Under the pieces are notes generated by a model, which did not search any database, was not told the DNA's origin, and saw only the letters and a list, made by a program, of their open reading frames with translations. A program made the position numbers and the translations under genes. Positions 1 to 64,000 of a DNA stretch of 64,000 nt are shown one piece after another (the first letter of the stretch is position 1; each line of letters opens with the position of its first letter). The stretch comes from Dehalobacter sp. (GTDB lineage Bacteria; Bacillota; Desulfitobacteriia; Desulfitobacteriales; Syntrophobotulaceae): assembly GCA_023667845.1 (NCBI GenBank), contig JAMPIU010000143.1, positions 312,574-376,573 on the forward strand, in the 5' to 3' direction.

Positions 1-1
1 A

Positions 2-289
2 AACCGGTACAAGTTGATCGCTTCCGGTCTGGACCCGAAAGTCTTAAGCACACTTCCGAGCGTCCTTCGTGCAGAGCAGCGTCAAACATTCGAAGCTGAA
101 GCAGGGACGGCCCGAAAAACGGAATGGCAGATTGAGATCGAAAGCACCGAAGAACTTCCGGCTTTGGTTCGGACACTCAGTGAGCACGGGATCGGGGTCT
201 ACGAGCTCACGCCGCTGGAACCGCATCTGGAAGAAATCTTCCTGTATTGGATGAACCGAAAGGAGCCGGAAAATGTGGACCATCGCTAA
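2..289 (+). CDS. ABC transporter ATP-binding protein, C-terminal part (cut by window edge)
   Basis: The reading frame is open from the left edge, so only about 95 C-terminal residues are present and the Walker motifs lie outside. The ending LEEIFLYWMNRKEPE resembles the C-terminus of drug- or polysaccharide-export ABC ATPases, where an LEExFL block closes the protein. Its 3' end overlaps the start of the following permease gene by 17 bases, indicating translational coupling. Together they would form one ABC-2 type exporter; the substrate cannot be read from sequence. Confidence 0.75.
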   Translation, partial: NRYKLIASGLDPKVLSTLPSVLRAEQRQTFEAEAGTARKTEWQIEIESTEELPALVRTLSEHGIGVYELTPLEPHLEEIFLYWMNRKEPENVDHR

Positions 290-1142
290 ACTTTCTTTCA
301 AAGAAATCCTCTATAAACGCATCTTCCTGATTGCTCTGATCATGACGTTGGCCTACTTGCTGCTGTATGGAATCGCGACCCATTATGCCGCGGCGTCATC
401 GTTGGAATCGCTGAATCAAATGGATCCGGACCAAAAAGCAGCCATGAGCCTGCAACTGAAAATGGTCGGTTCACAGCTTTTGAGTATGGGCCTCTTTTTT
501 GCCAACTTTATTATTGGTCTGCTGACGATTCTGGCAACGGTAGGCAGTATTGCCGGTAATATCGAAAGCCATCAAATCGATCCGATCCTAACCCGGCCCA
601 TCCGGCGTATGGATTTTGTGTTAGGTAGATATCTTGGATATGGAATCCTTTTGATGGGATATACGTTGTTTTTCTTTCTTGCGATCATTCTCGTGAATCA
701 TCTGTTTGGAGGTCTGCTGCAAGCGAATCTGCTCTTCAGCAACATCCTGAAAGCAAGTTTTGTTTTCGCCTGCGTTCCCTTGATCATGATTGCTCCGGCG
801 TTGTTCTTCAGTGCGAATTTCGGTACGATGAATAGCGGGATCATTCTGATCGTTCTCTATGGCATGAGCTTTATCGGCGGTTTTGTGGAACAACTGGGAA
901 ACATTCTGCAAAACACAGCCTTAGTGAATATTGGGGTCGTATCCAGCCTGCTGTTTCCCGCCGATACGCTGTTCCGCTATATGAACACCCTCCTGGACGC
1001 CGGCAATGCCGGATCTTTTAATCCGGCTTCCCTTCTCTTTGGCACCGGTTCGCCGAGTACCCTGATGCTCGTTTACTGTGTTGTTTATGTACTCTTGATT
1101 CTGCTGCTCGGGATTCAGTCATTTGGGCGCAGAGATATATAA
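273..1142 (+). CDS. ABC-2 type transporter permease
   Basis: This is a 289-residue integral membrane protein with about six hydrophobic segments, the first near residues 15-37 and the last at the C-terminus. A cytoplasmic region at about residues 108-118 (DPILTRPIRRM) is typical of ABC-2 permeases. It overlaps the upstream ATPase gene and is the likely membrane partner of that protein. The family exports varied substrates and nothing here narrows it. A hairpin at 1279-1316 probably ends this transcript. Confidence 0.85.
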   Translation: MWTIAKLSFKEILYKRIFLIALIMTLAYLLLYGIATHYAAASSLESLNQMDPDQKAAMSLQLKMVGSQLLSMGLFFANFIIGLLTILATVGSIAGNIESHQIDPILTRPIRRMDFVLGRYLGYGILLMGYTLFFFLAIILVNHLFGGLLQANLLFSNILKASFVFACVPLIMIAPALFFSANFGTMNSGIILIVLYGMSFIGGFVEQLGNILQNTALVNIGVVSSLLFPADTLFRYMNTLLDAGNAGSFNPASLLFGTGSPSTLMLVYCVVYVLLILLLGIQSFGRRDI

Positions 1143-1278
1143 GCAAGGTGGATCATACATTGTACTGCAGCTGGACGGGGATAATCCGGGATATGTCATT
1201 GTCAACGGCAAATCCCCGGCAGAAACCGAGGCCCTGTACGAGTCCATTTTTCATATAGGTCAGATTGACGCTGTGTAT

Positions 1279-1316
1279 CCAGCTTGGCTTTTTCATAAGC
1301 CGGCTGGATTTTTATT
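1279..1316 (+). terminator. Rho-independent terminator after the first ABC operon
   Basis: The arms CCAGC-tt-GGCTT and AAGCC-g-GCTGG enclose a six-base loop and are followed by a T-rich stretch. It lies about 140 bases after the permease stop. Confidence 0.7.
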
Positions 1317-1415
1317 ATGATCGCAGGATTTTTGTACAGATACTAAAAAAGGGATATGCAGAAGGATAGAGAATTATAAAACGAACTTATCGATTGCAGT
1401 AAAGGAGATTAATAT

Positions 1416-2129
1416 ATGATTGACGTCCGGAACATGACCAAAAAATACGGCAAGCTGGCGGCCAATGACAACATTAACCTGTCCGTGGGACGCGGCGAGC
1501 TGGCCGTACTGCTCGGCCCCAACGGGGCGGGTAAATCAACGCTGATCAAATCTGTTTGCGGTCTGCTGCGTTTCCAAGGTACCATCACCATCGACGGGCA
1601 TAAGAATCATACGGTGGAGGCCAAACGGATACTAGGGTATGTGCCGGAGTTTCCTGTGTTGTACCCGATGCTGACAGTGGCGGAGCACCTGGAGTTCATT
1701 GCCAAAGCATACCGGCTGGTGGCTTGGGAGGAAAGAGGGGAGGCCTTGCTTCGCCGTTTTGAGCTGGACGATAAAAAAATGAAGCTTGGTAAAGAGCTTT
1801 CCAAAGGAATGCAGCAAAAGGTCAGTGTCTGCTGTGCGCTCCTGCCCCAGCCCAAGGCTGTTATTCTGGATGAACCGCTGGTCGGTCTGGACCCGCATGG
1901 GATCCGTGAACTGAAAGCGGTCATTGCGGGGCTGCGGGACAGCGGCTGCGCGCTGCTTGTCAGCACCCATATGATCGAAAGCCTGGAGGAAAACTGGGAT
2001 GTAACCTATATCATGGTCAAGGGCCGGATCGCGCGCGTTTGCCGCCGTACGGATATCGCAGCCGGCCAAAGCCTTGAGGATGTTTATTTCAGCATCACGG
2101 AAGGAAAAATCCAGGAGGAAACGCCATGA
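1416..2129 (+). CDS. ABC transporter ATP-binding protein
   Basis: A 237-residue nucleotide-binding subunit. Walker A is GPNGAGKST (34-42), the signature is a degenerate LSKGM (128-132), and Walker B is AVILDEP (148-154), followed by the D-loop GLDP. The switch histidine lies in the STHM motif. The start is ATG with AAAGGAG upstream. The stop overlaps the start of the next gene as ATGA, so ATPase and permease are co-translated. This is an export-type ABC ATPase; its substrate is unknown. Confidence 0.9.
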   Translation: MIDVRNMTKKYGKLAANDNINLSVGRGELAVLLGPNGAGKSTLIKSVCGLLRFQGTITIDGHKNHTVEAKRILGYVPEFPVLYPMLTVAEHLEFIAKAYRLVAWEERGEALLRRFELDDKKMKLGKELSKGMQQKVSVCCALLPQPKAVILDEPLVGLDPHGIRELKAVIAGLRDSGCALLVSTHMIESLEENWDVTYIMVKGRIARVCRRTDIAAGQSLEDVYFSITEGKIQEETP

Positions 2130-3715
2130 ACAGTCTCGTTTTTTTGCTGGTAAAAAGCGCCAGGAACAGACTGCTGGAGCTGCTTCGGAAGCCGGCGAAG
2201 CTGGTGTTATGGGTGCTTGTGATTGCAGGGATTGGCGGAGTGTTTCTCACTTCCCTGTTTACAAAGCAAAGCACGGCCGGTTCGCATGATCTTGTTTGGC
2301 TCAAGGGCATCCTTTTCCTTCTCATCCTGATTTTTGTCGTGACCGCCATCCAAAAGGGCTTAGCCAATGGTGACGTTATTTTCGAGATGAACGATGTCAA
2401 TTTGCTGTTTGTTTCACCGGTCAGTTCCCGTATGATCCTGATGTACGGCATCGTGCGCATGGCAAAGATGTCTTTCTTGGCAGGCTTTTTTATCCTGTTT
2501 CAAAGCAATTCCTTAAGCCAGGGCTTTGGGGTCGGCTTTGATGCGGTGCTCCTGGTACTGCTCGGTTTTATCCTGGCTGTCGGCATGCTCCAAATCCTGT
2601 CGCTTCTTATCTACAGCCTGACCAATGGAAAACCGGCGCGGAAGCTGGCTGTCCGGCTGCTTACCGCTCTGGCCTTTCTCCCGCTTATTGTTTATACCGG
2701 CATCCAGCTTCTCGGCACAGGTGATCTTCTTTCGGCGCTGGAAAACACGCTGCATTCGCCATTTGCCGCTTGGACGCCGGTGGCAGGCTGGGCATCGGCA
2801 GGTACAGTTTCCCTGATTTCCGGCGATCTGGGAACCGGATTTTTCTTTCTGGGGCTGCTGGTGCTGTCCGGGGCGCTCTTAATTCTCTATATCGCCTTGA
2901 GCAACCCCGATTATTATGAAGATGTCCTGGTTGCCACGGAAACCGCGTTTGAGAAAAAGCGCGTCTTAGCCGAAGGGCAGATCAACACAGAAGCGTTATC
3001 AACAAAAAAAGTGAAGGTTGCAAAAACCGGTATCAATGGTCTGGGACCCAGCACCATTTTTTATAAGCACCTGCGGGAATCCTTTCGTGCCAACCGTCTC
3101 GGTCTTTGGGGAGTGTCGTCCATCATCGTGGTATTCGGCGCAGCCCTGTTTTCAATGTTTCTGCGCGGCGAGGACGGCGGGACCTTCATTTTGCTGCAAA
3201 CTCTGATGTGGATGCAGATTTTTCTGATCGGAACGGGCCGCGGCTTGAAAGAGCTTTATATGCATTATATCTACCTGATTCCCGCAAGCTCTTTTCGGAA
3301 AATCGTCTGGAGCAACCTGGAAATCGCGTTTAAGGTACTGGTAGAAAGTGTGGTTATTTTCGGCATCGCGGGCCTGATCATGGGGGATTCGGTTTGGCTG
3401 ATTGCTGCGGCCATTGTGGTTTTCACCCTATTTTCGTTTTTACTCTTGGGCGTCAACTATCTTTCTTTGCGCTGGACGGGCGCGGACATCAGCGCGGGGC
3501 TCCTGATTTTCATTTACACCATTGCCGTTATCGTTATCATGTTGCCCGGCCTGATTGCCGCCTTTGTCATCGGCAGTAAGATCGCGGGAAGCGGCGTGCT
3601 GATCGGACTTGGGGTGCTGGCCTTATGGGAATTGCTGGCTGCGCTCGGCTGCTTCGCGCTGTCCAGGGGCGTTTTGCACCGCATGGATATGCCCGTGCTG
3701 AGAACTGGAAAGTAA
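2126..3715 (+). CDS. Putative ABC exporter membrane protein
   Basis: A 529-residue polytopic membrane protein starting inside the stop codon of the ATPase gene. Hydrophobic segments are grouped at about residues 25-45, 55-75, 100-180 and 220-255, and again from about 320 to the end, with a soluble stretch at about 265-305. The size and arrangement fit the large putative ABC-exporter permeases of Firmicutes. It forms a two-gene transporter with the upstream ATPase. No substrate is suggested by the context. Confidence 0.75.
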   Translation: MNSLVFLLVKSARNRLLELLRKPAKLVLWVLVIAGIGGVFLTSLFTKQSTAGSHDLVWLKGILFLLILIFVVTAIQKGLANGDVIFEMNDVNLLFVSPVSSRMILMYGIVRMAKMSFLAGFFILFQSNSLSQGFGVGFDAVLLVLLGFILAVGMLQILSLLIYSLTNGKPARKLAVRLLTALAFLPLIVYTGIQLLGTGDLLSALENTLHSPFAAWTPVAGWASAGTVSLISGDLGTGFFFLGLLVLSGALLILYIALSNPDYYEDVLVATETAFEKKRVLAEGQINTEALSTKKVKVAKTGINGLGPSTIFYKHLRESFRANRLGLWGVSSIIVVFGAALFSMFLRGEDGGTFILLQTLMWMQIFLIGTGRGLKELYMHYIYLIPASSFRKIVWSNLEIAFKVLVESVVIFGIAGLIMGDSVWLIAAAIVVFTLFSFLLLGVNYLSLRWTGADISAGLLIFIYTIAVIVIMLPGLIAAFVIGSKIAGSGVLIGLGVLALWELLAALGCFALSRGVLHRMDMPVLRTGK

Positions 3716-3784
3716 TAAAGTTTCAAAAGTTATTTCCTGTCATCCTCAGGCTCATATTTAAATAAAACGGTTAAGTACTTTTCC

Positions 3785-3822
3785 AAAGTCAATACATCAA
3801 ATATATTTGATGTATTGACTTT
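3785..3822. promoter_or_regulatory. 38-bp perfect palindrome, ArsR/SmtB-type operator or bidirectional terminator
   Basis: Two 19-base arms meet without a spacer. The core ATCAAATATATTTGAT is the form bound by ArsR/SmtB-family repressors. The arm ends in a run of T, so the same element could also terminate the ABC operon transcript. Related sites follow at 3848-3889 and at 5576-5616 before the ArsR gene. Confidence 0.65.
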
Positions 3823-3847
3823 TTGTTTTGTGTAGCATATACTCTAT

Positions 3848-3889
3848 TATATCAAAATAATTTGATATATATAACAAATTATTTTGATA
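3848..3889. promoter_or_regulatory. Double ArsR-type operator upstream of the permease gene
   Basis: TATATCAAA-ATAA-TTTGATATA is a 9-4-9 inverted repeat. A second, inverted copy (CAAATTATTTTGATA) follows after ten bases, so the pair forms a larger 15-base-arm dyad at 3850-3889. This is the expected place for repression of the permease operon by the ArsR protein encoded at 5635. Confidence 0.65.
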
Positions 3890-4013
3890 TGCAGAAACAG
3901 TCGCGGTCAGCTCAAATCCAGCAAAGGAGACGCAATTCACTCATTATACCGAATTGGCAGTGGCTATAATTCGCAAAGGTGATTATGGGTTCAAAATTGG
4001 AGGTGTGGTATAG

Positions 4014-5024
4014 GTGTTCTCAGTAATTGGTCATATATCAAGTTTTTTATACAATTTGCTAACTGCGTTGCTAAAATGGATCTTTGGCTTGTTCAGCCAA
4101 AATCCGGAATTCCTGAATTCAGCACGTTTCAAGGACTCCGTAGAATACTTTTTCACAGATGCGATAGTTATCTTCCTGATGCTGATTATTATCATATTCA
4201 TCGTATCAATATTAAGGAGCTTCTTTCCTCCTGAAAGAACCAAAAAACTTTTGGGGGAGCAAGGAAAAGCGCGCGGGTTTATCGGTAATATTGCTGCTGC
4301 CCTTCTGGGTATTGTAACTCCCTTTTGCTCTTGTTCTGCTGTTCCCGTATTTATAGGTTTTATAGAAGCAGGAATACCCTTGGGCGTAACCTTCTCATTC
4401 CTTATATCTTCACCAATGGTAAACGAGGTTGCACTCGTCATGCTTTGGGGCTTGTTCGGTTGGAAAATAGCTATCTTATACATTACAACAGGAGTAATCG
4501 TAGCAATTGTTGCAGGATTCATCATTGGCAAACTAAAGATGGAAAGATATCTTGAAGACGATGTATTTTCTATACGTATGGGCGATGCTGAGCTAGTAAA
4601 GCCTACCTGGAAGCAGCGAATTTCAGATGCCTGGCGCTATGACCTGAATTTGCTCAAGAAAATCTGGCCGTATGTAGTTATCGGCCTGGCAATTGGAGCT
4701 GCCATACACGGTTGGGCTCCTGGTGACTGGCTTGCAAAGTATGCAGGAAAAGGCAATCCTTTTGCAGTTCCAATCGCCGTTCTTATGGGTATACCCCTGT
4801 ATTCCAATGCTGCAGGAACACTGCCTATTATCAGCGAACTCACTAAGTTGGGAGTCCCTATGGGTACGGCGTTGTCGTTTATGATGGCGGTAACGGCCTT
4901 AAGCCTGCCGGAAATGATAATACTCCGCAAGGTTTTAAAGCCCAAATTACTTGCAGTATTTATAGGGATTATGGCAGTTACCATTATATTTATAGGCTAC
5001 TTTTTCAATATAATTTTAGTCTAG
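4014..5024 (+). CDS. ArsP/YraQ-like permease (DUF318 family)
   Basis: A 336-residue membrane protein with about eight hydrophobic segments. The motif PFCSCSAVP, with Cys105 and Cys107, and the later block SSPMVNEVALV are hallmarks of the DUF318 permease family, which includes ArsP, an exporter of trivalent organoarsenicals. The start is GTG, with GGAGG about 15 bases upstream. The ArsR-type operators before it and the ArsR gene after it support metal or metalloid export. The exact substrate is inferred, not shown. Confidence 0.8.
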   Translation: MFSVIGHISSFLYNLLTALLKWIFGLFSQNPEFLNSARFKDSVEYFFTDAIVIFLMLIIIIFIVSILRSFFPPERTKKLLGEQGKARGFIGNIAAALLGIVTPFCSCSAVPVFIGFIEAGIPLGVTFSFLISSPMVNEVALVMLWGLFGWKIAILYITTGVIVAIVAGFIIGKLKMERYLEDDVFSIRMGDAELVKPTWKQRISDAWRYDLNLLKKIWPYVVIGLAIGAAIHGWAPGDWLAKYAGKGNPFAVPIAVLMGIPLYSNAAGTLPIISELTKLGVPMGTALSFMMAVTALSLPEMIILRKVLKPKLLAVFIGIMAVTIIFIGYFFNIILV

Positions 5025-5066
5025 AATAATCAATCATTGTACCTGCATTAATACTCTGTAAATTCA

Positions 5067-5291
5067 ATGACAATTTATGGACTGAAAGGCGAACACAAGG
5101 GATTTACCCAAACTGTTGAGATAAGTGTAATGCCCATTCGGCCAGGTGTATTTATGGTTGGTTGGCAGGAAGAAAACCAAACAACCGTAACCCATATTGA
5201 GGATTTCGAAAAAGGTATCGTTTACACAAATATAACGCTGCCGGGCAATAAATCACTCCGCTTACAGGGACCTTTTAAACAGGTGAAATAG
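5067..5291 (+). CDS. Small MoaF-like beta-rich protein
   Basis: A 74-residue protein with alternating beta-strand pattern and no signal peptide. The block FMVGWQEENQTTVTHIEDF resembles the C-terminal part of MoaF-like (calycin-fold) proteins. No good ribosome binding site is visible before the ATG, so it may be poorly translated or coupled to the permease. It sits in the arsenic-type cluster. The family assignment is tentative and no function is claimed. Confidence 0.5.
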   Translation: MTIYGLKGEHKGFTQTVEISVMPIRPGVFMVGWQEENQTTVTHIEDFEKGIVYTNITLPGNKSLRLQGPFKQVK

Positions 5292-5329
5292 CTAGACAAT
5301 TTTTTAAATATGAAAGGGTTGAATTTTCA

Positions 5330-5572
5330 ATGAATATTAAAGTCTTGGTATCCTGCTGTTCCGATTATGGTCTAAAAGAGAAAACCGATGAAGTGATTAA
5401 AGAAATAGGTATAGACGCGACAGTCGAGAAAGTCAAAGATATGAAAACGCTAATGTCCTATGGCGTTATGAAGGGTCCAGCCATTGTTATAAATGAGAAA
5501 GTAAAATCTATGGGAAGAGTCCCAAGTAAAGATGAAATTAAAAAATATATACAGGATGAGATGGGTGTATGA
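5330..5572 (+). CDS. Thioredoxin-like (redox-active disulfide protein 2-like) small protein
   Basis: An 80-residue thioredoxin-fold protein. The beta-strand MNIKVLVS, the helix, and the cis-Pro segment GPAIVINE (about 49-56) match the small Thioredoxin_3 type proteins often found next to DUF318 permeases. The usual CxxC is replaced by two adjacent cysteines (Cys9-Cys10). A strong AAAGGG lies before the ATG. It probably handles thiols or metal in the permease pathway. Confidence 0.7.
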   Translation: MNIKVLVSCCSDYGLKEKTDEVIKEIGIDATVEKVKDMKTLMSYGVMKGPAIVINEKVKSMGRVPSKDEIKKYIQDEMGV

Positions 5573-5575
5573 TCT

Positions 5576-5616
5576 ATATCAAGCATATTTGATATTGTTA
5601 TCGATTTTATTTGATA
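5576..5616. promoter_or_regulatory. ArsR-type operators directly upstream of the ArsR gene
   Basis: ATATCAA-GCATAT-TTGATAT (5576-5595) is a clear 7-6-7 inverted repeat. A weaker second dyad, ATCGA..TTGATAT, follows at about 5600-5616. They lie between the thioredoxin-like gene and the ArsR ribosome binding site and match the sites at 3785-3889, so the repressor is probably autoregulated. Confidence 0.6.
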
Positions 5617-5634
5617 TAAAAGGAGGCGTTAACC

Positions 5635-5943
5635 ATAGATCCTTCATTTTCTGACTATGCAAGCCACTTTAAATCATTGTCGGATGAGTTAAGGCTAAAT
5701 ATTCTTTTCCATCTTTATCAGAATGGCGAGAAATGCGTATGCGAATTAACTGATTACTTTAAAATATCGCAATCTGCACTTTCATACCATTTAAAAATAC
5801 TCTCCGACAATGAGCTTCTTATAAAACGCCAAGAAGCAGTTTGGAATTTATACTCTTTGAATAAAGAGCATTTTATGTTCCCCATACTAAAATCAATTTT
5901 CAAAAACCAGATTAAAGTACTTGCCGATACAAGTGGAAAATGA
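5635..5943 (+). CDS. ArsR-family metal/metalloid-responsive repressor
   Basis: A winged-helix repressor of about 102 residues. The motif EKCVCELTDYF places a Cys-x-Cys pair in the metal-sensing helix, as in arsenic sensors of the ELCVCDL type, followed by the recognition helix SQSALSYHLKIL. The conserved N-terminus (DPSFSDYASHFKSLSDE) begins at an ATA codon at 5635, eight bases after AGGAGG. The first canonical start (TTG 5677) would delete the N-terminal helix and lacks a ribosome site. The ATA start is therefore preferred but unusual. Confidence 0.8.
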   Translation: MDPSFSDYASHFKSLSDELRLNILFHLYQNGEKCVCELTDYFKISQSALSYHLKILSDNELLIKRQEAVWNLYSLNKEHFMFPILKSIFKNQIKVLADTSGK

Positions 5944-5980
5944 TTCGGCTTTACCACAAACTGTTTATTCTACTTTTCGA

Positions 5981-7147
5981 TCAAACATGATGATGAAACC
6001 GGATCTGTAATTTCCCCTCATCCAGCTTGGCGGAAGCAATCTGTTTATTCAATAAATGCGGTGGCAGCATCATGCACCGCTTTTCATTTTTTATGGCGAT
6101 ATGAATCTCGCCACCGGCCTGAGAAAGCGTCATTTCCGATTTGTCGGCAAAGGGCAGGTGGAAAATCAGGACATCCTGATCGTTGTCCCGGAAGGTCTCC
6201 ATCAGGCGTGTCCGGCATAAAACGGCCTCCGGATTCATTTTACCGTAGAGATCCCCGATTTGGGCCAGTACCGGGACCGATTTGAGTTCGTGCTTCATCA
6301 GATTCAGATAAAAGACGGGAAGATCGGCAAAGCTTTCCCTGATTTCATTTAAGCCTTCATTTTGAAGTTCAACCCACCGGTTGAAATAACCGGACAGCGC
6401 CTCCTGCGGAAATACTTTATTGATGATGACGGCGTCTACCTGGTAATCAAACAGGCTCAGCCAGGTGAAGCTGCGTTTTGTTTCCTTGATGACGATTTTT
6501 TCAGGCGTTGTGACGAGGCGTACGGTCAGGACATCTTTGTTGAGCATCAGCGCCTGAAGGCGTTCGAGCTTAGCCATCAGCTTCGTCAGGTCTTCAAAGA
6601 CATTGTCTTTGGGCATCGGCATCTTGAGGACTTTTTCGATGACCGGCCCGGCGACCTTGACGGCCTGGCGCTTCACGGGAAGAATTTTGCTGACCATTTC
6701 TCCGAACATTTCCGGGTATTTCAGCAGGTTCAGCGTTTCACCCGTCGGCGCACAATCGACGATCAACACATCATATTTATTCTTTTCGTAATAGTCCAAC
6801 ACGGAAAATAAGGAAAACAGCTCTTCAAGACCGGGGAAAATGAGGAGCTCTTCCGCTTCAATTCCGCCTTCGGCCCGTGACAGGATCATTTGCTTGATGT
6901 AGGATTTTAAGCTTCCCCAAGCCGCCTCGCTTTCCCTGACGACGTCGATTTCCAGGGCGTCAAGGCAGGGGATGACCGCAGTCGGTTCACTGCCAAGCTT
7001 CATGTCGAGTGAATCAGTCAGGCTATGGGCTTGGTCGGTGCTCATGAGGAGGACGCGACGGCCCTTTGTGGCCAGCCTGATGGCGGTTGCGGCGGCGACA
7101 CTGGTCTTGCCGACCCCGCCTTTGCCGGTATATAAAATAATACGCAT
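5981..7147 (-). CDS. ArsA/GET3-like anion-transporting ATPase, second copy of the pair
   Basis: A 388-residue ATPase. Its deviant Walker A, GKGGVGKTSVAAATA, begins at about residue 8; Switch I contains STDQAHSL and the A-loop region reads DCAPTGETLNLL. The last 80 residues (from about IFHLPFADKSEM) resemble an HSP20-like beta-sandwich found at the C-terminus of some ArsA homologues. It is the last gene of a minus-strand operon begun by the MarR gene. The substrate is unknown; arsenite transport, protein targeting and redox roles are all possible. Confidence 0.85.
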   Translation of the reverse strand: MRIILYTGKGGVGKTSVAAATAIRLATKGRRVLLMSTDQAHSLTDSLDMKLGSEPTAVIPCLDALEIDVVRESEAAWGSLKSYIKQMILSRAEGGIEAEELLIFPGLEELFSLFSVLDYYEKNKYDVLIVDCAPTGETLNLLKYPEMFGEMVSKILPVKRQAVKVAGPVIEKVLKMPMPKDNVFEDLTKLMAKLERLQALMLNKDVLTVRLVTTPEKIVIKETKRSFTWLSLFDYQVDAVIINKVFPQEALSGYFNRWVELQNEGLNEIRESFADLPVFYLNLMKHELKSVPVLAQIGDLYGKMNPEAVLCRTRLMETFRDNDQDVLIFHLPFADKSEMTLSQAGGEIHIAIKNEKRCMMLPPHLLNKQIASAKLDEGKLQIRFHHHV

Positions 7148-7159
7148 GCTCTTTTCCTC

Positions 7160-7390
7160 CTAATCGATGGTTACCGTGTGAACTTTGCTGTCAGATTTAG
7201 TAGGGTCTGTGGTTTTCGAGGTTTTGGAGCTGTTCACCAGGCATTCCACCAGCAAGTCTTTGACTTCTTTTTCGATGACGGACAGGTGTTCTCTGACATT
7301 TTCGGGCATCAGGGTTTCCAGGGCTTCTTTTTGCAGCCGTTTCGCTTCGAGCATTTTTTGGATGAATTCAGGATTAATGGTTGTATCCAT
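7160..7390 (-). CDS. Small helical protein between two ArsA-like genes
   Basis: A 76-residue, mostly alpha-helical hydrophilic protein: a helical block at about residues 8-55 (containing MLEAKRLQKEALETLMPE), then a Ser/Thr/Lys-rich tail. There is no membrane segment or signal. It has a good ribosome site and only short gaps to both neighbouring ArsA genes (12 and 14 bases), so it is almost certainly co-expressed. I do not recognise the family; a linker or adaptor for the two ATPases is a guess. Confidence 0.7.
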   Translation of the reverse strand: MDTTINPEFIQKMLEAKRLQKEALETLMPENVREHLSVIEKEVKDLLVECLVNSSKTSKTTDPTKSDSKVHTVTID

Positions 7391-7404
7391 AGGGGTGACC
7401 TCCT

Positions 7405-8574
7405 CTATTTTGGTTCAAACCGTACTGTTAGCTTGCCATCGGTTAACTTGGCGGAGCTGACCAGATGATGGCGAAGGGTTGACGGTTTCGGGATGCTGCG
7501 TTTGAAGTTACCGATTTTCAGAATCAGATCGGTTGCGGATTCGTTGAAACGGATGTCGTCTTTTTCTACAAACGGCAGATCCAGGATTAAGGCATAGCCG
7601 GTTTCGGTCTTTTCATAATGCTCACCCAAAGAAGGGGGCTGAAGCTCGAACAGTGGGCTGCTTTCGGCCAAGATATCCGCCAGGCGTCCGATGCCGCCGA
7701 CACCGTTTAAATCGCTGTCAAACCAAGGGATGCGGCGGATCGTCCTGCCGGCAAACAAACTTTCAAGTTCTTCGGTGTATTGGGTTTGGATGGCTATCCA
7801 TTCAGCAAAGAACGGATTATCCAGATCCTGCGGTAATATCCGGTTGATATACAGGCAGTCCACGTTGAAGCCGTAAAGATTCAGATACATGAAGTTGCGT
7901 TTGGTTTCTTCAACCACCATCTTTTCAGGGATCGTGACCAGCCGGATGGCCGTTAGGGCGGGATCTTTAAGCAGCGTCTGAAGTTCAAGGAGTGTGGCGT
8001 AGAGCCTTTCGATATCCGTCATGGCCTTGCGGTCAGGCAGCTGGACTTTGAAGAGCGTTTTGGATATCGGCGACAAAATCCTTAGCGCGGCCTTGCCGAT
8101 CGGGAACATTTTCTCCATATACCAGGACAGCAGTTCAGGAAATTTAAGCAGCGCCAGCGTTTCGCCTGTGGGTGCGCAGTCTACGATGATGCGGTCATAA
8201 CGGCCGCTTTGATGCAGCGCCAAGATCTTAAGCAAGGAAAACAATTCGTCCATACCCGGAAAAACGGCGAGCTGTTCCAATTGTTCACCGCCCACGCCGC
8301 TCTCGCCAATCAGGCCGAGGACGGCTTTTTTCATATCCTTGAAGTCGTTTTCCATGACGTCGTGCGGATCGATTTCCAGCAAATGCAGGCCGTTGTCCAG
8401 AACGGTGATCTCGCTGCCAAGGGTCAATTCAAATAAGTCGCCGAGGTTATGGGCCATGTCGGTGCTGACAAGAAGCGTTTTCTTGCCTTCACCGGCGGAA
8501 AGCATGGCATGGGCTGCAGCGACGCTCGTTTTGCCGACACCGCCTTTGCCTGTAAATATCAAAATCGTACCCAT
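7405..8574 (-). CDS. ArsA/GET3-like anion-transporting ATPase, first copy of the pair
   Basis: A 389-residue paralogue of the ATPase at 5981-7147, with Walker A GKGGVGKTSVAAAHA at about residues 9-23, STDMAHNLGDLF in Switch I, and DCAPTGETLALL. It also carries the C-terminal HSP20-like segment (about residue 310 on, DLPFVEKDDIRFNE). Two half-size ATPases encoded together could form a heterodimer comparable to the fused two-domain ArsA. It is preceded by the MarR gene with a 121-base gap containing the direct repeat TCACTCGATGA. Confidence 0.85.
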   Translation of the reverse strand: MGTILIFTGKGGVGKTSVAAAHAMLSAGEGKKTLLVSTDMAHNLGDLFELTLGSEITVLDNGLHLLEIDPHDVMENDFKDMKKAVLGLIGESGVGGEQLEQLAVFPGMDELFSLLKILALHQSGRYDRIIVDCAPTGETLALLKFPELLSWYMEKMFPIGKAALRILSPISKTLFKVQLPDRKAMTDIERLYATLLELQTLLKDPALTAIRLVTIPEKMVVEETKRNFMYLNLYGFNVDCLYINRILPQDLDNPFFAEWIAIQTQYTEELESLFAGRTIRRIPWFDSDLNGVGGIGRLADILAESSPLFELQPPSLGEHYEKTETGYALILDLPFVEKDDIRFNESATDLILKIGNFKRSIPKPSTLRHHLVSSAKLTDGKLTVRFEPK

Positions 8575-8695
8575 CTAATAGACCCCTTTCTTAAATTCGA
8601 GATACGAATAGTTCTAGCGTGGAAGTATTTACTCTGAAGCAGACTAATCGTAATCATTCACTCATTGATCATTCAGTTGATGTTCACTCGATGAC

Positions 8696-9187
8696 TCACT
8701 CGATGATGATTTTTCGTATCGTCTGCGCGGGACTGTTCATCGCTCGTGACTGTTCCTTTTGCAAGACACAGAAGACTTTCTCGATGATCGTGAAGAGCAG
8801 GGCTGTTTCATCGGAGGTCAGCTCGGCGAGCACCTTTTGCCCGTATTGCCTGAAGGTCGTAAGAATCTGGCGGATCTGGTTCCTGCCGGATTCATGGAGG
8901 CGGATGGTCACGACCCGTTTGTCGTCGTCATTCCGCTCGCGGCTGAGCAATGCTTGCTTCTCCATGCGGGAGATAATGCCGGTAGCCGTATTCAGCGGGA
9001 CATTCAGATACTGGGCAACCTGCGTCATGGTGACATCCTCTTGACGATACAAAAGCAGCAGGACGAGTAATTCGTTTTTGGTGGCGTTCATCAGAATATT
9101 CGCCCATAGATCACCAGCGATCAGCGGCTTGATCCGGTCGATGAACTGAAATAGGGTATCTTCCATTAAGAGTTTTTCAGCATCCAA
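8696..9187 (-). CDS. MarR-family transcriptional regulator
   Basis: A 163-residue winged-helix protein. The helix-turn-helix reads VTMTQVAQYLNVPLNTATGI and the wing ERNDDDKRVVTIRLHESG, both typical of MarR. It is the first gene of a minus-strand operon with the two ArsA-like ATPases, and a perfect inverted repeat lies just upstream at 9210-9234. It is likely autoregulatory and controls the ATPase genes. The inducer is unknown. Confidence 0.85.
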   Translation of the reverse strand: MDAEKLLMEDTLFQFIDRIKPLIAGDLWANILMNATKNELLVLLLLYRQEDVTMTQVAQYLNVPLNTATGIISRMEKQALLSRERNDDDKRVVTIRLHESGRNQIRQILTTFRQYGQKVLAELTSDETALLFTIIEKVFCVLQKEQSRAMNSPAQTIRKIIIE

Positions 9188-9209
9188 ACTTAGTTCCTCC
9201 TTCGAAGTA

Positions 9210-9234
9210 ATTTAATTCTACATCGGAATTAAAT
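9210..9234. promoter_or_regulatory. MarR operator (inverted repeat)
   Basis: ATTTAATTC and GAATTAAAT are perfect inverted arms separated by seven bases, about 23 bases upstream of the MarR start codon. Position and form fit a MarR-dimer site overlapping the operon promoter. Confidence 0.6.
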
Positions 9235-9267
9235 GGACGTCAAGAGGTAGTTATATGGTTTCGCGAT

Positions 9268-10263
9268 CTAGACCACATATAGGATCGGAACATCTTTAAG
9301 TTTTTGCGCAAGCTGTTCTCTTAAGAATTGCTCTGCTTCCCCCCGCGCTTCAGGACGGTAACAGTATTTTCCTCGGCCGCGCCCGGTCATCAGGGATTTA
9401 TCGTATAATTCCAGCGCATTCGGAAAGGCCTCGGTGTTGATGGCGCGATGCACATAACTGTAGGTCATAAAAATGATTTCAATAAACAAGTGCTTTTTGG
9501 TATTCTCGGAGAGCTTGTCAGCCAATTCATCGATCAGCTGACCATAGAGCGCCTTCCAGTTGTCCGCGAGGACGACGGGGGCAATCAGTATCCCCACTTT
9601 GTATCCGGCGTCACCCATCTGGTTAAGCGCTGCGATCCGTGTTTGCAATGAGGAGGTTCCGAACTCGACTTTTTGGATGATCTCCTGGGGGTTCATACTC
9701 ATGCGCATCAGGATACGGCCCCGATGATTTAAGGGAAGCAAAGGGCCAATATGATCAAATTTGGTTGGAAAGGTCAAAAAGCTTTTTTCGCTCAGACTGA
9801 AGCGCTCGATCGTCCATTCCAGGTTGCCGGTGATGGTATTTTCCAACACCAGATCACTGTTACTGCCGATTTCGAAGACAAGATCTTTATCCGAATTCCG
9901 TGCCGTTTTGAGCAGCTTTTCCATCATTTGCTCCCGGTTGACGAAGAGTCGGAGATAGGAACATTTGTTGTAATTGCAGACCAGATAGCAATAAAGACAC
10001 ATGGCGCTGCAGCCGGAGGACGTATACGGGACCAGGTAATCGGAGACTTTGTGATTAGGTGTATAGGTTAACGATTTTCGGACGCCGATGATAAGATGCC
10101 GCTTCATCCTGGCGAATTCACGGTTTTCATTTTGCCGCAATGACGTAATGTTATTGTGGTTTTCTATTGGAATCCAGGGGATTTGTTGAAATTGATGCTT
10201 TAATTTTTTCCCCAGTTTATAATCAAGGATTGCCGGTTCATAGAAGATTTTATCCGGGACCAT
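9268..10263 (-). CDS. Spore photoproduct lyase-like radical SAM protein
   Basis: A 331-residue protein of the SplB family. The radical SAM cluster motif is CSAMCLYC (Cys85, Cys89, Cys92), followed by further cysteines in CNYNKC as in SplB-type proteins. In the family, SplB repairs the UV thymine dimer (spore photoproduct) using a 5'-deoxyadenosyl radical. The chosen ATG has GGGGTGAG upstream; a GTG/TTG-type extension of 14 residues has none. It may be a true SplB or a related paralogue with another substrate. Confidence 0.75.
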   Translation of the reverse strand: MVPDKIFYEPAILDYKLGKKLKHQFQQIPWIPIENHNNITSLRQNENREFARMKRHLIIGVRKSLTYTPNHKVSDYLVPYTSSGCSAMCLYCYLVCNYNKCSYLRLFVNREQMMEKLLKTARNSDKDLVFEIGSNSDLVLENTITGNLEWTIERFSLSEKSFLTFPTKFDHIGPLLPLNHRGRILMRMSMNPQEIIQKVEFGTSSLQTRIAALNQMGDAGYKVGILIAPVVLADNWKALYGQLIDELADKLSENTKKHLFIEIIFMTYSYVHRAINTEAFPNALELYDKSLMTGRGRGKYCYRPEARGEAEQFLREQLAQKLKDVPILYVV

Positions 10264-10343
10264 AGTCTCACCCCTATTTTTCTGCCTTGAATTCGTATGT
10301 TCCAATTAGTATGTTCCAAAGGGTAGAATTTATTTCGTAATAA

Positions 10344-10502
10344 TTTACGCCCGACACGATAGATGGCGGGCCCATCGGTCAAAGGGGGACATATCGGGTT
10401 AAGCTGCCTTGCGATGATTATGAAGCCGAGTATCTCGTCGACGGCTATCTTTTTTATTTAGATGACTTTGGCTATTACATTGAATCAATCTTAATTCAAT
10501 AA
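10344..10502 (+). pseudogene. C-terminal remnant of an unknown gene
   Basis: An open frame ending in a stop shows protein-like composition (VKLPCDDYEAEYLVDGY, then LFYLDDFGYYIESI) but has no ATG, GTG or TTG start and is preceded by an in-frame stop. It overlaps no other gene and looks like the tail of a small acidic, tyrosine-rich protein whose 5' part was lost. The family is not recognised. Confidence 0.3.
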
Positions 10503-10513
10503 AAAAATAAAGG

Positions 10514-10759
10514 CTATAAAGCCTTCACTTTGTTATCAATGATTTTAATTTGGGCACTGTTTTCCGTCAAATCATCCCGTATCTCTTGTATTGCTTGCCA
10601 GGACATATCTTGCTTTTCGCTGACTTTATCAACTTTGTTCTCGAGTTTTTCAACTTTGTTCTCAAGTCTATCTATTTTGTCACTTAGCGTTTTATTTTCT
10701 ACGCGCAAAGCTTTTTCCATTGAATTTAATTTATCCAGGATTATATCCGATTTATCCAT
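10514..10759 (-). CDS. Small coiled-coil protein
   Basis: An 81-residue, highly charged protein dominated by heptad-like repeats (IDRLENKVEKLENKVDKV, residues about 28-45), predicting a parallel coiled coil. The ATG chosen has AGGAGG at eight bases; a GTG two codons upstream lies too close to that site. Similar short coiled-coil proteins are common in Firmicutes and have no assigned function. Confidence 0.6.
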   Translation of the reverse strand: MDKSDIILDKLNSMEKALRVENKTLSDKIDRLENKVEKLENKVDKVSEKQDMSWQAIQEIRDDLTENSAQIKIIDNKVKAL

Positions 10760-10883
10760 AGGCACGTCCTCCTGACCTTTAGCAATATCATATCACTTTC
10801 CAGTTGTTTGGACAAGAATAGATTGAGGTGAATGGTAAAGGAAAGGGCAAGAATAATCATGTTGTCAGCAGGGTGTCTATCCT

Positions 10884-11285
10884 CTACTGAAGAGCTTTTT
10901 CCTTGATGCTGTGATGTTCTTCTATCCTCTGCTTTAGCTCTTCAACCGTTATGCCTTTTTTTTCAGCTATTTCCTTAAGTTTCGCTTCATCCATTTTTCC
11001 GTGGCCTTTGCAGCATTTACCTTCCGCAATCCGCTTTTTCAGTTCTTCGACCGTAATACCTTTTTTTTGGGCGATCTCCTTGAGCTTTGCCTCTAATCGA
11101 ACTTTAGCTTCTTCCTTAGTAATTCCCTTTTCTTGCGATATTTTGTCGATCATTTTGTCATAGCAGGATGGGGATTGTACGTTCGGACTATTCTGCTCCG
11201 TAGCAGCAATTGCCACGAAAGACAATGACAAAGTAAAAATTAAAGCAACGGTTAGGGATAATGCAATTAACTTTGTTTTGTTAAT
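10884..11285 (-). CDS. Secreted protein with repeated helical motif
   Basis: A protein of about 133 residues with an N-terminal signal peptide (NKTKLIALSLTVALIFTLSL..., cleavage near AIAA). The mature part carries two near-identical repeats of the form AKLKEIAxKKGITVEELKxRI, a third degenerate repeat before them (DKISQEKGITKEEAKVRL), and a Cys-Cys-His linker (KCCKGHGK). The strong GGAGG leads to an ATT codon, seven bases on, as the likely start; the first TTG (11231) would cut the signal peptide. Function unknown; exported metal-binding or surface protein is possible. Confidence 0.6.
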   Translation of the reverse strand: MNKTKLIALSLTVALIFTLSLSFVAIAATEQNSPNVQSPSCYDKMIDKISQEKGITKEEAKVRLEAKLKEIAQKKGITVEELKKRIAEGKCCKGHGKMDEAKLKEIAEKKGITVEELKQRIEEHHSIKEKALQ

Positions 11286-11551
11286 TATAAGCCCTCCTTT
11301 ATTTTAACTTGCCCTTTCCTGTCTTTATTTTGAGCAGCTTAGAAGGAATAATACCTCTAGATGAAAAGAGTCAAACATCTCCATCCGGGCAGATGGCGAA
11401 TATGGAATCTGATTTCATCCAATACAATACCGATTTCCGTCATATAGACTTCGAAGGGTGGCTTATTGAAGTCCTGCATCATTGCAGTACATAGACCATC
11501 CTTATTCTCGCTTTATAAAAATGTGAGAAAAGAACATTAGCTAATAATAAG

Positions 11552-11580
11552 TTGACACAGTAGCTAATATTTTTTATAAT
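11552..11580 (+). promoter_or_regulatory. Consensus sigma-A promoter with flanking direct repeats
   Basis: TTGACA and TATAAT are separated by exactly 17 bases, a perfect housekeeping promoter 39 bases before the Phd-Uma2 gene. The octamer TAGCTAAT occurs just upstream of the -35 (11539) and in the spacer (11561), so the N-terminal Phd domain may repress its own promoter here. Confidence 0.75.
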
Positions 11581-11618
11581 TATACCTAAATTAGTAAATT
11601 CAGGATGAAGGTGATCCT

Positions 11619-12353
11619 ATGCGTATTAACACCACAGATATGCAAAATGCTTTTGGAAAATATCTTTCTCTGGTAGAGAAGGAAGATATTATTATTACAA
11701 AGAACGGCAAGAGTGTTGCCAAACTCATCCGCTATAACGAACCGGACTATTTTCTTGTCCATGAAGAAGCAAATACATATCGATCGACAAAAACGGTGAG
11801 CTATGAAGAATACATGGAGCTGGTAGAGTCCTCTGATCAAAGGTATGAACTGATCGACGGTGAGATTTATCTGTTAGCGTCGCCATCATTCACCCATCAG
11901 GTAGTCGTTAACGAAATTTCAGGTTGTTTTTATAACTATTTTAAGGGAAAACCTTGCCGTTCCTTAACCGCACCGTTGGATGTCCGGCTATTTGGTTATG
12001 CGACGAAGTTCGAAGAAGATCCGAATGTGGTTCAGCCGGATGTCGTCGTGATCTGTGATGAAGACAAGGTGAATGAGAAGAACAAGTATGAAGGTATACC
12101 GACACTGGCGGTCGAAGTCTTGTCGCCATCCACCAAAGCCAAAGATCTGGTTGCAAAATTAAATCTCTATATGAAAAGCGGCGTTTTAGAATACTGGGTT
12201 GTAAACCCGGAAAACAAAAGTATTCTTCAATATTCTTTTTCAAAAGAAAGGGATATAGACAATCTAAGGAGTCTCCAGCAGGGAGATACGATTCAATCGA
12301 CTGTCTTTCCGGATTTGGAGATACCTTTACCTGATATTTTTTCTGAGATTTAG
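11619..12353 (+). CDS. Phd/YefM-like antitoxin domain fused to Uma2 nuclease-like domain
   Basis: A 244-residue two-domain protein. Residues 1-45 (MRINTTDMQNAFGKYLSLV.., IIITKNGKSVAKLI) are a Phd/YefM-type DNA-binding antitoxin domain. Residues from about 65 on are a Uma2 (DUF820) PD-(D/E)xK-like domain with YELIDGEIYLL, VVQPDVVVI, AVEVLSPSTKAKDLVAKL and EYWVVNP. No separate toxin gene is adjacent. The fusion joins a promoter-binding module to a restriction-like fold. Its biological role is not established. Confidence 0.8.
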   Translation: MRINTTDMQNAFGKYLSLVEKEDIIITKNGKSVAKLIRYNEPDYFLVHEEANTYRSTKTVSYEEYMELVESSDQRYELIDGEIYLLASPSFTHQVVVNEISGCFYNYFKGKPCRSLTAPLDVRLFGYATKFEEDPNVVQPDVVVICDEDKVNEKNKYEGIPTLAVEVLSPSTKAKDLVAKLNLYMKSGVLEYWVVNPENKSILQYSFSKERDIDNLRSLQQGDTIQSTVFPDLEIPLPDIFSEI

Positions 12354-12391
12354 CTGCCGGAAAAATTAGCAATAAGTAGGTGTTTATATTA

Positions 12392-12586
12392 ATGGATGGA
12401 AATAACCGTGCCGATATTAAGCCCGGTACACACGTTTTTATCGTACAAAAACAAGATCAGCGAACAGAAAAATTGACCGAAGGAATCGTTAAAGATATTC
12501 TAACCAATTCATCGAATCATCCTCATGGAATTAAAGTCCGGCTAAGTAATGGCATTGTAGGCCGAGTAAAACAAATCATTCCCTAG
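12392..12586 (+). CDS. ywbE: YwbE family protein
   Basis: A 64-residue protein matching the YwbE (DUF2196) family in size and motif: NRADIKPGTHVFIVQKQDQR, then LTEGIVKDILTNS, HPHGIKVRL, GIVGRVKQI. It is a small beta-barrel of unknown function, widespread in Firmicutes. The ATG with AGGTG nine bases upstream is preferred over the GTG four codons earlier. It converges on the pseudouridine synthase gene with a gap of two bases. Confidence 0.85.
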   Translation: MDGNNRADIKPGTHVFIVQKQDQRTEKLTEGIVKDILTNSSNHPHGIKVRLSNGIVGRVKQIIP

Positions 12587-12588
12587 GA

Positions 12589-13512
12589 TTACTTATTTTG
12601 TTTTTTATGAAAAAGACTCAAGAACTCTTTAGGAATCGGACTTTCAAAATGCATAATTTCATTGGTTACCGGATGCTTGAAAGCCAGGATGTGAGCATGA
12701 AGTCCTAACCGGTTGATGCTGCTCTTTACTCCTCCATATTTTATATCCCCGATAACACTGTGCCCGATGTCTTGCATATGAATACGTATTTGATTTTTGC
12801 GGCCGGTCTCCAGTTTTACCTCCAATAAAGAATAGGAATTGTTTTTTTCCAATACCTTGTAATGGGTCACGGCTTTTTGCCCACCATTGGGAGTCTTGCT
12901 GGAGTACATTCGAAGCGCTTTATTTTCTGTTAACCAAGAGGTAATAGTCCCTTGATCATCGGTTAGGGGACCATGAACAACCACGGCATAACTTCTTTCC
13001 AGAACAACTTCCTTCCAGGCGTTTTGGAGCTTTTCCTTTATCTCTTCGCTTTTGGCAAACATCATGACCCCGGAGGTTTCTTTATCCAGCCGATGTACAA
13101 CAAAAACCCGACTCTGACTATCTCTTTTTTTGATATGTGTACTTAAAACATTATAAGCTGTTAATTCCTTTTCTCTGTCGGTCGCGATTGAAAGCATTCC
13201 GGCAGGTTTTTCTATGATGATAAGATATTCATCTTCAAAGAAAATCTTTAGCCCCAGGGGCTTGAGCTCTCTTCTTTCTTGATAGACTTTGCTCCGATTA
13301 ATGTTAACCTTTTGACCTGCAACCAACGGATAGTTAAACAAAGTTGTTACCTCGCCGTCTACAGAAATCTGGCGATGGGAGAGAAGTGACTTGATAGAGT
13401 TTCTCCCTTGTTGTGGCAACTGAGCAATAAGGAATTTTAACAATTCATTTTCTTTATCAACGATAAGGGAAGTTTGTTTCTCAGGACGATGTTTGGTATT
13501 TGCTTTTTTCAT
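12589..13512 (-). CDS. RluD-type 23S rRNA pseudouridine synthase family protein
   Basis: A 307-residue protein. An S4-like RNA-binding segment lies near residues 40-75 (LLSHRQISVDGEVTTLF). The catalytic motif is HRLDKETSGVMMF, in which Asp is the nucleophile that isomerises uridine, and the later blocks RKNQIRIHM and GLHAHILAF are typical of the RluA/RluD class. Which RNA position it modifies cannot be told from this sequence. Confidence 0.9.
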   Translation of the reverse strand: MKKANTKHRPEKQTSLIVDKENELLKFLIAQLPQQGRNSIKSLLSHRQISVDGEVTTLFNYPLVAGQKVNINRSKVYQERRELKPLGLKIFFEDEYLIIIEKPAGMLSIATDREKELTAYNVLSTHIKKRDSQSRVFVVHRLDKETSGVMMFAKSEEIKEKLQNAWKEVVLERSYAVVVHGPLTDDQGTITSWLTENKALRMYSSKTPNGGQKAVTHYKVLEKNNSYSLLEVKLETGRKNQIRIHMQDIGHSVIGDIKYGGVKSSINRLGLHAHILAFKHPVTNEIMHFESPIPKEFLSLFHKKQNK

Positions 13513-13776
13513 CTGTTAACCCCTTCATAATCATATTATTTTGAGTAAGCGAAGATCTTTCCAGAAGATAATTGCCATTATGTATAAAAAAACTCTGGCA
13601 TTTTAGTATTAGCTATTATTGAATAAATAGCAATAGGCTAGATCTTCTATCAGCCAATTGGCCTCCTATGTATTTCTCGTCAGGTATTGTCGGGATATCA
13701 AAGGAAGAATAAGAGAAGAAATAAATTTTAACCTCAAATGATTGCATTTAATCTGTTGATGGTATAAAATACCAAT

Positions 13777-13790
13777 AGAACATATGTTCT
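13777..13790. promoter_or_regulatory. LexA (SOS) box candidate
   Basis: AGAACATATGTTCT is a perfect palindrome matching the Gram-positive LexA operator form GAAC-N4-GTTC. It follows a TATAAA-like -10 at 13763 and precedes a 30-codon open frame with a RBS-like GAGAGG. No complete SOS gene follows. Confidence 0.5.
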
Positions 13791-13814
13791 AAGAGAGGCA
13801 AAAAGAGGTTACTA

Positions 13815-13907
13815 ATGGAACAATCATTCGGCGGTCCCTTAAAGCTGGAGATCTTAGAAAAGTATTTTGATTTTTACCCCCAAGCTTTAAAGAAACAAAA
13901 TTTTTGA
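13815..13907 (+). pseudogene. Truncated 5' remnant of an SOS-controlled gene
   Basis: A 30-codon frame (MEQSFGGPLKLEILEKYFDF...) begins 25 bases after the LexA-box candidate and ends early at a TGA. It looks like the start of a larger protein. Further protein-like sequence in another frame follows up to the YafY-type start at 13992. The rest of the 13513-13991 interval shows no other gene. Confidence 0.3.
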
Positions 13908-13991
13908 GCCAATTCTAGGGGAAATAACCCGGTTATTTTTATTGAGAGTTATAGCGCCGGTAAAAATCTGACATGGAAAGACGGTGAAACG

Positions 13992-14906
13992 ATGAAGATC
14001 AACCGGCTTTTGGAAATGATAATTCTTTTACTGAATAAAGGGACCATCACTGCCGGTGAACTCTCCGACCGGTTTCAGGTATCTGTGCGGACGATTTACC
14101 GGGATATTGATATTCTATCCACGTCCGGGGTTCCGGTGGTGATGACCAGAGGTAACGGTGGGGGAATATCGCTGCTGGAGGAGTATTCTCTGAGCAAGGT
14201 CATGATCAGTGAGCAGGAGAGGGACGGTTTGCTGCTTGCTTTGCAGACCCTGCAGGCTACCAGGTATCCGCAAAGTGAGGATATCCTGGCAAAGTTGGGA
14301 GTGGTGTTAAAAAAGCCCTCCCGCAAGGATTGGGTCGAGATCGATTTCTCTTATTCGAACAGCACGCCCAATGAGAAGAATAAATTCAACGATATTAAAG
14401 AAGCGATTTGGCAGCACAGGGTAATTTCTTTTGATTATGTAAATTCTAATGGCCTAAAAAGCAGCCGTTCGGCTGAGCCGGAAAGGCTGCTGTACAAAAG
14501 TCATACCTGGTATTTAATTGCTTACTGCCGCAAGCGGGAAGAGCACCGCATTTTTCGTCTGACAAGAGTTAAAAACGTCACGGTCTTGGAAGAGCCATTT
14601 ACCCCGAGGCTTTGTCCGGAATGGGAAGAAGAGGCAAGCGGCCTACCGGATTCTGTCCATCTAAAACTAAAGTTTCAGCCCAGGATCTTAAACCGGATTT
14701 ACGATGATTTTGCCGAGGAACTCATTCAGAAAAATGAGGACGGCACTTTGGTCGTCGAGGTGGACTTTCCGGAAGATGAGTGGGTCTATGGCTATATCCT
14801 TTCTTTCGGCAGCTATGTTGAAGTATTGGAGCCCGTACATATCCGGCGAATCGTTACCGAACGGTTAAAACAGGCTTTAGAAAAATACGAAACTCCTCAA
14901 ATATGA
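13992..14906 (+). CDS. YafY-type WYL-domain transcriptional regulator
   Basis: A 304-residue regulator. An N-terminal HTH_11 domain (residues about 5-60, GELSDRFQVSVRTIYRDIDIL) is followed by a WYL domain (about 135-215, ISFDYVNSNG ... WYLIAYCRKREEHRIFRLTRV) and a WCX-like C-terminus (VDFPEDEWVYGYILSFG). WYL proteins sense ligands, often nucleic acid or nucleotides. The next gene, a GyrI-like protein, follows after 84 bases and is a likely target. Confidence 0.88.
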   Translation: MKINRLLEMIILLLNKGTITAGELSDRFQVSVRTIYRDIDILSTSGVPVVMTRGNGGGISLLEEYSLSKVMISEQERDGLLLALQTLQATRYPQSEDILAKLGVVLKKPSRKDWVEIDFSYSNSTPNEKNKFNDIKEAIWQHRVISFDYVNSNGLKSSRSAEPERLLYKSHTWYLIAYCRKREEHRIFRLTRVKNVTVLEEPFTPRLCPEWEEEASGLPDSVHLKLKFQPRILNRIYDDFAEELIQKNEDGTLVVEVDFPEDEWVYGYILSFGSYVEVLEPVHIRRIVTERLKQALEKYETPQI

Positions 14907-14990
14907 CATCCTATTGTCAATACGTTCCAGTAAGATAGAGGTAGTGAAAACTTAATGGAACAATAATATTTGAAAGGGAGAAAAAGTGTC

Positions 14991-15455
14991 ATGATGTTTC
15001 AAGTTGAACTCTTGGAGCGTAAAGCTCAGCCTGCTCTGGTGGTCAGAGCGAAAACGGCCGTGGCCGAACTGCCGAAAGTGATCGGCGAAAGCTATGGGAA
15101 GATCATGGGGTATCTGAATGAACTCGGTGTCCAGCCGATCGATGCTCCATATACCGCCTACTACAACCTGGATATGGAAAACTTGGATGTAGAAATGGGG
15201 TTTCCCGTTGCTAAGCTTTTCCCGGATAAGGAGGACATTCATGCTCGGGAGATTCCAGCCGGCAAATTTGCCAGCTGCATTTACAAAGGACCCTATAGCG
15301 GGATGGAGCAGCCTTATAACGAAATGTTCCGCTGGATCGAAGAAAATGGCTGCAAACCGGCAGGCGAGTATTACGAATACTACTATAATGCCCCCAGCGA
15401 TGTTCCGGAGAGTGAACTTCTGACCAAAATTGTAATGCCGGTTATTCAAAAATAA
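14991..15455 (+). CDS. GyrI-like small-molecule-binding domain protein
   Basis: A 154-residue stand-alone effector-binding domain of the AraC/GyrI type. The pattern LERKAQPALVVRAKT, then DMENLDVEMGFPV, GKFASCIYKGPYSGM and the end TKIVMPV fit this SRPBCC-like fold. It binds hydrophobic compounds or DNA gyrase in known members. The ATG with AAAGGGAG upstream is chosen over an earlier TTG. Pairing with a YafY regulator is common. Confidence 0.82.
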   Translation: MMFQVELLERKAQPALVVRAKTAVAELPKVIGESYGKIMGYLNELGVQPIDAPYTAYYNLDMENLDVEMGFPVAKLFPDKEDIHAREIPAGKFASCIYKGPYSGMEQPYNEMFRWIEENGCKPAGEYYEYYYNAPSDVPESELLTKIVMPVIQK

Positions 15456-15469
15456 AATCCTGGATTCGC

Positions 15470-15504
15470 AAAACCTCCTTACAATTTTTTTGTTTGGAGG
15501 TTTT
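15470..15504 (+). terminator. Terminator hairpin after the GyrI-like gene
   Basis: AAAACCTCC and GGAGGTTTT are perfect nine-base arms around a T-rich 17-base loop. The downstream T run is only the four T of the arm. Confidence 0.55.
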
Positions 15505-15589
15505 ACATCTATTTACATGAGAGGAAAACATATCAACTAGTGGTGAAAGGAATGAATATAGTACAATTCTCTTATGGAAACATCATGAT

Positions 15590-17539
15590 TTGGCAAGAAA
15601 TAAAACAAAAGAGGAAAGTAGATTGTACATAAAATTATTACGGCATCTTCGGTTCGGTGGATTGCTTATGCTTTGTTTTCTTTTTTTCACCGGATGGATG
15701 ACAAGCGCAGTGAATGCAGATACGACTCAAATCGATCGAATCTATGGTTCAGACCGTTATGCGACAGCGGCAGCCATTTCCCAGAAAGGATGGGAATCGT
15801 CGGAGTATGCTGTCTTGGCCCGCGGCGATGACTTTGCAGACGCTCTCTGCGCGGGACCACTGGCGGCGAAGTATCATGCTCCGATCCTACTGACTGAGTC
15901 TCAATCCCTGAATGCTGATGCACAGAGTGAGATTCAACGGCTTGGTGTCAAGCGCGTATTTATTACAGGCGGGACTTCGAGCATCTCTGCGGAGATTGAG
16001 ACAACGCTGCGTGAAGCCGGTGTAATCGAGATTGTTCGTCTCGCCGGTAATGACCGCTATGAAACATCAGTAAAAATTGCCGAAGCGTTAAACAGCAACA
16101 AGATGATTCTGGCGACAGGGAAGAATTATCCGGATGCACTCTCCATTGCGGTGGTGGCAGCCCAAGCGGAAATACCGATCTTACTCGCCGGTAAAGACAG
16201 GCTGCCGCAAAGCGTTAAGGAATATGTGCAAAAACAGAACATTGAGCAAGCCTATATTGTTGGAGGTACAGGCGTAATCAGCGAGGGGGTAGCCCAACAA
16301 GTGCCGGGAGCTTTCCGGTTAGCCGGGTCTGACCGTTATGCCACCAATGTAGCGGTTTTAGAACACTTTTCCGGCCAATTGGACCTTTCCAGGTTGTTTG
16401 TCGCGGTGGGTGAGGGGCCCAAAGGAACAGAGTTCGCCGATGCTTTAACCGGTGCTGTACTGGCTGCTAAATCATCATCCCCGCTTATTCTCGTGCGTGA
16501 CACCCTGCCGGAGGTCACGCAAAAATATCTCAAAGGGAAGATCACACCTTTTACGGTTGTGACGGGACTTGGCGGAGAGAATGCGGTTAAATCTTCGGTC
16601 CTGCAGCGGATCATTAATTTAGCCAATACCAATGATGGCAAACTTTCAGTATCTCCGGCGAGTACAATCGCGGGAGCCATCAAGAATATTTACCTGGTCT
16701 ATCTTCCTGGGGAGGACATGAACAACGGAACCGTGGAGTTCTTCCTTCCGGATAGGTACTTGGCGATAGCCGGACAGGATAAAATCACGATAAACGGCAT
16801 TGTAAATTCATTAACCTCTGAACAGATTTCCGATGCTGGACAAAGGGTCAGGATATCGGGACTGAACGTTACGACCGGTCAAAAAATAATCCTGACACTC
16901 AATGACAAAAGCGTTCAGGACGTTGGCAACTACAGTTTTAAGGTGATCGCGGATGCAGATGGCTCAGGAATTCTTAGACCAAGCTCAGGAAGTCTTACGG
17001 AGTCAAGGACGCTTCCAGTTCGTTTCCCGAGTCTTAAAGTGGGGATACAGCTGCTCTCTTACAACCGGCCGGCTACGCCTTTATCCCCAAAAGGATTTGT
17101 CATTCATTCCACAGCGGATCCTGGGGCCACCGCGCAGAAAATAGTTCAATATTTTAATTACCCCAACCGTTATTCCTCTACCCATTATGTTGCGGATTGG
17201 ACTGAAACCGTGCAAATGATTCCGGAAGACGAAATGGCCTGGCATGCTGCCCAAACAGCCAACCAAAGGTACCTTTCCGTAGAAATGTGTGAACCGGAAG
17301 GAAATCAGCCCGAGCAATTTAAAAAAGTTTGGGATCAGACCGTTCTTTTGGTTGCAGATGCTTGTATCCGGTATGGCTGGGACCCTCAAAAAGATATCTT
17401 CAGTCATATGGACATCTCTTATGCCTATCGGGAAACAGATCATATTGATCCAATCCCGTTCCTTAAAAAATATAACAAGACTTGGCAGGATTTATTGAAT
17501 GCAATTCAAGCCAAGATGGTTGAACTGCAAACGAATTGA
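15590..17539 (+). CDS. Cell-wall-binding (CWB2) N-acetylmuramoyl-L-alanine amidase
   Basis: A secreted protein of up to 649 residues. A signal segment (LLMLCFLFFTGWMTSAVNA) is followed by three CWB2 repeats starting RIYGSDRYATA, RLAGNDRYETS and RLAGSDRYATN. A middle beta domain precedes a C-terminal Amidase_2 domain: Zn ligands are likely in GFVIHST, FSHMDISY and TDHIDP. It should cleave peptidoglycan stem peptides at the surface. The TTG at 15590 lacks a clear ribosome site; TTG 15623, after GAGGAAAG, is an equally good start. Confidence 0.88.
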   Translation: MARNKTKEESRLYIKLLRHLRFGGLLMLCFLFFTGWMTSAVNADTTQIDRIYGSDRYATAAAISQKGWESSEYAVLARGDDFADALCAGPLAAKYHAPILLTESQSLNADAQSEIQRLGVKRVFITGGTSSISAEIETTLREAGVIEIVRLAGNDRYETSVKIAEALNSNKMILATGKNYPDALSIAVVAAQAEIPILLAGKDRLPQSVKEYVQKQNIEQAYIVGGTGVISEGVAQQVPGAFRLAGSDRYATNVAVLEHFSGQLDLSRLFVAVGEGPKGTEFADALTGAVLAAKSSSPLILVRDTLPEVTQKYLKGKITPFTVVTGLGGENAVKSSVLQRIINLANTNDGKLSVSPASTIAGAIKNIYLVYLPGEDMNNGTVEFFLPDRYLAIAGQDKITINGIVNSLTSEQISDAGQRVRISGLNVTTGQKIILTLNDKSVQDVGNYSFKVIADADGSGILRPSSGSLTESRTLPVRFPSLKVGIQLLSYNRPATPLSPKGFVIHSTADPGATAQKIVQYFNYPNRYSSTHYVADWTETVQMIPEDEMAWHAAQTANQRYLSVEMCEPEGNQPEQFKKVWDQTVLLVADACIRYGWDPQKDIFSHMDISYAYRETDHIDPIPFLKKYNKTWQDLLNAIQAKMVELQTN

Positions 17540-17541
17540 TC

Positions 17542-18660
17542 CTATTCCGAGAGAGCTGCAGCATCCTTTAACGTGTCAATAATATGGATTTGCTGAGGAC
17601 AGACGTCTTCACAGTTGCCGCAGGCAATACACGCGGAAGGCTTTGTGCTGCCCAGCATCAAGGCAATTTGATAAGTCCTTTTCGCACCTTGTAAATCACC
17701 GAAGATCATATTCCGGTTCAAGGCATCTAAAAAAACCGGTATGTGAATTTGCTGCGGGCATCCTTTGACGCAATACGCACACGAGGTACAAGGAATAGAG
17801 GGAATCGCACGGAGAGCCTCCCGTGCCCGTACGATCACGGCCGTTTCTTCCAGACTCAAAGGCCGGAAATCCTCCATATAGGAAAGATTGTCTTTCATCT
17901 GCTGGGTGGTAGACATCCCGCTGAGCACAGTGATGACCTTGTCCAAAGAAGCGGCAAAGCGAATGGCCCAAGATGCCAAAGAGGCCTTAGGATCAGCTTC
18001 TTCAAATATTTTCCGGACACTGTCGGCTGGATTTGCCAGTACGCCGCCCTTCACAGGCTCCATGACAATGATTGGTTTGTTATGCTTAAGTGCCACTTCA
18101 TAGCATTGGCGCGACTGGACGGATTCGCTCTCCCAATCGGCATAGTTGATCTGGAGTTGAACAAATTCTGTCTCCGGGTGTTCAGTCAGGATGCGGTCGA
18201 GTAAATCAGCCTTGTCATGGTAGGAAAAACCGATATGACGGGCAAGTCTCTTCTCTTTCAGCTCCAGCATATAATCCCAGATACCGAAGTCGTCAAAGAC
18301 TTTCTTGCGGCTTTCACTCACATTATGCATCAGATAGTAATCAAAATATCCGGCTCCTGTGCGCCTAAGCGAGGTATGGAGCATCTCTTTGGCCTCTGCG
18401 GCAGTGGAGACCGCCCAGGCCGGAAGCTTAGTAGCAAGCTGAAAGCTTTCGCGGGGATAGCGGTCAACAAGGGCTGTTTTTATGGCCGCTTCCGATTTCC
18501 CGTTGATGTAGCCGTACGCCGTATCAAAGTAAGTGAAACCCTTGGCCATGAACAGATCAACCATTTCTTTGGTCTGCTCAAGGTCAATTTCTTTTTTGAT
18601 CATCGGAAGCCTCATCAGTCCAAAACCGAGCTTCCGTATATTTTTGCCTAAATAGTCCAT
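17542..18660 (-). CDS. Aldo/keto reductase with two 4Fe-4S clusters
   Basis: A 372-residue protein. The AKR barrel contains FDTAYGYINGKSE with the catalytic Asp and Tyr, and DYYLMHNV. The C-terminal ferredoxin domain has CTSCAYCVKGCPQQIHIP and CIACGNCEDVCPQQIHI, two classical 4Fe-4S motifs. Such fusions are common in anaerobes and probably couple carbonyl reduction to ferredoxin-like electron transfer. The substrate is unknown. Confidence 0.9.
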   Translation of the reverse strand: MDYLGKNIRKLGFGLMRLPMIKKEIDLEQTKEMVDLFMAKGFTYFDTAYGYINGKSEAAIKTALVDRYPRESFQLATKLPAWAVSTAAEAKEMLHTSLRRTGAGYFDYYLMHNVSESRKKVFDDFGIWDYMLELKEKRLARHIGFSYHDKADLLDRILTEHPETEFVQLQINYADWESESVQSRQCYEVALKHNKPIIVMEPVKGGVLANPADSVRKIFEEADPKASLASWAIRFAASLDKVITVLSGMSTTQQMKDNLSYMEDFRPLSLEETAVIVRAREALRAIPSIPCTSCAYCVKGCPQQIHIPVFLDALNRNMIFGDLQGAKRTYQIALMLGSTKPSACIACGNCEDVCPQQIHIIDTLKDAAALSE

Positions 18661-18830
18661 GATTTATCTCCTGCCATCGTTTAGTGTGATATCATCTCTC
18701 AATGGATTAAGTCTGAAATTAATTGTAGTTGGCTGCAAACAGACTGTCAAATTTACCTTTTAAAAAAGCGGCAACAAATGTAAAATGGAAATAAGCTAAT
18801 ATCAATGAACAATAATAAGGAGGCCTATCT

Positions 18831-19130
18831 ATGAAAAAGAAATATATTATCTTCATGATTATGGCAATCTTAATTTCCTTCACATTGACAGGATGTATAC
18901 CGGGAGATGGCACGTATACATCTGAAAGACCGGCAGGGTTTTTATGGGGCGTTTGGCATGGGTGGATTGCGCCAATTTCACTGATTGTCGGGTTATTTAA
19001 GGATAATATCAGAATCTATGAGACCGTAAATACAGGCTGGTGGTATGATTTTGGCTTTTATATTGCTGTGATCAGCGGCTTCGGTGGGGCGTCCTTATCC
19101 CGAAAGAAAAAGAAAGAGAAAAAGGAGTAA
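18831..19130 (+). CDS. Small lipoprotein/membrane protein
   Basis: A 99-residue protein with a lipoprotein signal (SFTLTGCIPGDG, Cys22 as lipobox cysteine) and two further hydrophobic stretches at about 40-60 and 75-90. It ends in a lysine-rich cytoplasmic tail. AAGGAGG lies just upstream. It resembles small uncharacterised membrane proteins of Firmicutes and Proteobacteria. No function is assigned. Confidence 0.7.
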   Translation: MKKKYIIFMIMAILISFTLTGCIPGDGTYTSERPAGFLWGVWHGWIAPISLIVGLFKDNIRIYETVNTGWWYDFGFYIAVISGFGGASLSRKKKKEKKE

Positions 19131-19135
19131 TGGCC

Positions 19136-19167
19136 TTGACTCTCCCCCGTAGTGGAGGGTTTATACT
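19136..19167 (+). promoter_or_regulatory. MerR-family operator-promoter
   Basis: TTGACT and TATACT are separated by 20 bases, longer than normal, and the spacer holds the imperfect dyad CTCTCC...GGAGGG. This is the classic layout of MerR/BmrR-type activated promoters. It overlaps the ORF extension upstream of 19188 and so argues for that start. Confidence 0.7.
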
Positions 19168-19187
19168 GTTTGCAGGGAGGTGAGGTC

Positions 19188-19991
19188 GTGTATAAAATCA
19201 GTGAGTTCTCCAAGATCACCAATATAACGGTTAAGGCCTTGCGGTATTATGATGACCAAGATATTTTGAAACCGTCTTACCGTGCGGAAAATTCCTATCG
19301 CTATTATGACAACCATGATTTTAGCCGGGCAAGGCTGATTGTTTTATTGCGTGATCTAAGCTTTTCTATTTCAGAAATTAAGGATATCCTAGCCCATTGT
19401 GAAAGTCCCGATGATCTGTCCTACTATTTAGCTGAAAAGCAAGATATGCTTGCGGAACAGATTAGCAAAGAGAAAGAACTGATTAAAAAGATGAACCTCT
19501 ACCTTGGACCCAAAGAAATGGAGGCAGGGAGTATGAACTACAACATTGAGACGAAAGAATTTGAGGAAATGACAGTCGCCGCAATCCGCTATAAAGGCAG
19601 GTACAGCGACGTCGGGAAGTACATTGGGACCATTTATAAAGAAGCAAGAGGAAAGACTTTCGGAGAACCGTTTTGCTGCTATTACGATGAGGATTTCAAA
19701 GAAGAAGCGGATATCGAGCTTTGCGTTCCGGTCAAAGGACCCGTGACCGGATCGAATATACACTGCAAAAAGTTACCGAAGATCAAAGCAATCTGCACAA
19801 CGCATGTCGGCAGTTATGAAAATTTGAGTTTCGCCTATAAAGCTGTGCTGGATTATGCCAGCGAGCATAGCCTGGAGTACAAGCTGCCTTCCAGGGAGAT
19901 TTATCATAAAGGTCCCGGGATGATTTTCAGGGGGAACCCCAATAAGTATGTTACGGAAATTGTCATGCCCATCGAACCATCAAAATTGTAA
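19188..19991 (+). CDS. MerR-family regulator with GyrI-like effector domain
   Basis: A 267-residue regulator. The N-terminal MerR HTH (YKISEFSKITNITVKALRYY, residues 2-21) is followed by a dimerisation helix and a C-terminal GyrI-like ligand-binding domain (about 120-267), the architecture of BmrR-type multidrug sensors. The GTG start is supported by GGGAGGTG and by the overlapping MerR-type promoter, which would drive autoregulation. A strong terminator follows. Confidence 0.88.
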   Translation: MYKISEFSKITNITVKALRYYDDQDILKPSYRAENSYRYYDNHDFSRARLIVLLRDLSFSISEIKDILAHCESPDDLSYYLAEKQDMLAEQISKEKELIKKMNLYLGPKEMEAGSMNYNIETKEFEEMTVAAIRYKGRYSDVGKYIGTIYKEARGKTFGEPFCCYYDEDFKEEADIELCVPVKGPVTGSNIHCKKLPKIKAICTTHVGSYENLSFAYKAVLDYASEHSLEYKLPSREIYHKGPGMIFRGNPNKYVTEIVMPIEPSKL

Positions 19992-20027
19992 GTGGCAAAT
20001 GAATATTTATCTAGGCTATGATTTGTT

Positions 20028-20053
20028 AGGCACCGAAATTTCGGTGCCTTTTC
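20028..20053 (+). terminator. Terminator after the MerR-type regulator
   Basis: AGGCACCGAAA and TTTCGGTGCCT form an eleven-base perfect stem followed by TTTTC. Confidence 0.85.
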
Positions 20054-20249
20054 TTAATATGGATGTAACGAACGATTCTTTGCCACGAAGATGTTGTCAT
20101 GGTTTATTGGTGCGTATGGCATCGCAAAGCAAAATGAGTATAAATTGAAGAATTTTTCATAAATTAAGCTTATACTCAATTTATGATTATTGACACAAAA
20201 GCTTTGAAATAATTGATAAAAAGGAAATTGTAAGAAAGGAGTGGGAATT

Positions 20250-20969
20250 ATGCAGGAGAATTTTGAAAAATGGAGGGTGGGTATTCCAGATACATTTTAT
20301 CCGATAAGCGAATTGCAGAAGTATGTTCAATACGGTACTGTCAAATCTTACTTAAAAGATAGTTTAGTTGTTTTACCGGGTGAAGCAATCCATAAATTTA
20401 TCTATGTGCTTACCGGTAAATTGCAAGTAAACTTTCTGTTCAGCGATGGACGAGAACGAATGGTTTATTTTGGCGGCGAACATTGTATGTTCAACTATTT
20501 ATTTCAACACAACTCCGACAATCGTATGGCGGCTTATATTATAGCCTTAGAAGATAGCCAACTATGTTTTTTTTCTTGGGAACAGCTTGAAAAGATTTTT
20601 CATATGGATGGAAATCTTCTCTTTGAAATAATGAAAAATGAGAATGCCAAAGGCAATTTCTTTATGAAGCAGGCGGCCGAGATGGACTTTTTAAATCCGA
20701 CAATACGGATTGTGAAATTGGTTTATCAATTATGCGTTTCTCAGGGGAAGCCTGTTAATAATCATATCGAGGTCAACATTAATTTACCCTTGAGAGATAT
20801 TTCTGAAATAACCGGAGCCCATTATGCAACCGTCTCCAAAGTATTCTGCACGCTGAATAAGCTTCATATTTTAGATAGAAAGAGAGACAAGATTGTTATT
20901 TTTGATATGAGAAAGCTGGAAGAATTAACACAAGAAACACAATTATTCAAACATGATGGCACTAATTGA
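20250..20969 (+). CDS. cprK: CprK-type CRP/FNR-family regulator (first duplicate)
   Basis: A 239-residue regulator: an N-terminal beta-barrel opening IPDTFYPISELQKYVQYG, a long dimer helix preceded by AKGNFFMKQAAEMDF (which keeps the lysine that contacts the chlorophenol in Desulfitobacterium CprK), and a C-terminal HTH with ISEITGAHYATVSKVF. The ATG with GGAG upstream is preferred to GTG 20241. It is almost identical to the product at 25868 and lies in a duplicated 1-kb block. No rdh gene follows; the downstream operon encodes corrinoid methyltransferases. Confidence 0.9.
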   Translation: MQENFEKWRVGIPDTFYPISELQKYVQYGTVKSYLKDSLVVLPGEAIHKFIYVLTGKLQVNFLFSDGRERMVYFGGEHCMFNYLFQHNSDNRMAAYIIALEDSQLCFFSWEQLEKIFHMDGNLLFEIMKNENAKGNFFMKQAAEMDFLNPTIRIVKLVYQLCVSQGKPVNNHIEVNINLPLRDISEITGAHYATVSKVFCTLNKLHILDRKRDKIVIFDMRKLEELTQETQLFKHDGTN

Positions 20970-21009
20970 ATAGCATTTGTAAAATATTATCATTTATAAA
21001 ATGATTATT

Positions 21010-21052
21010 TTCAATTTAGACTGAATCATTTAATTATCTTATTTTGTACAAT
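21010..21052 (+). promoter_or_regulatory. CprK box and promoter, orphaned from its rdhB gene
   Basis: TTCAAT-TTAG-ACTGAA (21010-21025) is a near-perfect inverted repeat; its centre lies 29.5 bases before a TACAAT -10 (21047-21052), placing it at -41.5. The whole leader is a copy of the rdhB leader at 26589-26714. Here rdhB is missing, and the promoter points at a cprK remnant and then the methyltransferase operon. Confidence 0.65.
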
Positions 21053-21098
21053 GTACCTAGTCATCCGATTGACCAAATTCCTAAAAGAGGAGGTGAAT

Positions 21099-21462
21099 TA
21101 GTTGTTTTACCGGGTGAAGCAATCCATAAGTTTATGTGCTTACCGGTAAATTGCAGTAAACTTTCTGTTCAGCGATGGACGAGAACGAATGGTTTACAAT
21201 ACAACTCCGACAATAAGGATTGTGAAATTGATTTATTAATTATGCGTTTCTCAGGGGAAGCCTGTTAATAAGTAAATTGAGGTCAACACTAATTTACCCT
21301 TGAGAAATATTTTTGAAATAACCGGAGCTCATTAGGTAACGGTCTCCAATGTATTCTGCACGCTGAATAAGCTTCATATTTTAGATAAGAAAAGAGACAA
21401 GATCGTTATTTTGATATGAGAAAGCTGGAAGAATTAACACAGGAAACACAATTATTCGAAAC
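21099..21462 (+). pseudogene. Decayed cprK copy
   Basis: The sequence matches cprK from VVLPGEAIHKF to the LTQETQLF end but has several deletions and stops. One deletion joins two CCGACAAT direct repeats that lie about 180 bases apart in the intact gene. The fragment is attached directly to an rdhB ribosome-binding leader (GAGGAGGTGAA), so recombination replaced rdhBA. It cannot encode a regulator. Confidence 0.85.
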
Positions 21463-21497
21463 CAGAAAAACAAAGTATTACTGGAGGTAGACTATCT

Positions 21498-22301
21498 ATG
21501 ATTATTATTGGAGAAAAAATCAACGGTGCCATTCCTTCTGTAGCGAGAGCAATCGCTGAGAAGGATGCAGGCTTCATCCGAAATCTCGCCAAAATTCAAT
21601 CTGATGCCGGCGCGGATTTTATTGATGTCTGTGCATCCACGGACGTCAAAATTGAACTCGAAACCTTAAAATGGCTGATTGACTTGGTACAGGAAGTGAC
21701 AGATACCCCGATTTGTATCGACAGCCCGCATGATCAGACCTGCGTCGATGCGATTCAATTTTGCAAACGTCCGGGACTCATCAACTCCGTATCCGGCGAA
21801 GGAGACAAGATCGATGTCGTATTCCCGGTCATTGCCGATACCAAATGGGAATGCGTTGCGCTTCTTTGCGATGACAGCGGAATTTCCAAGACTGCGGAGA
21901 AACGTCTCGAAGTATTTGCAAACATCATGAAAAGAGCTAAAGAATTTAATATTGCTCCGTCTCGTCTGCACATTGATCCACTGGTCGAAATGCTCTGTAC
22001 TTCGGAAGAAGGTATCAACATGATTGTTGACGTGATTAAAGAGATTAAAAGACAATATCCGTCAATTCACATCACCGGCGGATTCAGCAATATTTCGTTT
22101 AACTTGCCTGCTAGAAAGCTTGTCAATCAGGCCTTCTGCGTTCTGGCAATGAACGCCGGCATGGACAGCGGGATCCTTGACCCGACGAATCAGGATTTGG
22201 TCGGTATGATCTTTGCGACGGAAGCACTCTTAGGTCAGGATGAATATTGCATGGAATACATTGGAGCCTTCAGAGAAGGACGTTTTGGTCAGAAAAAATA
22301 G
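21498..22301 (+). CDS. Methyltetrahydrofolate:corrinoid methyltransferase
   Basis: A 267-residue pterin-binding TIM-barrel protein of the MtrH/AcsE/MetH-middle-domain type: IIIGEKINGAIPS at the start, GADFIDVCAS, ICIDSPHD, LHIDPLVEML and GGFSNISFNLP. In demethylase systems this component passes the methyl group from the corrinoid protein to tetrahydrofolate. It has GGAGGT before the ATG and heads a five-gene run. No terminator is visible between it and the CprK-box promoter at 21010. Confidence 0.85.
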   Translation: MIIIGEKINGAIPSVARAIAEKDAGFIRNLAKIQSDAGADFIDVCASTDVKIELETLKWLIDLVQEVTDTPICIDSPHDQTCVDAIQFCKRPGLINSVSGEGDKIDVVFPVIADTKWECVALLCDDSGISKTAEKRLEVFANIMKRAKEFNIAPSRLHIDPLVEMLCTSEEGINMIVDVIKEIKRQYPSIHITGGFSNISFNLPARKLVNQAFCVLAMNAGMDSGILDPTNQDLVGMIFATEALLGQDEYCMEYIGAFREGRFGQKK

Positions 22302-22366
22302 TTATAAGCGCTGTTCAATCACAAAATTGTTGTTTAATTATAAAATTTTAAGGGGGATTATAAAAA

Positions 22367-23002
22367 ATGGCTAAAATTGAAGAAGTCAAAGCAATGGTAG
22401 AAGCAGGAAAAGCAAAACTTGTTCCTGGATTGGTACAGGAAGCGCTCGATGAAGGAAGCGCAGCAAAAGAAATTCTGCAGGCAATGGTAGATTCGATGGG
22501 GGTTGTCGGGGACAAGTTCTCCACAGGCGAAATCTTCGTTCCTGAAATGTTAATGGCCGCCAAAGCCATGGCCAAAGGTGTTGATGTTCTGAAACCGCTG
22601 ATGGCTGGCGACACCTCAAGCTCCTTAGGTACCTGCATTATCGGAACCGTAGCAGGCGACCTGCATGATATCGGTAAAAACCTTGTTTCTATGATGATCG
22701 AAAGTGCCGGATTCACCGTGGTTGACCTCGGTGTGGACGTAGCGCATGAAAAATGGATTGAAGCTATCAAAGAAAATCAAAATGTTACCTTAGTAGCTTG
22801 TTCCGGGCTTTTGACCACAACGATGCCAGCATTAAAGGACGCTGTGCAAACGGTCAAGTCCAGCGGTTTGACAGGCTTTAAAGTTCTCGTCGGTGGTGCT
22901 CCTATTACCCAGCAATTCGCTGATGAAATCAATGCCGATGGTTTTGCTCCTGATGCCGGCAGTGCTGCAGTAAAAGCTGCTGAGTTGGTAAAATCTTTAT
23001 AA
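22367..23002 (+). CDS. Methyltransferase corrinoid protein
   Basis: A 211-residue corrinoid carrier. A helical cap domain (residues 1-85) precedes a cobalamin-binding Rossmann domain with the DxHxxG motif in GDLHDIGKNLV; His100 is the lower cobalt ligand. The downstream Ser and Gly segments of the fold are VACSGLLTTTMP and VLVGGAPIT. It shuttles the methyl group between the flanking methyltransferases. Spacing and ribosome site (AAGGGGG) indicate operon expression. Confidence 0.9.
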   Translation: MAKIEEVKAMVEAGKAKLVPGLVQEALDEGSAAKEILQAMVDSMGVVGDKFSTGEIFVPEMLMAAKAMAKGVDVLKPLMAGDTSSSLGTCIIGTVAGDLHDIGKNLVSMMIESAGFTVVDLGVDVAHEKWIEAIKENQNVTLVACSGLLTTTMPALKDAVQTVKSSGLTGFKVLVGGAPITQQFADEINADGFAPDAGSAAVKAAELVKSL

Positions 23003-23040
23003 GATGAAAGATCTTGCTAAATAAAGGGAGGTAAATCAAT

Positions 23041-24021
23041 ATGACGCTGACTCAGAGAGAAAATTTTGAGATCATGCTTAACGGAGGAAAACCGGAATTC
23101 GCCCCTTTGCTGTATGAACTATATAAAGTGTGCATGTTAGCAACGAATAATACAGACCAACCATGGCAAGGCGGGAAGGATCCGTTTGGCGTAAATTGGG
23201 TAGCCACGGCTGAGGGAGTCATACCGGAGTCAGGAAAAATATTATTTGATGACATCGCCGATTGGAAAAAATATGTGAAATTCCCTGATGTTGATTCTCT
23301 TGGAATTGAGCAGATGGCACAAATTGAATTGGCTGACTTTACTGACGAAAAAAGAAAGGAACAACCGGTTGCAGTATTTAATGCATGTGGTCTCTTTGAA
23401 CGGATGGCTGCATTTATGGGGTTTGAAAATACCTTATGTGCTTTGATTGAAGATCCGGATTCCTGTAATGAATTCTTCGAGGCAATGGCGGATTACAAAA
23501 TCGCTTGTATAAACCGATATATCGATGTATATAAGCCGGATGTCATCATCTATTTTGATGATTTTGCCACTGCTCGCGGACTATTTATGTCACCAAAAAC
23601 CTACCGCGAAGTCATTAAGCCGCACCACAAAAGAATCATTGAGGCTGTGACTTCCCGTGGCGTTATCTTTAATCAACATACATGTGGGAAATGTGAAGAT
23701 ATCATCGAAGACTATGTTGAAATGGGTATTAAAATATGGGATGCTGCTCAGGTTTGTAATGATTTGGAGGGAATCCTGACGAAATATCATGGCCGCTTAA
23801 TTGTAGAAGGCGGTTGGGATACATCCGGACCTGCCAGTTATATTGGCGCTCCCGTAGAAGCAATCATTGAAGAAACGAAAAGATGTGCAGAGCAATACGG
23901 GAAAAAAGGAAATTTTATACTGTTCCCAGTACTCATGAACGAAAAAGGGCATGCCTTTATGACCGGTGACGAAAGAATTCCTGCGTTAATGAAAACCTGG
24001 CATGAAGTCAATAAGTTATAA
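23041..24021 (+). CDS. UroD/MtaA-type corrinoid methyltransferase (substrate methyltransferase)
   Basis: A 326-residue protein of the uroporphyrinogen decarboxylase-like methyltransferase family. The Zn site is HTCGKC (His213, Cys215, Cys218), as in MtaA, MtbA and O-demethylase B components, and the barrel signature YFDDFATARGLFMSP is present. In such systems this enzyme moves the methyl group from an O- or N-methyl or methyl halide substrate to the corrinoid protein. The substrate is not determinable here; methoxyaromatics are plausible. Confidence 0.85.
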   Translation: MTLTQRENFEIMLNGGKPEFAPLLYELYKVCMLATNNTDQPWQGGKDPFGVNWVATAEGVIPESGKILFDDIADWKKYVKFPDVDSLGIEQMAQIELADFTDEKRKEQPVAVFNACGLFERMAAFMGFENTLCALIEDPDSCNEFFEAMADYKIACINRYIDVYKPDVIIYFDDFATARGLFMSPKTYREVIKPHHKRIIEAVTSRGVIFNQHTCGKCEDIIEDYVEMGIKIWDAAQVCNDLEGILTKYHGRLIVEGGWDTSGPASYIGAPVEAIIEETKRCAEQYGKKGNFILFPVLMNEKGHAFMTGDERIPALMKTWHEVNKL

Positions 24022-24068
24022 TACACTCAATAGAATAAATATTTAAATCATTATTTAAGTGAAAGATT

Positions 24069-24107
24069 GCAAAATCCTCTGGATAATTTTATTCAAGGGG
24101 ATTTTGC
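24069..24107 (+). terminator. Hairpin after the methyltransferase genes
   Basis: GCAAAATCC and GGATTTTGC are perfect nine-base arms. There is no long T run after it, so it may terminate incompletely before the CobW-like gene. Confidence 0.55.
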
Positions 24108-24234
24108 TTATATTCGAATGGCTCTTTTCCGGACCCCATAGTTAAAAAAGATCCCCGAATAGCAAACAGATTTCTCTATATAAGTACTGGAGAGGGCCCA
24201 GAAGCACGATTATACTGAAAAGGAGAGGGTTGCC

Positions 24235-24846
24235 ATCAAAGTAATCATATTAAGCGGATTCTTGGGGTCAGGTAAAACCAGTGTGTTAATGCAGCTTGCA
24301 AGACATCTCGTTGAAACTTCTAATGGTAATGAGAACGACAAAAAGGTTGTAATCATAGAAAATGAAATCGGTACAGCCGGAATTGATAACCTTCTACTAG
24401 AGAATGAAGATTTTACCGTCAAGAACCTTTTTGCCGGCTGCGCCTGCTGTACATCTTCCGCTAAACTCACGGATACAGTTAATTATCTTAGTAAGGAATA
24501 CAGCCCGGAATGGATCATCATTGAGGCAACTGGGCTTGCTTTTCCGAGTAAAATAAAAAGCGCGGTGGAGACAGAACTCGGGATGCAGGCTATGACAATT
24601 ATTGTAGTTGATGCCAAACGGTGGTTCCGATTGGTTGGTGCTATGGAAAACTTCGTCTCAGAGCAGCTAGAGGATACGAAGTCAGTGTTAGTTAACAAGA
24701 TTGATTTGGTAGATGAAACGACAGTGGAAAAAGTACAGGAGAGTATCCGGAAATATAACCGGGATGCGTACTGTTACCCTGTATCCGCTACTAACGAGCT
24801 TTCAACCGGATTTTGGAACGATTTATTTGAAAAGGCGGGGATCTAA
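24235..24846 (+). CDS. CobW-like GTPase (G domain only)
   Basis: About 203 residues. Walker A is GFLGSGKT (8-15), the zinc-binding CxCC is at GCACC (Cys69, Cys71, Cys72), and NKIDLVDE is the guanine motif. The C-terminal CobW domain is absent. Family members are metal chaperones that insert zinc or cobalt into client enzymes. The N-terminus requires an ATC codon at 24235, nine bases after GGAG, because no ATG, GTG or TTG is available before the P-loop. The next gene starts one base after its stop. Confidence 0.82.
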   Translation: MKVIILSGFLGSGKTSVLMQLARHLVETSNGNENDKKVVIIENEIGTAGIDNLLLENEDFTVKNLFAGCACCTSSAKLTDTVNYLSKEYSPEWIIIEATGLAFPSKIKSAVETELGMQAMTIIVVDAKRWFRLVGAMENFVSEQLEDTKSVLVNKIDLVDETTVEKVQESIRKYNRDAYCYPVSATNELSTGFWNDLFEKAGI

Positions 24847-24847
24847 A

Positions 24848-25312
24848 ATGGCACACGAACACCACGAACACCACGAACACCATGAACACGAAGGCCAAGC
24901 CTGTCAGTGCGGACACCATCATGACGAGCAGCATGAACAGCATGAACAGCATGAGAAATCGGTGCTCTGCAATCAGGAAGAAATCACAGTTACCCACCAT
25001 GAAGGAGCCGTTATTTTATCTACTGAACGTGTCATTGCCAAAGAATATTCGTGGGTAAGAGATAGGCTCAACAAAGAGCTACAGTCTTTAGCCGGTTGGG
25101 TTGAAGAGCAGGGAGGGCTTGTGGGGCATATCAAGGCTTTTCTTGCTGAAACCGGCTATACCTGCATGCTATCCACGACAGGCGAAGATGTACAGATCAA
25201 GGAAACCTTGAAACCAAAAGTCACGGCCAAGATTACCCTGATAGTTTTTATTAACAATGAAAATGAATTATATTCTAAATTAGCAGAAACGTTAAAAAAA
25301 TTAGTCAATTAA
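24848..25312 (+). CDS. Histidine-rich metal-binding protein
   Basis: A 154-residue protein. The first 45 residues are a low-complexity metal-binding tail (HEHHEHHEHHEHEG, CQCGHHHDEQHEQHEQHE) built from tandem DNA repeats. The rest is a compact alpha/beta domain (VTHHEGAVILSTER ... LVGHIKAFLAETGY). It follows the CobW-like GTPase with a one-base gap, so the two probably form a metal delivery pair serving the zinc-dependent methyltransferase upstream. No named family is recognised for the C-terminal part. Confidence 0.75.
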   Translation: MAHEHHEHHEHHEHEGQACQCGHHHDEQHEQHEQHEKSVLCNQEEITVTHHEGAVILSTERVIAKEYSWVRDRLNKELQSLAGWVEEQGGLVGHIKAFLAETGYTCMLSTTGEDVQIKETLKPKVTAKITLIVFINNENELYSKLAETLKKLVN

Positions 25313-25536
25313 CTTTCCAGAAACTATGACGAGCGTAAAGATGATTTTCCTCCTGTAAACATTATAACTGTTTAAATTCTATTCTATGACTCAAAAAAAA
25401 CTTAATCATGATATACTTTTTGGATAATCAGGTTCTAATATTAGGGTAAGCATTTGCACTGTGTTGCTCATAATATGAGGAAGATGGCAGTACTAACTGA
25501 TAAAAGATGAGCTGAAAAAATTGGGCTAGATAGGTT

Positions 25537-25575
25537 AAGGGGACGTCGCGAAATAAAATTTCGTTACGTCCCCTT
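25537..25575. repeat. REP-like palindrome
   Basis: AAGGGGACGT and ACGTCCCCTT form outer arms, with CGAAAT/ATTTCG inside. There is no T tract after it, so it resembles the GGGGACGT-type extragenic palindromes of clostridia more than a terminator. The rest of 25313-25700 shows no gene. Confidence 0.45.
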
Positions 25576-25867
25576 CGTGGCCGTGTTCAATCATAGCCTT
25601 AAGTTGAAGGCAAAAATATTTTTAAGCAATAAAATTAAATAGGTTATTAGCCAACCCTCAATATAACAAATACACCCTTTTGTTATAATAGCCGGGACAC
25701 TTAGGAGCATGTTGTCATGGTTTATTGGTGCGTACGGCATTGCAAAGCAAAATAAGTATGAATTGAAGAATTTTTCATAAATTAAGCCTATACTAAATTT
25801 ATGATTATTGACACAAAAGCTTTGAAATAATTGACAAAAAGGAAATTGTAAGAAAGGAGTGGGAATT

Positions 25868-26590
25868 ATGCAGGAGAATTTTGAAAAATGGAGGGTGGGT
25901 ATTCCAGATACATTTTATCCGATAAGCGAATTGCAGAAGTATGTTCAATACGGTACTGTCAAATCTTACTTAAAAGATAGTTTAGTTGTTTCACCGGGTG
26001 AAGCAATCCATAAATTTATCTATGTGCTTACCGGTAAATTGCAAGTAAACTTTGTGTTCAGCGATGGACGAGAACGGATGGTTTATTTTGGCGGCAAACA
26101 TTGTATGTTCAACTATTTATTTCAATATAACTCCGACAATCGTATGGCGGCTTATATTATAGCCTTAGAAGACAGCCAACTATGTTTTTTTTCTTGGGAA
26201 CAGCTTGAAAAGATTTTTCATATGGACGGAAATCTTTTCTTTGAAATAATGAGAAATGAGAGTGCCAAATGCAATTTCTTTATGAAACAGTCGGCCGAGA
26301 TGGACTTTTTAAATCCGACAATACGGATTGTGAAATTGATTTATCAATTATGCGTCTCTCAGGGGAAGCCTGTTAATAATCATATAGAGGTCAACATTGA
26401 TTTACCCTTGAGAGATATTTCTGAAATAACCGGAGCTCATTATGTAACCGTCTCCAAAGTATTCTGCACGCTGAATAAGCTTCATATTTTAGATAAGAAG
26501 AGAGACAAGATCGTTATTTTTGATATCAGAAAGCTGGAAGAATTAACACAAGAAACACAATTATTCAAACATGATGGCACTGATTATTAG
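25868..26590 (+). CDS. cprK: CprK-type regulator (second duplicate)
   Basis: A 240-residue paralogue of the protein at 20250, differing at scattered positions, for example VVSPGEA for VVLPGEA and AKCNFFMKQSAE for AKGNFFMKQAAE. The recognition helix reads ISEITGAHYVTVSKVF. It lies 125 bases before rdhB with the CprK box between, in the order expected for a local activator of the two following rdhBA pairs. Confidence 0.92.
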   Translation: MQENFEKWRVGIPDTFYPISELQKYVQYGTVKSYLKDSLVVSPGEAIHKFIYVLTGKLQVNFVFSDGRERMVYFGGKHCMFNYLFQYNSDNRMAAYIIALEDSQLCFFSWEQLEKIFHMDGNLFFEIMRNESAKCNFFMKQSAEMDFLNPTIRIVKLIYQLCVSQGKPVNNHIEVNIDLPLRDISEITGAHYVTVSKVFCTLNKLHILDKKRDKIVIFDIRKLEELTQETQLFKHDGTDY

Positions 26591-26626
26591 CATTTGTAAA
26601 ATATTATCATTTATAAAATGATTATT

Positions 26627-26669
26627 TTCAATTTAGACTGAATCATTTAATTATCTTATTTTGTACAAT
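26627..26669 (+). promoter_or_regulatory. CprK box and -10 of the first rdhBA operon
   Basis: TTCAAT-TTAG-ACTGAA (26627-26642), one mismatch from a perfect dyad, centred 29.5 bases before TACAAT (26664-26669). No -35 element is visible, as expected for an activator-dependent promoter. Confidence 0.7.
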
Positions 26670-26715
26670 GTACCTAGTCATCCGATTGACCAAATCGTTA
26701 AAAGAGGAGGTGAAA

Positions 26716-27030
26716 ATGATGGGTACATTGTTGATTTTTGTTGCTGGCGTGTTATTTTTAGCCGCGATTCTTTTTATTAAACCTCGCGCCAAAATGGAGC
26801 AAATGTGGAGAACAGTAATTAACTGGGTCTTATTCGTGATTTGGTATGCTGTTACCTGGACGGGAATTTCCTTTATCTATATCAACGCATCCGTAGGGCA
26901 TGTTAAAGCAACGAGTACTGCAATATTCTTATTTGGAGGATTAGCTATCATCCTTGCAGTTGTACTGGCACGTTTGTTAGGCTTCATCACTATTGGAAAA
27001 ACGAAAAAGACAAATACTGAACAAGCTTGA
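26716..27030 (+). CDS. rdhB: RdhB, membrane anchor of reductive dehalogenase
   Basis: A 104-residue protein with three transmembrane helices (about 5-22, 37-58, 70-92) and the CprB-type loop [17 protein letters not shown]. It anchors the partner RdhA at the outer face of the membrane. AGGAGGTG precedes adjacent ATG codons at 26716 and 26719; either could start. The rdhB-then-rdhA order is that of cprBA. Confidence 0.92.
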   Translation: MMGTLLIFVAGVLFLAAILFIKPRAKMEQMWRTVINWVLFVIWYAVTWTGISFIYINASVGHVKATSTAIFLFGGLAIILAVVLARLLGFITIGKTKKTNTEQA

Positions 27031-27046
27031 AAAGAGGTCAAAAAGA

Positions 27047-28423
27047 ATGAGTAGTGAGCAAAAAAAACAACCTCAAATCAACCGAAGGAATTTTCTGAAA
27101 GCCGGCGCTGCAGCTACATTCCTTGGTGTTGCCGGAGTATTAAAAACACCTGGTAAGTTTGCAAGTGCAGCAAGCAGTGTGCAATATGCTGCTGCGCCAA
27201 AAGGACAATGGTCCAAAATACATCCTGTGCACGATATGGGCAGTGCTGCAGTACACTATGTGGAACATAATGATCAATGGTTGGGAACCACTAAGATCGT
27301 TGGAAAGATCAAGAATATCAGCGAAGCTGACGGTGGTGGTGGACTGCTATTAAGAGGTAAACTTGGAGATAAGGCATTTCGAGGATTCATGACCCAAACT
27401 CTGAGATCCCCTATAAACACAGCAATTGCTCAAGCCGCTGGTCCTATTGCTTCGCCCGCAGTTATGGAAGGAAAGCCTGCCCCTCAGAAAATGGCGATAC
27501 CTGATCCCGAGCAAATGTCAATGCACATTAAAGATCTGGCTTACTTTCTGCGTGCAGATGATGTAGCAATTGGTAAAATGCCGGAATATGCCTACTTTTC
27601 CTATCATACATTAAACGCGTTTGATTTGGCGAAAAAACCTGTAGAGGAATGCGTCGTGCCTGTAACTGAACGGATGCCATATGTCATCACCGTTTTGAGA
27701 GACCAACATTTAGAAACGATGCTGGGTTCCACTGGCTATGACGGGATCAGTGATGCGCAGTCCTTTAATGCTTATCACCTTACAGCTAATATATCTGTCA
27801 TCATAGCAAATTACATTCGCAAACTTGGTTATAATGCAAGGGCCTCTCATGCTTTCAATAACATTTTGGCAGTTACCCCTTGTCTTATCGCAGCCGGGTT
27901 GGGAGAGCTATCCCGCACAGGTAACACCAGTGCCCATCCCCGGCTCGGATTCCGCACTAAAGCTGCTGTCGTTACTACGGATCTGCCGCTTGCTCCGGAT
28001 AAGCCAATCGATTTTGGCTTGCAGGATTTCTGCAGAGTGTGTAAGAAATGTGCAACGGAATGTCCGGCTCAAGCCATTTCCTATGATGCCGATCCTGTGG
28101 AATATAACGGATACTTGCGCTGGAACGTCAATTCTAATACGTGCCAAATATTCCGGGTAACAAACGAAGAAGGTATTTCCTGCGGACGGTGCATGAAAGT
28201 CTGCCCATGGAATTCCAAAGAGGATTCATGGTTCCATCAGGCGGGAACCTGGATCGGAAGCCAGAATTCGGCAGGAGCCAGTCTCCTTAAATCGATTGAT
28301 GATATGTTCGGATATGGTACCGAGCAGATCTTGGATTATAAGTGGTGGCTTGAATGGCCGGAAAACCACAAAATTCCGGAAACATTGACTACAACAAGGA
28401 CTTCATTGACAGGTGTAAAATAA
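27047..28423 (+). CDS. rdhA: Reductive dehalogenase catalytic subunit RdhA, CprA-like
   Basis: A 458-residue Tat-exported corrinoid and Fe-S enzyme. The twin-arginine signal is [10 protein letters not shown]; cleavage is expected near residue 40. The catalytic region holds KMPEYAYFSYH, STGYDGISDAQ and [18 protein letters not shown]. Two 4Fe-4S motifs follow: [12 protein letters not shown] from residue 329 and [11 protein letters not shown] from residue 379. The end [11 protein letters not shown]...KWWLEWPE is CprA-type. It probably removes halide from aromatic compounds; the substrate is unknown. Confidence 0.93.
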   Translation: MSSEQKKQPQINRRNFLKAGAAATFLGVAGVLKTPGKFASAASSVQYAAAPKGQWSKIHPVHDMGSAAVHYVEHNDQWLGTTKIVGKIKNISEADGGGGLLLRGKLGDKAFRGFMTQTLRSPINTAIAQAAGPIASPAVMEGKPAPQKMAIPDPEQMSMHIKDLAYFLRADDVAIGKMPEYAYFSYHTLNAFDLAKKPVEECVVPVTERMPYVITVLRDQHLETMLGSTGYDGISDAQSFNAYHLTANISVIIANYIRKLGYNARASHAFNNILAVTPCLIAAGLGELSRTGNTSAHPRLGFRTKAAVVTTDLPLAPDKPIDFGLQDFCRVCKKCATECPAQAISYDADPVEYNGYLRWNVNSNTCQIFRVTNEEGISCGRCMKVCPWNSKEDSWFHQAGTWIGSQNSAGASLLKSIDDMFGYGTEQILDYKWWLEWPENHKIPETLTTTRTSLTGVK

Positions 28424-28519
28424 GATATGAGCGGCGCATCATATCCAACGCTTAATATGGAGCGATTTCCTTCATCTGAGTACGCCACGTGTGTCTGGAC
28501 AAAGAAGAAATGAAGCGCG

Positions 28520-28556
28520 GAAAGGTTAGCCACCAAGCAAAGGTGACTAACCTTTC
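28520..28556 (+). terminator. Terminator after first rdhBA
   Basis: GAAAGGTTAG and CTAACCTTTC with CACC/GGTG inside form the stem. A copy occurs after the second rdhBA. Confidence 0.75.
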
Positions 28557-28603
28557 TGCTACATACTCACTGTTATTATTTTCATTTATAAAATATTATC
28601 ATT

Positions 28604-28677
28604 TTCAGTTTAGATTGAATAAAATATTTCCATTTTCAATTTAGATTGAATCATTTAATTACCTTATTTTGTACAAT
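28604..28677 (+). promoter_or_regulatory. Tandem CprK boxes and -10 of the second rdhBA operon
   Basis: Two boxes lie 31 bases apart: TTCAGT-TTAG-ATTGAA (28604-28619) and the perfect TTCAAT-TTAG-ATTGAA (28635-28650). The second is centred 29.5 bases before TACAAT (28672-28677). The extra upstream box, three helical turns away, could raise occupancy. Confidence 0.7.
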
Positions 28678-28724
28678 GTACCTAGTCATCCGGATTGGCC
28701 AAATCGCTAAGAGAGGAGGTGAAA

Positions 28725-29039
28725 ATGATGGGTACATTGTTGATTTTTATTGCTGGCGTGTTATTTTTAGCTGCAATTCTTTTTATTAAACCTCGCGCCA
28801 AAATGGAGCAAATGTGGAGAACAGTAATTAACTGGGTCTTATTTGTGATTTGGTATGCTGTTACCTGGACGGGAATTTCCTTTATCTACATCAACGCATC
28901 AGTAGGGCATGTTAAAGCAACGAGTACTGCAATATTCCTATTTGGAGGATTAGCTATCATCCTTGCAGTTGTACTGGCACGTTTGTTAGGCTTCATCACT
29001 ATTGGAAAAACGAAAAAGGCAAATACTGAACAAGCTTGA
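28725..29039 (+). CDS. rdhB: RdhB membrane anchor, near-identical duplicate
   Basis: A 104-residue copy of the anchor at 26716 with only a few differences (IAGVLF for VAGVLF, KKANTEQA for KKTNTEQA). Three hydrophobic helices and the AGGAGGTG ribosome site are retained. There is no regulator gene directly before it, so it probably depends on the CprK at 25868. Confidence 0.92.
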   Translation: MMGTLLIFIAGVLFLAAILFIKPRAKMEQMWRTVINWVLFVIWYAVTWTGISFIYINASVGHVKATSTAIFLFGGLAIILAVVLARLLGFITIGKTKKANTEQA

Positions 29040-29055
29040 AAAGAGGTGAAAAAGA

Positions 29056-30438
29056 ATGAGTAGTGAGCAAAAAAAACAACTTCAAATCAACCGAAGGAAT
29101 TTTCTGAAAGCCGGCGTTGCAGCCACATTCCTTGGTGTTGCCGGAGTATTAAAAACACCTGGTAAGTTTGCAAGTGCAGCAAACAACTACGCTGTGCAGT
29201 ACGCTGCTGCGCCAAAAGGACAATGGTCCAAAATTCATCCTGTGCACGATATGGGGAGTGCTGCAGTACGCTATGTGGAACATAATGATCAATGGTTGGG
29301 AACCACTAAGATCGTTGGAAAGATCAAGAATATCAGCGAAGCTGAAAATGCTACTGCACTGGTAGTAAGACGTCAGCTTGGTGAACTAGGAGCTAACGGG
29401 GTTGGAGATAAGGCGTTTCGCGGATACATGACCCAAACTGCGAGACACCCTTTAAACACAGCAATTGGTCAAGCCGCTGTTCTTATTGCTACGCCGGCAG
29501 CTGTGTCAGGAAAGCCTAATCCGGATAAATTGGCGATACCTGATCCCGAGCAAATGTCAATGCACATTAAAGATCTGGGTTACTTTCTGCATTGCGACGA
29601 TATAGCAATTGGCAAAATGCCGGAATATGCCTACTTTTCCCATCATTATCTAAGCTTGAAGGATATGGCGAAAAAACCTATGGAGGAATGCATCGAACCT
29701 GTAACCGAACGGTTGCCATATGTCATCGGGATTTTGAAAGACCAACATTTAGAAACGACGCTGGGTTCCACTGGCTATGACGGGATCAGTGATGCGCAGT
29801 CCTTTAATGCTTATTCTGCTACAGCTTTTGTATCTGTCATCATAGCAAATTACATCCGCAGGCTTGGTTATAATGCAAGGGCTTCTCATGCTTTCAATAA
29901 CATTGTGGCAGTTACCCCTTGTCTTGTCGCAGCCGGGTTGGGAGAGATGTGCCGCTTAGGTAACGGCAGTCTCCATCCCCGGCTAGGATTCCGCCATAAA
30001 GCTGCTGTCGTTACTACGGATCTGCCGCTTGCTCCGGATAAGCCAATCGATTTTGGCTTGCAGGATTTCTGCAGAGTGTGTAAGAAATGCGCGGAGGAAT
30101 GTCCGGCTCAAGCCATTTCCTATGATGCCGATACTGTGGAATATAACGGATACCTGCGCTGGAACGTCAGTACTTTAAAGTGCAGTATATTCCGGGTATC
30201 AAACGAAGAAGGCGTTTCCTGCGGACGGTGCATGAAAGTCTGCCCATGGAATTCCAAAGAGGATTCATGGTTCCATCAGGCGGGAACCTGGATGGGAAGC
30301 CAGAATTCGGCAGGAGCCAGTCTCCTTAGAAAGATTGATGATATGTTCGGATATGGCACCGAGCAGATTTTGGATTATAAATGGTGGCTTGAATATCCGG
30401 AAATGTACAAAATTCCGGAAACTATAACTATTAAGTAA
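29056..30438 (+). CDS. rdhA: RdhA, CprA-like, tandem paralogue of the preceding RdhA
   Basis: A 460-residue paralogue with the signal [10 protein letters not shown] and Fe-S motifs [12 protein letters not shown] (from 339) and [11 protein letters not shown] (from 389). Its termini match the upstream gene closely, but about residues 100-240 and 280-310 differ strongly: an insertion around VRRQLGELGANG, SHHYLSLKDMAKK for SYHTLNAFDLAKK, and GEMCRLGNGSLHP for GELSRTGNTSAHP. These segments line the active site in RdhA structures, so a different substrate is likely. Confidence 0.93.
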   Translation: MSSEQKKQLQINRRNFLKAGVAATFLGVAGVLKTPGKFASAANNYAVQYAAAPKGQWSKIHPVHDMGSAAVRYVEHNDQWLGTTKIVGKIKNISEAENATALVVRRQLGELGANGVGDKAFRGYMTQTARHPLNTAIGQAAVLIATPAAVSGKPNPDKLAIPDPEQMSMHIKDLGYFLHCDDIAIGKMPEYAYFSHHYLSLKDMAKKPMEECIEPVTERLPYVIGILKDQHLETTLGSTGYDGISDAQSFNAYSATAFVSVIIANYIRRLGYNARASHAFNNIVAVTPCLVAAGLGEMCRLGNGSLHPRLGFRHKAAVVTTDLPLAPDKPIDFGLQDFCRVCKKCAEECPAQAISYDADTVEYNGYLRWNVSTLKCSIFRVSNEEGVSCGRCMKVCPWNSKEDSWFHQAGTWMGSQNSAGASLLRKIDDMFGYGTEQILDYKWWLEYPEMYKIPETITIK

Positions 30439-30625
30439 AGTCTTCATTGACAAGTGAAAAATAAGATATGAGCTATACCATGTGGTTTCCGCGCCAAATG
30501 CGGTCTGCCGATTGGAATCTGGTCGGCATCTGATGATCGGCACATCATATCCAATGCTTAATATGGAGCGATTTCCTTCATCTGAGTACTCCACGTGTGT
30601 TTGGACAAAGAAGAGATGAAGCGCG

Positions 30626-30664
30626 GAAAGGTTAGCCACCAAGCAAAGGGGGCTAACCTTTCTT
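30626..30664 (+). terminator. Terminator after second rdhBA
   Basis: GAAAGGTTAGCC and GGCTAACCTTTC form a perfect twelve-base stem followed by TTCT. Confidence 0.8.
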
Positions 30665-30765
30665 CTACATACTCACTGCTATTATTTTATTATCTAATAC
30701 TGGTGTGGCTGCCGATTACGAAAAAATCCTGAAACCTTGTCAAAAACGTGATAGAGGAAGATCTG

Positions 30766-30798
30766 TAAACCTCCTGGGGATGTGCTCCGGGAGGTTTA
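30766..30798 (+). terminator. Hairpin in the gap before sppA
   Basis: TAAACCTCC and GGAGGTTTA arms enclose a GC-rich 15-base loop. The 30665-31000 interval holds no gene; a direct repeat ATCATATCCA occurs just before the sppA ribosome site. Confidence 0.5.
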
Positions 30799-31000
30799 TC
30801 GTCTAAAATATGGATATTTTGAAGGAAAGTGCGGAAATTTAGCGAATTATTCTAAAAGTTTATATTAACAGAAAAGGAAATAGTTCCGTTTTTAAATACA
30901 AAAGGTTTTGCATAGAATAACATCTAGGAGATACAAAATCATATCCAATCATATCCAATCTTAATTTACGATCAATGTTGAAAAACAGTAGGAGGAGAGT

Positions 31001-31981
31001 ATGAATAAAAAACGCTGGATTTCTATCGCGGTTATCATTGTTTTGCTGGTGGTATATGTACAGACAGATGTTATTTCCGGGGGAACAAACATGGGGAAAT
31101 TGGAAAAATCCCTGTTGCCTTCAGAATCCTCATTCACCACCGGGACTTATCAGGAAGGAACCGGTAAAACGATTGCGCTGATCAACGTCAACGGAACTAT
31201 TCAGTCCACAAGTGATTCATTGTCATCCACCGATACCTATAATCACCAGATATTTTTACAGGAAATTGAAGATGCCTTTACTAATCCTGAGATTCAGGCG
31301 GTTGTCCTGGCTATTGATTCGCCTGGCGGCGGGGTATATGAAAGTGATGAGATTTATCAAAAACTGATCAGCTTAAAAGAAAAATACCCAAAACCTTTGG
31401 TTGTTTCGATGGGGACATTGGCAGCCTCAGGCGGTTACTTTATTTCGATGCCTGCGGATGAAATTTTGGCGACTCGGGATACGCTGACCGGATCCATCGG
31501 CGTCATTATGAGCACGTATAATTACAGCGAGCTGGCAAAAAAATTGGGTGTTGACGAAATTGTCTTCAAAAGCGGTAAAAACAAAGACATCATGAATCCG
31601 ATGCGTGAAGCGACAGAGGAAGAAAAGCAGATCATGCAGGGAATCATTGATGAGTATTATGGCTATTTTGTCGATGCAGTGGCTAAAGGAAGAAAAATGG
31701 ACCGTCAGGCCGTCATCAAAGTCGCCGATGGAAGGGTTTATACAGCGACACAGGCCAAATCGCTGGGCCTCATCGATCAGATCGGCGATCTGGATGGAGC
31801 TATTGCCGAAGCAGCAAAAATGATTAACGAAAGTGATCCCAACGTTATCCAATATCAAAATGAAACGCTGTTTGATTTGAATCGGCTCTTTTCCATGGTG
31901 TCGCCCCAACTTGATTTCTTGGGGATCAAACAGGATTTGCAGGACAGCGCGGTACCTACCGTGATGTACCTGTATCGCTAA
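31001..31981 (+). CDS. sppA: Signal peptide peptidase SppA (S49 family)
   Basis: A 326-residue membrane-anchored serine protease with an N-terminal transmembrane helix (about 5-22). The S49 core shows AVVLAIDSPGGGVYESDEIY, the nucleophile-containing MGTLAASGGYFIS, and DTLTGSIGVIMS. Members use a Ser-Lys dyad to degrade released signal peptides. It has AGGAGGAG before its ATG and opens a run of envelope-related genes. A role in clearing Tat signal peptides from the many RdhA precursors is only speculation. Confidence 0.9.
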   Translation: MNKKRWISIAVIIVLLVVYVQTDVISGGTNMGKLEKSLLPSESSFTTGTYQEGTGKTIALINVNGTIQSTSDSLSSTDTYNHQIFLQEIEDAFTNPEIQAVVLAIDSPGGGVYESDEIYQKLISLKEKYPKPLVVSMGTLAASGGYFISMPADEILATRDTLTGSIGVIMSTYNYSELAKKLGVDEIVFKSGKNKDIMNPMREATEEEKQIMQGIIDEYYGYFVDAVAKGRKMDRQAVIKVADGRVYTATQAKSLGLIDQIGDLDGAIAEAAKMINESDPNVIQYQNETLFDLNRLFSMVSPQLDFLGIKQDLQDSAVPTVMYLYR

Positions 31982-31998
31982 AGGAGCGTGAATCATCC

Positions 31999-32553
31999 AT
32001 GGATATTGATCATATTACAAACAGCGGTGATCAGACAGCAGAAAGTGCAAATACAGTGGAAAGTGTCAATGTGGTAGATTTAAGAGTCGTTGGTTTTTGG
32101 ACCCGATTCTGGGCCTTTGTCATTGATCTGGCAGTCATTGCAATGAGCAGTCAGATATTTTTCCGGGTTATATGGCCGGCAGGTCTTGAAACGACAACCA
32201 TTAAATCATTTGTCCTGATCAATGCACTCTTTCCGGGCATCTGGGGAAGTATATATTTCGTTTTGCTGACGATGTATTTCGGACAAACGCTCGGGAAAAT
32301 GATCATGGGAATTAAAGTTGTAAGCAAAGATGGAAGCCCTCTCAGCTGGTCTGCGGTGGCCATGCGGGAAGTCGCCGGGAGAACACTGGCACAGCTGCTC
32401 GGCACCTACTTGGGTTATTTGATTTGCGCATTTCATCCTCGAAAACAGGCCTTGACCGATATCATCGGCGATACCTATGTGGTTTATGCTGAGGATAAAA
32501 AGAGGGGCAGATGGGTTCAGATCCCGGTAGTACCGAGTACCAATGCAGAATAA
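31999..32553 (+). CDS. RDD-family membrane protein
   Basis: A 184-residue protein. The RDD signature sits in TRFWAFVIDLAVIAMSS, followed by two or three hydrophobic helices and GQTLGKMIMGIKVVSKDG, which is diagnostic of the family. The function of RDD proteins is poorly defined; some act as ion transporters. It starts 17 bases after sppA and overlaps the next gene by 11 bases. Confidence 0.85.
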   Translation: MDIDHITNSGDQTAESANTVESVNVVDLRVVGFWTRFWAFVIDLAVIAMSSQIFFRVIWPAGLETTTIKSFVLINALFPGIWGSIYFVLLTMYFGQTLGKMIMGIKVVSKDGSPLSWSAVAMREVAGRTLAQLLGTYLGYLICAFHPRKQALTDIIGDTYVVYAEDKKRGRWVQIPVVPSTNAE

Positions 32554-33190
32554 GCAATTTTATGCGACCCGCCCAATATTTGATAACGAACTGGAACCTG
32601 CCACGTTATTAAGAGAGAATATCACGGATGAAGCAATGTTTTCCTACGTGGAAGTGAGCGACTGCACGCTCGATCATATTGAAGCGGACCGGATCACGTT
32701 TAAACAAGTCGTCTTCCAAAAAGTCATGTTTACTGAAGCAGCCTTTCCGCGTGCCGACCTGATGAATGTCCGGTTCCAGAATTGTGATTTGTCTAATGCT
32801 GACTTTAGTGAAGCGATCCTGCATCGCGTTGAGTTTATTAACTGTAAGCTGATCGGGATTAATTTAAGTGAAGCCACGCTGCGGGATGCGACCTTCGAAA
32901 ATTGCAATGGCCAATATGCTTTTTTCAGTTATGCGAATTGCAAACAGGTATCCTTTCTGCAATGCCAGCTGGCCTTCGCGGATTTTAAAAATTGTGCATT
33001 TACGAAAGTCGAGTTTCCGGATTCCAATCTTCGTCAGACGCAATTCAATTTCACCAAGCTGAAAGGGATCGACTTCACCAGCTGTGATATTGAAGGGCTG
33101 GGTGTCAACTTTGCCGACGTGAACGGAGCTGTCGTCAATGCGATGCAGGCTGTTTCTCTGGCCAGCTTGTTCGGACTTGTTATCAAATAA
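32543..33190 (+). CDS. Pentapeptide-repeat protein
   Basis: A 215-residue protein built of pentapeptide repeats of the A(D/N)LXX type, for example FPRADLMNVRFQNCDLSNAD and ADFKNCAFTKVEFPDSNL. They should fold into a right-handed quadrilateral beta-helix. Cysteine is unusually frequent at the stacked core positions (NCDL, NCKL, NCAF, SCDI). Relatives include gyrase-protecting proteins such as Qnr, but that role is not implied here. It is translationally coupled to the RDD gene. Confidence 0.88.
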   Translation: MQNKQFYATRPIFDNELEPATLLRENITDEAMFSYVEVSDCTLDHIEADRITFKQVVFQKVMFTEAAFPRADLMNVRFQNCDLSNADFSEAILHRVEFINCKLIGINLSEATLRDATFENCNGQYAFFSYANCKQVSFLQCQLAFADFKNCAFTKVEFPDSNLRQTQFNFTKLKGIDFTSCDIEGLGVNFADVNGAVVNAMQAVSLASLFGLVIK

Positions 33191-33244
33191 GCAGAACGAG
33201 GGCTATAGGCTTATACGTTCAATGAGGATTGGAGGAAAACAAAG

Positions 33245-33613
33245 ATGAACTTCATTGGCAATCTGATTTGGTTGATATTGGGCGGCATTATCGGAGCAAT
33301 TCTATGGTTTATGGCAGGATTGGTTTTATGTGTCACAATCGTCGGCATTCCTTTTGGCCTTCAGTGTTTTAAAATATCCCTGCTCGTTTTGTGGCCATTC
33401 GGCAAAGAAGTTATCCTTGGCAGCTTTGGGGTTGGGGGATTACTTTTGAATATTCTCTGGCTGATTTTCCTGGGATGGGAGCTGGCCGTACATCATTTAA
33501 TTATCGGCCTTATTTTCTGCATCACCATCGTCGGCATTCCGTTTGGGCTCCAGCATTTTAAGTTTGCTCAGCTGGCTTTGGTTCCCTTTGGTGCAAAAAT
33601 CGTGGACAAATAA
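33245..33613 (+). CDS. YccF-domain inner membrane protein
   Basis: A 122-residue membrane protein with an internally duplicated YccF domain: IVGIPFGLQCFKIS with a following WPFGKEV, and IVGIPFGLQHFKFAQLALVPFG near the end. Four hydrophobic segments are present. The family is widespread and uncharacterised. GGAGG lies about 11 bases before the ATG. It closes the sppA gene run; the 33614-33929 interval after it holds a terminator and no other gene. Confidence 0.88.
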   Translation: MNFIGNLIWLILGGIIGAILWFMAGLVLCVTIVGIPFGLQCFKISLLVLWPFGKEVILGSFGVGGLLLNILWLIFLGWELAVHHLIIGLIFCITIVGIPFGLQHFKFAQLALVPFGAKIVDK

Positions 33614-33691
33614 ACAATTTTCATTGGTATCCTGATTAATAATGCAGTATAAAAGAACGTCTTTGCCATTCTCCGAATATTTACTTTATCG

Positions 33692-33719
33692 ACAGCGCGG
33701 TTCATAACCCGCTGTTTTT
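33692..33719 (+). terminator. Terminator after the sppA-yccF run
   Basis: ACAGCG-c-GGTT and AACC-CGCTGT arms with a CAT loop, followed by TTTTTC. Confidence 0.75.
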
Positions 33720-33929
33720 CACTTTGTTGAGCGAGGCTTTTCGACGTCCAAGGATGGCAAGGAGCGGCTTGCGAAGGAGGGCGCAATGACGAAAAGCAGT
33801 TAGGGTAAATAGACAGGCTGCGTGGTTTATCATGACTTATTTTTATGGCCTGTTGGCAGAATGGTACGCTTATGACGGGAAAATAGAGTTCTCAAATTTA
33901 TTAAATGCTTTTATGAAACCAATAGAAAT

Positions 33930-34622
33930 TTATAATTGCGTATAGATACTTGTTTGATAGTCTCTTAACTTCTGAATATCTTTAATATAGTAATACCCGT
34001 TGGTCTGCTCTATTAGCTTTAATTCCTTTAACTTTTTAATATTCCTTAATGTCGTTATTCGATTTATACCAAGAAGATTGCTAATAAACTGCTGGCTGAT
34101 CTTAATATTTAACTTAATTTTTGTGTCTTCTTCCACTCCGAAATTTTCGGCAAGTGTTAAAAAAATGTTGCACATCCCCCATTCGGTATCATGATAAAGC
34201 AATTCATCAATATGATTCATATTGGAATAAAATTTCTTTGTGAGGGATTGCAAGAGAAAAAGCGTTACATTTAAGTCTGTTGACAAAAGACCCAATAGAT
34301 CTTCTTTTCTCATAAAGACTAGCGTGGTATCCACACTTGCTTTAAAGTAACAAAAAACCGGAACATTGAAAAGAACATTGGACTCCAAAAAAATACTACT
34401 CTTCTCAAGAATGCATATGATCCGTTCATTTCCTTTAGGAGAGAATTCAGAAGCAATGACTCTGCCTTCCTTGACAAAATAAAATCCTTCCATGACGTCT
34501 CCGGGAGACGCAATAACTGAATTTTTTTTAAAGAATAATTCCTTGCCATTTTCAGTCAGTGCTTTAGAAAAATTATCAAGCTTGTAGATTCTTGAAAATT
34601 CTTCAACGGGTGAGTATTTCAT
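33930..34622 (-). CDS. CprK-like regulator, divergent subgroup, for the first rdhABC operon
   Basis: A 230-residue CRP/FNR-family protein, transcribed away from rdhA. The barrel has KKNSVIASPGDVMEGFYFVKEG; the dimer helix SLTKKFYSNMNHIDELLYHD differs from the classical CprK pattern, and the recognition region reads ISQQFISNLLGINRITTLRN. It lacks the H-Y-V-T-V-S-K helix of the other CprK proteins here, which implies another operator. ATG 34622 has GGGGAG ten bases upstream. Confidence 0.85.
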   Translation of the reverse strand: MKYSPVEEFSRIYKLDNFSKALTENGKELFFKKNSVIASPGDVMEGFYFVKEGRVIASEFSPKGNERIICILEKSSIFLESNVLFNVPVFCYFKASVDTTLVFMRKEDLLGLLSTDLNVTLFLLQSLTKKFYSNMNHIDELLYHDTEWGMCNIFLTLAENFGVEEDTKIKLNIKISQQFISNLLGINRITTLRNIKKLKELKLIEQTNGYYYIKDIQKLRDYQTSIYTQL

Positions 34623-34714
34623 AAAAATCAAACTCCCCAATATTTAATAGTACTTTCCCTTCCTGCATTAATATTATTACACACTAATTATACTTTTATC
34701 AAAATAAATAAAAT

Positions 34715-34756
34715 GCAGTCCAGACTACATTTGTAGTGTGGACACCTACTTTAAAT
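34715..34756 (+). promoter_or_regulatory. Operator-promoter candidate of the first rdhABC operon
   Basis: GCAGT-CCAG-ACTAC (34715-34728) is a 5-4-5 dyad with one mismatch, centred 29.5 bases before TTAAAT (34751-34756). A larger imperfect dyad, GTCCAGACTAC-ATTT-GTAGTGTGGAC, overlaps it at 34718-34743. It shares CCAGACTAC with the site before the second operon. Confidence 0.5.
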
Positions 34757-34807
34757 TTTGAGACATGATAATTTATGGGTAGAAATATTTTAGGGAGGAG
34801 ATGCACT

Positions 34808-36142
34808 ATGGATCTAAACAATGAAAAAACTGAAAGCACAAAGCAAGAAAGTACAAAACAAGAAAAGGCCTTTTCTCAAAAATTTAGCAGACGAGGTTTC
34901 TTAAAAACCTCAGTCGGAATGGGGGTTGGGGCAGCAGGTGCAGCTATGTTAGGTTACGATGGCATAGCCAATGCTGCAGAGGTCGTACAGCATGATTCAT
35001 TTCCAGTGGAAGTTTCCGCAGATTACAAACAGTATGATCAAAAAAATCAAGTGATTATGCGTGCTCTTATGGGAGATCCGGCAGTCAAGACTTCATTTGA
35101 GACGTATTTCGGGAAACACAATGCGTTGATACCGATAAATACCGGGGACGGTTATGGCAGACTTGAAGAAGCTATGGTAGCCGGCGCCTGGGGTGTAGAA
35201 GATGGACTCAATGGTTATCATGCACCGGGTTTTGCCAGTCAGGGACTCTATGAATGGAAGCCCTCACAAGTTAGCGGCAAAGTAAACCCTGATAAATACA
35301 CTTTTGAGAACCCTGAAGCAGCAAGTCAGGCTGTAAAAAGAGCCGCAAAATTTTTTGGCGCAAGTTTAGTCGGGATAGCCCCGTATGACGAGCGGTGGGT
35401 ACTTTCACATGTATTCGATATGCAAAAACTGGATAGCGTGCCCAATGAGTTCCCGTTTAAACCTACAAATGTTATTGTTATGGCCATTGAAATGGATTAT
35501 CAGGCTTTTGAAGCTGCCCCGACTGCTCTCGAACTTGTTGCTACCGGAAATATTTATTCTAATATGGGTGTATTAGTGAATAAGGTCTCTCATTTTATAA
35601 GAAGCTTAGGTTATCAGACCATACCGTGCGGCAATGATACTGCTTTAAGTGTTCCTCTGGCTATTCATGCCGGATTGGGAGAACTTAGCAGAATAGGGAT
35701 TCTTATCACTCCGGAATTTGGACCGAGACAACGGTTATGCAAAATATTTACCGACTTGCCTTTGGCTGTTGACAAACCGATTACTTTTGGGGTTACAGAA
35801 TTTTGTAAAACCTGCAGGAAGTGCGCCGACGCTTGTCCTTCGCAAGCGATATCGCATGACAAAGAGCCAAGTTTTAAAACGATAACAATCTCCACAAATG
35901 GCGGTGCAAAAAAATGGGCGTGCAATGCTGAAAAATGTTTGAAACAGTGGGCAGATGCCGGCACTGACTGCGGAATTTGTATCAAAGTATGTCCGTACAA
36001 CAAACCGAATGAATGGCATCATGACTTAGTGAAACTGGGGACAAAGACACCCGCGAGACCGATTCTGAGGTTCTTTGATGATCTGTTTGGATATGGAAAA
36101 GCAACGGTTCCTGATGCAGTAAAAGAATTCTGGAAAAAATAA
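34808..36142 (+). CDS. rdhA: RdhA of rdhABC operon 1
   Basis: A 444-residue Tat substrate (SRRGFLKTSVGMGVGAAGAA) of a group distinct from the CprA-like genes. Fe-S motifs are CKTCRKCADACP (from 333) and CGICIKVCPYN (from 388). The C-terminus is EWHHDLVKLG...ILRFFDDLFGYG rather than the KWWLEWPE ending. The start ATG follows GGGAGGAG; an earlier in-frame ATG has no such site. Substrate unknown. The rdhA gene comes first here, followed by rdhB and rdhC. Confidence 0.92.
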   Translation: MDLNNEKTESTKQESTKQEKAFSQKFSRRGFLKTSVGMGVGAAGAAMLGYDGIANAAEVVQHDSFPVEVSADYKQYDQKNQVIMRALMGDPAVKTSFETYFGKHNALIPINTGDGYGRLEEAMVAGAWGVEDGLNGYHAPGFASQGLYEWKPSQVSGKVNPDKYTFENPEAASQAVKRAAKFFGASLVGIAPYDERWVLSHVFDMQKLDSVPNEFPFKPTNVIVMAIEMDYQAFEAAPTALELVATGNIYSNMGVLVNKVSHFIRSLGYQTIPCGNDTALSVPLAIHAGLGELSRIGILITPEFGPRQRLCKIFTDLPLAVDKPITFGVTEFCKTCRKCADACPSQAISHDKEPSFKTITISTNGGAKKWACNAEKCLKQWADAGTDCGICIKVCPYNKPNEWHHDLVKLGTKTPARPILRFFDDLFGYGKATVPDAVKEFWKK

Positions 36143-36172
36143 GAATGTATTTGTGAGAAAAGGAGAGATAAT

Positions 36173-36475
36173 ATGATAATATTTTGGATGTTCCTGGGAG
36201 CACTCATCGCGTCATCTTTTTGGTTTGTCTATATCAAATTTCAGGCTGCAGGCAAAATGTCCGTAGCTCGCTGGATTTTAACGTCCATATCTGTACTATG
36301 GGGAGCTTTTACGCTGGCTTGGATTGTCAGCAGCATTGCTGAAGGTGAGATGCAGGCTGCCGGTATGGGGCTGTTAATCTTCGGAGCCATTCTTCTTGGA
36401 CTAATTATCCTTACAGTGCGGTTAAATTCTTTAATATCCTCAAAAAAGAAAGCCAATAAAGTAGAGGCCGCATAA
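36173..36475 (+). CDS. rdhB: RdhB membrane anchor, short EGEMQAAG type
   Basis: A 100-residue protein with three predicted helices (2-22, 34-55, 65-86) and the periplasmic loop motif AEGEMQAAGMGLLIFG, corresponding to the conserved Glu-containing loop of RdhB proteins of PceB type. It lies 30 bases after rdhA with AGGAGAG before the start. Confidence 0.88.
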   Translation: MIIFWMFLGALIASSFWFVYIKFQAAGKMSVARWILTSISVLWGAFTLAWIVSSIAEGEMQAAGMGLLIFGAILLGLIILTVRLNSLISSKKKANKVEAA

Positions 36476-36505
36476 TACAGTAAGGCAGATCTTACAGGAG
36501 CTGAA

Positions 36506-37780
36506 ATGAAAAACTTAGCAAATAAAATCATCTTGTTTGCAGCAGCTGCCGTATTCCTCATAACGTTAGGTTTCAGCTGGACTTATACAGATCATGATAT
36601 GATCCCATTTATGAATCAAGTTTTTCCGGAAGCGCAATCTTTTCAAAAGATTGCGTCTTCCCCTGTTATATACGAAGGAAAAACGAAAGATCAAAACGAT
36701 GAGGAAGAAAAAGTTGGTTACGTCGTAATCGAGCAAGCTGCTGCCTATGGCGGTCCGATCAAAATGGTCACCGGAATTGACTTGCAAGGAAAGATTGTAG
36801 GGACGGTTATCGCCGCCCATAAGGATACGCCATCCTTTATTGATAAAGTCATCGACCAGAAATATCTGGAGAGATTCATCGGAAAAGATATCACGGACCC
36901 TTTGTGGATTGACAAAGATGTTGACCGTATATCGGGCGCTACTTTTTCTTCCCGCGGGATTGCCAAGGCTATTTCCCAGGGCAGCCATGCCGTAGCCAGG
37001 GAGCAATTCGGGATGGATGTTAAGGATGAAGTTCAACCGTTTAAGTTCGGGTCAAAGGAAATTGCCGTCATCGCTTTGGTCATCCTGACGGTGATTGGTG
37101 TCACATTCAAACAAAGAAGACTGCGATGGGTTGCCCTGATAGGCAGTCTGGTCTTCATTGGGTTCCAATACAACACATCGATTTCCCTTGCCAACATTGC
37201 CGCACTTCTCATGGGGAATTTCCCGTCTATCCGTGAAAATTTGGTTTGGTATATCCTTTTAATCGGAATCCCGGTGATCACCTTTATAATAGGAAAGAAT
37301 GTTTACTGTTTCTGGCTTTGCCCGTTTGGCGCCTTGCAGGAAATCACGGCAAAAGTAGGCGGCGGTAAATTTAAATGCTGCAATAAAGCAATTGAAGCAA
37401 GAGCGGCTAAATTAAGGTATATCCTCATCTACCTGGCACTCATAGGTGCGTTCCTGACGAAGTCGCCGAGTTTTGCCGGTTATGAGCCATTCGCCACTTT
37501 GTTTGGCCGGCAGGGGTTTGGTATCCAGTGGCTTATTTTACCGGTCGTGTTTTTCACATCTTTCTTCATCAGCAGGTTCTGGTGCAGATTCTTTTGTCCA
37601 GGCTTGATACTCAATGAACTAATTTTGCGTCCCAGGAAATATATCATGGGGATTCTGAAAAAAGGAATCCCAAAAAAAGGGAAATTAAAAAAGGTTCCGG
37701 GGATCAAAGGAATCGAAGCAATTGAAGGAATTGAATTAAGATCTGCAAATGAATTGAATAAGATCGAGGTCAAAGAATGA
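36506..37780 (+). CDS. rdhC: RdhC, NosR/NirI-like FMN-binding membrane protein
   Basis: A 424-residue protein. An N-terminal membrane helix (about 8-25) precedes an exported FMN_bind domain with the flavinylation-type motif SGATFSS (143-149; Thr146 likely carries FMN). Five to six helices follow, with CFWLCPFGALQ and CRFFCPGLI, the two CxxxCP motifs of the family. RdhC has been proposed to pass electrons from quinol to RdhA or to aid its maturation. The C-terminal tail is lysine- and isoleucine-rich. The stop overlaps the next short gene as ATGA. Confidence 0.9.
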   Translation: MKNLANKIILFAAAAVFLITLGFSWTYTDHDMIPFMNQVFPEAQSFQKIASSPVIYEGKTKDQNDEEEKVGYVVIEQAAAYGGPIKMVTGIDLQGKIVGTVIAAHKDTPSFIDKVIDQKYLERFIGKDITDPLWIDKDVDRISGATFSSRGIAKAISQGSHAVAREQFGMDVKDEVQPFKFGSKEIAVIALVILTVIGVTFKQRRLRWVALIGSLVFIGFQYNTSISLANIAALLMGNFPSIRENLVWYILLIGIPVITFIIGKNVYCFWLCPFGALQEITAKVGGGKFKCCNKAIEARAAKLRYILIYLALIGAFLTKSPSFAGYEPFATLFGRQGFGIQWLILPVVFFTSFFISRFWCRFFCPGLILNELILRPRKYIMGILKKGIPKKGKLKKVPGIKGIEAIEGIELRSANELNKIEVKE

Positions 37781-37884
37781 AAAGCAAATTAAGTATGGGA
37801 GATATAGTATTTATCTTATTGATTTCGGCTGTCGCCATCATGATTGTGATAAGTGAATGGCAGGCTTTCCAAGCTATTTCTTAA
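37777..37884 (+). CDS. 35-residue membrane microprotein of rdhABC operon 1
   Basis: The frame starts inside the rdhC stop codon (ATGA) and encodes 35 residues: a short basic start (MKSKLSMGD), one hydrophobic helix (IVFILLISAVAIMIVI) and the tail SEWQAFQAIS. Two homologues occupy the same place in the other rdhABC operons of this window, with conserved length, start overlap and helix. Conservation in three copies argues for a real gene. No named family is recognised; a small partner of RdhC or RdhB is an inference. Confidence 0.75.
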   Translation: MKSKLSMGDIVFILLISAVAIMIVISEWQAFQAIS

Positions 37885-37904
37885 ACAAATATCTCAACTT
37901 CTCT

Positions 37905-37936
37905 ATGACCTTGGCATTTAGCCTTGGTCATTTTTA
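37905..37936 (+). terminator. Terminator after rdhABC operon 1
   Basis: ATGACC-tt-GGC and GCC-tt-GGTCAT form the stem, followed by TTTTTA. Confidence 0.7.
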
Positions 37937-38102
37937 CGTTGGCGAATTTCAGGATTCCAGATAAAGGGTATAACGGATCAAAAGCCAGGGTCGTTAGTTA
38001 TCTGGACTACTAGTTAATCTCTGTATTTTGCTATATTCTGAATGTTAGGCAGGATTATACTATTTCTTAAAATATTCTGAGTGACCTTACCACGATTTTA
38101 TA

Positions 38103-38142
38103 GACACCCGGAACGCGTGATAAAATAAATCACGGAGGTGTC
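38103..38142. repeat. Inverted repeat, possible insertion-sequence scar
   Basis: GACACC and GGTGTC flank an inner dyad CGTGAT/ATCACG. A tiny frame MRTFDKN follows it with GGAGGTGT upstream, as at the 5' end of some transposase genes. No transposase remains. Within 37937-38231 there is also a CprK-like half site (GGACTAC, 38004-38010) but no other gene. Confidence 0.35.
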
Positions 38143-38231
38143 CAAAATGAGAACATTTGATAAAAACTGATCTAAGATAGAGACTCTCCAATTTGATTTT
38201 CTGAAAATTGGTCTTAGGGGGTGAATTAATT

Positions 38232-38909
38232 TTGAAAGAAATGTTTTCTAGCATCCTCGGATCACAAAGAGTATCAAAGACTTTAATTGAAGCGGGAGAG
38301 AAAGTATTTTACAAAAAAAATACAACGATAGCTTCGCCAGGCGAAATCATTGACAAATTTTATTATATTTTAAAGGGAAGGGTATTATGTATAGAATACT
38401 CTCCTGAAGGTAACGAAAAAATAGAATTCATTCTTGAAGATGGAAGTATTTTCCTAGAGTCTAATCTGCTTTTCGATGTTCCGGCTTTTACATACTTCAA
38501 AGCAGTTGAAGATTCTTATATAATTCATCTATCCAAAAATAAACTTATGGAATTAATATTGAATAATCTGGATATATCATTATTTATTATGGAATCATTG
38601 ACAAAGAAATTTTTTTCAAGCATGTCTCGGATAGAAGAATTACTTTTTCATGATGTTGAATGGAGAATATGCAATCTTTTTATATCAATGGCCAAATCTT
38701 ATGGTATCGAAACAGAAAACATGATTAAATTGAATTTCAAAATCAGTCACCAATTTATTGGCCATTTACTCGGGATCAATAGGATCACCAGCATCAAAAT
38801 TATCAAAAAGCTTAAAGGTATGAATTATATTGAGCAAATTGACGGCTACTACTATATTAAGGATTTAAACGGACTAGAACAGTACCAGGCAAGAAAAAAG
38901 ATTAAATAA
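38232..38909 (+). CDS. CprK-like regulator, divergent subgroup, for the second rdhABC operon
   Basis: A 225-residue CRP/FNR-type protein closest to the one at 33930 (KKNTTIASPGEIIDKFYYILKG; SLTKKFFSSMSRIEELLFHD; HTH ISHQFIGHLLGINRITSIKI). A TTG start at 38232 is preferred because GGGGGTGA lies seven bases before it and none precedes 38208. It is encoded on the same strand as its presumed target, unlike the other two members of its subgroup. Confidence 0.85.
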   Translation: MKEMFSSILGSQRVSKTLIEAGEKVFYKKNTTIASPGEIIDKFYYILKGRVLCIEYSPEGNEKIEFILEDGSIFLESNLLFDVPAFTYFKAVEDSYIIHLSKNKLMELILNNLDISLFIMESLTKKFFSSMSRIEELLFHDVEWRICNLFISMAKSYGIETENMIKLNFKISHQFIGHLLGINRITSIKIIKKLKGMNYIEQIDGYYYIKDLNGLEQYQARKKIK

Positions 38910-38965
38910 TTTTCTTATAAAATACGATTTCAGATATACGAACTAGTAATTTGGGTTCACCACGG

Positions 38966-39007
38966 TAATCCAGACTACTGGTTCTCTTTTTTTCTCCATG
39001 GTATTTT
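38966..39007 (+). promoter_or_regulatory. Operator-promoter candidate of the second rdhABC operon
   Basis: GTAAT-CCAG-ACTAC (38966-38979), one mismatch from a 5-4-5 dyad, is centred 29.5 bases before TATTTT (39002-39007). The spacer and right half are identical to the site of operon 1. Confidence 0.55.
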
Positions 39008-39037
39008 GAATAAAATAAGAAAAAAGGAGGCAAAAAC

Positions 39038-40342
39038 ATGACTTTGGTCAAAGTGGATTCTGATGGAAAAAAGTTAAGGCTGAGTAGGCGGAGCTTCTTG
39101 AAAAAATCTATAGGAATGGGGGTTGGGGCAGCCGGTGCGGCTTTGTTAGGTTACGAGCTTCCTGGGGTAAACAGCGTAGCGAATGCTGCAGGCATTGAAC
39201 AACATGATACGATGCCGATGGAGATTTCGAGTGATTACAAACGTTATAATCAAAAGAATACTGTGTTTATGAGAGCTTTTCGCGGGGATCAAATTGTTCA
39301 AGCAGACTTTTTTAAGTATGTCGGGAAAAAAACCGGTGAAATCCCTCAAGAAGGCGGAGAGGGCTGGGGCCAGCTTGAATATGCTATGGATGATGCAGCT
39401 TGGTCCGTTGAGGATGATGTCAATGGCTATCATGCTCCTGGATTCGCAAATTTAGGATTATATAACTGGGAAGGAAAAGTAAGTCCTAATGCTTACAAAT
39501 TTCAAACGCCTGAACTTGCAAGCCAAGCGGTAAAAAAGGCAGCCACCTTTTTTGGAGCAGATTTAGTAGGAATCGCACCCTATGATGATAGATGGGTCTA
39601 CACGGATGTTATCACTGACCCGAAGACGGCGACTTTAAAACCAAATGTCTTCCCGTTTGAACCGACAAACGTAATCGTAATGGCTTTTGAAATGAATTAT
39701 GAAAGTTTTCAAGCTGCTCCGGCCCTGCTTGAAGGTGCTTCTGCCGGCAATATCTACTCCAATATGGGTGTAACGGCTCATAAGGTGGCAACTTTCTTGA
39801 GAAGATTAGGTTATCGGGCCATACCTTGCGGCAATGATACAGCATTAAGTGTTCCCTTGGGCGTTCACGCAGGATTAGGAGAACTTAGCAGAATTGGGAT
39901 CCTCATTACGCCTAAATATGGACCAAGAGTCAGATTGTGCAAAATCTTTACCAATTTGCCGTTAGCTGTTGATAAACCGATTACTTTCGGGGTTGCAGAA
40001 TTTTGTAAGACCTGCAGGAAGTGCGCCGACGCTTGTCCTTCACAAGCGATATTGCATGACAAAGAACCAAGTTTTAAAACTATAACGGTATCCACAAGTG
40101 GCGGTGTAAAAAAATGGGCTTTAAATGCCGAAAAATGCTTGTCCCAATGGGCACAAGTTGGAACTGACTGTGGAATCTGCGTTAAAGTATGTCCATATAA
40201 CAAACTTGATGAATGGCACCATGATTTCGTGAAGCTGGGAACAAAAACTCCAGCCCGGCCTATTTTAAGGTTTTTTGATGATTTGTTTGGATATGGGAAG
40301 GTAAGCGTTCCAGATGCGACAAAAAATTTCTGGAATAAGTAA
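39038..40342 (+). CDS. rdhA: RdhA of rdhABC operon 2
   Basis: A 434-residue paralogue of the operon 1 enzyme with signal LSRRSFLKKSIGMG and Fe-S motifs CKTCRKCADACP (from 323) and CGICVKVCPYN (from 378). The segment before the conserved QEGGEGWGQLEYAMDDAAW differs from operon 1 (AFRGDQIVQADFFKYVGKK), which may alter substrate choice. AAAGGAGG precedes the ATG. Confidence 0.92.
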   Translation: MTLVKVDSDGKKLRLSRRSFLKKSIGMGVGAAGAALLGYELPGVNSVANAAGIEQHDTMPMEISSDYKRYNQKNTVFMRAFRGDQIVQADFFKYVGKKTGEIPQEGGEGWGQLEYAMDDAAWSVEDDVNGYHAPGFANLGLYNWEGKVSPNAYKFQTPELASQAVKKAATFFGADLVGIAPYDDRWVYTDVITDPKTATLKPNVFPFEPTNVIVMAFEMNYESFQAAPALLEGASAGNIYSNMGVTAHKVATFLRRLGYRAIPCGNDTALSVPLGVHAGLGELSRIGILITPKYGPRVRLCKIFTNLPLAVDKPITFGVAEFCKTCRKCADACPSQAILHDKEPSFKTITVSTSGGVKKWALNAEKCLSQWAQVGTDCGICVKVCPYNKLDEWHHDFVKLGTKTPARPILRFFDDLFGYGKVSVPDATKNFWNK

Positions 40343-40372
40343 GAATATTTCATTGAAAAGAGGAGAGCTAAT

Positions 40373-40675
40373 ATGATCATATTCTGGTTAATTCTAGGTG
40401 CACTCATGGTATCATCTATATGGTTTGTATATATCAAATTTCAGGCTGCTGGCAAAATGTCCGTAACCCGCTGGGTTTTGACTTCCATATCCGTACTGTG
40501 GGGAGCCTTTACCCTGGCCTGGATTGTCAGCAGCATTGCTGAAGGTGAGATGCAGGCTGCCGGTATGGGACTGTTAATCTTCGGAGCCATTCTTCTTGGA
40601 CTAATTATCCTTACAGTGCGGTTAAATTCTTTGATATCCTCAAAAAAGAAAGCCAATAAAGTAGAGGCCGCATAA
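40373..40675 (+). CDS. rdhB: RdhB membrane anchor of operon 2
   Basis: A 100-residue protein differing from the operon 1 anchor only near its N-terminus (LILGALMVSSIW). From the loop on, even the DNA is nearly identical to 36318-36473, suggesting recent duplication or gene conversion. Confidence 0.9.
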   Translation: MIIFWLILGALMVSSIWFVYIKFQAAGKMSVTRWVLTSISVLWGAFTLAWIVSSIAEGEMQAAGMGLLIFGAILLGLIILTVRLNSLISSKKKANKVEAA

Positions 40676-40723
40676 CATCAGGGTAAGGCAGGACCTTTTG
40701 ACAGGAGCAAAAATGAAAAAATT

Positions 40724-41989
40724 ATGAAAAAATTTTTAAGTAATATTATTGTTTTTGTAGCAACAGTTATATTCCTCCTAACGTTGGGTTTCAGTTGGAC
40801 TCATACAGATAACGATATCATACCGTTTATGAATCAAGTTTTTCCGGAAGCGCAATCTTTTCAAAAGATTGCGTCTTCCCCTGTTATATACGAAGGGAAA
40901 ACGAAAGATCAAAGTGGTAAAGAAGAAAAAATAGGTTACGTCGTAATCGAGCAAGCTGTTGCTTATGGCGGGCCGATCAAAATGGTCACTGGAATCGACC
41001 TCAAAGGAAAAATTGTCGGGACAGTTATCGCCGCCCATAAGGATACGCCGTCCTTTATTGATAAGGTCATCGACCAGAAATATCTGGAGAGGTTTATAGG
41101 GAAAGATATCACGGACCCTCTGTCGATTGATAAAGATATAGACCGTATATCGGGCGCTACCTTTTCTTCCCGCGGGATAGCCAAAGCGGTTTCCCAGGGC
41201 AGCCATGCCGTAGCCAGGGAGCGATTTGGGCTGGATGTGAAGGATGAAGTTCAACCGTTTAAGTTCGGGTCAAAGGAAATTGCCGTCATCGCTTTGGTCA
41301 TCCTGGCGGTAATTGGCGTCGCATTCAAACAAAGAAAACTGCGCTGGATTGCCCTGATAGGCAGTTTAGTCTTCATTGGCTTTCAATACAACACATCGAT
41401 TTCCCTTGCTAACATTGCCGCACTATTAATGGGGAATTTCCCGTCTATCCGTGAAAACCTGGTTTGGTATATCCTCTTAATCGGAATCCCGGTGATCACC
41501 TTTATCTTAGGAAAAAATGTTTACTGTTTCTGGCTTTGCCCGTTTGGCGCTTTGCAGGAAATCACGGCAAAAGTGGGCGGCGGTAAATTCAAATGCTGCA
41601 ATAAAGCAATCGAAGCCAAAGCGGCTAAAATAAGATATATACTCATCTACCTGGCACTCATAGGCGCATTCCTGACGAAGTCCCCGAGTTTTGCCGGTTA
41701 TGAGCCATTTGCTACTTTATTTGGACGGCAGGGGTTCGGCATCCAATGGCTTATTCTACCGGTCGTGTTTTTTACTTCTTTCTTTATCAGCAGATTCTGG
41801 TGCAGGTTTTTCTGTCCGGGACTCATCATCAATGAGATCATCTTGCGTCCCAGGAAATATATCATGGGGATTTTAGAAAAAGGGATTCTAGAAAAAGGGA
41901 CACTGAAAAAGGTTCCGGGAATTGAAAGAACCCAAGGAATCGAAGGAAGATCTGCAAATGAATTGAATAACATCGAGGTTAAACAATGA
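40724..41989 (+). CDS. rdhC: RdhC of operon 2, behind a four-codon leader
   Basis: A 421-residue homologue of the operon 1 RdhC with SGATFSS, CFWLCPFGALQ and CRFFCPGLI all intact. The ribosome site GGAG is placed for an ATG at 40713 that gives only MKKL and stops; the real start at 40724 overlaps this stop as ATGA. The arrangement seems to result from an 11-base repeat (ATGAAAAAATT) and would make translation depend on re-initiation. Confidence 0.88.
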   Translation: MKKFLSNIIVFVATVIFLLTLGFSWTHTDNDIIPFMNQVFPEAQSFQKIASSPVIYEGKTKDQSGKEEKIGYVVIEQAVAYGGPIKMVTGIDLKGKIVGTVIAAHKDTPSFIDKVIDQKYLERFIGKDITDPLSIDKDIDRISGATFSSRGIAKAVSQGSHAVARERFGLDVKDEVQPFKFGSKEIAVIALVILAVIGVAFKQRKLRWIALIGSLVFIGFQYNTSISLANIAALLMGNFPSIRENLVWYILLIGIPVITFILGKNVYCFWLCPFGALQEITAKVGGGKFKCCNKAIEAKAAKIRYILIYLALIGAFLTKSPSFAGYEPFATLFGRQGFGIQWLILPVVFFTSFFISRFWCRFFCPGLIINEIILRPRKYIMGILEKGILEKGTLKKVPGIERTQGIEGRSANELNNIEVKQ

Positions 41990-42093
41990 AAAGCAAATTA
42001 AGCATGGGGGATTTATTATTTATTGTATTGATATCGGCTGTCGCTATCATGATTATGATAAGTGAATGGCAGGCTTATCATGCTGTTTCTTAA
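41986..42093 (+). CDS. 35-residue membrane microprotein of rdhABC operon 2
   Basis: It overlaps the rdhC stop by four bases. The product begins MKSKLSMGDLL, has the helix FIVLISAVAIMIMI and ends SEWQAYHAVS. Length and pattern equal those of the homologues at 37777 and 46172, with most changes conservative (I/L/V/M). Confidence 0.75.
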   Translation: MKSKLSMGDLLFIVLISAVAIMIMISEWQAYHAVS

Positions 42094-42258
42094 CAAATAT
42101 TTTGACTTATGTTTGTAATAATATGAAACATCGCATATAAGCAATACTCCAAAAAGTAAGTTTATTAATAATATAAAATTCACTATAGCCCTGGCTTTCA
42201 GCCTTGGTTATTTTTTCATTGGCGACTTTTACGGGGGATGGACAGTATCAGCTACCAT

Positions 42259-43047
42259 TTAAGTCGTAATTTTGGCCTGATGGTTTTTTAGCCGTTGCAA
42301 ATCTTTAATAAAATAATAGCCGTTTGTTTGCTCGATTAAATTCATTTCTTTTAATTTATTGATCACCTTTATGGCCGTACCTCTATTGACACCCAGCATG
42401 TCACTAATAAACTGCTGACTGATTTTAATATTCAGCTTTATTTTATTTTCTATTTCTATTCCAAAATTATCGGCAAATGTTAATAATAGGCGGCATAGTC
42501 TCCATTCTGAGTCATGAGCCAGCAGTTCAGTGAAAAAATAACCACTTGCTAAAAATTTGCAGGTAATCGATCGTAACATTAATAGCGTTACATCAAAGTC
42601 GGTTTGTAACAAATTCAAAAAGTTTTCTTTCTTAAAAAAAAGTAAATGCGAAGGCTCCATGGTTTTGAAATAACCATCACTAGGAATACTGAAAATTGCG
42701 TTGGCTTCCAAAAAGATACTTCCCTTGTCTATAAGGCCACATACATATTCATCACCATTTGTAGAGTATACACAAGATTTAACCAGTCCATCTTTTAGAT
42801 AATAAAATCCATCGGGGACATCTCCGGCAGAAACAAGTATCTTATTTCTGGCAAAGAAAACTTCTTCTCCTACGTCCAATAATTTTTGAGAGATATTAGA
42901 AAGTTTGATGATTTGTGTAAAATTATCTTTTCTAATTTCTTTCATAAATGGCACACTCACCTTCGATAGATTTTCCTGAAATTCATCTAGGGTATAAAGC
43001 ATCATAATTTCGTTGTTAGAGGATATTTCTTTAATATGATCCTGCAA
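42259..43047 (-). CDS. CprK-like regulator, divergent subgroup, for the third rdhABC operon
   Basis: Up to 262 residues, longer than its relatives at the N-terminus. The core (ARNKILVSAGDVPDGFYYLKDG; HTH ISQQFISDMLGVNRGTAIKV) belongs to the same subgroup as 33930 and 38232. An internal start at MKEIRKDNF (34 residues in), behind AGGTGAG, would give the usual length of about 228. It is transcribed divergently from the third rdhA. Confidence 0.82.
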   Translation of the reverse strand: MQDHIKEISSNNEIMMLYTLDEFQENLSKVSVPFMKEIRKDNFTQIIKLSNISQKLLDVGEEVFFARNKILVSAGDVPDGFYYLKDGLVKSCVYSTNGDEYVCGLIDKGSIFLEANAIFSIPSDGYFKTMEPSHLLFFKKENFLNLLQTDFDVTLLMLRSITCKFLASGYFFTELLAHDSEWRLCRLLLTFADNFGIEIENKIKLNIKISQQFISDMLGVNRGTAIKVINKLKEMNLIEQTNGYYFIKDLQRLKNHQAKITT

Positions 43048-43196
43048 TATTGTTTTGACAATATTTAGTGTACACCAATTTTTTGTCAGAGACCAGCCTA
43101 ATTTTTTTTATTACGCTTGATTCTCCCTTTTAATATTAAAACAACTAATTCTATTTTGTCCTAAAATTTAATTAATGTTGTATAGTGAACATCTGT

Positions 43197-43240
43197 TGAA
43201 TAGAGATCTATTCATTATATTTTATTTTATCTATGATATT
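43197..43240 (+). promoter_or_regulatory. Operator-promoter candidate of the third rdhABC operon
   Basis: TGAATAGA-GA-TCTATTCA (43197-43214) is a perfect 8-2-8 inverted repeat centred 29.5 bases before GATATT (43235-43240). Spacing matches the other rdh promoters although the half-site differs. Confidence 0.6.
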
Positions 43241-43273
43241 TGTAGTTCAAATATTTTAAGGAGGAGATAAGGT

Positions 43274-44563
43274 ATGATTCCTGAAAATGACAAAGAGAAA
43301 AAAACTCAGAAGAAAAAAACCTTTTCCAAAGAATTTAGCAGACGCGGTTTTTTGAAGACCTCTCTAGGAGTAGGGGTTGGAGCAGCAGGTGCCGCATTGT
43401 TCGGTTCTGAACTGCTGGGAAGTAATAGCATCGCCAATGCACAAGTTGTCGAGCATGATGACATGCCGGTGGAAATCTCCAGTGACTACAAACGGTATAG
43501 CATGGCTTCTCAGGCTCCGATTGGTGCTGTCTCTGCAGAATATGCCGGAAAAAGGTTTGGGACAATACCTCAAGAAGGAGGAGAGGGCTGGGGACAGCTT
43601 GAGTTCGCCTTTGATCATGCCTGCTGGTCGATTGAAGAGGATATCAATAAGGGTCTGGGCGCTCCGGGTTTTCAATCGCAAGGGTTATTTACTTGGGAAG
43701 GTGAAGTAAACCCCAACAAGTACCAATTTGAAAGCCCCGAAGCTGCGAGCGCGATCATCAAAAGAGTAACAAAATTCTGGGGATCATGTAAGGTCGGGAT
43801 TGGCCCTTATGATGAACGGTGGCTCTTTTCTGAAGTTCTCGATCTCGCAACGGGTAAACCTGTTCCAAATAAGTTACCGTTTACGCCTACAAATGTTATT
43901 GTGGCGCTTTTTGAAATGGATTATGACTGCTATCAGACTGCCCCGGCTTTGCCCCAAGGGGCTGCTTCCGGCAATGAATACTCCGATGCGGGTGTTCTCC
44001 TCCATAAGTTGGCTAAATTTATCAGGACATTAGGCTACCAGGCCATACCTTGTTCCAATGATACGGCTTTAAGTATTCCCTTGGCAATTCAGGCCGGCCT
44101 AGGGGAGATCAGCAGAATCGGTATTATGGTCACTAAGGAATATGGGCCGAGAGTGCGGATATATAAATTGTTCACGGATATGCCATTGGCTATTGATAAA
44201 CCGGTTACCTTCGGAGCGATGGAATTCTGCAAAACCTGCATGAAATGTGCTGACGCTTGCCCGTCACAAGCCATATCCCATGATGTAGAACCAAGTTTTA
44301 AAACATCTTCCATAACGAATCCAGGAGTCAAAAAATGGGCTCAAGATGGCGTGAAGTGTATGACCCAATGGTCAAAAGTCGGTACTGACTGCGGTATTTG
44401 TATTAAGGTCTGCCCTTACAACAAACGCCAGGAATGGCATCACGACTTAGTAAGGTTGGGCACAGAAACACCTGCAAAACCCGTTCTGAGGTTCTTTGAC
44501 GATTTGTTCGGTTATGGTAAGATTTCTGTTCCGGATGCAATAAAGGAATTCTGGAATAAATAA
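43274..44563 (+). CDS. rdhA: RdhA of rdhABC operon 3
   Basis: A 429-residue paralogue with signal FSRRGFLKTSLGVGVGAAGA and Fe-S motifs CKTCMKCADACP (from 319) and CGICIKVCPYN (from 373). It is the most diverged of the three rdhABC enzymes: tryptophan in TKFWGSCKVGIGPYDE, and cysteine changes at DHACWSIEED and IPCSNDTALSIP. AGGAGGAG lies eight bases before the ATG. Confidence 0.92.
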   Translation: MIPENDKEKKTQKKKTFSKEFSRRGFLKTSLGVGVGAAGAALFGSELLGSNSIANAQVVEHDDMPVEISSDYKRYSMASQAPIGAVSAEYAGKRFGTIPQEGGEGWGQLEFAFDHACWSIEEDINKGLGAPGFQSQGLFTWEGEVNPNKYQFESPEAASAIIKRVTKFWGSCKVGIGPYDERWLFSEVLDLATGKPVPNKLPFTPTNVIVALFEMDYDCYQTAPALPQGAASGNEYSDAGVLLHKLAKFIRTLGYQAIPCSNDTALSIPLAIQAGLGEISRIGIMVTKEYGPRVRIYKLFTDMPLAIDKPVTFGAMEFCKTCMKCADACPSQAISHDVEPSFKTSSITNPGVKKWAQDGVKCMTQWSKVGTDCGICIKVCPYNKRQEWHHDLVRLGTETPAKPVLRFFDDLFGYGKISVPDAIKEFWNK

Positions 44564-44581
44564 GAAAAGAGGAGAGGTAAT

Positions 44582-44884
44582 ATGATTATTTTCTGGTTAA
44601 TCTTGGGAGCACTCATGGCATCATCCATATGGTTCGTATATATCAAATTCCAGGCTGCAGGAAAAATGTCCTTAGCCCGCTGGATCTTAACGGCAATATC
44701 CGTGATCTGGGGAGCATTTCTCCTGGCTTGGATCGTCTACAGCATTGCCGAAGGTGAGATGCAGGCTGCAGGCATGGGGCTGTTAATCTTCGGAGCGATC
44801 CTTCTTGTCTTAGTTATCGTTACGGTACGGTTAAATTCTTTAATACCCTCCAAAAAGAAAGCTGATAAAGTAGAGGCCGCATAA
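44582..44884 (+). CDS. rdhB: RdhB membrane anchor of operon 3
   Basis: A 100-residue anchor of the EGEMQAAG type. It has drifted more than the other two (TAISVIWGAFLLAWIVYSIAEG, LLVLVIVTVRLNSLIPS) but keeps three hydrophobic helices and the basic tail. Confidence 0.9.
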   Translation: MIIFWLILGALMASSIWFVYIKFQAAGKMSLARWILTAISVIWGAFLLAWIVYSIAEGEMQAAGMGLLIFGAILLVLVIVTVRLNSLIPSKKKADKVEAA

Positions 44885-44918
44885 TTTCAGTCAGGCAGAC
44901 CTTTAACAGGAGCAAGAA

Positions 44919-46175
44919 ATGAAAAACTCAGCAAATAAAATCATTGTGTTTGCAGCAGTTATATTCCTCATAACGTTAGGTTTCAGCTGGACTCATACAG
45001 ATAACGATATCATGCCTTTTATGAATCAAGTTTTTCCGGAAGCGCAATCTTTTCAAAAGATTGCGTCTTCCCCTGTTATATACGAAGGGCAAACAAAAGA
45101 TCAAAACGGCAGCGAAGAAAAAATAGGCTACGTCGTAATCGAGCAAGCGGTTGCTTATGGCGGTCCGATCAAGATGGTTACCGGAATTAACCTGCAAGGA
45201 AAAATTGTCGGGACGGTTATCGCCGCACACAAGGATACACCATCATTTATCGATAATATTCTAGATCAGAAATATTTGGAAAGATTTATCGGAAAAGACA
45301 TCACAGATCCTTTATCCATTAACAAGGATATCGACCGGATATCGGGCGCAACCTTTTCTACAAGGGGGATAGCCAAAGCGGTTTCCCAGGGAAGCCATGC
45401 CGTAGCCAGGAGCGAGTTCGGGCTGAATGTTAAGGATGAAGTGGAACCGTTTAAGTTCGGATCCAAGGAAATTGCCGTCATAGCGTTGGTCATCCTGATG
45501 GTGATTGGCGTGGCATTCAAACAAAAAAAATTACGCTGGCTTGCCCTTTTAGGAAGTTTAGTCATCATTGGTTTCCAATATAATACGCCCATTTCGCTTG
45601 CAAATATTACCGGACTTCTCATGGGGAATTTCCCGTCTATTCGTGAAAACCTCGTTTGGTATATCCTCTTAATCGGCATCCCGGTGATCACCTTTATCTT
45701 AGGAAAGAATGTTTACTGTTTCTGGCTTTGCCCGTTTGGTGCTTTGCAGGAAATCACGGCCAAAGTAGGCGGCGGCAAATTCAAATGCTGCAATAAAGCA
45801 GTCGAAGCCAAAGCGGCTAAAATAAGATATGTACTCATCTACCTGGCACTCATAGGCGCATTCCTGACAAAATCACCGAGTTTTGCCGGCTACGAACCTT
45901 TTGCTACTTTGTTTGGCCGGCAGGGGTTCGGCATTCAGTGGCTTATCTTGCCGGTCGTGATTTTTAGTTCCTTCTTTATCAGCAGATTCTGGTGCAGGTT
46001 TTTCTGTCCGGGCTTGATACTCAATGAGATCATTTTGCGCCCTAGGAGATATATTATGGGGATTTTAGAAAAAGCCAAATTGAAAAAAGTTCGGGGAAGT
46101 AAAGGAATCAAAGGAATCGAAGCAATTGAAGTAAGATCTGCAAATGAATTGGATAACATCGAGGTAAAAGAATGA
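44919..46175 (+). CDS. rdhC: RdhC of operon 3
   Basis: A 418-residue protein with FMN motif SGATFSTRG and both CxxxCP motifs. It has a one-residue shorter N-terminal helix than operon 1 and replaces Lys by Asn at SFIDNILDQ. The long block from FPEAQSFQKI to SSPVIYEG is conserved at the DNA level among the three copies. A short in-frame tail ends VRSANELDNIEVKE. Confidence 0.9.
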   Translation: MKNSANKIIVFAAVIFLITLGFSWTHTDNDIMPFMNQVFPEAQSFQKIASSPVIYEGQTKDQNGSEEKIGYVVIEQAVAYGGPIKMVTGINLQGKIVGTVIAAHKDTPSFIDNILDQKYLERFIGKDITDPLSINKDIDRISGATFSTRGIAKAVSQGSHAVARSEFGLNVKDEVEPFKFGSKEIAVIALVILMVIGVAFKQKKLRWLALLGSLVIIGFQYNTPISLANITGLLMGNFPSIRENLVWYILLIGIPVITFILGKNVYCFWLCPFGALQEITAKVGGGKFKCCNKAVEAKAAKIRYVLIYLALIGAFLTKSPSFAGYEPFATLFGRQGFGIQWLILPVVIFSSFFISRFWCRFFCPGLILNEIILRPRRYIMGILEKAKLKKVRGSKGIKGIEAIEVRSANELDNIEVKE

Positions 46176-46279
46176 AAAGCAAATTAAGCATGGAGGATTT
46201 ATTATTTATCTTATTGACTTTGGCTGTCGCCATCATGATTGTAATAAGTGAAGTTCAGTCTCACCATGTTATTTCTTAA
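46172..46279 (+). CDS. 35-residue membrane microprotein of rdhABC operon 3
   Basis: A four-base ATGA overlap with rdhC. The protein begins MKSKLSMEDLL, has FILLTLAVAIMIVI as its helix and ends SEVQSHHVIS. The tryptophan of the other two copies is replaced by valine, so the C-terminal tail is the least conserved part. Confidence 0.75.
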   Translation: MKSKLSMEDLLFILLTLAVAIMIVISEVQSHHVIS

Positions 46280-46313
46280 TAAATATTTAGATTCTTCGCC
46301 CCGTCTACACACG

Positions 46314-46332
46314 GATCCGCTAAAAGCGGATC
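46314..46332. terminator. Short GC-rich hairpin
   Basis: GATCCGCT-aaa-AGCGGATC is a perfect eight-base stem just after the third microprotein gene. Confidence 0.5.
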
Positions 46333-46353
46333 AATCACGTTAGCCATAGCCAC

Positions 46354-46396
46354 AAAAGAACTGGTGACAGTTTGATAGACTGTCACCAGTTCTTTT
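46354..46396. terminator. Bidirectional terminator between converging rdh operons
   Basis: AAAAGAACTGGTGACAGT and its exact inverse flank a seven-base loop; the 18-base stem ends in T runs on both strands. It separates rdhABC operon 3 from the minus-strand rdhBA. Confidence 0.92.
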
Positions 46397-46475
46397 AGAA
46401 GATAAAGTCCTCAAAAATTACGCCTTAAAATCGTTCCGATTAACTGGATACGTTGAGAATTGCTTCACGTCATAC

Positions 46476-47921
46476 TTATAAAGCTCCGGAAGCTCCGTGA
46501 GTTCCGTGAGTTCCGTGAGTTGCAGCAGGTGCAGCAGAGTTAATGCGTTTGAGAGTTGCTTCAACGTCATACTTATAAAGTTCCGGATACTCCAGCCACC
46601 ACTTATATTTCTCAATCTGTTCCGTGCCGTATCCGAACATATCATCGATACCTTTAAGCAATTTTGAAGCATTCTCTCCTTTACTGCCAATCCACAAGCC
46701 AGCTTCATGGAACCAAGAATCTTCTTTGGAGTTCCAAGGACATACTTTCACACATCTTCCGCAGCTGACGCCTTCATCGTTAGCAGCGCGGAATACCGTA
46801 CACTTCTTAGAATCAGTATTCCAACGGAGATAACCATTGTGCGGTACAGGGTCATCATCAAAGCTAATAGCTTGAGAAGGACAGTTATCCGCACACTTTT
46901 TACATACTCTGCAGAAATCCTGCAGACCAAAATCAATCGGTTTATCCGTTGCCAAAGGCAAATCCGTTGTAACTGCTGAAGTTTTATGACGGAAACCAAT
47001 ACGAGGATGAAGAGCAGTATCAACTGTCCTGGTAAGTTCACCCATTCCGCAGGCAATCAGACAAGGTGGAATAAGAACCTCGTAATTCCCAAAATGATGG
47101 GCCCTGGCATGATAACCCAACTGACGAATATAACTTGCCATGATGATTGCCGCATTGGCAGCGGCATGGTAACACCGATTCGATTGGGTGACACCCATGG
47201 CGTCATATCCTGTTGAACCCAACCAAGTTTCCAAATGCATCTCTACAGCCATACAAATAACGTAAGGCATTTTATCTGTGATAGGCACCTTTCCAAATGG
47301 TGTATTGATGGGAACAGCTTGCATGAGATATGCGGCTAAGGGCGGTTCCATGTTACTTTCGTAATAAGCAAAATCAGGCATATTGCCGATACCTACTTCG
47401 TCTGCTCGAAGGTAATAGGCGAAATCTTTAATATGCTGGGACATCTGTTCAGGGTCTGGTATAGGCAATTTATGCGGATTTGGCTCTCCTGTAAGCATAG
47501 ATATACCTGAGACTGCTCCAATAGCACTTGCAAACGGTAATGCCATAGGATGTCTAAACAGTGTAGTAAAAAGTCCGGCCCTTGCTTTATCACCCAATTC
47601 TCCTGATACAGCCAGGGCAAATCCGGCATCTTTCTCATTGGTTTGCTTCACTTTTCCAACAATCTTGGTTGTCCCCAGCCATTGATCGTTATTTTCGACA
47701 TAACGGACGGATGCACCGCCATAATTCGCTTTAGGACGCAATTTTGACCATTGTCCTTTGGTGGTCTGATAGTCCAAACTAGGTGATGCTACCGCTGCGT
47801 TGGCGATCTTGGCGGGTGCCGCAATCGCACCCATGACGCCCATTGCAGTGGCTGCTACCCCGGTTTTCAGAAAACCACGGCGGCTTATTCCTTTTTCTTT
47901 ATTTTCTGAATTTACGGACAT
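46476..47921 (-). CDS. rdhA: RdhA, CprA-like, with an altered repetitive C-terminus
   Basis: A 481-residue Tat-exported enzyme (ISRRGFLKTGVAATAMG) with Fe-S motifs [12 protein letters not shown] (from 337) and CGRCVKVCPWN. After the normal end (KWWLEYPELYKYDVEATL) it carries an extra tail with THGTHGTHGASGAL. The tail comes from a partial duplication of the terminal codons read in another frame. ATG 47921 follows AGAGGAGG; the extension to 47954 overlaps rdhB. Confidence 0.9.
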   Translation of the reverse strand: MSVNSENKEKGISRRGFLKTGVAATAMGVMGAIAAPAKIANAAVASPSLDYQTTKGQWSKLRPKANYGGASVRYVENNDQWLGTTKIVGKVKQTNEKDAGFALAVSGELGDKARAGLFTTLFRHPMALPFASAIGAVSGISMLTGEPNPHKLPIPDPEQMSQHIKDFAYYLRADEVGIGNMPDFAYYESNMEPPLAAYLMQAVPINTPFGKVPITDKMPYVICMAVEMHLETWLGSTGYDAMGVTQSNRCYHAAANAAIIMASYIRQLGYHARAHHFGNYEVLIPPCLIACGMGELTRTVDTALHPRIGFRHKTSAVTTDLPLATDKPIDFGLQDFCRVCKKCADNCPSQAISFDDDPVPHNGYLRWNTDSKKCTVFRAANDEGVSCGRCVKVCPWNSKEDSWFHEAGLWIGSKGENASKLLKGIDDMFGYGTEQIEKYKWWLEYPELYKYDVEATLKRINSAAPAATHGTHGTHGASGAL

Positions 47922-47934
47922 TAATTTTCCTCCT

Positions 47935-48243
47935 CTAAGCCTCGATTGATTCATTGACCTTTTTATTGATACGGATAAACCCTAAGAAGCGCGCCAGCAC
48001 TATTGCCATTATGATCGAAATGCCTCCGAATAGGAAAATTGCCGTGCTGGATGCCTTAACGTGTCCTACGCTAGCATTAATGTAAACAAAGGAAATCCCC
48101 ATCCAAGTAACGGCATACCAAATAACATATAAGGACCAGTTCAGTACCGTTTTCCACATTAGATCCTTTTGGGCGCGAGGTCTAATCCAAAGTATCCCCG
48201 CTAAAAATAACACACCGGCAAGAAAAATTAAGAATGTACTCAT
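47935..48243 (-). CDS. rdhB: RdhB membrane anchor
   Basis: A 102-residue CprB-type anchor: three helices, the motif SVGHVKASSTAIFLFGG, and an N-terminal MSTFLIFLAGVLF. It precedes its rdhA by 13 bases; AGGAGGTG lies before the start. Confidence 0.92.
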   Translation of the reverse strand: MSTFLIFLAGVLFLAGILWIRPRAQKDLMWKTVLNWSLYVIWYAVTWMGISFVYINASVGHVKASSTAIFLFGGISIIMAIVLARFLGFIRINKKVNESIEA

Positions 48244-48266
48244 AAATCCACCTCCTTTTAGATATA

Positions 48267-48310
48267 AGTCTACTGATTTATCCGGTGGGAATGTTAATTT
48301 AAATTAACAT
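48267..48310 (-). promoter_or_regulatory. CprK box (classical dehalobox) and -10 of the minus-strand rdhBA
   Basis: TTAAT-TTAA-ATTAA (48294-48307) is a perfect match to the classical CprK dyad and sits in a 20-base palindrome (48291-48310). TAGACT at 48272-48267 is the likely -10, 28.5 bases from the box centre. Confidence 0.8.
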
Positions 48311-48336
48311 TGCTAATATTTTTCAGGCCTGTGCAC

Positions 48337-48364
48337 ATAAAAAAAATCTCCCGGATTTCTCCGG
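48337..48364 (-). terminator. Terminator of the minus-strand cprK
   Basis: On the minus strand CCGGA-GAAA-TCCGG is followed by GAGA and eight T. Confidence 0.6.
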
Positions 48365-48525
48365 AAGCACTATCCTGAACTGTTGTAATATAGGATTTGG
48401 TAACTGCCTGATTGATGAGATCTACCTCTTTCATCATCTGACTAGTCTTAATAATACTTTTGGTCTGACCTACGACACCCTTCAAAATTGGTTGTTGCAA
48501 GAATATATTATAAGCCTTGTTTTTT

Positions 48526-49221
48526 CTAAAAAAGATGTTTCTCAAATGTTAGCTCTTTTAATCTATCTAAATCATGGATAATGATTTTGCCTTTCTTTTT
48601 CTCAATAATCTTTTGCTTTTCCAAATATCCTAATACTTTGGATATCGTGACATGATGGACTCCTGAGATTTCAGAAATAGTTCTCTGAGACAATTCGAGA
48701 CGGATTTCATATGAATTTCCTACGGGTATTCCGTTGGAAATGCATAGACCGTAAATCAGTCTTACTATCCTGATCGTCGGATTGTATAATTCCATTTCAA
48801 CTGTTTGCATCATATAATAAAGGCTTTTAGAAAAAGTGTTCTTTAAGATTTCAAAAAATATATCATCATCTATTTGAAATATTACTTTGAGCTGCGCCTC
48901 CGTGAAAAAACATACGCTGCATTTTTCTATAGTAGTTATATAGGAATTATCATGTTTCATCGGAAAGAGCTTGCACAGGATTCCATTTTTGCCGCAAAAA
49001 TAATGCAATATTTCCCTGCCGTCCTCTGTTACCATTTTGTTTTGGACTTTTCCTGAAAGCACATAGATTAGCATCGGCTCCCTATCCCCTGGTAAAGTAA
49101 TAGCGCTCCCTTTTGCATAGGATTTCACAATTCCTAGATGGGTAAATTTTTGCAGTCTCTCGACAGGGTAAAATGTGTCAGGAATGGTTCTTGACACCTC
49201 ATCAGAAAAATCGTATTTCAT
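48526..49221 (-). CDS. cprK: CprK-type regulator
   Basis: A 231-residue activator directly upstream of, and on the same strand as, the minus-strand rdhBA. N-terminus SRTIPDTFYPVERLQKF; effector helix FSKSLYYMMQTVEMELYNP keeps the ligand-contact lysine; HTH ISEISGVHHVTISKVL is closest of all to Desulfitobacterium CprK. The ATG homologous to that at 52057 is chosen; an ATG seven codons earlier is possible. Confidence 0.9.
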   Translation of the reverse strand: MKYDFSDEVSRTIPDTFYPVERLQKFTHLGIVKSYAKGSAITLPGDREPMLIYVLSGKVQNKMVTEDGREILHYFCGKNGILCKLFPMKHDNSYITTIEKCSVCFFTEAQLKVIFQIDDDIFFEILKNTFSKSLYYMMQTVEMELYNPTIRIVRLIYGLCISNGIPVGNSYEIRLELSQRTISEISGVHHVTISKVLGYLEKQKIIEKKKGKIIIHDLDRLKELTFEKHLF

Positions 49222-49360
49222 ACCTTCTTCGCCCCTTCCCATATATACCTCTAGTAATTTACTTTATGGTCATTTAAATGATAAAGGTTTTTAGTTTAGT
49301 TTATACTAGATTTCAAATTATACCATATCGATTTAACCTTTCAATTTCCCCTTAATATTT

Positions 49361-49639
49361 TTGAACCCAACGATTAGAATTGTAAAATTGATTTATAATC
49401 TTTGTGTGTTTCCAAGGATACCTGTCAATAACCATATTGAAGCGAGCATGCTGCCATCTTATAATACAATAGTGGATATAACCGGAGTCCATTATGTGAC
49501 GGTCTCTAAGGTATTTTGTATCTTGAAAAAGCAGAAAATACTAAAAAGGAAGAAGGAAAAATTGCTGATATATGATAAAGAAAAACTAAAAAAGTTAATG
49601 CAACAAACACAGATATTTAAACATGAAAGCACTTGTTAA
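49361..49639 (+). pseudogene. C-terminal fragment of a cprK gene
   Basis: Only the DNA-binding half remains: NPTIRIVKLIYNLC, then VDITGVHYVTVSKVFCIL and the LKKLMQQTQIFKHES ending, close to the end of the proteins at 20250 and 25868. The sensory barrel is missing. Translation from TTG 49361 could give a 92-residue HTH-only protein, which might bind operators without sensing ligand. Confidence 0.8.
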
Positions 49640-49986
49640 GACAGATATTTTATTCCCCGTTTAGTGATATGGACTTCGAAAATTTGAAAGGCTATAAGAT
49701 CAAGGTCTTCCGTTAAGTAAATACAACGAAAATAATCGCAGAGGACTGACCTTTCATATTAGGGAACAGTTCTCTATTTTTAGATAATCGAGTTACTTTA
49801 ATCATACAGAATTAACAAAATGTTATATAAAATTTTAAGGAGGGGATATAGATCATAATATTTTTTATGTTATGTAGCATGCGCCAACATTATGAGTTTT
49901 TAAATTATGATAATATTCATATAACAAGTCGGAGGCCGTAGAAACAAAAAGGACAATAGAATGAAATTTTTAGGGGAATAATAATT

Positions 49987-50664
49987 ATGGAAAAAATTTT
50001 TAACAACAATTATATTTTACCGAATAATTTTTATCCAATAAATAAGTTAAAAAATTATCTCAATATGGGGATTGTCCGAAATTACCAAAAAGGAGATTCC
50101 GTTGTTTCACCCGGAGAGATCATCGATAGCGTTATTTATGTTATTTCAGGAAAATTAGGTATTACCTTTCTAACTGAGGATGGAAAAAAAAGGATGATGT
50201 TCCATGCTGATGCTGGCACGTTTGTTGATCGATTATTTCAGTCTGATGATTGTCTCGTTGATGTTGTTTCAGAAGAAGAGAGCGTTGTATGCTATTTTTC
50301 AAAAGACCAGTTGCTTGAGATGTTTCAGCAGGATAAGGAAGTTCTCTGTGAATTTATTACGAGTTATGCATCAAAATGTGGGTATTTTATGCATGAATCT
50401 AAGGAAATGGCGCTCTATAATCCTTCGGTTCGGGTTCTGCGATTACTTTATAAGCTTTGCCTTACTAAAGGAGAGTTAGTTAACAATGTTTATGAAATTA
50501 ATATTAAGTTGTCGCAAAAGGCTATTTCTGAAATGACAGGTGTCCATTATGTGACTGTCTGCAAAATATTCCAAAATCTAAGAGAAAAGAACATTTTGCG
50601 TAAAACATCCAATAAGATTATAATCTTTGACTTAAAAAGACTTAAAGATCTGATCAGCAACTGA
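49987..50664 (+). CDS. cprK: CprK-type regulator beside the rdhBA pseudogene
   Basis: A 225-residue protein with LPNNFYPINKLKNYLNMG, effector helix ASKCGYFMHESKEMALYNP and HTH ISEMTGVHYVTVCKIF. Its natural target is probably the deleted rdhBA at 50813-51688, so it may now be an orphan. The upstream 49640-49986 interval has an AT-rich leader but no recognisable box. Confidence 0.88.
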   Translation: MEKIFNNNYILPNNFYPINKLKNYLNMGIVRNYQKGDSVVSPGEIIDSVIYVISGKLGITFLTEDGKKRMMFHADAGTFVDRLFQSDDCLVDVVSEEESVVCYFSKDQLLEMFQQDKEVLCEFITSYASKCGYFMHESKEMALYNPSVRVLRLLYKLCLTKGELVNNVYEINIKLSQKAISEMTGVHYVTVCKIFQNLREKNILRKTSNKIIIFDLKRLKDLISN

Positions 50665-50704
50665 CGAACCTTTCGTCAGTTATTTCTGGGTTTGGGACAA
50701 AAAG

Positions 50705-50736
50705 AAGAGGTGCTTGGAGAAGCACCTCTTTTACAG
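50705..50736 (+). terminator. Terminator after the orphan cprK
   Basis: AAGAGGTGCTT-GGAG-AAGCACCTCTT is a perfect eleven-base stem ending in TTTT. Confidence 0.88.
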
Positions 50737-50812
50737 TATCTTTTCATGCAAAAAAAGTTAATATGGATTGTACGAACGATATAAAAAATTTGAAAATTTA
50801 TAATTCATGCAC

Positions 50813-51688
50813 GGTTGCTAGGTTTTATCGGTGTGAAAAAAACGGGAAACGCAAGTTCACAACAAGCTTGATTGGGAGGGAAAATGCCGGAATATGCATA
50901 TTATTCCTACCATGTAGAAGATCCTAAAGGCCTATTTAAAAAGCCTTGGGAACAATGTGTCGCCCCGGTAACTGAACGCCTTCCTTATGTTATTTCGTTT
51001 ATTATTGACCAGCATTTGGAGACGATGTCGGGTTCCACAGGGTATGACCAAATCAGTGGTACGCAGTCCTACAAGTGAAACAGCAGGTGTTGCTGTTGTC
51101 TTGGCTCAATACATCCGAAAACTTGGTTATAATGCCAGGGCTCATCATGCTAAAAATTCTCTAATGGTTTTTACTCCTGCCTTTATAGCTAGTGGGTTAG
51201 GGGAACTATCCCGTACAGGTGATACTTCAGTCCATCCTAAATTTGGATTCCGCCATAAAGGTGCTTGTGTTACTACGGATCTGCCGCTTGCTCCCGATAA
51301 GCCAATTAATTTCGGTTTACAGGATTTTTGCAAAATATGTAAAAAGTGTGCGGAAAACTGTCCAGTCCAAGCAATTACACATGATGAGAGTCCTGTTGAA
51401 TATAATGGATACTTGCGTTGGAATAGTGATTTCAAAAAGTGCTCGGATTTCCGGGCAACAAATGAAGAAGGTAATTCCTGCGGTCGCTGTATGAAAGTCT
51501 GCCCCTGGAACTCCAAGGAAGATTCATGGTTCCATCAGGCTTGGATCGGAAGCCAAAATGAAGCATCAGCCAAATTGCTCAAATCGGTTGATGACATGTT
51601 TGGCTATGGTACGGAACAGATCTTAAAATACAAATGGTGGCTGGAGTGGCCTGAACTGTTATCAATTCCGGATAAAATGCCATTCTGA
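50813..51688 (+). pseudogene. rdhBA pseudogene with internal deletion and frameshift
   Basis: The first 60 bases encode the last residues of an RdhB (VKKTGNASSQQA) and are nearly identical to 53246-53320. At the rdhA ribosome site (GGGAGGG) the sequence jumps into the middle of an rdhA, at [11 protein letters not shown]. The Tat signal and about 190 residues are lost. A frameshift at about 51070 (CAGTCCTACAAGTGA) splits the rest. Both Fe-S motifs ([23 protein letters not shown]) remain, as does the KWWLEWPE end. Confidence 0.92.
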
Positions 51689-51765
51689 TAACCAGACCTG
51701 AATTATAATTAATGGCTCTATATCAAACGTTGGAATAACCTAAATAAGAGTAAATAGTCCGATAT

Positions 51766-51806
51766 ATGCTGGTAATAGTCAGATAGACCGTTACCAGCAT
51801 TTTTAT
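51766..51806 (+). terminator. Terminator after the rdhBA pseudogene
   Basis: ATGCTGGTAA and TTACCAGCAT arms, then TTTTTATAA. The following gap to 52056 is AT-rich with no gene or clear box. Confidence 0.8.
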
Positions 51807-52056
51807 AATTGATAAAAAAGTTTGATAAAAGGTTATTGTATTCTAATATCGCAAATTCTATAATAAAATTATGATTTTCGGCATGTATGGAAATTGAAAA
51901 AAAACAATATATGAAGTTATTATTCCGTTTATTTATCGTATCTTAACACAGTTTACTAACAAAAAAATTTAATACATGCGCAAACAAATAAGATTATTTT
52001 TTAAGGAAAATATATAAATTAATAAGAAAGTATATTATTGGGGGGGTTAGAAAGCC

Positions 52057-52749
52057 ATGGAATACGATTTTTTTAATGAATTGACAAGAACAATTCCTGA
52101 CACATTCTATCCCGTTGAAAAATTGCAAAGATTTGTCCATTTAGGAGTTGTGAAATCCTATGCCAAAGGAAGTGCCGTTATTTTACCAGGGGATGAGTGC
52201 ATGCTAATCTATGTACTTTCGGGAAAAATCCAGCTCAACATGGTTACAGAGGAAGGTAGGCAAAGGTTGGTATATTTTTGCGGCAAAAATGGAGTCATGG
52301 ATAGGATTTTTCAGCTGAATAATGATAATGCCTACGCGACTGCAATAGAAAAATGCAGAGTGTGTTTTTTTTCAAAGGAGCAGCTTTTAACAATTTTTCA
52401 AACTGACAGTGATTTATATTTTGAAATTATGAAAAATCTTTTTGCCAAAGGCATTTATTTTATGAAACAGACCGTTGAAATGGAATTATACAATCCTACG
52501 GTCAGAATTGTAAGACTTCTTTATGGTCTATGCATATCTAACGGAATACCAGTAGGGGATTCATATGAAGTCCGTCTTGAATTGTCTCAGAAACAAATTT
52601 CTGAAATATCAGGAGTCCATTTTGTTACAGTATCTAAAGTATTAGGATATTTAATAAAGCAAAAAATTATTGAGAAAAAAAAAGGCAAAATCATTATCCA
52701 TGATTTAGATAGATTAAAAGAGTTAACATTTGAAAAACGTCTTTTTTAA
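52057..52749 (+). CDS. cprK: CprK-type regulator
   Basis: A 230-residue close homologue of the protein at 48526 (TRTIPDTFYPVEKLQRFVHLG; HTH ISEISGVHFVTVSKVL). The effector helix has FAKGIYFMKQTVEMELYNP. A G-rich ribosome site (GGGGGGG) lies 10 to 15 bases before the ATG. It stands upstream of rdhBA at 52999 with a classical CprK box between. Confidence 0.9.
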   Translation: MEYDFFNELTRTIPDTFYPVEKLQRFVHLGVVKSYAKGSAVILPGDECMLIYVLSGKIQLNMVTEEGRQRLVYFCGKNGVMDRIFQLNNDNAYATAIEKCRVCFFSKEQLLTIFQTDSDLYFEIMKNLFAKGIYFMKQTVEMELYNPTVRIVRLLYGLCISNGIPVGDSYEVRLELSQKQISEISGVHFVTVSKVLGYLIKQKIIEKKKGKIIIHDLDRLKELTFEKRLF

Positions 52750-52788
52750 AGATAGTAACATATAGATACAAATTTTTCTAAAACACTA

Positions 52789-52849
52789 TATCTGCAATAA
52801 ACAAACCCTCATGGATTTTTGTTCCTGAGGGTTTGTTTATTACAGATAT
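52789..52849 (+). terminator. Terminator after cprK
   Basis: AAACAAACCCTCA and TGAGGGTTTGTTT form the core stem; flanks TATCTG/CAGATA extend it. A related hairpin lies at 54855-54892. Confidence 0.85.
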
Positions 52850-52933
52850 CAAAAAATATAAATTTATTTATATTTTATTTATCGGATTTATAACTAATTA
52901 CAGAAGGTGATGATACGAAAAATTTATTAATGC

Positions 52934-52974
52934 TTAGTTCATACTAAAATTCCTATCAAGTAAATCTTTAAAAT
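52934..52974 (+). promoter_or_regulatory. CprK box (classical dehalobox) and -10
   Basis: TTAGT-TCAT-ACTAA (52934-52947) is a perfect 5-4-5 dyad, 28.5 bases before TAAAAT (52969-52974). It shares the TTARTnnnnAYTAA form with the site at 48294, whose regulator is also closely related. Confidence 0.8.
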
Positions 52975-52998
52975 TATATTAAAAGGGAGGTGAAGATA

Positions 52999-53310
52999 AT
53001 GGGTACATTCTTAATTTTTATTGCCGGTGTGTTATTTTTAGCGGGGATTCTTTTTATTAAACCTCGCGCCAAAAGGGACTTAATGTGGAAAACAGTACTG
53101 AACTGGGCCTTATATGTTATTTGGTATGCCATCACGTGGATGGGGGTTTCCTTTGTTTACATTAACGCATCGGTCGGCCATGTTAAAGCAACAAGTACGG
53201 CTATATTCCTGTTCTTAGGGATATCAGTGGTGCTTGCTGTCGTTCAGGCACGGTTGCTAGGTTTTATCGGCGTGAAAAAAACGGGAAACGCAAGTTCACA
53301 ACAAGCTTGA
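52999..53310 (+). CDS. rdhB: RdhB membrane anchor
   Basis: A 103-residue CprB-type anchor with the loop [27 protein letters not shown] precedes the ATG. The 3' end is the intact counterpart of the rdhB remnant at 50813. Confidence 0.92.
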   Translation: MGTFLIFIAGVLFLAGILFIKPRAKRDLMWKTVLNWALYVIWYAITWMGVSFVYINASVGHVKATSTAIFLFLGISVVLAVVQARLLGFIGVKKTGNASSQQA

Positions 53311-53325
53311 TTGGGAGGGAAAAAA

Positions 53326-54717
53326 TTGAGTAACGAACAAAAACAGCAGTTAAAGATAAACCGGAGAAATTTCCTGAAAGCCGGTGCTGCAGCTACTGCT
53401 ATGGGAGTTGTTGGGGCGCTGACAGCACCTGCCAAGGTCGCCAGTGCGGCGGGCGAGACGTTTAAGTATACACCCGCACCCAAAGGTCAATGGTCCAAAC
53501 TACATCCTGTTCATGATATGGGCAGCGTCTCACTTCGTTTTGTAGAACAAAACGACCAGTGGCTGGGAACTACTAAAATTGTCGGACCGATAAAGAGAAC
53601 TAGCCAATACGACAGCGGGTTTGATCGTTGTGCTGAGGGAAAAGTCAGTGAAAGGGGACAATTGGGACTCTACAATCTTATACCCAAAGACCCCATGGCC
53701 ATGGCGATAGTTATGAGCACCGCCCTACCGAAACCCCTCGTGGAAGGTCCTGTTGCTCCTGTGAAAACGGAAATCCCTGATCCAGAACAAATGTCGATGC
53801 ATATCAAAGACCTGGCTTATTTTTTAAGAGCCGACGATGTGGGAATCGGCAAGATGCCGTCGTATGCTTACTATTCCGAAAAGGTAATATATGAACCGTT
53901 TCCCGGAAGAGAATTGTTAGAGTTGCCCAGGGAAAAGTGCGTCAAACCGATGACTGAACCGGACATGCCATATGCTATTGTGGTTATGGTCGATCAGAAT
54001 TTGAAAACAACGCTCGCTTCCACAGGTTATGATGCCATCAGCCTCTCCCAATCTTTCCTGGGATATCATTCAACAGGAATGATTTCTGTTATCATCGCTC
54101 AATATATCAGAAATCTTGGTTATAACGCCCGGGCGCAATACGCTGTGGATTATAACGCAAATATGCCTCCGGTTATTATAGCGGCAGGATTGGGTGAATT
54201 ATCACGCACAGGTGAGTGTACCATTCATCCCCGTTTGGGATTCCGCCATAAGGTGGCTGCTATTACAACAGATTTGCCGCTTGCTCCGGATAAACCCGTT
54301 GATTTTGGCCTTCTTGACTTTTGCCGTATCTGTAAAAAATGTGCCGACAATTGTCCTTCCGGCGCTATTTCACTCGATGATGATATGAAAGAAGTGAACG
54401 GTTACCTGCGTTGGACCACCAATGCAGACAAGTGTGCCGAATTCCGGGCAAGTAATGAAGAAGGTGCATCCTGCGGGAGATGCATGAAGGTCTGCCCGTG
54501 GAATTCGAAGGAAGATTCATGGTTCCACCAGGCGGGAACTTGGTTTGGAAGCCAGACTAAAACCTCTGCGTCGATGCTGAAAGCCATTGATGATATGTTT
54601 GGATATGGCACCGAGCAGATCGAGAAATATAAATGGTGGCTTGAGTGGCCGGAAAATTACAAACTGCCTCCCGTAAGCATTCTAACCGCGCCGCTGCCGT
54701 CTCATGGAGTTCTATAA
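53326..54717 (+). CDS. rdhA: RdhA, CprA-like
   Basis: A 463-residue enzyme with Tat signal [17 protein letters not shown] and Fe-S motifs [12 protein letters not shown] (from 333) and [11 protein letters not shown] (from 383). The variable region has ECVKPMTEP-type changes ([19 protein letters not shown]) and an insertion [16 protein letters not shown]. The start is TTG 53326, the codon matching MSNEQK of its relatives and preceded by GGGAGGG. It resembles ortho-chlorophenol dehalogenase CprA of Desulfitobacterium over its length. Confidence 0.92.
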
Positions 54718-54762
54718 ACTTTAATTTTCCAAAGGTATCTCTGAAAAATTAATGAATGCAAT

Positions 54763-54813
54763 AAAAAAGCTGTTGTACGACGAACGAAAAAGCTGGGCGT
54801 CAACAGCTTTTTT
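54763..54813 (+). terminator. Terminator after rdhBA
   Basis: AAAAAAGCTGTTG and CAACAGCTTTTTT flank a 25-base loop. Confidence 0.85.
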
Positions 54814-54854
54814 ATATCGAGACTGAGTTAAGAATATGTGCAGAAGTTATTGAT

Positions 54855-54892
54855 AGACAAACCCTCATGGATTTTTATTCATGAGGGTTCGT
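54855..54892 (+). terminator. Second hairpin before the next cprK
   Basis: ACAAACCCTCATG and CATGAGGGTTcGTTT arms; sequence similar to the hairpin at 52799-52838, so it may be a duplicated intergenic element. Confidence 0.65.
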
Positions 54893-55027
54893 TTATTTCA
54901 GAAAAATGATCTGAATTATACTTTATGCAAACAAATTATACTTTTTTAGAATATGGTGGATCAAAATATGATAGAATTTTAATATGATGTGGATTCGGTG
55001 AAAATCTTGGTGAAGGGGGAAAAGTGG

Positions 55028-55714
55028 ATGGAAGAAAACGAAAAATGTGGAGGGGCTATTCCGGATACATTTTTTGAAGTTGAAAGGTTGCAGGAATTTA
55101 TTAATTTGGGGACTGTAAAGACTTATGCTAAAGGCAGTGCTGTCATGTGGCCGGGAGACAAATGTTCTTCACTCATCTATGTGGTCTCCGGAAGGCTAAG
55201 AGTAAATAAGCTACTCGATGACGGCAGGGAAAGGCTTGTTTACTTTACCGGAAAACATGGCTTAGTGGGCAAGTTATACGAGACCTGCAATGATAGTTAT
55301 GCGATCGCGCTTGAAGACAGTAAGGTTTGTTTCTTCTCAAAAGAACAGCTTAAAAAAATTTTCAGCTTGAATGATGAAATCCCCTTCGACATCATAAGAA
55401 ACTACTTATCAAAAACTTCTTATTACATGAAGCAAGCTGCAGAGATAGATTATTTCAATCCAGCAGTCAGGATCGTCAGGCTGTTTTATGAACTCTATAT
55501 TGCCAATGGCGTAAAAACCGGTGATCATTATGAAATTAACATTCAATTATCTCTAGAGAATATTTCTGAAATAACGGGGACGCATTATGTCACCGCTTCC
55601 AAAGTAATAGGCTGGTTAAGAAAAAATAAAGTGATGGAAAAAAAGAGAAAAAAAATTATCATTTATGATGCAGAAAAACTGAAAATGATGACTCAGGGGA
55701 CACATGTTTTTTAA
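55028..55714 (+). CDS. cprK: CprK-type regulator
   Basis: A 228-residue activator: GGAIPDTFFEVERLQEF, effector helix YLSKTSYYMKQAAEIDYFNP (lysine present), HTH ISEITGTHYVTASKVI. ATG 55028 follows AAGGGGGAAA; the upstream GTG 54989 adds 13 residues without support. It probably serves the rdhBA at 56358 across the minus-strand PPIase gene. Confidence 0.9.
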   Translation: MEENEKCGGAIPDTFFEVERLQEFINLGTVKTYAKGSAVMWPGDKCSSLIYVVSGRLRVNKLLDDGRERLVYFTGKHGLVGKLYETCNDSYAIALEDSKVCFFSKEQLKKIFSLNDEIPFDIIRNYLSKTSYYMKQAAEIDYFNPAVRIVRLFYELYIANGVKTGDHYEINIQLSLENISEITGTHYVTASKVIGWLRKNKVMEKKRKKIIIYDAEKLKMMTQGTHVF

Positions 55715-55748
55715 TCGTCTAAATCCTTAGCAATTATTTTGCTGTTAT

Positions 55749-56090
55749 TTAACGTTCAATCGGATTGTTTTGGGAAATCATAATGTCCATTTCAAAGCAC
55801 TCGCCCTCTTTTTTTCCGAGGGCGTTTTTAAATTGTTCTTGGAGCTTCGGGTCACCGAGGGTATATTTAAAATCTGCCATACATAATTCCGGGACAATTT
55901 GCCTCTCATAATGTGCATTTACTGAGACGATGATTTCGTCACCTATGGAAATAGGCTTATTTTTTTTTGCCCATCGGTAGGACATGTTAGAAATTGCTTC
56001 GGTTACAGCAGTGTCCAGATCAGCCTCTGAAAACATAGGTTCAGGTCTAATATTTAAGCCCTTATATTGCCCCAATTGAAATTGATGCAT
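55749..56090 (-). CDS. Trigger-factor-like PPIase-domain protein (short)
   Basis: A 113-residue protein. Its start, LGQYKGLNIRPEPMFSEADL, matches the linker that precedes the PPIase domain of trigger factor; the rest (SIGDEIIVSVNAHYE ... KYTLGDPKLQEQFKNALGKKEGE) matches the FKBP-type domain itself. Ribosome-binding and C-terminal arms are absent. Trigger-factor homologues (PceT, CprT) assist RdhA folding by binding Tat precursors; this short form between a cprK and rdhBA may do likewise. A truncated gene is the alternative. Confidence 0.7.
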   Translation of the reverse strand: MHQFQLGQYKGLNIRPEPMFSEADLDTAVTEAISNMSYRWAKKNKPISIGDEIIVSVNAHYERQIVPELCMADFKYTLGDPKLQEQFKNALGKKEGECFEMDIMISQNNPIER

Positions 56091-56254
56091 TTTTCAGAAC
56101 CATCCTTTTTGTACGCGTTATCAGTACGCGTTATCATACCTATTGTAACAAACGGGATCTCTCATATTTTTAGCAGGAATTAAAATTCAGATATCTATAT
56201 GAACGGATGTTGTAATCTATCAGAAAGACTTCACGAAGAATGAAAATAATCAAA

Positions 56255-56297
56255 TTTAGCACTAGCTAAAGTTTTTGGGTATTCAGTTTGGTACTTT
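56255..56297 (+). promoter_or_regulatory. CprK box variant and -10
   Basis: TTTAGC-ACTA-GCTAAA (56255-56270) is a perfect inverted repeat, centred 29.5 bases before TACTTT (56292-56297). The half-site differs from TTAAT by a central GC. Confidence 0.7.
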
Positions 56298-56357
56298 TAG
56301 TTTAGTGGTAGTGAATGTACGTACAAAAAACTACAAAATTTTATGGAGGTGGGTCTT

Positions 56358-56675
56358 TTGGGCGTATTCTTAGTTTTTATTGGCGGAATTGCTTTCTTAG
56401 CCGGTATTTTAGCGCTAAAACCATTTATGAAACGCGAAAATAAAATAATGACGGTCCTCAACTGGTCTCTTTATGTCATTTGGTACTTGATTACATGTAC
56501 AGGCATCTCATTTGTTTTTCTGAATAGCCGTGTTGGTCACGTCAAAGCTACAAGTACGGGAATATTCTTATTCTTTGGTCTGTCCATTATCTTTGCGGTT
56601 ATTCTGGCGAGGCTCCTGGGTTTCCTCGGGAAAAATGGATTAAGCCTAATGAAACAAATGAAGGAGGCAAAATAG
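56358..56675 (+). CDS. rdhB: RdhB membrane anchor, diverged
   Basis: A 105-residue anchor with [17 protein letters not shown] and a longer tail ([13 protein letters not shown]). TTG 56358 corresponds to the ATG of all homologues (MGVFLVF for MGTFLIF) and follows GGAGGTG; the ATG at 56343 contains the ribosome site itself. It is two bases from rdhA, the closest spacing in the window. Confidence 0.9.
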
Positions 56676-56677
56676 TC

Positions 56678-58057
56678 ATGTCAAAAAATCTTGCTGATGA
56701 TAGAAACCAACAGCAGGGCCTTCAGATGAACCGTCGCAAGTTTCTGAAGGCCGGTGCAGCAGCGGCGGTTACCATGGGACTTATGGGCACGGTTGGCACG
56801 ATGCCTGCTGTTGCTGCTGAGGCGGCTGTAGGTTCAAGCGTTACAGTAAATGGTGCGAGATCTAAGCTAAAGCCCACCGGACAATATGGCTCTGCTTCGG
56901 TCAAATTTGCTACATTTAATAATGAATGGCTTGGCACGACAAAGCTCGTTGGCGAGGTCAAAAATATCAGCGAAGCAGAGACAGGGTTTTCACGGGCCGG
57001 TCGTGGCTTATACGGAAAAGAGTCTCAAATTGGCAGGGGGTACTTTATTAGAAAAGATCCTGCCGGGGCAGCCGAACACGATACTTTAATGATCTTGGCA
57101 ACAGAACCGGCAGTCCAAGGTAAAGTGTCCCCAGTCAAACTGAATATTCCTGATCCGGAGCAAATGTCCCAGAACATCAAGGACTTTGCGTACTTCCTGC
57201 GGGCCGACGAGGTAGGAATCGGTAAAATGCCGGATTTTGCCTGGTATTCTCATAAGGTCACGGATCAGCATGCTTTGGCAGTGAACGATCTTGAGAAAGC
57301 ACTTACTCCTGTGACAGACAGATTACCGTACGTTATTACGGTCATGGTCGACCAAAACTTAGAGACAATGTTGGCCTCTACCGGGTATGATCAGATCAGC
57401 GGCGCCCAATCCTTTTTAGGATACCATACTACCGGTGTTATTGCTGTCGTCTTAGCCAATTATATTCGTAATCTTGGCTATAATGCCAGGGCACATCATG
57501 CCAGAAACTACAAGGCCGTTATGACACCGTGTCTTATTTCAGCCGGACTAGGTGAATTATCCAGAACAGGAGACTGCTCCATCCATCCGCGTTTAGGATT
57601 CCGCCACAAAGTAGCTGCGGTTACAACGGATTTGCCGTTGGCCCCGGACCAACCGATTGATTTTGGTCTGCAGGACTTTTGTAGGGTATGTAAAAAATGT
57701 GCGGACAATTGTCCCTCGGGTGCCATCACCCAGGATACAGAGCCGGTTGAGTATAACGGCTATTTGCGTTGGAACAGTAACATGGAAATATGTGCGAAAT
57801 TCCGGACGACAAATAAAGAAGGCTCTTCCTGCGGCCGGTGCATGAAGGTATGCCCGTGGAATACAAAAGAGGAGTCTTGGTTCCATGCTGCCGGAGTATG
57901 GATCGGCAGCCATGGGCAAGCCTCATCCAAACTGCTTAAAGGCATGGATGATATGTTTGGCTATGGTACCGAACAAATTGATAAGTACAAGTGGTGGCTG
58001 GAGTGGCCGGAATTGTGGGCTACGCCTGAAAAGATGCCAGGCCTTGTAAAATACTAA
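56678..58057 (+). CDS. rdhA: RdhA, CprA-like
   Basis: A 459-residue enzyme with signal [18 protein letters not shown] and Fe-S motifs [12 protein letters not shown] (from 335) and [11 protein letters not shown] (from 385). Together with the RdhA at 59661 it forms a close pair: shared [35 protein letters not shown] and PGLVKY/PGLQKY ends. Over GRGLYG and [10 protein letters not shown] it is very like Desulfitobacterium CprA, so a chlorophenol-type substrate is the best guess. Confidence 0.92.
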
Positions 58058-58134
58058 TCGCCGTATTTTAACCATCCAATAATCACCTAATAATATTCAA
58101 TAAATAATTAACCGCGATATACCAAATCAAATTA

Positions 58135-58183
58135 AGGAGTGACGCTAACTACATATTTTAGTAGTTAGCATCACTCCTTTTTT
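58135..58183 (+). terminator. Terminator after rdhBA
   Basis: AAGGAGTGACGCTAACTAC and its near-perfect inverse with one G-T-type mismatch, followed by TTTTTTC. Confidence 0.9.
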
Positions 58184-58483
58184 CTTTGAATCAAAATATA
58201 ACTAACCAATCAATGATCCTAATAAGCAATCTTAACAAACCTTCGTACATAAAGTTGTCGTGAATTAAATCATACAAAGAAATTTTATTATATAATATTT
58301 GTGCTATCTTTTCACTCTTAAAGACAATGAACTTATCAATTTAATATTTTAGCACAGACGATTCAAAATAATCTTAATGTATGTAAACAAATTAAAGATT
58401 TTTAGAGAATGGAGGGATGAAATATGGGGAAAATTGAATATTAATCTCTGGTAAAGAAAGTTGATAAGGGGGAAAAGAAGGGG

Positions 58484-59197
58484 ATGGAAAACTTCGGAAA
58501 GTGTGGAGCAATTGTACCCGATACCTTTTATCCTGTTCCAAAATTACAGGACTATGTCCACTTGGGAACAGTAAAATCTTTTGCCAAGGGCAGTACCGTG
58601 GTTTTTCCGGGAGAAGAGCCACATGCAATCATTTATGTATTAAGCGGTAAGATAAGAGTTGACTTGGTTTTTGATGATGACCGGGAAAGATTAATGTATT
58701 TTGCCGGCATGCATACTTTTGTAGGGAGGTTATTTGAAACATATCATAATCTTCATATTATTGCGATGGAAGATAGCAAGGTCTGCTTATTAAATGAAGA
58801 GCAGCTTGCAAGAATTTTCCGTGAGGACCAACAAATTATTTTCGATGTGATAAGAAACTATCTTTCTAAAACATCTTATTACATGAGGCAAGTCGCCGAG
58901 ATGGATTATTTTAATCCGGCAGTTCGAGTCATACGGCTGCTGTATGAACTTTGTAATTCGAAAGGTACAGCAGAGGCTAATTATTGTGAAGTAAATAATG
59001 ACTTATCTTTAACGAGTATTTCAGAAATTACCGGGGCCCACTATGTAACCGTCTCCAAAGCATTAGGTTACTTAAAAAGACATCATATTTTGGAAAAAAA
59101 GAGGGAGAAAATATTTGTTTATGATATGGAAAAACTTAAAATGTTGACACATGAAACGCATATTTTTACCGGTCATGAAAGTAATCCTGTTTCATGA
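58484..59197 (+). CDS. cprK: CprK-type regulator
   Basis: A 237-residue activator, closest to the protein at 55028: AIVPDTFYPVPKLQDYVHLG, effector helix YLSKTSYYMRQVAEMDYFNP, HTH ISEITGAHYVTVSKAL. AAAGAAGGGG lies before the ATG. A six-codon frame (MGKIEY) precedes it at 58424 and may be a relic of an earlier start. It sits directly upstream of rdhBA at 59337. Confidence 0.9.
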   Translation: MENFGKCGAIVPDTFYPVPKLQDYVHLGTVKSFAKGSTVVFPGEEPHAIIYVLSGKIRVDLVFDDDRERLMYFAGMHTFVGRLFETYHNLHIIAMEDSKVCLLNEEQLARIFREDQQIIFDVIRNYLSKTSYYMRQVAEMDYFNPAVRVIRLLYELCNSKGTAEANYCEVNNDLSLTSISEITGAHYVTVSKALGYLKRHHILEKKREKIFVYDMEKLKMLTHETHIFTGHESNPVS

Positions 59198-59243
59198 TAA
59201 CGATGATGATAAATTTAAAAAAATATCTTAAAAAGGATATAGA

Positions 59244-59286
59244 TTTAATCCACGACATAAATTGAGCGATACTGATTTAATACAAT
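59244..59286 (+). promoter_or_regulatory. Weak regulator-site candidate and -10
   Basis: TACAAT (59281-59286) is a good -10. At the expected distance only a half-conserved dyad is seen, TTTAATCCACGACATAAA, sharing ATC(C)ACGAC in reverse with the region at 62701-62717 upstream of the last rdhB. No clean inverted repeat. Confidence 0.3.
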
Positions 59287-59336
59287 GTACCTGTAACGAT
59301 TTAATTTCCACTTGGAAAAGGGGAGGTGAAAAAGCT

Positions 59337-59642
59337 ATGGGTACATTTTTAGTCTTTTTAGCGGGTCTGTTATTTCTTGCCGGTATTCTTTTTATTAAGC
59401 CTCGCGCCCAAAAGGAGCTGAGGTGGAAAACGATCCTTAACTGGAGCCTGTATGTTGTATGGTATGGGATAACCTGGATCGGGATTTCCTTTATTTTCAT
59501 CAATGCCTCAGTCGGGCATGTCAAAGCAACAAGCACGGCAATATTCCTGTTCCTGGGGATATCGGTAGTGCTTGCAGTTGTCCTGGCCCGTTTACTCGGT
59601 TTCATTGGTGCTAAGAAAAAGGAAACTACATTACAAGCTTAA
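59337..59642 (+). CDS. rdhB: RdhB membrane anchor
   Basis: A 101-residue anchor with the usual three helices and [20 protein letters not shown] 59337 follows GGGGAGGTG; the upstream extension to 59262 is noncoding leader. Confidence 0.92.
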   Translation: MGTFLVFLAGLLFLAGILFIKPRAQKELRWKTILNWSLYVVWYGITWIGISFIFINASVGHVKATSTAIFLFLGISVVLAVVLARLLGFIGAKKKETTLQA

Positions 59643-59660
59643 CAGGGGGGTGATAAAAAA

Positions 59661-61025
59661 ATGGAGAATAACGGTCAGAAAAAAGAGTTGCAAATCAACC
59701 GCAGAAATTTTCTAAAAGCAGGGGCTGCTGCAGCAGTAACGATGGGAATTATGGGCACAATAGGTACGAAAACTGCTGTTGCTGCTGAGGCTGCTGTTGG
59801 ATCAAGCGCTGCCAGAAATGGAGCACAATCTAAATTAAAACCCAGTGGACAATATGGAGCAGCAAAAGTCAAATTAGCTCAATACAATAATGAATGGCTT
59901 GGCACCTCGAAGATCGTTGGTGAAATCAAAAATATAAGTGAAGCGGAAGCAGGATTTTCACAGGCTGGCCGCGGCTTATACGGCCCTGAAGCCCAACGAG
60001 GCAGGATGTATTTTGTTAGAAAGGCTCCAGAAGGAGCTGCTGAGAATGATACTTTAGTGATTTTGGCCACAGAGGCTGCAGTGCAAGGCAAAGTATCTCC
60101 TGTTAAACTGAGCATTCCTGATCCGGAACAAATGTCTCAAAACATCAAAGACTTTGCCTATTACCTGCGGGCCGATGAAGTTGGAATTGGCCGTATGCCG
60201 GAGTATGCTTGGTATTCGGATAAGATTACAAATCCAAAAGCGTTGGCAATGAATGATGTTGCCAATGCAGTTACGCCGGTAACGGACAGACTTCCTTACG
60301 TCATCGTCGTTGCGATTGACCAACATCTGGAGACGATGCTAGCGTCTACAGGGTATGATTCAATCAGTATTGCGCAATCGTTTAGGGGTTACCATGCTAC
60401 CGGTGTCGTTGCTGTCACACTTGCTAACTACATTCGTAGCCTTGGCTACAATGCCCGGGCTCATCACGCCCGCAATTATAAAGCAGTTATGACTCCTTGC
60501 GTCATTGCCGCCGGTCTTGGCGAATTCTCCAGAACGGGCGACTGCGCTATTCATCCACGCTTAGGATTCCGTCATAAAGTTGCCGCTGTTACGACGGATT
60601 TGCCGCTGCTTCCCGATCAACCCATTGATTTTGGTCTGCAAGACTTTTGCAAGGTATGCAAAAAGTGTGCGGACAATTGTCCGGCCGGCGCCATTACCCA
60701 GGATGCCGATCCTATTGAGTATAACGGTTATCTGCGCTGGAACAGTGACTTTAAAAAATGTACCATATTCCGTACAACGAATGAAGAAGGCGCTTCCTGC
60801 GGCCGCTGTATGAAGGTTTGTCCCTGGAACACGAAAGAGGCATCCTGGTTCCATGATGCTGGGGTATGGATCGGTAGTTCTGGAGAAACTTTATCTACGT
60901 TGCTCAAGTCCATGGATGATATGTTCGGGTACGGTACTGAGCAAGTTGAAAAGTACAAGTGGTGGCTGGAGTGGCCGGAACTTTGGCCTACCCCTGAAGT
61001 ACTGCCAGGCCTTCAAAAATACTAA
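59661..61025 (+). CDS. rdhA: RdhA, CprA-like
   Basis: A 454-residue enzyme, paralogue of that at 56678, with signal [18 protein letters not shown] and Fe-S motifs [12 protein letters not shown] (from 330) and [11 protein letters not shown] (from 380). Differences lie mainly in the segment [18 protein letters not shown] and in [25 protein letters not shown] ribosome site precedes the ATG. Confidence 0.93.
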
Positions 61026-61100
61026 TCTATGGCCCTGGCATTCTGACGCATTAATGATGGCCAATAAATAATAAACATTAATAAAGAGCAGATTAACTAT

Positions 61101-61147
61101 GGAGTATTGCTAAACTACTAATTTAAGTAGCTTAGGATACTCCTTTT
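61101..61147 (+). terminator. Terminator after rdhBA
   Basis: GGAGTAT..CTAA.CTACT and AGTAG.TTAG.ATACTCC form an interrupted stem followed by TTTT. It resembles the hairpin at 58135 in layout. Confidence 0.8.
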
Positions 61148-61441
61148 ATTATGGTTACGTTAGTTTTATCAGTTGTCCCATTACTCTGCATTTTAACAGG
61201 GATATAGTTTTAAAACTTTAATATATGCAAATAAAATTGAAATTTTTTATAAATATTGGGCAATATTGAGGTGTGTATTGATTTTTAAACCGTAAAAAAT
61301 GTTATCACGGTTTAAACAATTGATCCTTCTTACTATTGTATAGTAAACACATAAGATTAGTTTGAACATTTTCAATTTTACTCATATATTTGTTGACCTT
61401 TGAATTAATATTAAATGCAACACTTCTAGAAACCTTTTATA

Positions 61442-61522
61442 TCAGTGCATGATACTACCGCGTTCAATAAGTTGAAAGATGTTTAAAATGACGTGCGGAT
61501 GTGGTATTATTTTTTGAGCCAT
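61442..61522 (-). pseudogene. Short frame, possible transposase start remnant
   Basis: On the minus strand GGAGG precedes an ATG that opens a 26-codon frame (MAQKIIPHPHVILNIFQLIE...) ending abruptly. A strong start followed by an early stop suggests the 5' end of a lost gene, perhaps of an insertion sequence. Otherwise 61148-61690 shows no gene. Confidence 0.3.
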
Positions 61523-61702
61523 AGATGAAACCTCCGTATGTCATTTGATTAGACACCAAGATTGTACTCGGTTTCATGTTATGGTTTTATTGTTTTATGT
61601 GTTGTATTTGATTCTACAATCAATCATAAATTTGTTAACGGATCAGGATATAAATAAATTCAATAGTTGTAATAAAATAATTAAGAAAGGAGAAATGGAA
61701 AC

Positions 61703-61741
61703 ATGAAGTCAGATCTGAATCAAAGAATACCAGATACGTAA
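61703..61741 (+). pseudogene. N-terminal fragment of a cprK gene
   Basis: After AAGAAAGGAG an ATG opens 12 codons (MKSDLNQRIPDT) and then stops. The IPDT block is the conserved start of CprK proteins (RTIPDTFYP), so this is probably all that remains of another cprK. The 61742-61905 stretch that follows holds nothing recognisable. Confidence 0.5.
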
Positions 61742-61905
61742 TGATAATTAGAGAAATATTTATTATTTTTTATGGAATTGTTATCATTTTAGCTATTAAA
61801 CAAAACAATTTGTTAATTGCCACAAGAACTTATACATTTATTATGATTCTGACCTCTTTTTGGAAAGTGAAAATATTTAATCAATCCTAAAAATGGGGTG
61901 TAAAA

Positions 61906-62685
61906 ATGAATCCTTCAACGACACGCAAGAAAATGCAAGGGAAAAATGGCGGGAGCAGTATTGAAGAAATCAAATTTGAAATGATTATTCCCGATTCTTT
62001 GTATCCCGTCGAAAGATTATACGCGTACATTGAATTGGGGACCAGAAAAACTTTTAAAAAAGGCAGTGCCGTCCTTATACCGGGAGAAGAACCCAAGGCT
62101 CTCATTTATATTCTATCGGGTAGAATAAGAGTTAATTTGGTAGTTGATGATGGAAGGGAAAGGTTTATTTATACTGCCGGTAAATACAATATGATGGGCA
62201 GATTATTTGAAGCTTATAATCAGTATTATATTGTTGCGCTCGAGAAAACAGAGATTTGTTATTTTACAAAACAGCAGTTGGAACTAATTTTTCAAAAAGA
62301 TCAGGAAGTTTTTTTTGATATTATAAAAAACTATCATGCTAAAATTTCTTATTACATGCGGCAAATGGCTGAAATGGATTTATATAATCCCACGATCAGG
62401 GTGGTAAGGTTATTATATAAACTGTGTATGACGAAAGGTGTTGCCGTAGGAGATTCATTTGAAATACAAATCGACCTTTCTCTGAAAAGGATCTCAGAAA
62501 TCACAGGTGCACATTATGTTACAGTCTCGAAGGTATTGGGCGGGCTGAAAAAAAAGAATATCATCGAAAAGAATAAGAATACAATCATCATTCATGATCT
62601 GAAAGGATTAAAACGCCTGACGCAAGAAACGCACATTTTTAGTAATCAAGGCAGAAGCTTGGATAACGATTTGTTCTCTTTGTAA
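61906..62685 (+). CDS. cprK: CprK-type regulator with extended N-terminus
   Basis: A 259-residue activator: a basic 25-residue extension, then MIIPDSLYPVERLYAYIELG, effector helix YHAKISYYMRQMAEMDLYNP and HTH ISEITGAHYVTVSKVL. GGGGTG precedes the ATG. A methionine at IKFEMIIPD could also serve as start but has no ribosome site. It lies 103 bases before the last rdhB. Confidence 0.9.
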   Translation: MNPSTTRKKMQGKNGGSSIEEIKFEMIIPDSLYPVERLYAYIELGTRKTFKKGSAVLIPGEEPKALIYILSGRIRVNLVVDDGRERFIYTAGKYNMMGRLFEAYNQYYIVALEKTEICYFTKQQLELIFQKDQEVFFDIIKNYHAKISYYMRQMAEMDLYNPTIRVVRLLYKLCMTKGVAVGDSFEIQIDLSLKRISEITGAHYVTVSKVLGGLKKKNIIEKNKNTIIIHDLKGLKRLTQETHIFSNQGRSLDNDLFSL

Positions 62686-62788
62686 AAAATAATAAAAATG
62701 TTAAAGTCGTGATAAAACTTTGAGCTTGAAATTTTAAATATAATGTATCCATAAAGGTTATTTTTACCGGCAAGGAGGTGAGAAAGTT

Positions 62789-63097
62789 ATGGGTACATTT
62801 TTAATTTTTCTGGCGGGCATTTTATTTTTAGCCGGCGGACTCTTTTTGAAAACCCGTGCCAAGCATGAACTGAAGTGGAGAACAATTTTAAACTGGACTT
62901 TATACGTTGTGTGGTATGCAATAACCTGGATTGGAATTTCTTTTATCTACATCAATGCCTCGGTCGGACATGTTAAGGCAACGAGTACAGCAATCTTCTT
63001 GTTTGGAGGAATCTCTGTTGTATTGGCTGTTGTTCTGGCCCGTCTATTAGGTTATATCGGTATCAAAAAGAAGAGCAATCAAACGATGCAGGCTTAA
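62789..63097 (+). CDS. rdhB: RdhB membrane anchor
   Basis: A 102-residue anchor with LFLKTRAKHELKWRTI in the first loop and [26 protein letters not shown] precedes the ATG, and a consensus TATAAT -10 (62739) lies upstream. Confidence 0.92.
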   Translation: MGTFLIFLAGILFLAGGLFLKTRAKHELKWRTILNWTLYVVWYAITWIGISFIYINASVGHVKATSTAIFLFGGISVVLAVVLARLLGYIGIKKKSNQTMQA

Positions 63098-63134
63098 TGG
63101 TAAAAATTCAGTAAAGAAGGTGTAAAGATTCAAG

Positions 63135-64000
63135 ATGGAAGATAAAAAGATAAACTTTAGTCGACGTGGATTCCTTAAAGCTGGCGTGGCGGCGGCAGCG
63201 GCAGGAGTGATGGGTGCAATCAATCCGAATGTCCTGAAAGCTGAAAATGCTTCGTTGGTTTCGTTGGATTATGCATCACCCGCGAGCGGGAACTGGTCCA
63301 AACTCGTGCCTAAAATGAATTACGGTGGAGCTTCCGTGCGTTATGCGGAGCATAACGACCAATGGTTGGGCACATCACAGATTGTAGGCGAAGTACAAAA
63401 TATAAGTGAGTACGATAATGGTTTTACCATGGCGATCCGCGGAGAACTGGGCGAAATACCGCGTTGGAACTATGTGACCCAGGGCAAACGCGATCCAATG
63501 GCTTCCGGCTTGGGTTTTGCCATAAGTTTTTTAAGTACAGACAAAGCCGTGGAAGGTCCTGCCCCGCCGAGGGCGGAAAAACTGCCTGTACCTGATCCTG
63601 AAATCATGTCCAAGCATATCAAAGACACATGTTATTACTTGCGGGCTGACGAAGTTGGTATCGGCAAAATGCCGGCTTATGCATATTATTCTCATAGAAT
63701 CTCGCCGACACATGGGGACTATGCTACCGGCAAAATTGATCCCAATCTTCTCATGGAGGAAATACCTGTTACGGAGCGGCTGCCGTATGTTATCTGTGTC
63801 GCTGTGGAGCAGCATCTTGAGACGTGGTTGGCCTCCACCGGTTATGACGGCATCGCCAAAAGCCAATCCTACCGTGCCTATCACGCAACAGCCAACATTA
63901 CCGTTATGCTGGCGCAGTATATTCGTTCGCTTGGTTACCGGGCCCGTGCTCATCACTTTGCCAATTATGCTTCAGTGATGGGACCGATCCTGATTGCGTG
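63135..64000 (+). CDS. rdhA: RdhA, CprA-like, cut by the right window edge
   Basis: The first 288 residues are visible: signal INFSRRGFLKAGVAAAAAG, LVPKMNYGGASVRYAEHND, DPEIMSKHIKDTCYYL, KMPAYAYYSHR, LASTGYDGIAKSQSYRAYH and GYRARAHHFANYASVM. It is closest to the minus-strand RdhA at 46476 (MNYGGASVRY/ANYGGASVRY; QHLETWL/MHLETWL). The Fe-S motifs lie beyond the edge. AAGGTG is about 12 bases before the ATG. Confidence 0.9.
   Translation, partial: MEDKKINFSRRGFLKAGVAAAAAGVMGAINPNVLKAENASLVSLDYASPASGNWSKLVPKMNYGGASVRYAEHNDQWLGTSQIVGEVQNISEYDNGFTMAIRGELGEIPRWNYVTQGKRDPMASGLGFAISFLSTDKAVEGPAPPRAEKLPVPDPEIMSKHIKDTCYYLRADEVGIGKMPAYAYYSHRISPTHGDYATGKIDPNLLMEEIPVTERLPYVICVAVEQHLETWLASTGYDGIAKSQSYRAYHATANITVMLAQYIRSLGYRARAHHFANYASVMGPILIA

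Follow-up and report, generated by a model that had tools for sequence, protein, structure and literature searches.

Three rdhABC operons (34775-46279) lie in a 64,000-nt stretch of Dehalobacter sp. DNA, hereafter the window, and each is followed by a very short open reading frame that begins in the stop of rdhC. Is this frame a gene, and if so, with which protein of the operon does its product work? An earlier note on this DNA had described three 35-aa ORFs in ATGA overlap with the rdhC stop, each encoding a single hydrophobic helix, and had suggested a possible fourth subunit, for instance one that partners RdhC or RdhB in electron transfer. Coordinates and lengths proved exact, and each of the three copies encodes one helix, predicted to be N-in. 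The operons are composed as follows.

34775-36142, forward strand: rdhA1
36173-36475, forward strand: rdhB1
36506-37780, forward strand: rdhC1, 424 aa; FMN-binding and Fer4_5 domains, family assigned via 90% identity to rdhC2
37766-37770, forward strand: GAGGT ribosome-binding site of copy 1, within the 3' end of rdhC1
37777-37884, forward strand: microprotein ORF copy 1, 35 aa, one helix (predicted N-in), signature D9-x19-Q29, MKSKLSMGDIVFILLISAVAIMIVISEWQAFQAIS
39038-40342, forward strand: rdhA2, TIGR02486 above cut-off
40373-40675, forward strand: rdhB2
40724-41989, forward strand: rdhC2, 421 aa; FMN_bind and Fer4_5 matches
41975-41979, forward strand: GAGGT ribosome-binding site of copy 2
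41986-42093, forward strand: microprotein ORF copy 2, 35 aa, MKSKLSMGDLLFIVLISAVAIMIMISEWQAYHAVS
43274-44563, forward strand: rdhA3
44582-44884, forward strand: rdhB3
44919-46175, forward strand: rdhC3, 418 aa
46161-46165, forward strand: GAGGT ribosome-binding site of copy 3
46172-46279, forward strand: microprotein ORF copy 3, 35 aa, MKSKLSMEDLLFILLTLAVAIMIVISEVQSHHVIS

The GAGGT motif lies within the rdhC reading frame, 6 nt from the ATG in all three copies, and each 35-codon ORF starts 4 nt ahead of the end of rdhC. The RdhC assignment is borne out by an FMN-binding domain and two CX3CP motifs. The same genome holds a fourth copy, on contig C144, which encodes 33 aa and lies 1 nt past rdhC. 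Elsewhere in the window, a reductive dehalogenase ORF of 233 aa (50987-51688) lacks its N-terminal half and is apparently a remnant, and a short ORF on the reverse strand (55749-56090), with the start MHQFQLGQYKGLN, resembles the beginning of a PceT-type trigger factor and is apparently truncated. A pair of near-identical CRP/FNR-type regulators (20241-20969 and 25859-26590) and a tandem pair of ArsA-like ATPase ORFs on the reverse strand (5981-8574) are also present.

Since three paralogues from a single array do not count as independent evidence, chance was tested in relatives instead. Using tblastn against 61 related genomes, we detected close copies in four genomes of the genus, each directly 3' of rdhC, and more distant copies in G001, G002 and G005. 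For the 14 copies of 35 aa found in the four genomes, pooled pS was 0.33, pN 0.11 and dN/dS 0.29, far below 1 in the comparison that the earlier note had called for; identity at the three codon positions was 0.90/0.96/0.84, and past the stop it was 0.55 and then 0.43. The window-type ORFs are genuine coding sequence. In L104, L116 and L117, the rdhC stop lies 36-48 nt earlier and both GAGGT and the ATG are still kept, an argument that selection keeps them for the sake of the small ORF rather than as codons of rdhC. The microprotein ORF is best explained as a real gene whose translation is coupled to that of rdhC.

To establish how widespread this arrangement is, RdhC homologues were gathered via whole-genome and contig searches and their 3' ends scanned for a single-helix ORF of 22-90 aa touching the rdhC stop region, with a start window of -150 to +150; at least 4 nt of Shine-Dalgarno complementarity counted as a ribosome-binding site. 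The survey set comprised 87 RdhC sequences distinct in their last 120 residues, each with at least one CX3CP motif. A single-helix ORF touches the rdhC stop in 62 of them, 57 of these with a ribosome-binding site, while 20 carry an extra hydrophobic C-terminal helix, fused after a polar linker, and 5 (6-7 after curation) have neither form. Among the non-fused RdhC, 57 of 67 (85%) are therefore followed by a single-helix ORF with a ribosome-binding site. Under the same rule, 76 of 621 other ORFs of at least 200 aa from the retrieved loci match, 25 of them (4%) with a ribosome-binding site; the contrast of 85% with 4% is indicative and carries no formal test, as the RdhC set includes close paralogues and the null set may include non-genes. 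By manual curation, L070 and one L161 candidate were assigned to the RdhC without the helix and Ferrimonas L028, whose peptide falls slightly below the hydrophobicity cut, was counted by eye as split. The L070 candidate ORF was discarded for want of a ribosome-binding site, and that of L161, by eye, because it sits on a terminator-like hairpin.

A phylum-wide search provided an independent test, yielding seven RdhC, one of them cut by a contig end, and the ORF follows five of the other six. The class-wide search added no RdhC to the first sample, and plasmid searches with a PceC-type peptide and with RdhC gave no matches. The ORF is present 3' of rdhC in both Dehalobacter- and Desulfitobacterium-type genomes, where the earlier note had suggested looking for it; genus labels of the relatives are inferred from PceC identity. 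Lengths range from about 29 to 87 aa, with most relatives at 29-68 aa. The 6-7 RdhC homologues of rdh operons without such a helix include the consistent clades L070/L159 and L074/L144/L161, so the helix is not universally needed. In L176, RdhC is followed 22 nt on by a tatA-like gene in the microprotein's place. That the ORF is a small toxin or a chance frame is extremely unlikely: the product is indeed small and hydrophobic, but its strict position, its many copies per genome with no antitoxin-like feature noticed, its fusion to RdhC, the selection on it and the chance rate of 4% all argue otherwise.

The survey also reaches the model operon pceABCT. All four PceC reference peptides of PMC8905343 occur in L148 (G001) and in L101 (G034), which are thus PceC. 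The 3' end of pceC in both reads AGGAGGTAAGAATATG, with a perfect Shine-Dalgarno sequence ahead of an ATG that opens an ORF of 47 codons in another frame; it overlaps pceC by 73 nt, ends ahead of pceT and encodes METESRSIETQKKGRTRDLVFTLLILIFAVAHFVVMLQSVGILRADR. Compared across their final 24 codons, all of them at or past the rdhC stop, the ten members of this PceC type show a dN/dS of 0.05 and a codon-position identity of 0.91/0.98/0.60. The ORF has its own Shine-Dalgarno sequence and ATG, which speaks against the alternative of a ribosomal frameshift in PceC. A transcript spans the pceC-pceT junction (PMC8905343), which places the PceC-type ORF on the operon mRNA. It is conceivable that translation of the microprotein ORFs matters, through coupling or protection of the mRNA end, and the peptide does not, and both the stop-start overlap and the conserved ribosome-binding site would fit; purifying selection at the amino-acid level (dN/dS 0.05-0.29) and the natural fusions to RdhC make this very unlikely.

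Searches of Pfam and NCBIfam with six microproteins returned no significant family. The ORF is not mentioned in the accessible parts of papers on PceC topology (PMC5928378), pce stoichiometry (PMC8905343), the PceA2B2 structure (PMC10624902), Desulfoluna (PMC7031245) and Dehalobacter genomes (PMC4751268). A conserved gene at or inside the end of nearly every sampled rdhC is absent from these family libraries and from the literature searched, as far as its accessible text goes. A gene family has thus been passed over, many of whose members lie inside the 3' end of another gene.

As to the partner, the microprotein tracks rdhC rather than rdhA or rdhB, and the same helix is C-terminal in natural RdhC proteins; the partnership that we infer with RdhC is therefore well supported. 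Of the two partners put forward in the earlier note, RdhC stands, and RdhB is not supported, given that rdhBA operons without rdhC lack the ORF and that fused forms exist where neither rdhA nor rdhB was found. For one group of fused proteins, the retrieved stretches contain no rdhA, and the helix therefore goes with proteins of the RdhC type rather than with dehalogenases in general. The microprotein might instead be an independent small subunit of RdhA-RdhB, for example a stabilizer of the membrane anchor, its position after rdhC being incidental. It is co-encoded with rdhAB, and RdhB, small and integral to the membrane, could accommodate a further helix. Yet the ORF does not occur with rdhAB irrespective of rdhC, as expected of a fourth RdhAB subunit: none follows the window's seven rdhC-less rdhA genes or fragments, and RdhC-like fusions occur without rdhA nearby, as in L073, where the fused protein lies beside NrfD-, TorD- and ferredoxin-like genes with no rdhA in the retrieved stretch. 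Moreover, the cryo-EM structure of PceA2B2 was described with only two types of subunit (PMC10624902). On these grounds we regard an RdhA-RdhB subunit as improbable. With regard to the electron transfer suggested in the earlier note, the menaquinol:organohalide oxidoreductase as purified consists of PceA2B2 and lacks PceC, with menaquinone bound at the PceA-PceB interface (PMC10624902); PceC is outnumbered by PceA about 50-fold (PMC8905343). A further RdhC-like protein with a fused seventh helix, L139 (2995-4293; G000 C143 near 230 kb), has no rdhA found nearby, and its gene group includes NrfD-, TorD- and ferredoxin-like ORFs.

Sister proteins can differ in form, the fused and split states having interconverted. 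L118, from the single-contig genome G002, is one fused frame of 472 aa with the C-terminal end MKFEINLKDVVFLVLISSIILMIVVNMFQIYLNR, and in its sister L084 (G005) the split is at offset 0, with RdhC, a stop and then MNVKMNLKDVVFLVLISSIVLLIVVNMFQIYLSR. The clade of the two has support of 100/100, and their helices are near-identical. On a tree of 86 RdhC cores with the helix excluded, the fused state requires five changes and the split state six. With a profile of the fused helices (L118 left out), 27 of 60 split peptides scored in the top 5% of their own shuffles, which keep helix and flank composition, where 3 are expected; the window types are among them, except copy 3. The spacing [DE]x19Q occurs in 9 of 26 split representatives below 45% identity (shuffle mean 0.4, maximum 3) and in 2 of 10 fused representatives (shuffle mean 0.13).

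These data also bear on whether the ORFs, although real, are non-homologous across RdhC clades and were recruited independently, as CydX, CydY and CydZ were. The other 33 of the 60 split peptides fall outside the top 5% of shuffles, including those of Desulfoluna and Omnitrophota, and the range of about 29-87 aa would also be in keeping with separate origins. On the other hand, position, orientation and start region are all the same, the [DE]x19Q spacing recurs in the diverged representatives, and several clades are linked by fused helices, so that we consider independent recruitment rather unlikely. The split peptides of Desulfoluna and Omnitrophota, the most divergent ones, show no sequence homology to the fused profile, and position is what argues for their common descent. 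In L116 and L117, the rdhC body comes from one clade, while the rdhC tail, like the microprotein, is that of the window clade; recombination in the rdhC 3' end has moved their microprotein between clades, and the pairing or co-evolution of RdhC and microprotein is consequently not strict.

Returning to the RdhC partner helix, Lys and Arg are richer ahead of the helix than after it in 53 of 60 peptides. The predicted topology is thus single-pass, with a cytoplasmic N-terminus and the C-terminus outside. In the published topology of PceC (PMC5928378), the first of six helices is followed by an FMN domain on the outer side, which would put the RdhC C-terminus inside, and an N-in microprotein fits this arrangement. 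An AlphaFold2 model of L027 RdhC with the microprotein read through gave a modelled RdhC core with a helical membrane part and an added helix with pLDDT below 50, for which almost no aligned rows existed. Foldseek and sequence searches gave matches to RnfG/NqrC-type FMN domains only. The microprotein would associate with the six-helix flavoprotein RdhC as a seventh transmembrane helix supplied in trans and, like CydX, may fill a groove in the helix bundle and support RdhC folding, stability or cofactor geometry; its conserved Gln would lie at the outer end of the helix, on the FMN-domain side.

The likeness to CydX (with CydY and CydZ, of cytochrome bd; PMC4325964) is one of kind. CydX too has about 35 aa and one transmembrane helix, is encoded with a clear ribosome-binding site at the operon end of a membrane respiratory enzyme, was long overlooked and is restricted to particular partner clades (PMC4325964). 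The microproteins share with it a small size, 35 aa in the window against an upper bound of about 50-60 aa for this kind, one hydrophobic helix and a gene encoded with the partner under its own ribosome-binding site (57 of 67 non-fused RdhC). However, no sequence relation was found, as none of six members matches a CydX/CydZ model in Pfam or NCBIfam. The partner here is an FMN flavoprotein, fused versions exist, the gene often overlaps the partner's 3' end, and the microprotein is known here from sequence, whereas function has been demonstrated for CydX. CcoQ and KdpF are likewise single-helix subunits, single-pass peptides of larger membrane complexes, although their partners are unrelated. 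Within the RdhC/PceC family (PMC5928378), fused members carry the helix within the RdhC chain itself; in contrast, six helices are published for PceC (PMC5928378) and five for Desulfoluna (PMC7031245), and the accessible text of neither mentions a seventh helix or a separate microprotein.

Taken as a whole, a coupled gene encoding a separate helix 7 of RdhC, with a CydX-like role, is the probable explanation. A further step, possible but on balance doubtful, is that RdhC is a two-chain, seven-helix protein whose last helix has repeatedly been split off and re-fused, that a subunit so far missed is encoded between pceC and pceT, and that the outer Gln aids quinol or FMN-domain binding in the electron path; if so, work on PceC may have suffered from constructs and purifications that lacked this subunit. 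Studies of PceC have so far treated it as a six-helix protein on its own. Should the helix belong to RdhC, the model operon pceABCT would comprise five genes, and the microprotein should be included in studies of RdhC expression, topology and complexes. It offers a directly testable handle on RdhC and a marker separating RdhC lineages. In Omnitrophota (L031, L032 and L033), RdhC/NosR-like genes with no rdhA nearby are followed by an overlapping or abutting single-helix ORF, whose product carries a longer outer tail.
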